Virus record (IMG/VR): IMGVR_UViG_3300027752_000072
Span: 1-29,369 of that record
Length of the DNA: 29,369 nucleotides
Strand: one strand, 5' to 3'
Origin: a virus
The position numbers and the translations under genes were made by a program. The notes below the pieces were generated by a model, which was not told the origin of the DNA, did not search any database, and saw only the letters and a program-made list of their open reading frames with translations. Of the stretch, positions 1 through 29,369 are shown piece by piece (within the stretch, counting starts at the first letter, position 1; each line of letters starts with the position of its first letter).

Positions 1-61
1 CTTTGACCGAAGTCCCTGAAGGATCTCTCTCGTTAACATCAATAATTTTATAGTCTTCCAT
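1..61 (-). CDS. Hypothetical protein, N-terminal fragment (runs off left edge)
   Basis: An ATG at 61 overlaps the stop of the upstream gene (TAATG) and follows a GGGAGAG ribosome binding site. The reading frame stays open to the left edge and starts MEDYKIIDVNERDPSG. Only about 20 codons are visible, so no function can be assigned. The tight coupling to the upstream secreted-protein gene suggests it belongs to the same transcript. Confidence 0.6.
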   Translation of the reverse strand, partial: MEDYKIIDVNERDPSGTSVK

Positions 62-348
62 TATAACTCTCCCATTTTGGTTAAAAAGTCAGTAAGGATA
101 TACATAGTGATATCCATTGATGCTTCATAGCATTTACTATCTGTCATGCACTTGTCTAAGTTTTTAACATTGTTTGGATGGGCCATAAGTGTATTATACC
201 CAAATGATGCAGTAATACATGTCTTAGCAGTATCACATGCGATCATGTCCTGTTTTGCCTGCACTATCTTACTAGTAAAGTCACCTAGGCTATTAGCCTG
301 AGCATTAAAGGATACAAGTATGCCTAAAGTTAATAATAACCCTTTCAT
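61..348 (-). CDS. Small secreted (periplasmic) protein with four cysteines
   Basis: The 95 aa product begins with a typical Sec signal peptide: MKG, a hydrophobic core LLLTLGILVSF, then an AQA-N cleavage site near residues 17-18. The mature part contains four cysteines (about C38, C43, C67 and C73), which could form two disulfides in the periplasm. The start at 348 is preferred over an upstream in-frame start because AGGAGAACTATA lies directly before it and the signal peptide then begins at residue 1. It overlaps the stop of the upstream membrane-protein gene by one base. I do not recognise the family. Export plus coupling to a two-helix membrane protein is compatible with an envelope role such as superinfection exclusion or lysis control, but that is inference. 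Confidence 0.75.
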   Translation of the reverse strand: MKGLLLTLGILVSFNAQANSLGDFTSKIVQAKQDMIACDTAKTCITASFGYNTLMAHPNNVKNLDKCMTDSKCYEASMDITMYILTDFLTKMGEL

Positions 349-533
349 TATAGTTCTCCTAGTAATAATATAGCTGGCACAAACGGAAGAGCTAGTGCAA
401 CCCATTTGTAAAAATTGTAATGCTTTGTGATATGAGTCCAAATAATAACTAGATAAAACATACTAGCAAATATTCCTGCAACCACCGCCATTAAAAATAA
501 TGGACTAAGTGCGATACCTTCTCCTAAACCCAT
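348..533 (-). CDS. Small two-helix membrane protein
   Basis: The 61 aa protein is dominated by two hydrophobic segments, about residues 8-31 (ALSPLFLMAVVAGIFASMF) and 43-58 (WVALALPFVPAILLL). A short polar loop, HITKHYNFYK, separates them. The ATG at 533 is chosen over the in-frame GTG at 542 because GGAG lies 8 nt before it; the GTG would sit inside the end of the upstream gene. The gene starts one base after that gene's stop and overlaps the downstream secreted-protein start by one base, so the three are probably co-translated. No family is recognised. Small inner-membrane proteins of this kind in T4-like phages include immunity and holin-like proteins, but nothing here decides between them. 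Confidence 0.7.
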   Translation of the reverse strand: MGLGEGIALSPLFLMAVVAGIFASMFYLVIIWTHITKHYNFYKWVALALPFVPAILLLGEL

Positions 534-534
534 C

Positions 535-936
535 TTATGCACTCCAGTAAGTTTCAGAACTTGCAGACAAATAGTAAGGAGTGTTAATTGACTCCTTAAA
601 AGTCTCGCCAGTCATTACGTTACGCTTCTCAACCATAGGCTCGATCAGCTTATACTCGCTGTAGTCCATTACTCTATAGTTAGCCTTGTCAGCAACATGA
701 GTTCTACCAAGCTCTTTATCAGTAGCATCTCTGAATGTATTGTACATTGGAGCTGTGTACTCAGCGTCACCATTAGCAACAACTTCAGCAACTTGTTCAA
801 TTGCTTTGGTATAATGCTTAATAGTTCTGGTAATACCAGCTTTAGCCGCCGCCGCTGTAGCATACACGTTGTCTGATTGACGTCTGCTAGGCTCAGTTGC
901 TATTGAATTGTTTTTCTTATTTACTATTACGAACAT
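535..936 (-). CDS. Conserved-type hypothetical phage protein
   Basis: This 133 aa soluble protein has an alanine-rich helix (ATAAAAKAGITRTIKHY, about residues 26-42) and no recognisable catalytic motif. The start is supported by AGGAAAGAG just upstream. A near-consensus sigma70 promoter (970-998) lies a further 34 nt upstream, giving a short leader. It is the first gene of the small left-edge operon that continues into the membrane and secreted proteins. The promoter, leader and ribosome binding site are almost identical to those of the gene starting at 1708, so the two transcription units are probably controlled together. Function unknown. Confidence 0.75.
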   Translation of the reverse strand: MFVIVNKKNNSIATEPSRRQSDNVYATAAAAKAGITRTIKHYTKAIEQVAEVVANGDAEYTAPMYNTFRDATDKELGRTHVADKANYRVMDYSEYKLIEPMVEKRNVMTGETFKESINTPYYLSASSETYWSA

Positions 937-969
937 ATTTCTCTTTCCTTATTTGCTTAATATATACAT

Positions 970-998
970 ATTATACCGGTTTTCCTGGTAGAAGTCAA
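970..998 (-). promoter_or_regulatory. Sigma70-type promoter A
   Basis: On the minus strand TTGACT (993-998) and TATAAT (970-975) are separated by exactly 17 nt (TCTACCAGGAAAACCGG). It sits in the gap between the genes ending at 1023 and starting at 936. A 9-bp inverted repeat (CTGGTAGAA at 985-993, TTCTACCAG at 1004-1012) flanks the -35 box and could be an operator. Confidence 0.85.
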
Positions 999-1022
999 CC
1001 TTTTTCTACCAGAAATAGTGAA

Positions 1023-1349
1023 TTAATCCAGTCTAGACCCAACATACACTGGTACATCTGGAAGATGTTGCTTAATTACATCAACATAAGCCTGACATCC
1101 TGCCTCTTTGGCACTCATGTCCTGTGTATAGTTATTTGATGGGTTCCACAGTTGGAAGCCTCCGCTGTATGACTTCTTAAAGCCTGCTACGTTAATAAAC
1201 GACTTACCAACTTTGGTGTTGCCTTTAACGAACGTATCAACCCAAGCAAAGCCACAGTTAAATGGATGCTCTCCATTAGTGTCAATGTATTGCTGAGTTG
1301 CCTTAGTTGCGGCTTCAACAGCTTCTTGATGAATTTCAAATGTAATCAT
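1023..1349 (-). CDS. Hypothetical phage protein
   Basis: This is a 108 aa protein (MITFEIHQEAVEAATKATQQ...) with a charged helical N-terminus and an aromatic/Gly-rich middle (GFAWVDTFVKGN, about residues 33-44). It has no signal peptide or transmembrane segment. The start overlaps the stop of the upstream 119 aa gene by one base (TAATG), so the pair is expressed from promoter B at 1742-1770. The style resembles small accessory proteins conserved in T4-like marine phages, but I do not recognise a family. Function unknown. Confidence 0.75.
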   Translation of the reverse strand: MITFEIHQEAVEAATKATQQYIDTNGEHPFNCGFAWVDTFVKGNTKVGKSFINVAGFKKSYSGGFQLWNPSNNYTQDMSAKEAGCQAYVDVIKQHLPDVPVYVGSRLD

Positions 1350-1708
1350 TATTTTACCCTCACTAGGTATGCAGGCTTAGACGGATCAAGTATTAGATCC
1401 TCATTGGTCACTGGCAGTACACCGTCAAACCTGTCCCAGTTTGGGTATTCGTCCTGTAGTCTATCAGCGAGTGTTATCTCACCTAGGAAACAATCTGCTA
1501 GGTAGTTGAACTGATCAACATAGTCCAAGTTGCGGCTATCAACGCCTTCACTTAGCATGTCGATATAGTCTTGCCCTAGGTCCATATGCATGTCAGCATC
1601 AACGAAGTTCCAGTTGATTTCACCTTCTTGTGTACCCATATGGATATTATCCACGTTAGTGACTGCTTTGTTGAACGCTCTTGCTACTGGGGTATCAATT
1701 ATAACCAT
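1349..1708 (-). CDS. Hypothetical acidic phage protein
   Basis: This 119 aa acidic protein is rich in Asp and Asn (for example NFVDADMHMDLGQDYIDML, about residues 34-52). No catalytic motif or membrane segment is visible. AAAGGAAAGAG precedes the ATG, and promoter B (1742-1770) gives a leader of about 27 nt. The downstream gene starts on its stop codon. The promoter-leader region is a near copy of the one upstream of 936. Function unknown. Confidence 0.75.
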   Translation of the reverse strand: MVIIDTPVARAFNKAVTNVDNIHMGTQEGEINWNFVDADMHMDLGQDYIDMLSEGVDSRNLDYVDQFNYLADCFLGEITLADRLQDEYPNWDRFDGVLPVTNEDLILDPSKPAYLVRVK

Positions 1709-1741
1709 TTTTCTCTTTCCTTTATTGTTTAATATGTATAT

Positions 1742-1770
1742 ATTATACCGGTTTTTCTGGTAGAAGTCAA
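1742..1770 (-). promoter_or_regulatory. Sigma70-type promoter B (near copy of promoter A)
   Basis: TTGACT (1765-1770) and TATAAT (1742-1747) on the minus strand are separated by 17 nt (TCTACCAGAAAAACCGG). That spacer differs from promoter A at one position. The downstream leader and the AAGGAAAGAG ribosome binding site are also nearly the same. Confidence 0.85.
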
Positions 1771-1802
1771 CCGATTTCTCACCTAATTAGTCCTTTTTTT
1801 GG

Positions 1803-1809
1803 TTAAATA
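1803..1809 (+). promoter_or_regulatory. Possible T4-like late promoter box
   Basis: TTAAATA on the plus strand lies 27 nt before the HNH gene's ATG, close to the T4 late consensus TATAAATA. The spacing matches the better-supported boxes at 3966 and 25732. The sequence differs from those boxes in the first position, so this is a moderate call. Confidence 0.4.
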
Positions 1810-1836
1810 CAGTTAATAACCCGGAGAAATACCCAG

Positions 1837-2346
1837 ATGAGCGATACATTAGTACTAAATGCTGATGGACAACCCTATAGCATTTTGCCTCTGAGCACAA
1901 TATCATGGCAAGAGAGCATCAAATACCTCATATTAGAAAAGGTTCATGTACTTGAATGGTATGATGATTGGTTGGTGAGCAGTCCTAGTTGGGAGACACG
2001 GGTACCAGCAGTTGTGATGATAAAGAAGTACGTTAAGAAGACGTCTAAGGTACGCTTTAGCAAGTATAATGTCATGCTAAGGGATAAATTCAAGTGTCAG
2101 TACTGTTTTATAGACCTTAAACGGTCTACTGCCACAATGGATCATGTGCTACCCATAAGCAAGGGCGGACCAACTAACTTTGATAATGTAGTCACATCAT
2201 GTCAGCCGTGCAACACTTCAAAAGGCAATGACTTATTGCCTGTGCCCAAGCACGAACCTGTGGAGCCTAATTACTTTCAATTGGTTAAGAATAGGGAAGT
2301 GTTAGAGCATCAGCTCAAACATCAGAGCTGGTCTAAATTTATATAA
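1837..2346 (+). CDS. HNH endonuclease
   Basis: This 169 aa protein has a zinc-stabilised beta-beta-alpha HNH motif: CQYC (C87, C90), DH at 102-103 followed by VLPISKGG, then CQPCN (C122, C125, N126). The N-terminal part (LVLNADGQPYSILPLS, then WQESIKYLILEKVHVLE) matches the usual lead-in of free-standing bacterial and phage HNH nucleases. GGAG lies 11 nt before the ATG. It is the only plus-strand gene in the left 25 kb, and its 3' end overlaps the 3' end of the opposing hydrolase gene by 25 bp. HNH enzymes in T4-like phages may be homing endonucleases or DNA-processing enzymes; which applies here is not visible. Confidence 0.88.
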   Translation: MSDTLVLNADGQPYSILPLSTISWQESIKYLILEKVHVLEWYDDWLVSSPSWETRVPAVVMIKKYVKKTSKVRFSKYNVMLRDKFKCQYCFIDLKRSTATMDHVLPISKGGPTNFDNVVTSCQPCNTSKGNDLLPVPKHEPVEPNYFQLVKNREVLEHQLKHQSWSKFI

Positions 2347-3263
2347 CGTGAGAACTCTTTAGCAACATGTCTGTTGGCAATAGGGCCATAATGCATTCCA
2401 TCTCTGGCAAGATCCCAATCACAATCTTCAGTGTAACCCATTACACTTGGTGATGTTGGTATGTTATGTGTACATGTCCTAGCGATATAGTCTCTGGCAT
2501 CAACAGTAGAGAACTGCTCTATTAACGGCACATCGTGTGCTTTGCACAAGGCAATAACTAACTCCCTTGCTTGCCAAAACTCATAGTAACCCTGTGCAAT
2601 ACTTTTCAGTAAGTGCGCCTTTGATGCTCTCTGTATTGCATGTCGATCATGAACATTTCCTTCAGGCACTTCCATATTTGGCGACCATTGCCACACAGGA
2701 TGTCCAAAATCTGTGTTGCCGTCTAACATGAACTGTTCCTTTTTAGTGATGTCAGCCTCTCTAGGATCAAGCATTAATAACCGTCGGGTATGCGGAGGCC
2801 ATAGCACACATAATACTTTAGGTATATAACCTTCCTCAAAGAATTGCTTAACAATCAATGCAACAACATCAGGCCCAATGCCGCCTACGCCCACGTTCCA
2901 TTGCTCTAGTCCGAAGTTCTTTGCAAGTTTAAAACTCCAAGTCTCATCGTTCCGTATGCCAACACCATAGGTATGACTGCACCCTGCTGTCATTACAGCA
3001 TCGTCTGTTGCGATCATGTCACCGCACCTCCAGCCTTGCTTGTTAACTGAGTACATCATTTCTTCGTCAGTGTAGTCGTTTAAGTTACGTGGAGACTCCG
3101 AAGTTTCGTAGTCAGGATGATCACTTGGCATGTACTGGAACTTATACCCTCGAGGTAACTTTTGAATCACGCCGTTGAAACTGCTATAAGGTTGCATCAA
3201 CTGTGGTATCCCACGCTTTGCATTTCCTAGTGGTCTTAGGAAGTTGTAGTTTATGTTGCCCAT
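2322..3263 (-). CDS. SGNH/GDSL-type hydrolase-like protein
   Basis: The 313 aa protein carries the signatures of the SGNH hydrolase fold in the expected order. A block I-like nucleophile motif TAGCSHTYGVG (S96) comes first, then a Gly/Asn block WNVGVGGIGPD (about 121-131), and near the C-terminus ARDGMHYG, which supplies the Asp-x-x-His pair (about D288 and H291). Enzymes with this fold remove acyl or acetyl groups from sugars or lipids, so a glycan-modifying or cell-envelope substrate is plausible. No signal peptide is visible. The region before residue 85 has no recognisable domain. The 3' end runs antisense into the HNH gene. The superfamily is fairly secure; the substrate is not. Confidence 0.7.
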   Translation of the reverse strand: MGNINYNFLRPLGNAKRGIPQLMQPYSSFNGVIQKLPRGYKFQYMPSDHPDYETSESPRNLNDYTDEEMMYSVNKQGWRCGDMIATDDAVMTAGCSHTYGVGIRNDETWSFKLAKNFGLEQWNVGVGGIGPDVVALIVKQFFEEGYIPKVLCVLWPPHTRRLLMLDPREADITKKEQFMLDGNTDFGHPVWQWSPNMEVPEGNVHDRHAIQRASKAHLLKSIAQGYYEFWQARELVIALCKAHDVPLIEQFSTVDARDYIARTCTHNIPTSPSVMGYTEDCDWDLARDGMHYGPIANRHVAKEFSRYINLDQL

Positions 3264-3278
3264 GTGTATATTTAACCT

Positions 3279-3653
3279 TTAGTCTAAGTTTCTTGCAAAT
3301 TTTTCGATATTGTCACCTACCATCTTAAGCCACATCGCATCGTCTTCGCTGTATAGATATAGATACTTCTTATCTAGGAAGTAGGGCCACGACATCTTGT
3401 CATGTAGTCTTAATAGTAGTTTGTTGTGGAGTCCTTCTGCCATCGGAAATTTATATACATCATACTCTTTGTTGAGTAAGTTGTTACCCAACTTGGTTAA
3501 ACGCAAGCCTGTGCATGTTGTATCAGATATTTGAAGGTTCTTAAATAGCATATAACAAACGTCAAGGGTAGAGTATTGTGTCAATGAATCGTGCTTTGAC
3601 ATTAGTTTAACTGCTATCTTATGTTGTAATGTAGTATTAAACATTACTAACAT
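3279..3653 (-). CDS. Hypothetical phage protein
   Basis: This 124 aa protein (or 121 aa from the second ATG at 3644, which gives [14 protein letters not shown]) has a basic, winged-helix-like appearance: [18 protein letters not shown] (about 53-70) and [20 protein letters not shown] (about 79-98). Neither start has a good ribosome binding site, and both lie inside the end of the upstream gene, which implies translational coupling. No catalytic motif is seen. Function unknown; a DNA- or protein-binding role is only a guess from its basic character. Confidence 0.7.
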
Positions 3654-3942
3654 CGGATTCAGTAATATACTCTCCGGATGTTAATTTAACTACTTGAAAG
3701 TCGTCTGTTCTAAAAGTTTTGTTTAACTTCTCAGCAAGATTGAACGCATGTCCACTGTTACTGAAACTAACTTTCTTGTACTTAGGTCCTGGGTAACTCA
3801 CTAACTTGTTTAAAGTTCTCAAGTTAATAGGCTTACCGCAATAGAAAACACTGAATATTGCTTCAGCGGCAAGTATCTGATCCGCTTTGTATGTGTCTTT
3901 ATGCACTGCTTCTAACAGTATGGTCGGTTTAGGTCTGCTCAT
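3637..3942 (-). CDS. Hypothetical phage protein
   Basis: This is a 101 aa basic protein starting [18 protein letters not shown]. The ATG at 3942 is preferred because AGGAG lies 11 nt before it; a start at 3975 would fall inside the promoter/terminator region. It is the first gene after a clear terminator and is preceded by an ATAAATA box, so it probably begins a late transcript with the following two genes. It contains a Lys-rich middle ([18 protein letters not shown]). Function unknown. Confidence 0.72.
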
Positions 3943-3965
3943 AGTGTATAGTTCTCCTATACACT

Positions 3966-3972
3966 TATTTAT
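3966..3972 (-). promoter_or_regulatory. T4-like late promoter box
   Basis: The minus strand reads TGATAAATAAG, giving ATAAATA as in T4-type late promoters. It lies 23 nt before the start codon at 3942 and directly after a terminator. The same TGATAAATA string with similar spacing and an AGGAGAAC ribosome binding site occurs before the plus-strand gene at 25769. Confidence 0.6.
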
Positions 3973-3975
3973 CAT

Positions 3976-4007
3976 AAAAACGTGTTTTAATGCTTCTTTA
4001 AAACACG
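3976..4007 (-). terminator. Rho-independent terminator after the glutaredoxin gene
   Basis: On the minus strand a perfect 10-bp stem (CGTGTTTTAA at 4007-3998, TTAAAACACG at 3990-3981) with a 7-nt loop is followed at once by TTTTT (3980-3976). It lies 14 nt past the glutaredoxin stop and before the next promoter box. Confidence 0.85.
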
Positions 4008-4020
4008 CTTTAATGTTTAC

Positions 4021-4257
4021 TTATTGGACTTGGTACTTCTGAAATTCAGTCCAGCCACCAATAGCTTCGCCGTCAATTCGTACTTGGGGGAATGTTCTTG
4101 CTGTGGGGAATTGCTCGAATAGTTCTTCTCTGCTAAAGTCTCTTTCTAACTTCTGGTATTCGAATGTATGAGTTGTTTCGTTTGTTACTTGTTGTGCCTT
4201 GTTTACTGCCAAGTCACAGAATGGGCAGTTGTCTTTGCCAAATATTTCTATATGCAT
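4021..4257 (-). CDS. Glutaredoxin (NrdC-like)
   Basis: The 78 aa protein is a compact glutaredoxin: a beta strand MHIEIFGKDN, the redox motif CPFC (C11-C14), a cis-proline motif TFPQVRIDG and a C-terminal GG (GEAIGGWTEF). Phage glutaredoxins such as T4 NrdC pass electrons to ribonucleotide reductase; no nrd genes are visible in this window. It starts 2 nt after the stop of the glycosyltransferase-like gene, and a strong terminator follows it, so it is the last gene of a transcript. The two vicinal cysteines mean the dithiol mechanism is intact. Confidence 0.92.
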   Translation of the reverse strand: MHIEIFGKDNCPFCDLAVNKAQQVTNETTHTFEYQKLERDFSREELFEQFPTARTFPQVRIDGEAIGGWTEFQKYQVQ

Positions 4258-4259
4258 TA

Positions 4260-5318
4260 TTAATCCCTTGTTAAGTCTAGCACACCATTTCCTATCCAGT
4301 GTAATAAGTTGCTCTCATTACCTGCTAAATGCTCCGCTACTTTTTTATTATGTTCCAATATGTCGTTTGTTTCTTTTGAAAATATCTTGTCATGTAGTGC
4401 AACTTTATCAATATTATTTATCTGTAATAATATTTGTTCTAAGCGATATTGATCCGATAGATCATCATACGATTCATCAAATATGTGTGGGAATGTCTTA
4501 AAGCCTAACGAGTGTAAGTGGGCAAGTGTTCCTTTGTTGCCTGCTATAATGAACGGACGTTTATTATACATACACCGCCATGTTTTTTCTGTTATGAATA
4601 TTGTATTCCACCAGTCGTAATCATCACGTTTAAACTTATCGTTATAGTAGAATGTTTCAGGAACTAAGTCAAAGTAAGTTGTGTCGAAAACATTATAAAA
4701 CTCTGCACCTGGATCAAATATTGCACTGCTAGGTGGCACAACATCTTTTAATTCTATTGTCTTTGGTACTAAGTGTTCAAGTTCTGCACGAAGCGCCGAC
4801 TCTTCAAACGCACCATGCCAACTCCATTCAATGTCATCTAGCAACTTATAATCACATAATGCATTTAATATGTCAACCCTGTGCTGTCTATGAGCTCTGC
4901 TAAGGAATGTGAACAGTTTGTCTAACGGCTTGTTCGCTTTATAGTTGCGTTCATAGTGCTTACTATAATCAGTTGTGAAGTCATGTACTACTCCGCACCA
5001 CCTGTTAATAGTTATTACTGTTAGTTGCGGCTTTATGTTGTTATGGCTACACCAATCTGTATACAGTTGTTCCGAGTTTGCATTACCCCATACCAATGTT
5101 ACCATGTTAATATCTGTATGGGATTCTTTACAACAGTTATGGATGTATGAGAAGATGTCTTCGGTATCTATTCCCTCACCTAATGACACTCCGCCCTCTG
5201 TGGGATGAAGTAAGTATATCTTCCCTTGTATATCTCTAAGTTTATTAATCAACCCATGATCAATTTCATCTTCACTATTTATGAAGTCAGCCAGCTCTAT
5301 GACCGTTGCTCTATCCAT
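4260..5318 (-). CDS. Putative glycosyltransferase-like protein (paralogue 1)
   Basis: This 352 aa protein is clearly paralogous to the 337 aa product of 16656-17669. Blocks shared in the same order include WGNAN-E--Y-DWC, KLFTFLSRAHRQHR, TYFDLVPETFYY, then ITEKTWR, KRPFIIAGNKGTL and LHSLGFKTFPHIFDESYD. The EKTWR...KRPF...GNK...LGFKTF pattern resembles the C-terminal donor-binding region of fucosyltransferase/exostosin-like glycosyltransferases seen in large phages, but I cannot confirm a family from memory alone. No membrane segment or signal peptide is visible. It overlaps the upstream 101 aa gene by 8 nt and sits directly upstream of the glutaredoxin gene. The acceptor is unknown; DNA, tail protein or host glycan are all possible. 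Confidence 0.6.
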   Translation of the reverse strand: MDRATVIELADFINSEDEIDHGLINKLRDIQGKIYLLHPTEGGVSLGEGIDTEDIFSYIHNCCKESHTDINMVTLVWGNANSEQLYTDWCSHNNIKPQLTVITINRWCGVVHDFTTDYSKHYERNYKANKPLDKLFTFLSRAHRQHRVDILNALCDYKLLDDIEWSWHGAFEESALRAELEHLVPKTIELKDVVPPSSAIFDPGAEFYNVFDTTYFDLVPETFYYNDKFKRDDYDWWNTIFITEKTWRCMYNKRPFIIAGNKGTLAHLHSLGFKTFPHIFDESYDDLSDQYRLEQILLQINNIDKVALHDKIFSKETNDILEHNKKVAEHLAGNESNLLHWIGNGVLDLTRD

Positions 5319-5616
5319 TGTTGTTGTACCTTGTCCTTAATCTAAACCAGAATGCATAATTCTTGTTATCAAAACTAATGATAGCAGTTTTAACTCCATT
5401 CTCTACTTTGAATGTCCAACCATACTTGAAGCCTTTTTTCTCTGAGTCTTTGGCTATACGTTGTAGGACATGTGATGGGATACCAACTTCTCTCCACTGG
5501 TCGTCACCGCCAGTGTAAGGACCTGATGCATACTTTACTTCGTATGGATAGTGAGAATCATATCCAATATCTTGCTTGATGAACATTGCATCGCCAAACT
5601 GAGCATAGTTAGTCAT
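5311..5616 (-). CDS. Hypothetical phage protein
   Basis: This is a 101 aa protein with an aromatic and Gly-rich first half (YAQFGDAMFIKQDIGYDSHY) and a basic C-terminus (NYAFWFRLRTRYNNNG). No membrane segment or catalytic motif is seen. It overlaps the genes on either side by 8 bp, which is typical of this operon. Function unknown. Confidence 0.72.
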   Translation of the reverse strand: MTNYAQFGDAMFIKQDIGYDSHYPYEVKYASGPYTGGDDQWREVGIPSHVLQRIAKDSEKKGFKYGWTFKVENGVKTAIISFDNKNYAFWFRLRTRYNNNG

Positions 5617-5779
5617 TGAACTTGCCGCCTGAGTACACTACTGTCTCTGGCTCAGGGCTACTAAGATTATTAATATCTTTTATTACCCTAACTAGAAACT
5701 GTACATCAAACGATGTTTCAGTTTGTTCTTGCTCATTGAGTTGTGTAACTCTTGCAACAAATTTGTCTAAGTCTGACAT
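5609..5779 (-). CDS. Small hypothetical protein
   Basis: The 56 aa acidic protein starts MSDLDKFVARVTQLNEQEQT. The ATG at 5779 is preferred over an in-frame TTG at 5791, which lies inside the preceding small gene. It starts one base after that gene's stop and has no good ribosome binding site, so it probably relies on translational coupling. The N-terminal half looks like an amphipathic helix. Function unknown. Confidence 0.6.
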   Translation of the reverse strand: MSDLDKFVARVTQLNEQEQTETSFDVQFLVRVIKDINNLSSPEPETVVYSGGKFND

Positions 5780-5780
5780 T

Positions 5781-5912
5781 TTACAATTCAAAGAAGAAAC
5801 TGGGAAGGATCTTTCCTAAATACACCATCAGTGGTATAAAGAAATACAATCCAATTAGTAGGCGCTCGACTCTCTTGGATTGCCTTACACCTTTCTCAGT
5901 CATGTCGTACAT
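5781..5912 (-). CDS. Very small single-span membrane protein
   Basis: A 43 aa reading frame starts at 5912 behind a strong AAGGAG ribosome binding site. It encodes a basic N-terminus (MYDMTEKGVRQSKRVER), one transmembrane helix (LLIGLYFFIPLMVYLG, about 18-33) and a hydrophobic tail FFFEL. The positive-inside rule predicts the N-terminus in the cytoplasm. It begins 10 nt before the upstream gene's stop and ends 1 nt before the next start, so it exactly fills a gap that would otherwise be non-coding. Function unknown; it could be a small regulator of a membrane process. Confidence 0.65.
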   Translation of the reverse strand: MYDMTEKGVRQSKRVERLLIGLYFFIPLMVYLGKILPSFFFEL

Positions 5913-5921
5913 ACTAACTCC

Positions 5922-6446
5922 TTACTTGTTTAATACTTTACGTTTAATTTTGTTTAACACTTTTAGTCTTTGCTTCAGTTCCATTTTAGTTTTAAACGGA
6001 CCTTCGTAACCATATGTTATTAGTGTATTTAGCTTAGGGCAATTGCCGTGCTTCCAACCCTTTTCAAAGTTAATAGCATACCATCCTGCCGCATAGTAGA
6101 CTGTGCTGTTCTCTGTCTTAGCAAACAACGGAATCTCTTCCATGTAGTCTGGGTGTGCTTGGTCAATTGGTACAGGATTAGGATAGTCAACTGCAAAGCC
6201 TTTGATATAGAATGTACCTGGCTGTGTGATGTCAAGTTCAGTCTCTTGATCAAAAACAAACTTGTTCTTGAACGCTTCTTGTACTGCCTCTTGGTCTTCA
6301 AACAGAATAGTCTCAGTCTTATCTAAGTAAGTGTACTTGTCCTGAATTGTTTTATGTAGGATGCCTACATGCTTTTCATTATCGTTTACAATCCAAGCGT
6401 CTTCACTTATCTTTTGTAATTTAATTTGCTCTTTGAACTTAATCAT
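5922..6446 (-). CDS. Conserved-type hypothetical phage protein
   Basis: The 174 aa protein starts MIKFKEQIKLQKISEDAWIV. The ATG at 6446 is chosen because GGAGAAG precedes it closely; in-frame starts further upstream would lie within the previous small gene. Features are an N-terminal beta-rich part (HVGILHKTIQDKYTYLD), a middle with many Pro/Asp residues (FAVDYPNPVPIDQAHPDY) and a strongly basic C-terminus (LKQRLKVLNKIKRKVLNK). The start overlaps the stop of the 55 aa gene. No enzymatic motif is seen. Its position just downstream of RNase H, in a replication/late-transcription neighbourhood, is suggestive, but the function is unknown. Confidence 0.72.
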   Translation of the reverse strand: MIKFKEQIKLQKISEDAWIVNDNEKHVGILHKTIQDKYTYLDKTETILFEDQEAVQEAFKNKFVFDQETELDITQPGTFYIKGFAVDYPNPVPIDQAHPDYMEEIPLFAKTENSTVYYAAGWYAINFEKGWKHGNCPKLNTLITYGYEGPFKTKMELKQRLKVLNKIKRKVLNK

Positions 6447-6606
6447 TTTCTTCTCCATTTTTAATAACTTCACGCTCTGATGCAGGTGCACCAAATTCAC
6501 GTCTATAAACTACCTTGCCATTCCTTTCGTAAATGTACTTCTTAGGAACAGTAGGACTCTTAATTTCATTCATCATGTCATCAATGTCCTTATCTAGCTG
6601 GGCCAT
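6439..6606 (-). CDS. Small basic/charged phage protein
   Basis: A 55 aa reading frame (MAQLDKDIDDMMNEIKSPTV...) bridges the RNase H gene and the 174 aa gene, overlapping the first by 17 nt and the second by 8 nt. The middle, PKKYIYERNGKVVYRREFG, is basic and beta-rich. Without it there would be a gap of about 143 nt in an otherwise gap-free operon. Its stop region carries the ribosome binding site of the next gene. Function unknown. Confidence 0.65.
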   Translation of the reverse strand: MAQLDKDIDDMMNEIKSPTVPKKYIYERNGKVVYRREFGAPASEREVIKNGEEND

Positions 6607-7579
6607 TTAACATCGCCGTATAGTTATTAGGGTTCTCACTCATACGCATCAAGTTGTGTTTTGCACAAAACTTCATGAAGTGTATGCCTACATTACGCAT
6701 CTGTTCTGTCTGCGTCTGTTCTGCAATACGCTCTTTTACGAGTGCTTTAATATCATCAGGTTGTAACGTTAGATCAATTAGTATCTTGTTTCTTTCAAAA
6801 CAATCACGTACTCTTTGCTCATCACCGTTATGGTCAACCCAACGTTGTAGCATAAAATTGTTATAGTTGTAGCCCGAAGTATTTCTATCTTCGTATGCTT
6901 CTAATATACCAGTCTTATTCTTGCTACCTTTTGTTCTAGCACCAGGGTAGGCACTAAACACATTGTCTGCGGAGTCGCCTCTGACGCACTTCTCAAACAA
7001 TATATACTCTGGATCAGGCAATGCCTTCTCCGCTTTTGTCTTTTTATCAATAACTCGCTTGCCAGTCTTAGCATCAACAAAGCCTTCAAGGGATACTAGT
7101 TGATCCAATGTGCCGTTGTACTGTTGCACGTTAGGTGCCATTAGCTGATAGAAGTCACTGTCTGTGCTAACAATCATATGCTCGTCTTCTGGATGATCTT
7201 GTATCCATACAGCAATCATGTCATCAGCTTCTGCTCTCTCGCAACGGATAACACTACAGTTAGTCTTCTCTGCAAAGAACTTGCACATGTCATCATATGC
7301 TTCAAAGTATAACTCATCGTCTTCTACTTCACGTGGACTACGCTGATTCTGTGTTACCTTTCTGTTCTTCTTGTAAGGCTCATAGAAGTCCTTACGCCAT
7401 GAACGACCTTCTAAACATAATACAATATGATCAGCATCAAACTCTCTGTGACACTTTGCAAGGCTGTTAAACATAATATGCATAGCCATGCCAATCTTAG
7501 TGTCAATGTCTGCACCTCTGCCGCCAACGTGTTTAGCTCTAAAGAACATGTTGAGACTGTCTACTAGTAAATACTTCAT
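6590..7579 (-). CDS. rnh: RNase H / 5'-3' flap exonuclease (T4 Rnh family)
   Basis: The 329 aa protein has the metal-binding motifs of the FEN-1/T4 RNase H family in order: LLVDSLNMFFRA (first Asp, D7), ERAEADDMIAVW (E, D, D cluster near 113-124), STDSDFYQL (two Asp near 139-141) and KCVRGDSADNV (Asp pair near 199-202). Enzymes of this family remove RNA primers from lagging-strand fragments at the phage fork. T4 Rnh is 305 aa, so this version is slightly longer. AGAGGA lies upstream of the start, which comes directly after the stop of the 89 aa gene. The catalytic Asp/Glu set appears complete. Confidence 0.92.
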   Translation of the reverse strand: MKYLLVDSLNMFFRAKHVGGRGADIDTKIGMAMHIMFNSLAKCHREFDADHIVLCLEGRSWRKDFYEPYKKNRKVTQNQRSPREVEDDELYFEAYDDMCKFFAEKTNCSVIRCERAEADDMIAVWIQDHPEDEHMIVSTDSDFYQLMAPNVQQYNGTLDQLVSLEGFVDAKTGKRVIDKKTKAEKALPDPEYILFEKCVRGDSADNVFSAYPGARTKGSKNKTGILEAYEDRNTSGYNYNNFMLQRWVDHNGDEQRVRDCFERNKILIDLTLQPDDIKALVKERIAEQTQTEQMRNVGIHFMKFCAKHNLMRMSENPNNYTAMLNGPAR

Positions 7580-7849
7580 TTAGTTTCCTCTAAAACCTTC
7601 TTCAATAATTGCATCAAACGGACTGTCTTCTGTCCATTGCTTACTGTATATTTTACGCGATTCTGCCGCATTTGTCAAGTCTTTTAGGATATCAATATTC
7701 ATGGTCTTAAATGACTTCAACAGTGATAGTAGTTCATCATCGCTTAGATCCTTGATAAATGATGTTATGCTAGGTCCGATGTGTGAGTTAACTAGCACTG
7801 CTAACTTGTGCTTTGCCACCTCGTCAACTGTGTTTGTTCCATTATCCAT
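7580..7849 (-). CDS. Small hypothetical helical protein
   Basis: This 89 aa, mostly helical protein contains SITSFIKDLSDDELLSLLKS (about 28-47). It has no cysteines, membrane segments or catalytic motif. It overlaps the upstream 170 aa gene by 8 nt and abuts RNase H. In T4 the rnh neighbourhood holds dsbA and gene 33. This protein is similar in size to DsbA, but a better DsbA candidate is at 25391-25657, so I leave it unnamed. Confidence 0.7.
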   Translation of the reverse strand: MDNGTNTVDEVAKHKLAVLVNSHIGPSITSFIKDLSDDELLSLLKSFKTMNIDILKDLTNAAESRKIYSKQWTEDSPFDAIIEEGFRGN

Positions 7850-8354
7850 TGTTCTTCTCTACTGGAGTTGACATCTTAATAACATCGTTACCATCCATTT
7901 CTTCCATACCAAAGTCAGTATCTTCCATCTCCTGGAGTAGTACAGTCCTGCAGATATCATTGAACCATTTGTTAACGACATCCTCATCACTCTTACCAAC
8001 ATAACCTTTCTCTTGTAGTAAGGAAACAAACTGCTCGTTCCAATCAAGTTCCATGTAACCTTGCTTAACATCTTCTGGGTTCACTTCCATCTTCTTTACT
8101 TCAACCCAAGGCTTCTTCAATGCCGCCGCAACCATCTTGTCATGCTCGCTAGATGTAATCTCTTCTGCTTTTAGTAACACTGCCGCTTCTGCAACAGCTC
8201 TATCTTCATCAGTTTCTAACCCTAGGTGAGATAAAGCAACCTTTCTTTCAAGTCCTTCTAACTCATACTCGATCTTTGCTCTGTCGAATGCTTCACCCTT
8301 AAGGCCCCAACTACCTGGTAGCCAACTAAACGGTATTAATTTCTTACTCGTCAT
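7842..8354 (-). CDS. Conserved-type T4-like phage protein
   Basis: The 170 aa protein opens with MTSKKLIPFSWLPGSWGLKG, a start I associate with a conserved protein of marine T4-like phages whose function is not known to me. The rest is helical and acidic (YELEGLERKVALSHLGLETD; LLQEMEDTDFGMEEMDG). AAAGGAGAAAG precedes the start, which overlaps the end of the small zinc-finger gene by 11 nt. It lies in the queE-rnh operon. No enzymatic motif is visible. Confidence 0.75.
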   Translation of the reverse strand: MTSKKLIPFSWLPGSWGLKGEAFDRAKIEYELEGLERKVALSHLGLETDEDRAVAEAAVLLKAEEITSSEHDKMVAAALKKPWVEVKKMEVNPEDVKQGYMELDWNEQFVSLLQEKGYVGKSDEDVVNKWFNDICRTVLLQEMEDTDFGMEEMDGNDVIKMSTPVEKNNG

Positions 8355-8481
8355 TATCTTTCTCCTTTAATTTTTGATGATAGGCTAAACTACATTCAGC
8401 CCCACAAAATTTGTGTGTTTTATCCATTGTGTGGTATATTACGTTAAAAACAACTGCTCCACATACATCACAATACATCAT
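8344..8481 (-). CDS. Tiny zinc-finger protein
   Basis: A 45 aa reading frame starts ATG-ATG at 8481, 1 nt after the queE stop. It contains four spaced cysteines: YCDVCG (C4, C7) and FCGAEC (C26, C30), a C-x2-C-x18-C-x3-C pattern typical of a treble-clef or zinc-ribbon site, followed by SLAYHQ and a charged tail. It overlaps the next gene by 11 nt and fills the only gap between queE and that gene. The second half resembles short MYM/TRASH-type knuckles. Function unknown; protein or nucleic-acid binding is likely. Confidence 0.7.
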   Translation of the reverse strand: MMYCDVCGAVVFNVIYHTMDKTHKFCGAECSLAYHQKLKEKDNDE

Positions 8482-8482
8482 A

Positions 8483-9370
8483 TTACTTACCTATTGCATT
8501 TCCGTAGATATGAACATGCACTCTACTTGTATAATTATAGCCACGTTGTATTGCCTCATCGGCTATTGTGGCTTCTGTTTGTACCAGCCCTTCAAACGTT
8601 CCACCTACACCCATAACCCATACAGGGAAATTACATCCTGCATCTCTGAATGCTTTAGTGTGTTCTTCTACTTCTTTCCAACTCTCTTCAGTACCATTCA
8701 CTACAAACTTTAACTGTCCACGCGGTGATACTTCTGCATACCTGCCAACTACTTCTGGCTTAATTGCTTTAGAGTTCTTCTCTCCAGCAGTTGCCCAAAG
8801 TTTAGGACTAATGCTCCAGTACCACTCTTTACCTTCGCACCTAGTGTAGCAACGTTGAATGTAATCAGCAAACTCATCTGTAATAGCTCTAGTGCCATTT
8901 GTTTCTACTGTAACATAGTTAGGCATGTTATCTCTTTTAGCAAACTCATCTAACACACCAATCATACCTGGCTGTGTGTTTTTAAGCATAGGCTCGCCAC
9001 CTGTAAACACCATGTGTGTCTCATTTAATGTTGCAGGGTGAATAAAGTTACCGTGCGGTAGAAGGGCTGTAAGTTCGTCTACTGCCTCCTCTACCGTCTT
9101 ATCGGTAATAAGGTGCTTGTAGCGTTTGCTCCAAGTGTAACTACTGTCACATCCCTTATCAAAAACAGGTAAATCAAACACGTTGTCGATGTTTGTTATA
9201 TCAATTGTTTCGTACGGTAACTCATATGTACTAGAGTCTGTTGGATCTGTTTGTCCAAATCCGTTACATTGCAGATTACATAAGAAGAATCTCATCCATA
9301 GACTTGGAACGCCAACATAAGAACCTTCGCCCTGTGCTGAGTAAAACGTTTCGCTATATTTGAGAGTCAT
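8483..9370 (-). CDS. queE: QueE-like radical SAM enzyme (7-carboxy-7-deazaguanine synthase)
   Basis: The 295 aa protein starts MTLKYSETFYSAQGEG at 9370, behind GAGGTGAC; in-frame starts further upstream lie deeper in the previous gene. YSAQGEGSYVGVPSLWMRF is the QueE N-terminal signature. The [4Fe-4S]-binding cysteines are C31, C35 (LCNLQC) and C74 (KGCDSSYTW), so the third is displaced by a 38-residue insert. TGGEPML (the SAM-binding GGE motif), VETNGT and WSISPKL (in the position of QueE VSPK) follow in order. QueE converts 6-carboxy-tetrahydropterin to 7-carboxy-7-deazaguanine. With FolE and QueD in the same window this forms a near-complete pathway. The family call is secure. Confidence 0.92.
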   Translation of the reverse strand: MTLKYSETFYSAQGEGSYVGVPSLWMRFFLCNLQCNGFGQTDPTDSSTYELPYETIDITNIDNVFDLPVFDKGCDSSYTWSKRYKHLITDKTVEEAVDELTALLPHGNFIHPATLNETHMVFTGGEPMLKNTQPGMIGVLDEFAKRDNMPNYVTVETNGTRAITDEFADYIQRCYTRCEGKEWYWSISPKLWATAGEKNSKAIKPEVVGRYAEVSPRGQLKFVVNGTEESWKEVEEHTKAFRDAGCNFPVWVMGVGGTFEGLVQTEATIADEAIQRGYNYTSRVHVHIYGNAIGK

Positions 9371-9893
9371 TGTCACCTCGTCTCTCAATAAACTCTGCAT
9401 AATCTAAGTCGTCTTTAGTTGTTTCAAAATCGTTAATTACGTCTGGCACTGCTATTTGCATTGCTTCATTTACTAACAAGTGAATAGGATCTGTTAGCAC
9501 TTCGTTGTTCTCAAACATCTCAATGTTCTCCAACGTACAGATTCTTAGTCCTTGATTCATTAACTTGGCAAAGTCTCTTACTTCAGCATACTCTCTATGC
9601 CCTACACTCAATAACTTCAAGTATACAGTTTGGTGTAAGTTAACTACCTCTATCACTATCTCATCAGTAGTGCCCGTGTTCTGCACATCCAATAAGTGTT
9701 CTTGTTCCGCTTGAGGAATTTGTGTATGCTCTGCATAAAAATGCACACTCTCAAATATATCTTCCTCTGTTAGTTTAGGGAAGATACCTTGTAGCATTTC
9801 AATAGTTCTGCCTTGTCCGATCTTATTACAGATGGCATCAACTGGCACTAACCCGTTAGACGTTACAAACGAGTTTCTTCTCTTTTCAATCAT
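9354..9893 (-). CDS. Hypothetical protein of the SDR-queE operon
   Basis: This 179 aa acidic protein starts MIEKRRNSFVTSNGLVPVDA. It overlaps the upstream degenerate SDR-like gene by 4 nt (ATGA) and queE by 17 nt, so it is tightly bound to that operon. Its middle (IEVVNLHQTVYLKLLSVGHR) is followed by EYAEVRDFAKLMNQGLRI and an acidic tail rich in Asp/Glu. No family is recognised. Its context suggests a role linked to the deazaguanine or SDR genes, but nothing in the sequence shows it. Confidence 0.75.
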   Translation of the reverse strand: MIEKRRNSFVTSNGLVPVDAICNKIGQGRTIEMLQGIFPKLTEEDIFESVHFYAEHTQIPQAEQEHLLDVQNTGTTDEIVIEVVNLHQTVYLKLLSVGHREYAEVRDFAKLMNQGLRICTLENIEMFENNEVLTDPIHLLVNEAMQIAVPDVINDFETTKDDLDYAEFIERRGDNDSQI

Positions 9894-10423
9894 GCACTTA
9901 CTCCTAGCGGTTTATTTAATATGAGCTGGCTGGGCCATACTCTCTTACTGTTCTCTATGACATGTGTAAACAACTTAACGTGTGCTTCGATCATGTCGTC
10001 TCTATCCATGTATGCATTGCATAAATTAGGACCTTCTGCCCTAGCATTAAATACAGTAGTAATAGCATTGAACATAACGTTGTCGCTTCTGTACTGCTTA
10101 CTACCTGACCAGTCCTCTGGTTCAATCAATGCACACATATCTATCATGTTAATAATGTATTTTACACTATTTCGGTCCCACTTGTCAAGAAATATTTCAG
10201 AAAGTTTGGCTTGCCCGTGTACTTCATTCTTTATACCATCTTGCATTGTGTACTTGTTATTTAGGCAAAAGTCCACATCATCAGCCAATTTCAGCGTGTC
10301 TAATATGCTCTGTGAGTCGTTTAAGTCTGTACCGGCTACTGTTATGTCCCATCCTTTCTGTATAAAAGCATCCTTTAGAGCCATATTCAACGGCGTTGTA
10401 TCGTCTATCATTAGTATTTTCAT
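9890..10423 (-). CDS. Degenerate SDR-like protein (third tandem paralogue)
   Basis: The 177 aa protein aligns by eye with the two upstream SDR-like proteins: LNNKYTMQDG against FNNAYGRMQN, KLSEIFLDKWDR against LLKQFCDAWKGR, GPNLCNAYMDR against GPNICDFSMGM, and RVWPSQLILNKPLG against TIWPREAVFDNPG. The nucleotide-binding glycine loop is replaced by MIDDTTPLNMALKD, and the catalytic YxxxK becomes YRSDN (Y111, N115). It is therefore probably not an active oxidoreductase, and may act as a partner subunit or a reshaped binding protein. It overlaps both neighbours by 4 nt. Confidence 0.65.
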   Translation of the reverse strand: MKILMIDDTTPLNMALKDAFIQKGWDITVAGTDLNDSQSILDTLKLADDVDFCLNNKYTMQDGIKNEVHGQAKLSEIFLDKWDRNSVKYIINMIDMCALIEPEDWSGSKQYRSDNVMFNAITTVFNARAEGPNLCNAYMDRDDMIEAHVKLFTHVIENSKRVWPSQLILNKPLGVSA

Positions 10424-11064
10424 AAGGATCCTTCCATCTGTGATATCTCATATGGGCCATATTCTTTGCGTCCTGGGTTATCAAACACTGCCTCGCGAGG
10501 CCATATGGTTTCTTTATTGTCTATAAACATAACCAGTTGTTGTCCATAGTCTTCTACTTCACCTCTAATAAAGAAGTCGGGCCATATGTCAGCCATAGGT
10601 GTGTCAAACATTCCCATGCTGAAGTCACATATATTAGGCCCTAGTCCTATATAGGTCTTAATTAATGTAGTACAATCCATCTTGTCTAGTCTATATGTTT
10701 TAACTTGTTTACTTTTTTGCATGTTCTTGTATACAATCTTACTGCCCGAGTGTAAGATATACTTATCAGTCCTACCTTTCCAAGCATCACAAAACTGTTT
10801 TAATAAATTAAGTTGTCCGTTTTCACCTCGTTTCCAATGCTCAGGGATATCATCAAACTCAATATTTTGCATTCTACCGTATGCATTGTTAAAAAATAAG
10901 TCGGCATCTAAGTTCTCTAGCAATATAGTATCTCTAACATCTGGATCGTTAATATCATATCCTGTACTACGCGAATAACCATTTACTGTATGTCCTTGGG
11001 CAACCATGGCATCACTTACATACTCGCCTAGTCCTGTTTTGTGACCTGTTATTACTATCTTCAT
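10420..11064 (-). CDS. SDR-family oxidoreductase-like protein (second tandem paralogue)
   Basis: The 214 aa protein has a Rossmann nucleotide loop ITGHKTGLGEYV (about 5-16), FFNNAYG (the NNAG-type motif, 57-63) and YRLDK, the SDR catalytic YxxxK (Y124, K128). Short-chain dehydrogenases of this type oxidise or reduce sugar, alcohol or ketone groups using NAD(P). It shares blocks with the proteins on both sides (AFDAW-type region, GPNICDF, TIWP near the C-terminus), so it arose by tandem duplication. It overlaps each neighbour by 4 nt (ATGA). The substrate is unknown. Confidence 0.75.
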   Translation of the reverse strand: MKIVITGHKTGLGEYVSDAMVAQGHTVNGYSRSTGYDINDPDVRDTILLENLDADLFFNNAYGRMQNIEFDDIPEHWKRGENGQLNLLKQFCDAWKGRTDKYILHSGSKIVYKNMQKSKQVKTYRLDKMDCTTLIKTYIGLGPNICDFSMGMFDTPMADIWPDFFIRGEVEDYGQQLVMFIDNKETIWPREAVFDNPGRKEYGPYEISQMEGSL

Positions 11065-11720
11065 TCTATCCCAAAGTCCTTAATGAATTTTGCTCGATTT
11101 TCGTCTTGGTCTGGTAAGTCAACGTATATCTCGTCTACCCAAATTGATTCTCTATCTTCTAATATGTTAATAACATAGTCACCGAAGTCGCTCATGTCTG
11201 CTCGGTCAAGTTGTGTTATATAGTCGCTAGTGATACTGTCACCTAGTAAATGTGTTCTAGCCTCATCCGCAGGCTTTACATAGAATCCCATGTTGAAGTT
11301 ACATACGTTAGGACCATTCGGTTTCGTCTTCTTCCACGCCTTTATTATCTTTGTATGACGTTGTTTATCTAAGGAATACTTCTTTAATCGTAAGTCTCGT
11401 TGCGGTGTCTTTAAACCAGCAGTACTTCCAATTGACATGATGTATTTGTTTGTGCCTGCCCAAGCATCTAGGAATAACTTTAGCAGTTCGTTCTGACCAC
11501 ATGTTCTTTCATACACATTTAGCTCGTAAGCATTGTTGACTAGCACATCATAGTTGCTGTATTGTTCTACTAACCAATCTCTATCTTCTGGGACAGAAAC
11601 ATTCCATGGTGTGCTGTCTAATATGTCAACGCCTTTAACTGTGTGTCCACTAGCAATGCAGGCGTTGTATATGTACTTACCGATGCCACTTAAATGTCCG
11701 GTTACAAGTACCTTAGCCAT
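11061..11720 (-). CDS. SDR-family oxidoreductase-like protein (first tandem paralogue)
   Basis: This 219 aa protein is the most canonical of the three tandem SDR copies: VTGHLSGIGKYI (6-17) has the TGxxxGIG loop, VNNAYE (61-66) the NNAG-type motif, and YSLDK supplies YxxxK (Y115, K119), with SIGST before it as the likely catalytic Ser region. It starts 5 nt after the folE stop and overlaps the next paralogue by 4 nt. The neighbouring folE and queE suggest involvement in a pterin/deazaguanine-linked or sugar-linked reduction, but no known pathway step requires it, so the substrate is open. Confidence 0.8.
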   Translation of the reverse strand: MAKVLVTGHLSGIGKYIYNACIASGHTVKGVDILDSTPWNVSVPEDRDWLVEQYSNYDVLVNNAYELNVYERTCGQNELLKLFLDAWAGTNKYIMSIGSTAGLKTPQRDLRLKKYSLDKQRHTKIIKAWKKTKPNGPNVCNFNMGFYVKPADEARTHLLGDSITSDYITQLDRADMSDFGDYVINILEDRESIWVDEIYVDLPDQDENRAKFIKDFGIE

Positions 11721-11725
11721 TACAC

Positions 11726-12415
11726 TTATTTACTTCCTGCAAATGAGTGCTGGAGTTTAATGTTATCCATAAACTCTTGTTGTACCTTTGCTTCTGCCTT
11801 GAACGCACCTTTAAGTACTGTAGTCTGTGTCAAACTACTCGTAGCCATAATGCCTCTATTTTCACAACAACCGTGTGTGGCTTGTATATAGACGCCTACG
11901 TCCTTACTACCAGTGGCACTCATAATCTCTTTAGCAATGTCATTACATAGTTCTTCTTGTAACGTACCACGCCTAGCACACCACTGTGCGATTCGTGTGT
12001 ACTTGCTTAACCCAATTAGTGTGTCAGCGGCAATGATACCAATGTATGCAACGCCTGATACTGGCTGGTGATGATGTGAGCAAACACTTTTAAGTTCACT
12101 ACGCACTACTAACATGCCTTCGTATCTATCTTCTGTTACGTTAGGAAATGCTGTAGCATTAGGCATAGCTTCGTACCTGCCTACCATTAGTTCTTTGATA
12201 TACATCTTCGCAAGACGTCTACCTGTATCCTGACTGTTAGGATCGTTCTCAATATCAATAACAAGTCCTTCTAGTACTGCTTCAAACTTAGGCGTTAGCT
12301 CTTCGATGAGTGCTTCTTTATCGCCGTCTTCTAGATACTTACTAATGTTACTACCAGCCCAAAACTTTCCGCCATCAGCTTTGATACGTTGTTTTATTTG
12401 GTCACTCTTACTCAT
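11726..12415 (-). CDS. folE: GTP cyclohydrolase I (FolE-like)
   Basis: The 229 aa protein contains DTGRRLAKMYIKELMVGRY (63-81), the zinc/active-site motif SVCSHHHQPVSGVAY (C112, H115), ARRGTLQEELCNDI (in place of RLQVQERLT) and IQATHGCCENRGIM (H181, C183). All three expected zinc ligands (Cys, His, Cys) are present. The enzyme converts GTP to dihydroneopterin triphosphate, the first step of both folate and 7-deazaguanine synthesis. With queD and queE nearby, the latter pathway is the better reading. It lies 3 nt after the stop of the DUF465-type gene region and 5 nt before the SDR genes, in one operon. Confidence 0.93.
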   Translation of the reverse strand: MSKSDQIKQRIKADGGKFWAGSNISKYLEDGDKEALIEELTPKFEAVLEGLVIDIENDPNSQDTGRRLAKMYIKELMVGRYEAMPNATAFPNVTEDRYEGMLVVRSELKSVCSHHHQPVSGVAYIGIIAADTLIGLSKYTRIAQWCARRGTLQEELCNDIAKEIMSATGSKDVGVYIQATHGCCENRGIMATSSLTQTTVLKGAFKAEAKVQQEFMDNIKLQHSFAGSK

Positions 12416-12418
12416 ATG

Positions 12419-12622
12419 CTATTCCTTGTGTGCTTGTCTTAATTCAATTATGTGTGCTAGAGAATCTATCTCGTCTTTAAGTCTTAACTTATGCTTCTTC
12501 TCTGCAATGTACTCATCACTATTTAGGCGGTGCTTGTAATCTTCAGTGACTTTCTTGTCCAAAAGTGCATGCCGTTCTTTTAATACTTCTAAATGATTAG
12601 TTAGGCTTAATAATGTACTCAT
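12419..12622 (-). CDS. DUF465/YdcH-like coiled-coil protein
   Basis: The 67 aa, fully helical charged protein has the pattern LEVLKERHALLDKKV, then EKKHKLRLKDEIDSL, typical of the DUF465 (YdcH/SlyX-like) family, in which HxxLD is followed by LKKxKLxLKDEI. Such proteins form short antiparallel coiled coils; their biochemical role is unclear. GGAG lies 6 nt before the ATG. It starts 26 nt inside the preceding gene and ends just before folE. Confidence 0.7.
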   Translation of the reverse strand: MSTLLSLTNHLEVLKERHALLDKKVTEDYKHRLNSDEYIAEKKHKLRLKDEIDSLAHIIELRQAHKE

Positions 12623-12839
12623 TGTCTTCTCCTAGGATTCCTGTCTCCCAATTTTCTACTACATCCTTTGCGTAATGGTAGCTCTTAGTAGAGGTATCTA
12701 CCAAACCAAAGTATACTTTATCTTTATATAATTTAACTTTATACTTTACATCAGGTCCTGCCGATCCGTTATCGTTGTAAGGTACTGCTTTAATTTCTGC
12801 TGACTTCACTTCATGTTCTCCTGTATATCCACCGCACAT
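12597..12839 (-). CDS. Small hypothetical phage protein
   Basis: The 80 aa protein starts MCGGYTGEHEVKSAEIKAVP. The ATG at 12839 overlaps the stop of the phosphoribosyltransferase gene by one base and follows GGAGTGGTGG. It is beta-rich with alternating charge (VKYKVKLYKDKVYFGLVD), with no catalytic motif. Its position within the phosphoribosyltransferase-folE operon is the only functional hint. Confidence 0.7.
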   Translation of the reverse strand: MCGGYTGEHEVKSAEIKAVPYNDNGSAGPDVKYKVKLYKDKVYFGLVDTSTKSYHYAKDVVENWETGILGEDNEYIIKPN

Positions 12840-13309
12840 TATTTCCACCACTCCTCAAACGGAAACACAACCCATTTGTCTGTGTCCGGTGTTATTTCTA
12901 CGGCATAGTAATCCACATCCTCAAACGAAGATGTAGTCTTGTTAATGAGTGTTGCAGTTTTAATATCTGCAAAGTAGTCTGGCTTATCCATAGCATTAGT
13001 GATACCAAGTAACGTTGTACCTGTATCGTTTATGTCGTCAACTAATAGTATGTTGCTAGAATGTTTCTCTGTGATCTTGTCTACTGCTTGATGATCCTTG
13101 CTACCTGCTTCACCCCTAGTTTGCCACTGTAAAGGTATAAACGGTACATTGTAATAATGACTGAGCATTACTCCCATCTGTAAACCACCTCTATTAGGAC
13201 CAACAATAACATCAGGTTTCCAGTTGCTCAATGCCATCTGTCTAGTAATATCTAACAGATACTGCTTGAACATTGTGTCTGTAACGTATAGTTTATCTGT
13301 ATCTTGCAT
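12839..13309 (-). CDS. Purine-type phosphoribosyltransferase
   Basis: The 156 aa protein is a type I phosphoribosyltransferase: VIVGPNRGGLQMGVMLS (35-50) is the dinucleotide region, ILLVDDINDTGTTL (87-100) the PRPP-binding loop, and the C-terminal DKWVVFPFEEWWK matches the W-VFPWE motif of xanthine/hypoxanthine PRTs. It would join a purine-like base to PRPP. The ATG at 13309 lies exactly where transcription from the promoter at 13316-13344 should begin, so the mRNA appears leaderless; a TTG at 13348 would lie within the -35 box. In a deazaguanine cluster it could salvage a base or a precursor, but ordinary purine salvage is equally possible. Confidence 0.85.
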   Translation of the reverse strand: MQDTDKLYVTDTMFKQYLLDITRQMALSNWKPDVIVGPNRGGLQMGVMLSHYYNVPFIPLQWQTRGEAGSKDHQAVDKITEKHSSNILLVDDINDTGTTLLGITNAMDKPDYFADIKTATLINKTTSSFEDVDYYAVEITPDTDKWVVFPFEEWWK

Positions 13310-13315
13310 GTTGTT

Positions 13316-13344
13316 ATTATACCTTGTAATGGTTACAAAGTCAA
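13316..13344 (-). promoter_or_regulatory. Sigma70-type promoter with a dyad in the spacer
   Basis: TTGACT (13339-13344) and TATAAT (13316-13321) on the minus strand are 17 nt apart. The spacer contains the dyad TTGTAA-N3-TTACAA (13324-13338), a possible operator. The -10 box ends 6 nt before the ATG of the phosphoribosyltransferase gene. Confidence 0.82.
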
Positions 13345-13348
13345 GCAA

Positions 13349-14329
13349 TTATAAAAATTTCTTTAACTTTGTTTTCTGCCATCTAATCTCATCAGCAACA
13401 ATATCTGATATTGTTAACTCTGGAGACCAGCCTAATATCTTCTCTGCAACTGTAATATCTGCATGAGTTTGTACCATGTCACCGAGCCTACTTTGTGTTA
13501 CTAATGTGTGTATTGGCTTTTCTAACTGTGTTTCAACTTCCTTAATAAGCTCTAGTAAGCTCACAGGATTGTTGTTACCAATATTAATTGTACCACTAAG
13601 ACTTGTGTCTAGCATGAAGTATCCTGTGTTATGGAATGCTTTAGCAACATCAACTACGTGAGTATAGTCTCTAACAGGTGTGCCGTCAGGTGTTGCATAG
13701 TCGTTCCCGTTGATTGTAAATGTTTCGCCTAACAATGCCTTTTGTACTAGGATTGGTAGGACATGCTTCAACGGATCTTTCTGATAACCAAACTTACCAT
13801 TGTTACTTCCTGCTACATTAAATAGTCTCAGGTTAGTATAGTTAATGCCATACGTTCTAGCATAGTCTTCGATAATCTTCTCACACATTACCTTTGTTCT
13901 GCCATATGGATTAATTGGTGAAGTTGGGTCTGTCTCTTTAAAGGACCCGTCTTCATGTATACTTGTACCGTATACACTACTGCTTGATGCAAATATAAAG
14001 TTCTTAATGCCTGCATCGACACAGTTGTTTAACAAACTAAGAGTGGCGCCAACATTGTCTGTGTATGTAACTCTAGTATTAACTAGACTGTCCGGTACAC
14101 TATTGTTAGCCGCAATATGAATAACGATATCAGGCTTAATTAGTTTAAGTATGCCTTGCACTTGTTTGTTGTCAACTTCGAACGGATATTGTGTTACGCC
14201 ATCCATTTCTCTTTTACGCTTGTCAATGTTAATTACATTCCAGCCGCTGTCAACGAACGTCTTGCAAACATTACTTCCTATGAAGCCACTGCCACCAGTG
14301 ACCACTACTGATCTTATATCTTTACTCAT
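13349..14329 (-). CDS. galE: UDP-glucose 4-epimerase-like (GalE family)
   Basis: The 326 aa protein is an extended SDR: TGGSGFIGSN (11-20, NAD loop), FASSSSVYG (113-121), YGRTK (YxxxK, Y142 and K146), LRLFNVAGSN, and DGTPVRDYTHVVDVA near the end, which is characteristic of GalE. The length is close to the usual 330-340 aa. It interconverts UDP-glucose and UDP-galactose, or the N-acetyl forms. It overlaps the upstream glycosyltransferase gene by 4 nt, so supply of a nucleotide sugar to that enzyme is the natural reading. Specificity for Glc versus GlcNAc cannot be told. Confidence 0.9.
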   Translation of the reverse strand: MSKDIRSVVVTGGSGFIGSNVCKTFVDSGWNVINIDKRKREMDGVTQYPFEVDNKQVQGILKLIKPDIVIHIAANNSVPDSLVNTRVTYTDNVGATLSLLNNCVDAGIKNFIFASSSSVYGTSIHEDGSFKETDPTSPINPYGRTKVMCEKIIEDYARTYGINYTNLRLFNVAGSNNGKFGYQKDPLKHVLPILVQKALLGETFTINGNDYATPDGTPVRDYTHVVDVAKAFHNTGYFMLDTSLSGTINIGNNNPVSLLELIKEVETQLEKPIHTLVTQSRLGDMVQTHADITVAEKILGWSPELTISDIVADEIRWQKTKLKKFL

Positions 14330-15381
14330 AATTTCTTACCTCGAATTATATCGTATAAGGCTGTCCCACCAAAGAATTCATTCTTTAATGTCTCTGCCTG
14401 TTCTACTATTTTCTCACTGTTATCAAAGTCAAACAACATCATTTTAATGTATTCGACTAACCTGTCTTTGTGTACCATATATGAGTCCCAGTCCTCTGTC
14501 CACTCACTTGGATACTTAAATGCTTCGTCATACATTTCTGTGTAACTTAACCTATTAGGAACAATCGGTGCCGCACCTACTAATGCTCCTTCGTAGCAAC
14601 TTATGCCTAGTGTCTCTTGTTGATTAGCACTAAACACAATCTTACTTCTACTCAATAACATATGGTACTCGTCTTTTGTTAGTTGCCTTTCTTGTGCAAC
14701 AACGAACTCCGCCGATGGTATTGATTCACCTAAGTCTTTAAATATTTCTACTTGCTTCTCAGGTGCTACTCTGTGTGGGAATAAAACCATAGGGATCTTA
14801 TTGGCTGGAATATTATATGTGAACAATACGTCCTCCATATACTCCATGGGCCAACCCACCCTATGTATCTTACTCGTATCTGCGTTTGGAAACGCATCCA
14901 TAAACATATCAATATGGAAGTCTGTGGCAAAGAAGTTATGATCGAATGTCTCGAACATACTCTCCTCTGCAAGCCTAACCCACTTAGCATCGCCAATTAG
15001 TCTACCTAAAAAGTCTGCTGGGTCATACGAACCTGCATGCCACATACCACCAATTTGAATGTTAACGCCTAGCAACTCTGCCATATATTTTAGTTGAAGA
15101 ACTGTCGGGTTCCAAGCATCAGTATACAAGAAGTAATCGCCCTCTTGTACTGTGCCGTTAGCAAACATTTGACTAATAGTCTTTAACTGTTCGCTTTTCC
15201 AGTAGTTTGTTCCACTAAAGTTTAAGAAGGCACCCGGAGTTGTATCCTGCGGTGCATCTCCTGGTCCTGTAATGACCGTTACATCGAGCCCTGCTTCACG
15301 CATCTGCGTAGGAAGATGCTTCTTCCACTGAGCTGTGTATCGAGTTTCTACTGGTTCTAATTCAACTAAAAATACTTTCAT
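14326..15381 (-). CDS. GT-B-fold glycosyltransferase
   Basis: The 351 aa protein shows the two-domain GT-B layout. The N-terminal half starts MKVFLVELEPVETRYTAQWK. The C-terminal half contains VLFPHRVAPEKQVEIFKDL (the conserved phosphate/loop region of GT4-like enzymes), LLSRSKIVFSANQQETLGIS and CYEGALVGAAPIVPN, the E-x7-E-type donor site region. It has no membrane segment, so it acts in the cytoplasm. The 4-nt overlap with galE suggests the two act together. The acceptor could be phage DNA, a virion protein or a glycan; the sequence does not decide. Confidence 0.8.
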   Translation of the reverse strand: MKVFLVELEPVETRYTAQWKKHLPTQMREAGLDVTVITGPGDAPQDTTPGAFLNFSGTNYWKSEQLKTISQMFANGTVQEGDYFLYTDAWNPTVLQLKYMAELLGVNIQIGGMWHAGSYDPADFLGRLIGDAKWVRLAEESMFETFDHNFFATDFHIDMFMDAFPNADTSKIHRVGWPMEYMEDVLFTYNIPANKIPMVLFPHRVAPEKQVEIFKDLGESIPSAEFVVAQERQLTKDEYHMLLSRSKIVFSANQQETLGISCYEGALVGAAPIVPNRLSYTEMYDEAFKYPSEWTEDWDSYMVHKDRLVEYIKMMLFDFDNSEKIVEQAETLKNEFFGGTALYDIIRGKKL

Positions 15382-15560
15382 TACATACCGTTCTTTTTGT
15401 CTTGAATTTCAGCACGTCTAGCCTTAGATAGTTTACCTAATTCGCCTAATGCCTTTCTTGCTCTTGCGGCTGATGCCTTAACACCTTTAACTTCGAACTT
15501 CTCGCTCTCTGCTAGGTACTCTTCCATCATTGCCTTGATTTGTAAATGTACTTCTGTCAT
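15381..15560 (-). CDS. Small basic histone H1-like protein
   Basis: The 59 aa protein starts MTEVHLQIKAMMEEYLAESE at 15560, behind GGAGAATAGA and one base after the queD stop. The second half, VKGVKASAARARKALGELGK then LSKARRAEI, is a Lys/Arg/Ala-rich helix resembling histone H1-like DNA-binding tails known in bacteria and marine phages. It may coat or organise DNA. It overlaps the downstream glycosyltransferase gene by 1 nt. DNA binding is inferred from composition only. Confidence 0.7.
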   Translation of the reverse strand: MTEVHLQIKAMMEEYLAESEKFEVKGVKASAARARKALGELGKLSKARRAEIQDKKNGM

Positions 15561-15561
15561 T

Positions 15562-15963
15562 CTATTCTCCATATTGTTGTATATTTGCCATAGTATCCAC
15601 TGGATACTCTATTTCGCAACCGTTTTCGTTATCTTCGGCTACTGAAATCTTTATGTAACGACCTGGATACTTGTTCTGTATCTCTGCCGCCAAGTCTTCT
15701 GCAATCATCTCACAGGACTTGTAATCTAGTTGTAGCTCTGCACTTCCATACAGCTTCTCCAACCAACGTTTAAATTGTATAAACTCAATGTCTCTATCAT
15801 CATGGAACACTTCGATCCACACTTTAAAGTGAAACGTGTGTCTATGCGGATAGCCTAGGAAACTAACGTCATACTCGTCGCCAGTTGCTAGGTTAGGATC
15901 AGTTAGTGCCGCAGGATACTTATGTATACCTTCTTTGCTAAATGTTACCCAAATACTTCTCAT
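15562..15963 (-). CDS. queD: QueD/PTPS-family protein (6-carboxy-tetrahydropterin synthase-like)
   Basis: The 133 aa protein has the three zinc-binding histidines of the PTPS/QueD family in order: GIH (H14) and PHRHTFHF (H40, H42). The length is close to the usual 120-140 aa. QueD makes 6-carboxy-5,6,7,8-tetrahydropterin from dihydroneopterin triphosphate, between FolE and QueE. Unusually, no cysteine lies between H14 and H40, where QueD and PTPS carry the catalytic Cys. The C-terminal catalytic segment reads LDYKSCEMIAEDLA, with a Cys at another place. It could be a divergent active form or a repurposed pterin-binding enzyme. AGGATAAG lies before the start. Confidence 0.82.
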   Translation of the reverse strand: MRSIWVTFSKEGIHKYPAALTDPNLATGDEYDVSFLGYPHRHTFHFKVWIEVFHDDRDIEFIQFKRWLEKLYGSAELQLDYKSCEMIAEDLAAEIQNKYPGRYIKISVAEDNENGCEIEYPVDTMANIQQYGE

Positions 15964-15983
15964 TTTCTTATCCTGTTAAATTA

Positions 15984-16013
15984 AAGTGTAGCAACACGAA
16001 TGCCACTACACTT
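15984..16013 (-). terminator. Rho-independent terminator after the cold shock gene
   Basis: On the minus strand a 13-bp stem (with three G-T pairs) closes a TTCG tetraloop: AAGTGTAGTGGCA against TGTTGCTACACTT. TTTAATTT follows. It lies 11 nt past the cold shock stop and 20 nt before queD. Confidence 0.75.
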
Positions 16014-16024
16014 AGTCTTCTTTA

Positions 16025-16222
16025 TTACACTATATTAGACGCTTGTGGTCCTTTGTCGCCTTCTATAATGTCGTAAGTAACGGATTGATTCTCATCAAGA
16101 GTTTTAAATCCATCGCCTTGGATCGCTGTGTGATGTGCGAACACATCTTTACTGCCATCTTCAGGGGTAATAAATCCAAACCCTTTTGTTGCATCAAACC
16201 ATTTTACTGTACCATTTGCCAT
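16025..16222 (-). CDS. Cold shock domain protein (CspA family)
   Basis: The 65 aa single cold shock domain contains both nucleic-acid-binding motifs: KGFGFI (RNP1, 13-18) and DVFAHHTAI (RNP2-like, 26-34), within [20 protein letters not shown]. Such proteins bind single-stranded RNA or DNA and melt RNA structure. Phage copies may favour translation of phage mRNA. The gene follows a 29-codon reading frame and a short hairpin in the leader, and ends at a clear terminator. The family call is secure. Confidence 0.95.
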
Positions 16223-16233
16223 TTTCTTTCTCT

Positions 16234-16323
16234 CTATTGTGAAGTCTTACCTTCGGTTATTAATTCTAAAGGTAAATCCTTCAAAATATTATGAGGATTT
16301 ATATCCTCGTAATTCTGTTTCAT
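16234..16323 (-). CDS. Possible 29-aa leader peptide upstream of the cold shock gene
   Basis: An ATG at 16323 overlaps the stop of the upstream membrane-protein gene by 4 nt (ATGA) and opens a 29 aa frame ([20 protein letters not shown]...) ending 12 nt before the cold shock start. The coupling geometry is the same as for genuine genes here. It may be a real micro-protein or a translated leader that keeps ribosomes flowing to the cold shock gene. Confidence 0.4.
16293..16308 (-). other. Short perfect hairpin in the cold shock gene leader
   Basis: GAGGAT-ATAA-ATCCTC forms a 6-bp perfect stem with a 4-nt loop, extendable by a wobble and an A-T pair. It lies about 70 nt before the cold shock start, inside the 29-codon frame. 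It has no T tract, so it is not a terminator. A regulatory role is speculative. Confidence 0.35.
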
Positions 16324-16526
16324 AAGAACAAGTCCTTGTCTTTAAGAGCTTCTGCTCTTGTTGTTCCCATTTCTTTTAGTGCTTCGTCTATGTCAAAGTC
16401 ATAGTACGCACCTGTTAATTTTCTTAAATAGTTACGCTCAGAGATCATAACGGAACTTTCCCATGCCATCCAGCCCATGGCTAGTAACACTGCAATCCCG
16501 AATATAAATCCTAATAACTCAATCAT
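16320..16526 (-). CDS. Small membrane-anchored hypothetical protein
   Basis: The 68 aa protein starts with a transmembrane helix (LLGFIFGIAVLLAMGWMAW, about 4-22), followed by a soluble tail (ISERNYLRKLTGAYYDFDID...). The start overlaps the upstream 41 aa gene by 8 nt and has no good ribosome binding site, so coupling is likely. Function unknown. Confidence 0.65.
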   Translation of the reverse strand: MIELLGFIFGIAVLLAMGWMAWESSVMISERNYLRKLTGAYYDFDIDEALKEMGTTRAEALKDKDLFL

Positions 16527-16644
16527 CGTAGTCGTTCTGCATATCTATCAGACGCTCCTTGAATTCTGTTATTAACTCGATAACCTCTTCGATCTCTTGC
16601 ATATCTTCTTTGGTATCGATTTCTACTTCTAATTTTATCTTCAT
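16519..16644 (-). CDS. Very small acidic helical protein, near-leaderless start
   Basis: A 41 aa frame starts at 16644 (MKIKLEVEIDTKEDMQEIEE) and continues as an amphipathic acidic helix. It fills the gap between the promoter at 16653-16681 and the membrane-protein gene, which it overlaps by 8 nt. No Shine-Dalgarno sequence precedes it, and the predicted transcription start is 0-3 nt from the ATG. Function unknown. Confidence 0.6.
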   Translation of the reverse strand: MKIKLEVEIDTKEDMQEIEEVIELITEFKERLIDMQNDYDD

Positions 16645-16652
16645 ATATATGT

Positions 16653-16681
16653 ATTTTATAACATTTTGTTACGAATGTCAA
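16653..16681 (-). promoter_or_regulatory. Sigma70-type promoter
   Basis: TTGACA (16676-16681) and TAAAAT (16653-16658) on the minus strand are 17 nt apart. The promoter overlaps the last codons of the glycosyltransferase-like gene and would drive the small genes and the cold shock gene. Confidence 0.75.
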
Positions 16682-17669
16682 CCATTTTTTGTGATAACTT
16701 CAAACAAATGTTGTAGTTATGATTTAATATGTCCTGCACTTCATCCGAGTTTACCTTAGTATTGAAGTCTTCTATAGTAAAATTGTTTAGTTGTGCTAGA
16801 ACGTGACCAAGCCTTTTATCATCGTTTAGTGTGTCATATTTTTCGTCAAACAACATAGGGAATGTTTTAAACCCTAATGCATGTAACTCTTTAAGTGTAT
16901 TCTTATTACCTAAGATCATAAAAGGTCTCTTAGATAGTAATGCTCGCCATGTCTTTTCGGTAACGTATACTGTGTGCCAGTATTCAAAATCCGTATAGTA
17001 CTCTACATCATGATAGTAAAACGTTTCTGCTATCAAGTCAAAGTATGTATTTCGTTGCATGTCAAGTAACTGTTCGCCAGGTGCATAGGCAGATGTGTCT
17101 GCTACTGGCTTACCTTCCCATTCAAAACCCTCTGCACTCTTAGGAATTAATGTGTGGAAGTGTTCGTTTAGATTGTAATGCCAATCGTTGAACCAAGTCC
17201 ACTCGCACTTGTCAAGTAAACCGTTCTCGTAAATGTAGTTAAGACCGTCCTCTCTGTGCTTACGTTGTGCTGAGTTGAAGTAAGTAAACAGTTTAGTTGG
17301 GGTAACATCTGTTGTGTTAACTGCATCACTTCTAACTGACGGCAGTAACATGTTAAAGCAACCAACTGAACCAAAGCGTTCAACTGGATTATTCCAAAAA
17401 CACCAGTCTTCGTATATCTTTTCAGCGTTTAGGTTGCCCCAGTGCAAATGTATACGAGCAGGTGGGAAGTCTGCTTTATCGCACTGTTTGTGTATAGCAT
17501 CAATGAGTGTTATCTGTTCCTTAACCCATTTCTGATCAGGGTCCATAGATAAAAACATTCCACCTTCGTAACCGTTAGATATATGCACATCAATAGTATA
17601 CAGCCGAACTGCGTGTAGTCTTGTGTGTAAATTATCTAGGTCGTAATCCGCATTAATTTCAATCAGCAT
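16656..17669 (-). CDS. Putative glycosyltransferase-like protein (paralogue 2)
   Basis: The 337 aa protein shares ordered blocks with the product of 4260-5318: WGNLNAEKIYEDWC, KLFTYFNSAQRKHR, TYFDLIAETFYYHD, VTEKTWR, KRPFMILGNKNTL and LHALGFKTFPMLFDEKYD. The conserved part spans most of the chain, so this is a full paralogue and not just a shared domain. The C-terminal pattern is like donor-binding regions of fucosyltransferase/exostosin-type enzymes, a tentative assignment. It overlaps the upstream gene by one base (TGATG). Its different acceptor-side N-terminus suggests the two paralogues use different substrates. Confidence 0.6.
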   Translation of the reverse strand: MLIEINADYDLDNLHTRLHAVRLYTIDVHISNGYEGGMFLSMDPDQKWVKEQITLIDAIHKQCDKADFPPARIHLHWGNLNAEKIYEDWCFWNNPVERFGSVGCFNMLLPSVRSDAVNTTDVTPTKLFTYFNSAQRKHREDGLNYIYENGLLDKCEWTWFNDWHYNLNEHFHTLIPKSAEGFEWEGKPVADTSAYAPGEQLLDMQRNTYFDLIAETFYYHDVEYYTDFEYWHTVYVTEKTWRALLSKRPFMILGNKNTLKELHALGFKTFPMLFDEKYDTLNDDKRLGHVLAQLNNFTIEDFNTKVNSDEVQDILNHNYNICLKLSQKMVDIRNKML

Positions 17670-18199
17670 CAGTCAATCACTTTATCGCCAACGTAATTGG
17701 ACCAGTCAGTATAGTTACGTCTGTCCATTAAGTCATGTAAGTTGTGACACCATACACCTGAGTTAGTACCTTTAAATTCTCTGTCATCTAATTTAATAGT
17801 TGCATTGTAATTGAATTGTTTGACGTAAGGTAACCTAACAGCAATCATAGGTATGAACTTATCATACTCATTCCAGCCATTGTCATGGAACCATTCGTGA
17901 TTAGCATAGCCACTGTCGAAGTCTAGTGTTACCCAAACGTCTGCTTTAATAAGCTCAGAGACAATATGATCCCACTCTTTCCATTCCTCAACATCATCGC
18001 CTGGTTGGAAACTATTAGCACAACCTAAGTAAGCATGGTCAATACCATTGTCTAAGCATCGCTGTAATATCTCTTTAGGGTTCTGTTTGCCAATAACAAA
18101 CAATGTTTGCTTACCGAACAACGGAGTCTTCTCTACTTCTTCACCTATAAAAAACTTAGGATCTTCTCCAAAGTCATCTCTACCTTCTACTGTTGCCAT
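17669..18199 (-). CDS. Conserved-type hypothetical protein
   Basis: The 176 aa protein contains QTLFVIGKQNPKEILQRCLD (about 31-50), DHAYLGCANSFQPGDD, DVWVTLDFDSGYANHEWFHD and a C-terminal SGVWCHNLHDLMD. Alternating strand-helix units with Asp/His clusters suggest a TIM-barrel-like or metal-binding fold, but I cannot name a family. AAGGAGAATAG precedes the start, just after the groES-like gene. It overlaps the glycosyltransferase-like gene. Its place between a chaperonin gene and a glycosyltransferase-like gene gives no firm clue. Confidence 0.72.
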   Translation of the reverse strand: MATVEGRDDFGEDPKFFIGEEVEKTPLFGKQTLFVIGKQNPKEILQRCLDNGIDHAYLGCANSFQPGDDVEEWKEWDHIVSELIKADVWVTLDFDSGYANHEWFHDNGWNEYDKFIPMIAVRLPYVKQFNYNATIKLDDREFKGTNSGVWCHNLHDLMDRRNYTDWSNYVGDKVID

Positions 18200-18200
18200 G

Positions 18201-18500
18201 CTATTCTCCTTCTGTTTGTACAGCTACTACACTGTTGCCTTTGATAAACAAATAGTCTATCCCGTCAATCTTTAATCCTTCGCCATGTCCTTTAATGAAC
18301 AGAACAACATCGCCTTCATTAAGACCAATTGGTTCTCTAACTCCCAAGCCGTTGTATGCACCCGGTCCCACTGACACGACTGTGCCTGAGATTGGTTTGT
18401 CTACTGCACCAGCTGAAAGTATAATACCTCCGCCAGTAACTGTTTCTGATTCTGTTTCAACAACGACAATGAAGTCGCCTTGTGCTTTTATTTTACCCAT
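18201..18500 (-). CDS. GroES-like co-chaperonin (gp31-like role)
   Basis: The 99 aa protein has the Cpn10 layout: IKAQGDFIVVV at the N-terminus, a mobile-loop region ETVTGGGIILSAGAVDKP (about 20-37, with the hydrophobic GGIIL that contacts GroEL), SGTVVSVGPGAYNG, LNEGDVVLFIKGHGEGLKID and YLFIKGNSVVAV. T4 gp31 replaces host GroES so that GroEL can fold the major capsid protein; this protein probably does the same. It overlaps the upstream dehydrogenase gene by 13 nt. The family assignment is strong. Confidence 0.88.
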   Translation of the reverse strand: MGKIKAQGDFIVVVETESETVTGGGIILSAGAVDKPISGTVVSVGPGAYNGLGVREPIGLNEGDVVLFIKGHGEGLKIDGIDYLFIKGNSVVAVQTEGE

Positions 18501-19417
18501 GTTATATAATTCCTTAGTATATCTTTACCGTTAATTCTGTTGTCGAATGCCTCTTTGGCATTGTCTCTATCGTAGCCTTCGCCCCATAGATGATTTACTT
18601 TAATTTTGCCTTTCTTAACTAACTGTTCTGCTTCTATCATACTATTAATGAAGTCAGGGTTCCTTGGACTAGGACATTTAATTGTAATGTTCTCCCACAG
18701 AAACTTGCTGAAGTCTAAGTTATCAACTACTTTCTCCGCACCAACAACATACGTTCCGTTTGTTTTAACATAACCGTTATGCATGTATTGTGGCTTACTA
18801 GACAAGTCAATGAAGGCATCGAAGCCTTGTTGCTTCTTGTGTACATCTAGGTGATGTCCACTATGACTAATAAAGTCTACATCGGTTGCCGTTTCCCAAT
18901 AGTCTTTAAATCCTCTGCCATATACTGTGAAGTCTGAATAGCCATTATGTTTTAAGTAATCGTATATAACTCTTGCAAGAAAGCCTGAGCCAACAATAGC
19001 AATGCTCTTGCTCAAGTCTTTGTCCATAATACTCTTAGCAATGTTAATGCCACATGCAACTGGCTCTAATATATATCTAGGTGACGCTTGCGATACTTTA
19101 ACGAAGCTACCTATTGGAGTGTTGTAGTAATCAGCAAACCCAGGCTCGCCTCTAGTAGCAACTATGTCGCCTACTTTAATACCACTGCTACTCACTCCGG
19201 TCTTAGAACCTAACTTGGTTACTTTACCAATACATTCATGTCCTTGTATTTCTTTAGGCAATGTAGTAAACGTGCCGTCATACATAGCAACATCACTACT
19301 ACAAATGCCTGTGAGAATACTTTGTACTTCTATCTCATTTGCTTTAGGCTCAGGCTTGTCCCAGATAGTTTCAATAATATCTCTATTGCCTGTTGTGTGT
19401 AAGAGTTTAACCTTCAT
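18488..19417 (-). CDS. Medium-chain zinc-dependent dehydrogenase
   Basis: The 309 aa protein is an MDR-family (alcohol/sorbitol dehydrogenase-like) enzyme: LTGICSSDVAMYDG (C39), GHECIGKV (H60, E61), EPVACG (E118, as in sorbitol dehydrogenases) and the NAD loop IVGSGFLARV (141-150). The catalytic zinc site looks intact, while the structural zinc lobe of four cysteines is absent, which explains the shorter length. It overlaps the Gfo/Idh/MocA gene by 11 nt. The pair could modify a sugar or polyol; the substrate is not visible. Confidence 0.85.
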   Translation of the reverse strand: MKVKLLHTTGNRDIIETIWDKPEPKANEIEVQSILTGICSSDVAMYDGTFTTLPKEIQGHECIGKVTKLGSKTGVSSSGIKVGDIVATRGEPGFADYYNTPIGSFVKVSQASPRYILEPVACGINIAKSIMDKDLSKSIAIVGSGFLARVIYDYLKHNGYSDFTVYGRGFKDYWETATDVDFISHSGHHLDVHKKQQGFDAFIDLSSKPQYMHNGYVKTNGTYVVGAEKVVDNLDFSKFLWENITIKCPSPRNPDFINSMIEAEQLVKKGKIKVNHLWGEGYDRDNAKEAFDNRINGKDILRNYITWVK

Positions 19418-20309
19418 GATAAACCTCTAAGTGTTTGTGAATCCATGTGTCAATAGTCTTATGTGTGTCATAGTCTTCTATTTGACCTTTCTCAATCATC
19501 TCACCATATGCTTCTGCAGGACACAATCCAAAGTCCCACTTGTAGGAACTGTCAGTAGTCTGTACTACAATGCTCTGGTCATCAATACCTTCCTTCCAAC
19601 TAGCACTTACTTCTACTATAACTTTATCGTTAAGTAACCACTTCTCTGTGGCATAGTCGCATACATCATATACGCCGTCAACATTAACAGCACCATAGTC
19701 TGATCCTGTTAAGTCTTCTAAGTTCCATTTCTGCATCATTAAATGATTAACTCTAGTAAAGTTTTCTATCTTACCAAAGTGTGTAAGCAGTTGACAATAT
19801 AAGTGTGGGAATAAATCTAATGCAACTCCGCCCCACGATTGCTTTCTGTTTGTACTCCAATAGCCTGCGTTAGGAACTCTGTTCTTGTTCAGCCAGTTAA
19901 CTTTGATGCTAGTAATATCATCGATAGTACCAACGTTGTCTAAGAATCCGTAAGTATCTCTGTACATATTATTCTTGCACATAATAAACTTAGTGTGTGG
20001 ATGCTTGTCGCACAAAGCATTCCATTGATCCGCACTAGGCAAGCCAGGCTTCTCAATGAATACAACTTTAGTATAAGGTGCAATGCTGTCAGCAAAATAT
20101 GTATGCAAAAAGTTAGGCACACATATCACTGCTACATCAAATACACCATTTACTGTGTCAATTGTTGTATGGTCTGCTGGGTTTGAATTGTCAACAGTTG
20201 TTACATCGTAACCAAGTTTCATTAACTCAGTTAGATATACATTGCCACCAATACCGCCTACGCCTATTAGTAATGCACGTTTTCCGTTATCGTTGACAAG
20301 TTTCACCAT
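19407..20309 (-). CDS. Gfo/Idh/MocA-family oxidoreductase
   Basis: The 300 aa protein has the Rossmann loop LLIGVGGIGGNVY (13-25), VAVICVPNFLH and the family signature EKPGLPS (EKP at 86-88). WGGVALDLFPHLYCQLLTHF gives the conserved Asp...His of the C-terminal domain. Members oxidise sugars, sugar nucleotides or inositols with NAD(P). It begins on the stop codon of the transglycosylase gene (TAATG) and overlaps the dehydrogenase gene, so three enzymes are translated as a unit. Which carbohydrate it acts on is unknown. Confidence 0.87.
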   Translation of the reverse strand: MVKLVNDNGKRALLIGVGGIGGNVYLTELMKLGYDVTTVDNSNPADHTTIDTVNGVFDVAVICVPNFLHTYFADSIAPYTKVVFIEKPGLPSADQWNALCDKHPHTKFIMCKNNMYRDTYGFLDNVGTIDDITSIKVNWLNKNRVPNAGYWSTNRKQSWGGVALDLFPHLYCQLLTHFGKIENFTRVNHLMMQKWNLEDLTGSDYGAVNVDGVYDVCDYATEKWLLNDKVIVEVSASWKEGIDDQSIVVQTTDSSYKWDFGLCPAEAYGEMIEKGQIEDYDTHKTIDTWIHKHLEVYHEG

Positions 20310-21844
20310 TACAAATTATCCACTAGGTTGTTTAATGCTGTCTCTTGAATAGCATCGAACTCGCCTTCGACTTGCTGTTCTACTTCTTCGTCAAAGAACA
20401 AACTGGAAGCACTTGCCTTAAACGCTGTGTCTGAATCCTTGTGCTTGTTATTGCTAACATCATCTAGGAAAGCATGAGCATCATCTAATAACTGGTGAGG
20501 ATTGTCACTTGCGAATAACTCTTCCACAAACGTGTTAAACATTAGCAAGTTTCTAGGCGTGTATAAACTTTCTTGATTAAGCTTCTTGCCTTTCTTCTGC
20601 CAGTTTCTCCAATCCAACTTGTAGTTCTCGAACTCAATAGTTGCTAGGCTGTTTGCTTCTTGTACTGCTCTAATGTGCATATAAACATTGTGTGACATAA
20701 GCATACCATATGTAAAACTATCCCAAGAAGTTTTACCTTCCTTGTGGATCTTGTTTAACATGCCTGGAGCATACCAATTAACATCACCTGTTACAAGTCT
20801 ACTACCAATCTCGCTCTCCCAAGGGAAAGGATTTTGTGATATGTTGCCTGGACTAAAGTGAGAGTTTGCTTTGTTATCAAAACATTTCTCCATGATGTAA
20901 CTCATTTGCCCACTTGTAATCTTGTTCCTAGTATACACTAAGCCGTTAGCACTACTAATATAAGGACTAGCACAATCAAAACTAACAGTGATATTAGGAT
21001 TAACATGCTCTCTAAGTTGTCGCTGTACACTTGTAAGCATTACTGCCCACTCTAGTTTACTTGTACCTAGGAAGTGAATCCAGTCTCTGTCTTGTAGTTT
21101 GTTATCATCACGTAAGATAATAATACGTTTCAGTGCCATGTGCATGTCGCGGATATTGTTACCACCCATGCCCCATCCTTCTGTGTCGTAGTCCTTAACT
21201 TTCTGATACCATTCTTCTGCATCGTCCCAATATGTTCCTTGCAGTACATTCAAGAACTTTGTCTTGCCTTGTCTGTGATCCATAAACCAATCTAAGTTGT
21301 ATGCTGTACATTTCAAGCACTCATCGAAGTTCTGTAGTCCAGTCTTCTCTTTAAAGCCTGGCTTACATGCCCAACTAGGAACATCAAATGTCATACTCCA
21401 GTCCGCTGTATGTTCTAACCAGTTAAGGATCTTGCCCCTAACTTTGTCAGCATCACCTTTGTATCCAACGTCACCGGGCTTCTCAAAGAAGTTCTCCCAG
21501 TCAAACTTAATAACACCCTTACCAATCTGGAAGCCACCGGAGTCGCCTACAATAGTTGTGTTACTTCTGTCTCTATGCTGGATAATGTGTTCCATTACCT
21601 TGCTCTTCTCAACATCTAAGTAAGCATGACCGGCACTATAAAGTCCCTTGTTGTAATAGTAATATCCTTTCTCTTTATCGAGGAAGTTCATACCTTCAAA
21701 GCCATGCTCAAAGCCTTTAGGAATTCTGCCGTCTGGAATATAACCCTCAACACTATTACATCTACCAAGTAGCTCTGTCATAAAGCCACTGATAGCTGGG
21801 AGGAAAGTTGCGTAATCGCTGTGTTTAGAGGATAAATCTCTCAT
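20309..21844 (-). CDS. TGT-fold guanine transglycosylase, DpdA-like
   Basis: The 511 aa protein carries the tRNA-guanine transglycosylase signature in order: DSGGFQ (101-106), MTFD (D154, in the place of the guanine-binding Asp), NVLQGTYWDD (Q202), GWGMGGNN (GG at 227-228) and SFDCASPYISSANGLVYT, where D290 matches the nucleophile of FDCVLPTR. All base-exchange residues appear present. The CxCxxC zinc motif of tRNA-type TGT is absent. DpdA enzymes in phages insert 7-deazaguanines into DNA; with folE, queD and queE in the window this is the favoured reading, but tRNA is not excluded. AAGGAGTTAAG precedes the start, directly after the clamp gene. Confidence 0.85.
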   Translation of the reverse strand: MRDLSSKHSDYATFLPAISGFMTELLGRCNSVEGYIPDGRIPKGFEHGFEGMNFLDKEKGYYYYNKGLYSAGHAYLDVEKSKVMEHIIQHRDRSNTTIVGDSGGFQIGKGVIKFDWENFFEKPGDVGYKGDADKVRGKILNWLEHTADWSMTFDVPSWACKPGFKEKTGLQNFDECLKCTAYNLDWFMDHRQGKTKFLNVLQGTYWDDAEEWYQKVKDYDTEGWGMGGNNIRDMHMALKRIIILRDDNKLQDRDWIHFLGTSKLEWAVMLTSVQRQLREHVNPNITVSFDCASPYISSANGLVYTRNKITSGQMSYIMEKCFDNKANSHFSPGNISQNPFPWESEIGSRLVTGDVNWYAPGMLNKIHKEGKTSWDSFTYGMLMSHNVYMHIRAVQEANSLATIEFENYKLDWRNWQKKGKKLNQESLYTPRNLLMFNTFVEELFASDNPHQLLDDAHAFLDDVSNNKHKDSDTAFKASASSLFFDEEVEQQVEGEFDAIQETALNNLVDNL

Positions 21845-21845
21845 C

Positions 21846-22601
21846 TTAACTCCTTGCAGGTAATAAGTATGTAAACTTACTCATTCCACTATCAACAGAT
21901 ATCTGCAATAGTCCTTGATTATTAAAGCTCATGTCAACCATAGCACTGTTGCCTAGTCGTAGAATCTTTAACACGATATCCAAAGGCCAATTCCATTCAG
22001 TTGTAATCTCGCCCTCAACATTATTGTCAATAAGGATCTTAGTCCTGTCGCTACCTTGTCCACCAATGTAAAAATACAATGCTCCGCCTTCTGTCTTAGG
22101 CATAAAGTTTGGCTCATACGCTGATAAGGCACCAGTGAAGTATGCTAAGTTCTTCATAGGCTCAATGCCTGGATTGATTGTTACATCAAACTCTGCACCT
22201 TTAAACTTAATATCTTTAAGTTGCTGGTTGATAACATCTGACAACATAAATCTATAATGTGCATCTCCGCCTTCTTCACTAACAAATTGTACTTCAGTAG
22301 GAATCTGTTCGCCATTCCTTTCTTGCGTGTTAACTTGTACAGTTGCTCCGTCAGTATCATAGCCTGGATACTGTAAGAAACTTTTCAGTACACCCATTCT
22401 GCTTAAACCTACTGTTGCATCTGCAAAGTCTTCTACAGGATTGTTAGTTGTACCTTTAACAATAACTGTCTTGTCTGCGTCCACAGTCTCAATCTCAGTC
22501 TGTGTTGTCGTGCCTTTAATTTTGACCATTTCAAAAATGCCTAGGTCATGTGTATGCCTGATAACATCTTTTAGTGTGTCTTTAATGTAATTATTACTCA
22601 T
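21846..22601 (-). CDS. Probable DNA polymerase sliding clamp (gp45-like)
   Basis: The 251 aa protein starts MSNNYIKDTLKDVIRHTHDL at 22601, behind TGGAGGAAATA. Size, beta-rich composition, position next to the DNA polymerase and the terminal strand SGMSKFTYLLPARS fit the T4 gp45 clamp family (228 aa in T4). Regions such as SRMGVLKSFLQYPGYD and FTGALSAYEPNFMPKT match the domain-repeat style of clamps. In T4 the clamp tethers gp43 and also activates late transcription. It has its own promoter (22632-22660). Identification rests on context and general likeness and not on a diagnostic motif. Confidence 0.72.
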   Translation of the reverse strand: MSNNYIKDTLKDVIRHTHDLGIFEMVKIKGTTTQTEIETVDADKTVIVKGTTNNPVEDFADATVGLSRMGVLKSFLQYPGYDTDGATVQVNTQERNGEQIPTEVQFVSEEGGDAHYRFMLSDVINQQLKDIKFKGAEFDVTINPGIEPMKNLAYFTGALSAYEPNFMPKTEGGALYFYIGGQGSDRTKILIDNNVEGEITTEWNWPLDIVLKILRLGNSAMVDMSFNNQGLLQISVDSGMSKFTYLLPARS

Positions 22602-22631
22602 TATTTCCTCCATAAGAAACTTGTTTCATAT

Positions 22632-22660
22632 ATTATACTACTACTATTTAGATAAGTCAA
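22632..22660 (-). promoter_or_regulatory. Sigma70-type promoter for the clamp gene
   Basis: TTGACT (22655-22660) and TATAAT (22632-22637) on the minus strand are 17 nt apart. The leader is about 25 nt and contains the short dyad GAAAC-TT-GTTTC (22616-22627). The spacer includes CTAAATA, similar to late promoter boxes of some T4-like marine phages. Confidence 0.85.
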
Positions 22661-22681
22661 GAAAAATATCATCTTTTTCTT
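22659..22681 (-). terminator. Possible weak terminator after the polymerase gene
   Basis: AAGAAAAA and TTTTTCTT form an 8-bp A/T-rich stem with a 7-nt loop starting 4 nt after the polymerase stop. The T run is inside the stem and no T tract follows. It overlaps the -35 box of the clamp promoter, so its function is doubtful. Confidence 0.25.
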
Positions 22682-22684
22682 CGA

Positions 22685-25378
22685 TTAAAATTCAAAGAAC
22701 GCATCCATTACTTCACTATTGTTAGCTCTGGATAAGTCCCAACCCATGACGCCTAATACATTGTGCATCTTCTTATCCAGCACAGCACCTTCCATTGCGT
22801 CTTCATCGAAAGGTAAGTCTTTGAACCACTGTGGCAAGTTTAATTCATCAGTTGGATATGAAATACTTGTATAGTTCATTGCATTGTTTTTAAGCCTACA
22901 CACAACAACCTTAGCACCATCCATAATAGTCAGGCTGTAGTTATCGCTGTTAGCAAACTTCAAGTTATTGTAATTGATACTTGCTCTTACATGCCCAGGT
23001 ATCATTTTGTTCTCAGGCTCTTCCTTCAGCTTCTCAAGTTTGTACAGACGCATGTTCTGTTCTGGACCTTTGATCTGCTTGTTATACTTCTTAGTGTACT
23101 TGGTAATGTTGTTAGCACGTTTGGGCATACCTTTCTTCCAAGGCTCCAACGACCTAAACATCTCCTTAAAGTCCTTAATCTTGTCAATAACGAAGCTCTC
23201 TTCTTTACCGTTGAGTGCATCAGTTAAGCACTCCTCAAGAAAGTCTTGTATGAATTCTGGAGTATCACTTCGTTTGATATCCATACCCATTACTTTTAGT
23301 TTGCCACCTTCTGGTTGCCACCCTTCAATGTCTAGGCACATAATAGCATAACGCTTCTTAGTGATAAACACACCTGACCTACCAACTACTTCCCTACCAG
23401 CTTTAATAATAGCACCGCGGTCTCTAGTAACACCAAAGTCTCTCATCATAAACTCAGGGAATGTATCTGATACCTTGTCACTGATCTGGTCATACAGTTT
23501 AACTGCTCCTTCCATATCTAGCTCCATACCTTCTGGTAAGGCAGGTGTTGCACTAAAGTATATCGAGTCAGTGTCACCATAGATAATTGTTTCGCCTGTA
23601 TGATCATACTTTCCTGTGAGCATTTTATTAACCTCTGCTCCCATGTGGCGTGTGATCCGCCTGCCCGTTAATGTAGTACTTTGTCCGATACGTTTGTCAA
23701 AGAATCTACAACCTGGATTAAGAATAGCACCATACAAACTGTTCAAGTTAATCTTCTTAACTAACTGTCGCTTGTCAAAGAATGCAATCTCTTCTTTGCC
23801 TACTGCTTCTTTCTTCTTAGCCTGTAGCACTTGTCGTTCAGCATACCAACGCTCTAGTAATCCAGGCACAATGCCCTGCACATCTGTTTTAAACAGTGTA
23901 CCGTTAGCACTAATGCTCCATGGCTGACCACTATCAAACACCAGTGTGTAAACATCAGCACCAGTAACCTCTACTGTGTTGCCGTCCTCCATGTCCAGTG
24001 TCATTACTTTGTCTACGTCTTTGGACATCACTAGTTCATATTCGTTAGTACCAAACTTGCCTAACCATGCATCAGCAAAGGAAGTCTTGTCTAGTTTCAT
24101 TTTGCTGGCAATCTCATCATCAGTGTAGTCCAGTCTTATCTGTCCTACAATAGTTTCGTTAGCCATATTCAATGCACGGAACACACTAGGGTACAAGGAG
24201 TTAATATCCATACTGCCTACCCACTCGTGGAATCCTTTTTGTGGGAATGCCACGTGGGCACCAGCCGCCTGAGTGTTCTCTTTGTCTCTACCTTGTCTAG
24301 GTCTATCTGGAACTACCATGCCACGTCTGTGTGCTTCGTTAATGATTGCTTGTTCAGTAGTTGCCACAGCACCCATTGTAGTAAACAGTAGTACAGTGTT
24401 GTCATGTGCAATAGTATTAGCAAGGTCAATGAACTGTAACTTCTTATCCATGTTTGCAATCAACATAACGTCTTGTATGTTGTACTCCAAGAACTTAGCA
24501 AAGTCGTGATTGTAAAGTCTATCAAGTGATCCTTCGTATGCTACCTTCTTCTCACCTAGCTCTACTTCACCGATGAAGTCTAGTCTATAACTGTGTCGTT
24601 CCTCATAGTTAAACTTTCTATACAGTTGCATATAATCCAAATGTACACGACCAATAAGGTCATAACTTTGTCGCTCACTGCCGAAGTTATCATATGTTCT
24701 TGGCTTTGGGAATTGATCCCACAAACACATCTTACGAGTTTCTGCTTTACCTAGCACTTTAATGATTCTATTAACAGTGTAAGGAATATCATAGCCCTCA
24801 CTGTTCCAGCCACTAATGATGTCTGCATCATCTATTAACTGTAAGAACACCTTGAGCATCTCTGCCTCATCTTTAAACAGAATCACTTCAGGCATGTGCT
24901 TTGCCATGCTTTCTGCTTGTTCCATGTTAAGTGTCTTAGGCGGAACTGCTAGACACACCATTGCGTCCATCCAATCCATGTACACACCGATAGCCGTGAT
25001 AGGCATGAAGGCATCCTCTGGACTACTAAAACCTCTAGTAGGATCAAAGTCTACTTCAATATCGTAGAATGCTGTGTGTAGTTTAGGTTGCTCAACGCCT
25101 TCGTAATGTTTAGCAAGAGTTTTGTTTAGTGGCTTAATGTCAGACTCGAACAATCCATGCTGTCTATTAATAGCACAGTTCTTCTTAAAGTCTTTGTTGT
25201 TAGCACACTTAACCTCAGTTAGTGAATCACCGTACACACTTCTTGAAGTGCCTTTCGGGTCACTGTAATAGAAATTGTAAATAGGTTTGTGTGTGACTAA
25301 AACCCGTTTACTACCAACTCGCTCGGAGACATGAAGTATGTCTCGAGTACGGTCGTGCCATGCATCAACGTAACTCAT
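22685..25378 (-). CDS. 43: Family B DNA polymerase (gp43)
   Basis: The 897 aa protein is almost exactly T4 gp43 length (898 aa). Proofreading exonuclease motifs are FYDIEVDF (D106, E108), SGWNSEGYDIPY (about 189-200) and YNIQD (about 299-303). Polymerase motifs are DINSLYPS (391-398, motif A), KKINLNSLYG (541-550, motif B) and YGDTDS (600-605, motif C). The C-terminus MDAFFEF is a clamp-binding peptide of the T4 type. All catalytic carboxylates are present, with no intein or split. It lies between the DsbA-like and clamp genes and is presumably read from the promoter at 25701-25729. Confidence 0.97.
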   Translation of the reverse strand: MSYVDAWHDRTRDILHVSERVGSKRVLVTHKPIYNFYYSDPKGTSRSVYGDSLTEVKCANNKDFKKNCAINRQHGLFESDIKPLNKTLAKHYEGVEQPKLHTAFYDIEVDFDPTRGFSSPEDAFMPITAIGVYMDWMDAMVCLAVPPKTLNMEQAESMAKHMPEVILFKDEAEMLKVFLQLIDDADIISGWNSEGYDIPYTVNRIIKVLGKAETRKMCLWDQFPKPRTYDNFGSERQSYDLIGRVHLDYMQLYRKFNYEERHSYRLDFIGEVELGEKKVAYEGSLDRLYNHDFAKFLEYNIQDVMLIANMDKKLQFIDLANTIAHDNTVLLFTTMGAVATTEQAIINEAHRRGMVVPDRPRQGRDKENTQAAGAHVAFPQKGFHEWVGSMDINSLYPSVFRALNMANETIVGQIRLDYTDDEIASKMKLDKTSFADAWLGKFGTNEYELVMSKDVDKVMTLDMEDGNTVEVTGADVYTLVFDSGQPWSISANGTLFKTDVQGIVPGLLERWYAERQVLQAKKKEAVGKEEIAFFDKRQLVKKINLNSLYGAILNPGCRFFDKRIGQSTTLTGRRITRHMGAEVNKMLTGKYDHTGETIIYGDTDSIYFSATPALPEGMELDMEGAVKLYDQISDKVSDTFPEFMMRDFGVTRDRGAIIKAGREVVGRSGVFITKKRYAIMCLDIEGWQPEGGKLKVMGMDIKRSDTPEFIQDFLEECLTDALNGKEESFVIDKIKDFKEMFRSLEPWKKGMPKRANNITKYTKKYNKQIKGPEQNMRLYKLEKLKEEPENKMIPGHVRASINYNNLKFANSDNYSLTIMDGAKVVVCRLKNNAMNYTSISYPTDELNLPQWFKDLPFDEDAMEGAVLDKKMHNVLGVMGWDLSRANNSEVMDAFFEF

Positions 25379-25390
25379 TAACTGTCCTTC

Positions 25391-25657
25391 TTATAATTGA
25401 TCTTTACCAACAGCGGCTAGGATAGTTTCAAGCTCATCGAACTTATCACTTTCTACACCGAAGCTAGCCTTGTGTGCTACCTTGATTGCTTTGTTTAGAA
25501 TACCGGGTTTGATATCCATTTCTTCAGCGATTGCTTTAACAGTTTCTCTTAAACCTACTGTTAATGCGTCTACTTCATATAGTACTTGGTCGCCTTCTTG
25601 GATTACTCTTTTAAGTCTTGCAATTTCTTCTGAGTTGAATGTCTTATTAAATGCCAT
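25391..25657 (-). CDS. DsbA-like double-stranded DNA-binding protein
   Basis: This is an 88 aa helical protein. Its second half, AIAEEMDIKPGILNKAIKVA then VESDKFDELETIL, resembles T4 DsbA (89 aa; DELGVDGKMFNRLLALYH, then FEAETEEVVELYD) in length and pattern. T4 DsbA binds DNA near late promoters and helps late transcription. AGAGGACATC precedes the start. The gene opens the replication operon and is preceded by both a sigma70 promoter and an ATAAATA box. The likeness is from memory, without an alignment. Confidence 0.65.
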   Translation of the reverse strand: MAFNKTFNSEEIARLKRVIQEGDQVLYEVDALTVGLRETVKAIAEEMDIKPGILNKAIKVAHKASFGVESDKFDELETILAAVGKDQL

Positions 25658-25681
25658 GATGTCCTCTGTGTCTGTGAAAAA

Positions 25682-25688
25682 TATTTAT
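25682..25688 (-). promoter_or_regulatory. Possible late promoter box in the DsbA-like leader
   Basis: The minus strand reads CATAAATATTTT, with ATAAATA 25 nt before the start at 25657. Together with the sigma70 promoter just upstream this would allow expression both early and late. Confidence 0.4.
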
Positions 25689-25692
25689 GTAC

Positions 25693-25713
25693 AAGCATGT
25701 ATTATACATGCTT
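25693..25713. repeat. Perfect 21-bp palindrome over the promoter -10 box
   Basis: Arms AAGCATGTAT and ATACATGCTT are perfect inverted repeats around a central T. The palindrome covers the -10 box of the minus-strand promoter and lies between divergent genes. No T tract follows on either strand, so an operator is more likely than a terminator. Confidence 0.75.
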
Positions 25714-25729
25714 ATTTAGGCAATGTCAA
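25701..25729 (-). promoter_or_regulatory. Sigma70-type promoter for the DsbA-polymerase operon
   Basis: TTGACA (25724-25729) and TATAAT (25701-25706) on the minus strand are 17 nt apart, a consensus promoter. The spacer includes CTAAATA, and the -10 box is in the centre of a 21-bp palindrome. Confidence 0.88.
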
Positions 25730-25731
25730 TG

Positions 25732-25738
25732 ATAAATA
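25732..25738 (+). promoter_or_regulatory. T4-like late promoter box for the plus-strand operon
   Basis: The plus strand reads TGATAAATACA, with ATAAATA 30 nt before the ATG at 25769 and AGGAGAACAC as ribosome binding site. The same TGATAAATA occurs before the gene starting at 3942. No sigma70 promoter is seen on this strand. Confidence 0.6.
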
Positions 25739-25768
25739 CAACATAAGACACACTTTGTAGGAGAACAC

Positions 25769-26065
25769 ATGTCAGAAGTCGAAAAGAAGATTATACAGAT
25801 CGAGTTAGAAGTAGATACAAAACAGGTTGATAGTAGCCAGAACCCATGGCAGAGATGGATTTGGCTTGCACAGACAGTTGATGCTTGGAGAATATTCCCT
25901 AGGGCATTCCTTAGTGTATACATATTTTTGTTATATTACTCGGTGATGTGGTTCATGGAACTAGAAAACCCAAGCCTAGAGCAGTCAGGTTTGATAAGTA
26001 TTATTGTTGGTGCTGGAGCGGCATGGTTTGGATTGTACGCTGGCACAAGTAAAAATAAGGAATAA
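25769..26065 (+). CDS. Two-helix membrane protein, holin-like architecture
   Basis: The 98 aa protein has a soluble N-terminal region with a basic/aromatic stretch (NPWQRWIWLAQTVDAWRIFP), two hydrophobic helices (about 45-63 AFLSVYIFLLYYSVMWFM, and 74-91 GLISIIVGAGAAWFGLY), and a short charged tail (GTSKNKE). That is the layout of small class II holins, but holins have no shared sequence motif, so this is only a structural likeness. It is the first gene of a late-type operon, with the 2OG oxygenases downstream, which fits late expression. Confidence 0.78.
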   Translation: MSEVEKKIIQIELEVDTKQVDSSQNPWQRWIWLAQTVDAWRIFPRAFLSVYIFLLYYSVMWFMELENPSLEQSGLISIIVGAGAAWFGLYAGTSKNKE

Positions 26066-26066
26066 C

Positions 26067-26381
26067 ATGTTTGTAAAACACTTTGTAAGATTTAATACTA
26101 GAGAAGAATTAGACGATTACGATGTTATCGAGTTCTTCGATATCGTGCAGAGTGTTGTTCCTGCTAAACTTGTCACAGGATTAGACGTTGAAAACTCGGA
26201 GCGAGTTGAAGTTGACGTACTCATTTACGAAGAAGAAGATGAGGATGGTCCTATCTTTATACATGAAATTATATTAGAAGAAGAGATTACCGAAGAAGAA
26301 GGTAACCGTATTTCTGATGCACTTATAGAAGAATTTCCAGATCAAGACCCGTTTACGTTCGAAGCATCAATAGAAGTATAA
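26067..26381 (+). CDS. Acidic hypothetical protein
   Basis: The 104 aa protein starts MFVKHFVRFNTREELDDYDV at 26067, behind AAGGAATAAC; an in-frame start at 26004 lies inside the previous gene. Asp and Glu are very abundant (YEEEDEDGPIF; LEEEITEEEG), a composition seen in DNA-mimic and adaptor proteins as well as in structural proteins. It starts one base after the previous stop and overlaps the oxygenase start by one base. Function unknown. Confidence 0.75.
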   Translation: MFVKHFVRFNTREELDDYDVIEFFDIVQSVVPAKLVTGLDVENSERVEVDVLIYEEEDEDGPIFIHEIILEEEITEEEGNRISDALIEEFPDQDPFTFEASIEV

Positions 26382-27172
26382 TGGCTAGAGACAAGAACGG
26401 CATACCCTTTCACCCAGTTGAATACAACCCAGACTACCCTCGCATCAAGTGTAACGTATGTGGACTAATGAATAGTTGCACACATGGACTTACTGATGCT
26501 GTGTCTTGGTTCCCCAGGCTACCCGTACTGTTAGAGAATGGTATGATAGAAAGCATAGATGACTTTGTACTACATGAGTGGACCGAATGGAGTCTACAAC
26601 GTATAGTTGATGCACAAATCAAAGACCACAAGTTAATTATAGATAACTTCTTACACCCAGAGCTATTGTTAAACTGCCTAGCCAGTTGGCCCCAAGAGAT
26701 GTATCCAATTGAGGTACCAGGTCGAACTCAGCAAGACATAGAACATAATGATGTGTATCAGTTCTTGTTTGACAAAGTGATCAACGATGAGTATGTCAAG
26801 TGTGCTATTGCAGACAAGTTTGCATTAGAGTGCGACTACGAAGCAAGTGCATGGCTTTGGGAAGACACTGAACAGTTTACTATTAATGATGTGCATGTTG
26901 ACTACGACAAGTTTAACATCACATTCGGATTATATTTGCCGTTAGATGATAGCATCAAAGAGTACGGCACACAGTTTTGGAAGCCTAACGAAATACCTGC
27001 AGATTTAGATACAAGTTTAATCAGAGAAAACTGTACTCTAATCGACCAAGTACCGTTCGTAGCAAACACAATGTACTTTATGCCTAGGACAATACACGCT
27101 TGGCATAGCAGTCCAATCATAGACAAACCAATGACGAGAAGACATGTTTACGGATATTATAAATCAATTTAA
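26381..27172 (+). CDS. 2OG-Fe(II) oxygenase-like protein with N-terminal Cys cluster
   Basis: The 263 aa protein has a prolyl-hydroxylase-type jelly-roll core: NDVHVDYDKFNITFGLYLP (H172, D174), EYGTQFW, then FVANTMYFMPRTIHAWHSS (distal H239) and an Arg near 253-254 that would bind 2-oxoglutarate. The N-terminal IKCNVCGLMNSCTHG (C24, C27, C33, H35) looks like a small zinc site and is not part of the usual domain. These enzymes hydroxylate proteins, nucleic acids or small molecules and are common in marine T4-like phages. It overlaps the next oxygenase gene by 29 nt. Confidence 0.8.
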   Translation: MARDKNGIPFHPVEYNPDYPRIKCNVCGLMNSCTHGLTDAVSWFPRLPVLLENGMIESIDDFVLHEWTEWSLQRIVDAQIKDHKLIIDNFLHPELLLNCLASWPQEMYPIEVPGRTQQDIEHNDVYQFLFDKVINDEYVKCAIADKFALECDYEASAWLWEDTEQFTINDVHVDYDKFNITFGLYLPLDDSIKEYGTQFWKPNEIPADLDTSLIRENCTLIDQVPFVANTMYFMPRTIHAWHSSPIIDKPMTRRHVYGYYKSI

Positions 27173-27803
27173 TCACATAGAACAGCGTATCAAGGATACC
27201 GAAGTAATAATGGAGCCATGGCCTCATATGTTTATACCGGAGTTCTTTACGTCTGACTTCTATAGAACTGTACAAGAGTTTGAGCAACATCCAGAACTAG
27301 AAATAGATGCTAATAACAATGGCAGAAAGCAGTATGCTTACAACAAATACAACAAAGACTACGAAGCATTTACTGTTAAGTTGTTTGACTTGTTTGCTGA
27401 AAAGTTTGATTATGCAACCAACGTATCAGTGCCAGCAACTACGAACTTCTGGGCAGATGATTCAGAATTGGTTATTACTGACATACATGTAGATGCATTC
27501 CATGATACACCATTTACTATTAGCGGACAGATATACTTGCCAGATGATTTAACCCAAAGACATTATGGCACTGGACTGTATACTTACGAAGGTGATAACT
27601 TACAACAAGATGCTATACAAGACGAAGGTACTGCCCATCCGCATTCTGCTACTAACGAAGATAACTTTAAACTGTTTGGTCGTGTACCGTTCTATCCAAA
27701 CTGTATGCTAGTCACAACTAATCATCCACATAGTTGGCATGCCGCACCTAAGATTGATAAGGGTGATGTTAGAAAAAGTTTAATGCTTCGCTGGAAGGTT
27801 TAA
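27144..27803 (+). CDS. 2OG-Fe(II) oxygenase-like protein
   Basis: The 219 aa protein carries TDIHVDAFHDTPFTISGQIY (H115, D117), HYGTGLYTYEG, then FYPNCMLVTTNHPHSWHAAP (distal His about 196) and R210 in RKSLMLRW. This is the complete iron and 2-oxoglutarate ligand set. Its length is normal for the single-domain phage type. GAGAAG lies just before the ATG; a later in-frame ATG (residue 23, MEPWPHMFIPEFF) is a possible alternative start. It is the last gene of the plus-strand operon, and its stop overlaps the tail-fibre stop on the other strand (TTAA). The substrate is unknown. Confidence 0.82.
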   Translation: MFTDIINQFNHIEQRIKDTEVIMEPWPHMFIPEFFTSDFYRTVQEFEQHPELEIDANNNGRKQYAYNKYNKDYEAFTVKLFDLFAEKFDYATNVSVPATTNFWADDSELVITDIHVDAFHDTPFTISGQIYLPDDLTQRHYGTGLYTYEGDNLQQDAIQDEGTAHPHSATNEDNFKLFGRVPFYPNCMLVTTNHPHSWHAAPKIDKGDVRKSLMLRWKV

Positions 27804-29369
27804 CTAGCAATAGCTCTGTCAGTCATTCTACGCCAATTAGTTCCATCAAAGAAACACATTACCGCACCGCCAGTCTCATTAGGTACAAACACCATTGCTC
27901 CTGCAGGAGAACTGCTAGGTAACGTTGTCACGTTATAACTTGGGAACACTGGTAAGCCATTGTCCTCAACTAAGAACCCTTGGTCAACCTGTGCATCTGT
28001 GGCTGAAGTAATGCTACCTAAGTCACTGCCGTAGTCTGCTGTAGTAATAATTGCATCGTAGTTTGTGAACGTACTGAATGCTATGCTCTTTGTTTCGCCT
28101 ACTGTTACTGTATCATCAGCAAAAGTAAATCCAGCATCAGCACCTAAACTACCGCTGTTGTTGAACTGTACCTGTGTTGTACTACCTGCTACTGAACCGC
28201 CTGCGGATGTGAAAGAAATAACACCTGTACTTGAATTGTATGCTAGTTGTCCTGACGCATCAGTTACACTAACAGCCAGTCTTGCTCTTGGGTTAGTGTA
28301 GAATAAGTTGGATGACCCTTCTGTTAAATTGTCACTGTCAAAGTTTGCAATACTACTAACTGTACCTGTAACGGCACCAGTTACATTACCAGTTAAGTTA
28401 CCTACTATGGCTGTACTAAATGTCTTAGCACCTGCTATAGTTTCAGTGCCTGTTGTGTGAACAATACTAGATGCGTTAGCAATCTCTGTGCCAATCATAT
28501 CTGTGATTCTACCAGTAGTAGCAAATGTACTATCGTTATCATCCCAAACATCATTAGTGGCATTGTATGCCGATAGAGCAAAGTCGCTAACTGCTAGGTC
28601 AGGCATAGTGTATGAGAAGAAGCCTGATGTACTATTGTATGCAATGTCTCCACCGCTACTAAATAATCCTCTGATCTCAGCACTGTCTGCCGTTATAGCA
28701 CCTGTTGAGCTATTATAGTTTACACCACTGCTACCACTAACACTCGCTCTGGCTCTTGCATCTGTGTAATACTGATTGGAGCCTTCTGTAATACTGCTTG
28801 TACTTAAACCGATAACGTTAGCACCTGTGGTTACTAAGTTACCGCTTACTGTTACATTGTTTGGTACGCCGTTTGGTCTAATTGATCCAACCACGTTACC
28901 ATCTAGGTCACCTGTAAACGATCCTGCTACTAATGTTTCTGCACCAAATGTCCACTCACCTTCGCTCTCGTCCCATGTGAATGTAACATTAGTCTCATCG
29001 CCTCTATTAACTTCGAAGCCTGCATCGACTATGTTGTCGGCGCCTGTGAATCCACTGTTAAGAACAAGTATGTTGTCTTCAATGTTTAATGTTGCTGTAT
29101 TAATTGTGGTAGTTGTACCACTAACTGTTAAGTTTCCAGTAATAGTTGCATCGCCATCAATACTAATGCTGTCCGATGTAATGTCATTACTCAGTAAGTT
29201 TCCACTCACTGTTAAGTTGTTTGACACTGTCATGTCCACCGGTGCTATAACAGATGCTGTAGTTAATACTTCGCTCCAAGTAACTGTTTGGCTACCGCCG
29301 GTCATATTAAATAGTCTTAAGTTAGAACCGTCACTGATCCATAACTTCGAGCCTGCTGGATTGATTGTA
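27800..29369 (-). CDS. Tail-fibre-type structural protein, C-terminal part (runs off right edge)
   Basis: At least 522 codons are visible; the frame stays open to the right edge (TINPAGSKLWISDGSNLRLF precedes the internal Met), so the true start is outside. Composition is Ser/Thr/Gly/Asn-rich with repeated beta-type motifs: NLTVSGNL, TITGNLTVSGTTTTINTATL, GNLTGNVTGAVTGTV, and a duplicated module ITEGSNQYYTDARARASV / LTEGSSNLFYTNPRARLAV, each followed by a YNSSTG segment. The C-terminus (AMVFVPNETGGAVMCFFDGT, then NWRRM) is of the kind seen at the ends of marine phage fibre proteins. It probably forms a trimeric fibre or a virion surface fibre. Confidence 0.85.
   Translation of the reverse strand, partial: TINPAGSKLWISDGSNLRLFNMTGGSQTVTWSEVLTTASVIAPVDMTVSNNLTVSGNLLSNDITSDSISIDGDATITGNLTVSGTTTTINTATLNIEDNILVLNSGFTGADNIVDAGFEVNRGDETNVTFTWDESEGEWTFGAETLVAGSFTGDLDGNVVGSIRPNGVPNNVTVSGNLVTTGANVIGLSTSSITEGSNQYYTDARARASVSGSSGVNYNSSTGAITADSAEIRGLFSSGGDIAYNSTSGFFSYTMPDLAVSDFALSAYNATNDVWDDNDSTFATTGRITDMIGTEIANASSIVHTTGTETIAGAKTFSTAIVGNLTGNVTGAVTGTVSSIANFDSDNLTEGSSNLFYTNPRARLAVSVTDASGQLAYNSSTGVISFTSAGGSVAGSTTQVQFNNSGSLGADAGFTFADDTVTVGETKSIAFSTFTNYDAIITTADYGSDLGSITSATDAQVDQGFLVEDNGLPVFPSYNVTTLPSSSPAGAMVFVPNETGGAVMCFFDGTNWRRMTDRAIAS

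Follow-up and report, generated by a model that had tools for sequence, protein, structure and literature searches.

Three tandem SDR paralogues of an uncultivated phage, the third lacking the cofactor loop and catalytic lysine

SDR pseudoenzyme subunits seem to be rare, and the named case is BbsCD, a heterotetrameric SDR with inactive pseudoenzyme subunits (von Horsten et al., FEBS J.; title cited in PMC10818641). BbsCD is reportedly a bacterial enzyme with a CoA substrate and a demonstrated complex; its SDRs are longer than those treated here (BbsD has 248 aa), and its neighbouring genes encode an active SDR and an SDR-fold paralogue that is said to be inactive. BbsD (7pcs_B) is among the PDB matches of the profile of the phage family described below, at 3e-10. 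A hetero-oligomer of two SDR paralogues is also represented by 4cql and 4cqm, which we take to be the human mitochondrial heterotetrameric ketoacyl reductase, HSD17B8/CBR4, an enzyme in which labour is divided between the subunits. These two entries are structural neighbours of the phage protein B (Z 18.7), but at 15% identity they have no sequence closeness to it beyond the SDR fold. The NmrA-type atypical SDRs lack YxxxK and usually keep the dinucleotide loop. Among phage protein families, phrog_3142 (FabG-like 3-oxoacyl-ACP reductase) is the only one clearly matched by relatives of the three proteins considered here (L025 at 4e-15, L039 at 9e-15). Of the three themselves, A matches it at 0.031, B at 0.013 and C not at all, and the phage family described here is short.

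The three genes lie in the window, the whole analysed stretch of 29,369 bases, which is an IMG/VR virus record. Its DNA polymerase gene, presumably of the family B type, matches phrog_262 at 5e-196, and the nearest isolate relatives of its ribonuclease/exonuclease are large phages, e.g. Pseudomonas phage PA5oct (52% identity). On the minus strand, a phosphoribosyltransferase gene and two small ORFs are followed in the direction of transcription by folE, the three genes A, B and C, then orf9354 and the queE-like gene (Table 1). The coordinates, strand, reading frames and 4-nt overlaps that the sequence-only reading gave for A, B and C were all borne out; the A/B and B/C overlaps are exact, the overlap of C with orf9354 is likewise exactly 4 nt, and the gap between folE and A is 5 nt. 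Adjacent intact and degenerate SDR genes, as in BbsCD, are found in B and C, with the 4-nt overlap and with the same order in a second record, L004. The phage triplet differs from BbsCD in that it has three genes, is phage-borne and includes a short, lid-poor C; it is known here from sequence and predicted folds. Elsewhere in the window are galE, a glycosyltransferase-like gene, an ADH_N gene and a GFO_IDH_MocA gene. The triplet belongs to a marine-type phage.

Table 1. Positions in the window of the three SDR genes and the genes bordering them
Feature	Position	Strand	Evidence and remarks
folE (GTP cyclohydrolase I), upstream cassette border	11726..12415	-	Pfam PF01227, 5e-39
Gene A (219 aa), SDR paralogue, all motifs present	11061..11720	-	TGHLSGIG 11679-11702; NNAY; YSLDK 11364-11378
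Gene B (214 aa), SDR paralogue, all motifs present	10420..11064	-	TGHKTGLG 11026-11049; NNAY; YRLDK 10681-10695
Gene C, 177 aa, degenerate SDR paralogue	9890..10423	-	IDDTTPLN 10385-10408 in place of TGHxxGxG; NNKY; YRSDN 10079-10093 in place of YxxxK
orf9354, 179 aa, downstream cassette border	9354..9893	-	weakly similar to DUF433; constantly accompanies folE and queE
queE-like radical SAM gene	8483..9400	-	phrog_2076, 1.3e-52

A, B and C are homologous and belong to a large family of short SDRs in uncultivated phages. The earlier claim of three tandem SDR-like paralogues holds: in pairwise alignment their likeness is far above chance. By BLASTP, A and B are 33% identical over 217 residues (1e-34), B and C 24% over 200 (5e-13), and A and C 26% over 148 (4e-8). 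The same pairs had local alignment scores of 286, 132 and 96, where shuffled sequences averaged about 31–32 (Z 50, 20 and 13; 0/500 shuffles for each). Compared with the GalE-type SDR of the window, A, B and C had no above-chance likeness (74/500, 207/500 and 311/500 shuffles). Pfam and NCBIfam searches found no more than fragments of SDR models in A and B, and no match in C.

A profile of A, B and C found 47 relatives in IMG/VR, and a wider profile found 248, of which 80 were kept; once repeats had been removed there were 126 members in 112 records, the window included and one record being a GTDB MAG contig. A scan of genomes for relatives yielded a single distant MAG contig. A 26-row family profile matches 296 distinct PDB sequences at E ≤1e-5, the best at 8.5e-16. 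Conservation was read from an alignment, numbered by B, of 78 of 89 representatives (the 126 members minus near-identical ones and one truncated row). The 78 rows are A, B, C, their orthologs in L004 and 72 others, and the family is compact, with a median total length of 187.5 aa in the 72. A, B, their orthologs and all 72 other rows share the residue at seven positions, namely T6, G7, G11, G13, A61, Y124 and K128, and the same seven are altered in C and in its L004 ortholog, C', except for the Tyr retained by the C of the window. N59, N60 and Q84 are invariant in 78 of 78 rows, C and C' included. At the catalytic Ser column (S108), C and C' have Asp, whereas the Ser is present in 65 of the 72 others as well as in A, B and the orthologs of these two. 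In the NNAY of A and B the Gly of the NNAG-type motif is replaced by Tyr, as it is in 68 of the 72 other rows.

The 11 representatives outside the alignment include L019 (two copies, with loops TGHTSVIG and SGNEYKGLS) and the short partners in L021 and L018 (GSNKGLG, no NN); these deviate from the loop or the NN motif yet retain YxxxK. By regular expression, all three motifs were found in 116 of the 126 members. The ten failures were C, C', L067, the L019 pair and the partners in L018 and L021–L024. L067, with the loop TGHTQGFG, fails solely because the pattern required I, L or V, and the YxxxK found in C' is out of register; the alignment places F and N there. A later batch of 71 records contributed 81 members (53 different sequences), several of which fail one expression. 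Judged by regular expression, YxxxK is lacking only in L220 and L221, which are distant 254-aa SDRs, and in the truncated L281; all three are outside the alignment.

A and B have the features of classical SDRs, with a glycine-rich TGxxxGxG loop, an NNAG-type motif and a Ser108-Y124-K128 set. The predicted structure of B (AlphaFold pLDDT 89) has the SDR fold, with Z of about 19–20.6 to solved SDRs. Its first neighbour is sepiapterin reductase (2bd0, Z 20.6), which is tied with other SDRs within 1 Z; the family profile matches 2bd0 at 3e-10, behind many FabG entries. A and B, each with a complete classical SDR site, are predicted to be NAD(P)-dependent ketone/alcohol oxidoreductases. Between the window and L004, dN/dS is 0.09–0.10 for A and 0.12–0.13 for B, both pairwise estimates from two genomes, with the dS of A near saturation (about 2).

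C differs from both. In the columns of T6, G7, H8, G11 and G13 it has I, D, D, P or T, and N. The substrate lid is shortened, and the NN pair and Gln are retained. The sequence-only reading had the third gene losing both the glycine loop and YxxxK. The loop is indeed gone and the Lys has become Asn, but the Tyr is still present in the C of the window, and it is only in the L004 ortholog that this residue too is changed, to Phe. C thus lacks the TGxxxGxG loop and the full Ser-Tyr-Lys set of a classical SDR enzyme, but its predicted structure has the SDR fold (pLDDT 90.4; SDR match 3tfo_D, Z 17.8, rmsd 2.6 over 171 residues). In having this fold without the catalytic Tyr/Lys pair C resembles the NmrA-type proteins, and in having lost the loop it differs from them. 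C is 79% identical to its L004 ortholog, and the ORF is intact in both phages. Its dN/dS, 0.14–0.18, is comparable to that of folE (0.11–0.16) and queE (0.11–0.13). The replacement loop, IDDTT(P/T)LN, is conserved as well, with 12 of 13 loop residues and 10 of 10 residues of helix 1 identical. These results support C as a protein that is maintained and retains its fold, with neither the cofactor loop nor the catalytic Ser and Lys; judged by its residues, it is presumably non-catalytic.

A stepwise loss of catalytic residues along the three genes, as had been proposed, is not what the genes contain: A and B carry every motif, the losses are limited to C, and there is no intermediate. A and B are sisters in every tree (support 91/69, 95/65, 97/92 and 98/92), and a decay running from A through B to C is rejected, A and B being complete and mutually closest. 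The proposed duplication fared better. One clade (97/95; 99/97 with L135 added) unites the three genes of the window with their L004 orthologs and with the SDR of a third record, L057, which supports duplication within a single lineage. The stem of C is long (2.35–2.95 changes per site), and because of this long branch its exact branching is unsure; in one tree set C groups with L057/L135 at 90/83. The three genes probably come from one short phage SDR gene that was inserted between folE and orf9354-queE and underwent at least two tandem duplications.

The contents of the slot between folE and orf9354 vary between records. In L004 a 79-aa ORF is followed by A-B-C-orf9354-queE in the same order as in the window. 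In L057 the slot has a SET domain gene, an FkbM methyltransferase gene and a single SDR, which evidently needs no partner there. In L135 an ORF resembling the SET gene of L057 is followed by a 338-aa ORF. Comparison of these contents across records suggests that the SDRs are cargo in a conserved three-gene unit, and that the duplication took place inside the slot. The intact, degenerate, single-copy and fused versions found in the same slot would form a natural series of a subunit losing catalysis and becoming a partner.

The fused version is the ORF of L135. Its residues 1–204 are an intact SDR (36% identity to B, 6e-40) with TGHTRGLG, NNAF and YRKTK. In the remaining 133 residues a by-eye reading of the sequence found no YxxxK helix in register. 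Against a profile built from A, B and C with their orthologs this tail scored 21 bits, a value that none of 2000 shuffles and none of 2561 other ORF pieces attained. Against a profile of C and C' it scored 11 bits, which was reached by one of the 2000 shuffles and none of the 2561 pieces, and against the whole-family profile 4.3 bits, reached by 87 shuffles and 23 pieces. With hhalign, the probability was 63% (E 7e-5) for the profile of the three window proteins and 14% for the 78-row profile. The tail was spotted by eye and cut at residue 205 before testing, so these statistics carry some selection. When the 89 members were compared with the tail in a pairwise global test, C came 16th and C' 33rd. 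The tail is homologous to the family and is probably a degenerate SDR-like half, and the ranking does not support a specific orthology with C. The last scan, of 71 loci with L135 itself included, found no other fusion of this length.

The "non-catalytic partner" that the sequence-only reading saw in C is plausible and gains some support from this fusion of an intact SDR and a degenerate half. In the reading we prefer, C and B and/or A together form a hetero-oligomeric reductase in which C is the pseudoenzyme subunit, as in BbsCD. C would have kept its Rossmann core, the NN motif and the family-invariant Gln, while losing dinucleotide binding along with the glycine loop, two catalytic residues (Ser and Lys) and a large part of the substrate lid. 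The subunit would pack against B and/or A, stabilising or tuning the active subunit, and the overlapping start and stop codons may couple synthesis of the subunits. Of the readings compatible with the maintenance of C, its fold, the lost cofactor and catalytic residues, the overlapping genes and the L135 fusion, this is the simplest. We hold its chances to be about even, among other reasons because C is known from two records only; the single SDR of L057 and the YxxxK retained by the short partners in other lineages also count against it.

C may instead act by itself or with proteins other than A and B, perhaps in regulation or in sensing a ligand, like the NmrA-type atypical SDRs. Its own conserved replacement loop would suit such a role, but both of the records with a C have it immediately after B, with the 4-nt overlap in the window, and in L135 the degenerate half is fused behind an intact SDR; we consider this rather unlikely. 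Regulatory roles are known for SDR-fold proteins without the canonical site, going by a passage on BssK and a cited NmrA title (PMC7285207).

Strong purifying selection and the conserved new loop could also mean that C has turned into an enzyme whose chemistry or cofactor is new, the loop binding something other than NAD(P), and the NN motif and Gln are retained in C as in all 78 rows. The Ser, the Lys and (in L004) the Tyr of the catalytic set are gone, however, the lid is shortened, and C had no match to another enzyme family in searches that included Pfam, PHROG and NCBIfam, which makes a new activity improbable.

The genes on either side raise a further question, whether the cassette is part of the FolE/QueE route to pterin or 7-deazaguanine, with A and B reducing a pterin-like product in the manner of sepiapterin or dihydromonapterin reductases. 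SDRs lie between folE and queE in all four records of the clade (the window, L004, L057 and L135), and sepiapterin reductase is the top-ranked, if tied, solved neighbour of B. The setting described earlier, an operon between folE and queE, is real, except that orf9354 intervenes between C and queE, and it does not tell the pathway. Ten other related records have folE, then a relative of orf9354, then queE, with no SDR in the slot (L136–L139, L141, L143, L147, L149, L156 and L186; in L139 one extra ORF separates orf9354 from queE), so a deazaguanine function is not implied. orf9354 itself was found in 12 of 81 loci: these ten, L135, and L140 (= L057). Conversely, folE was found in 7 of the 47 family records searched and adjoins an SDR only in L004. 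QueD and QueC are absent from the window and from L004, both of which are fragments, and the SDR cassette is not constantly linked with folE, queE, queD or queC. The SET and FkbM methyltransferase genes of L057 make the slot look like a cargo site, and we regard the FolE/QueE route as a poor candidate; metabolic genes of phages can lie between folE and queE without serving deazaguanine synthesis.

The genes flanking the wider family are very mixed. In single-linkage clustering, 156 flanking genes of 79 records fell into 76 clusters; one "neighbour", an antisense ORF in place of C (9921-10526, + strand), was an artefact and was left unused. Beta-hydroxylase-like genes and radical SAM genes are among the larger clusters, going by a scan of 10 proteins, 5 of which had no Pfam match. 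Neither folE/queE nor the sugar-metabolism genes of the window nor the family flanks point to one particular pathway, and a function read from context was set aside.

A decaying duplicate on its way out, which the long branch and lost key residues of C might suggest, is already close to refuted by the pairwise dN/dS and the conservation of an intact ORF between the two phage genomes.

More than one family member was found within the fetched flanks in 12 of the 112 records. Adjacent pairs are found in L039, L097, L043 and L021–L024, in the last of which the proteins are identical, with a near pair in L018; L235–L238 and L240 were added later. In L043 and L235 a copy of 155–156 aa overlaps a longer intact gene by 4 nt, and the same overlap of a short tandem partner with a longer intact SDR is found in L236–L238 and L240. 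Four of the 78 aligned members have the shortest lid region: the second copy of L126, the partner in L043, C' and C. YxxxK is retained by the short partners in L043, L235 and L021, which therefore have the shortened form in common with C and not its catalytic loss. Phages may possibly, though this is a doubtful step, have repeatedly evolved hetero-oligomeric reductases in which a minimal SDR was duplicated, one copy was stripped of its lid, cofactor loop or catalytic residues, and the two were sometimes fused; here the product would be a three-subunit enzyme with one dead subunit controlling two active ones.

SDR triplets or pseudo-SDRs in phages were not found in the open-licence PMC literature with the terms used. 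In tblastn searches of 50,697 phage records, A, C and L031 had no matches, and B matched eight Serratia phage records with its first 73 residues only (best E 9e-3); orf9354 had no matches among isolate phage records. In the search of isolate phages the L135 ORF found four records and L097 seven, Vibrio phage Va2 among them. Vibrio phage Va2 has two adjacent SDRs, both of ordinary type and longer, unlike C.

One relative, the record L135, encodes an intact SDR and a degenerate SDR-like half in a single ORF – this fusion lies in the folE/queE slot, the position held in the window by the tandem SDR paralogues A, B and C. The ORF on the strand opposite C, the degenerate copy, is most likely a chance ORF.

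The constant gene between folE and queE is orf9354, found there in the window and in ten records with no intervening SDR (L136–L139, L141, L143, L147, L149, L156, L186). It had no good match among named phage families, and was absent from all isolate phages searched. The variable slot behind folE also carries a SET-domain gene in two records (L057 and L135), joined in L057 by an FkbM methyltransferase.

In L043, L235 and L021, SDR copies of 149–156 aa immediately precede a longer, intact SDR; these pairs belong to a different part of the SDR family than A, B and C.

Features in the window and in related records
Feature	Location	Strand	Remarks
Antisense ORF	window 9921–10526	+	201 aa, opposite C
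orf9354	window 9354–9893	-	~180 aa, weak DUF433 likeness (3e-4)
Possible sugar-metabolism genes	window 13349–15381 and 18488–20309	-	
SDR fusion ORF	L135 6988–8004		single 338-aa ORF
SET-domain gene	L135 6386–6742		
SET-domain gene, FkbM methyltransferase	L057 1735–2967		
Short and longer SDR pair	L043 7998–9061		
Short and longer SDR pair	L235 5001–6079		
Short and longer SDR pair	L021 7547–8591		

Four large phage contigs, G003, G013, G016 and G040 (L006, L016, L019 and L043), also encode the SDR family of A, B and C. Radical SAM-like genes are numerous in them, with 7–10 phrog_2076 matches per record.

Two gene groups elsewhere in the window encode a galE-type epimerase, a weak glycosyltransferase-like ORF, and ADH_N and GFO_IDH_MocA oxidoreductases, possibly a sugar-metabolism module.

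Follow-up and report, generated by a model that had tools for sequence, protein, structure and literature searches.

The window analyzed here is the whole stretch of DNA under study, a 29,369-base fragment of a virus record. Within it, a 111-bp gap separates a leftward operon, in which a dsbA-like gene is followed by the gene of a family B DNA polymerase, from a rightward operon starting with a gene of unknown function (Table 1). The gap holds every element listed in an earlier note on this DNA. The DsbA-like protein belongs to a family that is also matched by T4 DsbA (E=2e-40), and it is 79–95% identical among relatives; its structure is predicted to be all-helical with low confidence, and the model was too poor for use. 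For the polymerase, the best matches among cultured phages are found in jumbo phages, e.g., Sinorhizobium phage Phosso and Agrobacterium phage Atu_ph07 (40–46% identity). The sliding clamp was identified through its predicted fold (mean pLDDT 55.7), which matches PCNA with a best E of 1.6e-8 and a probability of 1.00, after a sequence search of solved structures with DsbA and the clamp had given no useful match. Other products of the window are QueE, GTP cyclohydrolase, GroES, and a cold-shock protein. At the DNA level, no similarity of the window to cultured phages was found. The window belongs to a T4-related group of bacterial viruses; a marine habitat is inferred from the kind of relatives found.

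Table 1. Coordinates of genes, promoter elements and the palindrome in the window
Feature	Position	Strand	Details
dsbA-like gene, 88 aa, first in leftward operon	25391..25657	-	phrog_639, E=1e-5
Family B (T4-type) DNA polymerase gene, second in leftward operon	22685..25378	-	phrog_262, E=5e-196
First gene of divergent operon, 98 aa, unknown function	25769..26065	+	phrog_10198, E=5e-19
Sliding clamp (gp45/PCNA-like) gene, 255 aa	21846..22613	-	Predicted structure vs PCNA
Putative −35 hexamer TTGACA, early sigma70-type promoter of dsbA-polymerase operon	25724..25729	-	Sequence read directly
Putative −10 hexamer TATAAT, same early promoter	25701..25706	-	17-nt spacer; sequence read directly
Late-promoter-like box ATAAATA	25682..25688	-	13 nt past −10 box, 42 nt from TTGAC start
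Putative late-promoter box TGATAAATAC for divergent operon	25730..25739	+	Contains TGATAAATA at 25730-25738
Second TAAATA, within early-promoter spacer	25713..25718	-	Present here and in nearest relative only
21-bp perfect palindrome AAGCATGTATTATACATGCTT	25693..25713		10-bp arms, one central base (25703)
Putative clamp early promoter TTGACT-17-TATAAT	22632..22660	-	TAAATA box 22650-22645 inside spacer

About 57 bases of the gap are sufficient to hold an early promoter, a late box in the same direction, and a late box facing the opposite way. The earlier note had described a consensus sigma70 promoter with its −10 box at the centre of a palindrome, an ATAAATA box in the same direction, and a box for the divergent operon. 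The first was confirmed to the base, the central base of the palindrome being the fourth base of TATAAT, and both boxes were found as described, with ATAAATA reading from 25688 to 25682 on the minus strand and TGATAAATA on the plus strand. Within 15000–29369, the dsbA promoter is the sole match to the sigma70 consensus in 12 of 12 positions. Based on standard sigma70 spacing, the early transcription start is predicted near 25694 on the minus strand. The geometry of T4 late promoters would place the late start of the same strand near 25676, and the late start on the plus strand is predicted near 25744. The minus-strand late box does not have the G that is found 2 bases upstream of TAAATA in many late boxes of the group. 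The second TAAATA, in the early-promoter spacer, is probably incidental.

A set of 376 noncoding upstream regions from the group, some of them taken from overlapping relatives, was scanned for hexamers commoner in sense than in antisense orientation; no motif was preset. TAAATA was present in 103 sense vs 38 antisense regions, and the list of enriched hexamers also includes ribosome-binding-site and sigma70 hexamers. The extended form GATAAATA was found in 36 sense vs 9 antisense regions, and among the genes behind it are those for tail-fibre, baseplate, and head/virion structural proteins. By this distribution, GATAAATA behaves as a T4-type late-promoter motif in the group. In T4 and S-PM2, the late promoter is TATAAATA/NATAAATA (PMC2984593, PMC1524935). 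The late boxes of the group share the TAAATA core and the enrichment before virion genes with the T4 late promoters (TATAAATA, gp55/gp33/gp45), whereas their consensus is nearer to GATAAATA or NATAAATA than to TATAAATA. Also as in the T4 late system, a gp55-family late sigma factor is encoded in a distant relative of 178 kb (G014; E 9e-89) and a PCNA/gp45-type clamp in the window. No gp55-family sigma factor was seen in the window or in close relatives, all of which are fragments. MotA and AsiA domains were found neither in the window nor in ten relatives, mostly fragments, while the T4 positive control gave both; that the group is without MotA is therewith suggestive only.

Using DsbA as query, 80 related loci were obtained, yielding 42 distinct promoter sequences; the promoters of relatives are not independent of each other. 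One of the loci (L003) is part of the same contig as L001 (99.7% identity to the window) and therefore carries no evolutionary information. TTGAC is invariant in the 42 distinct dsbA promoters, which were chosen by having TTGAC, and the −10 box is conserved as well. TAAATA follows in 37 of them, 31 times at 42 nt and six times at 41 nt from TTGAC; this downstream box is absent in one clade, comprising five distinct sequences among L020 and L022-L040. Where the early spacer has 16 rather than 17 nt, the late box usually follows the −10 box after 14 rather than 13 nt, keeping the total constant. All 11 distinct close sequences, and L082 as well, have the divergent GATAAATA box. Averaged over columns, identity in the close group reaches 1.00 in TTGAC, 0.98 in the −10 box, and 1.00 in TAAATA, but only 0.69 in those parts of the palindrome arms that lie beyond the −10 box; across the 42 promoters, most columns between the elements hold little information. 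None of 84 other consensus early promoters, taken from 636,921 bases of the window and related sequence, has TAAATA at 41–42 nt. Judged by spacing, the early/late arrangement is specific to dsbA promoters, and the identity values indicate that the promoter boxes are under constraint and the palindrome is not. The earlier description of the gap as a dense divergent control region is supported, in the form of one early and two late promoter-like elements, all kept in relatives.

The clamp promoter is the other recurrent early/late overlap, with eight distinct sequences. TAAATA stands 10 nt from TTGAC in 8 of the 84 other early promoters, and all eight are clamp promoters, that of the window included. 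In T4, the DNA polymerase (gene 43) and the clamp (gene 45) are both among the middle genes. As a separate observation, the spacer of the clamp promoter is unusually conserved in distant members of the group (L103, L106, L109, L110, L112, L129, and L132), where it typically reads TTGACTTTTCTAAATAGTAATGTATAAT and, as in the window, contains the TAAATA box.

With a probability of roughly three in four, we regard the elements in the gap as an early and a late promoter that together serve the replication operon, arranged back-to-back with another late promoter and belonging to a 'middle' class that does without MotA. What follows on promoter activity, timing, start sites, and mutual exclusion is inferred. 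Shortly after infection, unmodified host RNA polymerase would transcribe dsbA and the DNA polymerase gene from the sigma70 promoter. The late ATAAATA promoter, recognized by a gp55-like sigma factor, would then keep the replication operon on, and the second late promoter, TGATAAATA, would switch on the divergent operon from its back-to-back position. The two predicted starts on the minus strand are about 18 bp apart, with the late one downstream, and the divergent late box directly adjoins the early −35 box; for this reason, the three polymerase footprints should overlap and allow only one complex at a time. The change of the sigma factor would itself be the switch, and since the promoters overlap physically, the transition from early to late would presumably need no repressor. 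The replication operon could thereby show middle-like expression without a MotA activator.

Overlapping early and late promoters have been proposed for genes of the T4 MotA class in RB49 and S-PM2, which are both without MotA; in S-PM2, a few such genes were without middle expression by Q-PCR (PMC2984593). The group studied here resembles these phages in several respects: putative early and T4-type late promoters are combined at the dsbA-polymerase operon and at the clamp gene, a sigma70-type early promoter (12/12 consensus in the window) stands upstream of a replication gene, and a T4-type late box in the same direction overlaps it. Unlike in RB49 and S-PM2, the distance from TTGAC to TAAATA is fixed at 41–42 bp in most of the group, the polymerase operon has dsbA as its first gene, and a divergent late promoter sits immediately next to the −35 box. 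The promoter array would extend the earlier proposal to an uncultured marine group and names two operons, dsbA-polymerase and clamp. Stacked early and late promoters at fixed spacing suggest how replication genes could stay on from the early to the late phase.

The palindrome was considered with respect to both chance and conservation. Dinucleotide shuffles of the window are expected to contain 0.1 perfect palindromes with arms of at least 10 bp and a spacer of 0–1; with spacers of up to 8, 0.3 are expected vs 2 observed. A second perfect inverted repeat, CGTGTTTTAATGCTTCTTTAAAACACG, is located at 3981-4007 with 10-bp arms and a 7-nt loop, just upstream of a minus-strand TGATAAATA late box (TAAATA from 3971). 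TATAAT itself supplies two of the ten palindrome pairs, and the A that mostly comes after the −10 box usually adds a third. When left halves were randomly joined to right halves within a set of 92 early promoters of the group, ten of ten pairs were reached with a probability of 3.6e-4 per promoter, and in shuffled promoter sets the chance of arms of at least 10 bp in any of the 92 was about 5%. The palindrome is unusual, yet not compelling given the number of possible places. Perfect palindromes with arms of at least 8 bp were counted in 4 of the 92 early promoters vs about 0.3–0.7 expected, an excess that was noticed after the fact and that concerns mostly other positions and other genes. Without this mild excess, there would be no reason to consider a function of such palindromes further.

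According to the earlier note, a protein bound to the palindrome could switch off polymerase expression and favour late genes; lack of conservation in relatives, together with the use of only one start, was named there as speaking against it. The comparison of relatives was carried out and gave the first of these two outcomes, as the palindrome is perfect in this species only among the 42 distinct dsbA promoters. In the nearest relative (L004; 83% DNA identity over the locus), the site reads AAGCATGTATAATACTTGCTT with nine of ten pairs, and the single difference to the window between TTGAC and TAAATA is the arm substitution that breaks the symmetry. In nine further close relatives, 4–6 of the ten pairs are present. 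No second copy with up to 3 mismatches was found within the 29-kb window, and elsewhere in viral contigs the exact palindrome occurs only in the nearly identical L001. The pattern TTGAC-N14-CATGTATAATACATG occurs in eight other viral contigs with unrelated contexts, some of them apparently leaders of stable RNA genes. The proposed switch is unsupported. Most likely, judging from the relatives, the palindrome is coincidental and private to this lineage rather than a conserved operator, and a conspicuous palindrome of this kind should not be taken for an operator before relatives are checked.

DsbA itself had been named as a candidate for self-regulation through the palindrome. The T4 protein binds dsDNA and was reported on A/T-rich sites over late promoters; its effect in vitro was undetectable and it is non-essential (PMC2988020). 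The window protein resembles it in family (phrog_639) and size, while its gene lies beside the polymerase gene and not, as in T4, beside gene 33. Relatives without the palindrome have a highly conserved DsbA, so any conserved self-regulation must work independently of the palindrome; autoregulation by DsbA is a possibility that found no support.

Regarding its origin, the palindrome might have been born of quasi-palindrome correction, a mutational process that makes imperfect inverted repeats perfect, here by template switching in replication. It would then be functionless, which is compatible with the promoter array as the preferred reading. In agreement with this, the nearest relative holds the 9/10 quasi-palindrome at the same site, one substitution away, but the direction of the change is not polarisable because the arms of the next relatives diverge too much; we consider such an origin possible, though rather unlikely.

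Less probable is a true operator, at which a dimeric repressor of phage or host would cover the −10 box and shut the early promoter, so that polymerase expression falls and late transcription takes over, with relatives using other fast-evolving operators. The perfect 10-bp arms lie exactly on the −10 box, as does the dyad in classical phage repressor operators of this position, and the excess in the early promoters points the same way. In the relative G012, where the polymerase gene has its own promoter between dsbA and polymerase (L132:18778, minus strand), a 17-bp palindrome, TACTGTATAATACAGTA, which is one of the four with arms of at least 8 bp, is likewise centred on the −10 box, with an overlapping palindrome in the spacer. 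However, unlike classical operators, the site is not conserved: one change in an otherwise identical core reduces it to 9/10 pairs in the nearest relative, and 4–6 pairs remain in the other close ones. Furthermore, the window holds no second site copy, no helix-turn-helix repressor family was found among its proteins scanned, the other promoters with TTGAC-N14-CATGTATAATACATG are unrelated, and the palindrome excess was spotted post hoc. Slightly more doubtful still is the wider idea that early promoters of the group carry lineage-specific, fast-turning palindromic operators with a co-evolving repressor shutting early genes, the 21-bp palindrome being one version. A hairpin in RNA or DNA (terminator or cruciform), in place of a protein site, is a very improbable role for the repeat: the minus strand folds to an 11-bp stem with a 3-nt loop, but this fold is no better than those of shuffles (z −1.27), for which reason an RNA hairpin was rejected, no T-run adjoins, and the repeat, most of which precedes the predicted early start, is not conserved.

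Further observations concern other early promoters and start codons. A general CCAnAAAAnnGG inverted repeat in early spacers, an idea that came from examples like TTGACTTCTACCAGAAAAACCGGTATAAT, was rejected, as dyads in 69 non-redundant spacers were no more frequent than column composition predicts (z at most 2.3). On the minus strand of the window, the early promoters at 998-970 and 1770-1742 have near-identical spacers, TTGACTTCTACCAGGAAAACCGGTATAAT and TTGACTTCTACCAGAAAAACCGGTATAAT, respectively, and stand before small genes that neighbour each other. Relatives also have similar CCAnAAAAnnGG spacers, in many cases ahead of leaderless genes. Many genes of the group look leaderless (window; L103-L138). 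In 18 cases, the distance from the end of a late box (TAAATA) to the start codon is exactly 5 nt, vs 0 cases in the antisense control; with T4 geometry, the +1 position would then be the A of ATG. Also, 22 of the 92 consensus early promoters end 6–8 nt before ATG, with a peak at 6. The leaderless-looking genes include the phosphoribosyltransferase gene of the window (13344-13309 on the minus strand, ATG at 13309).
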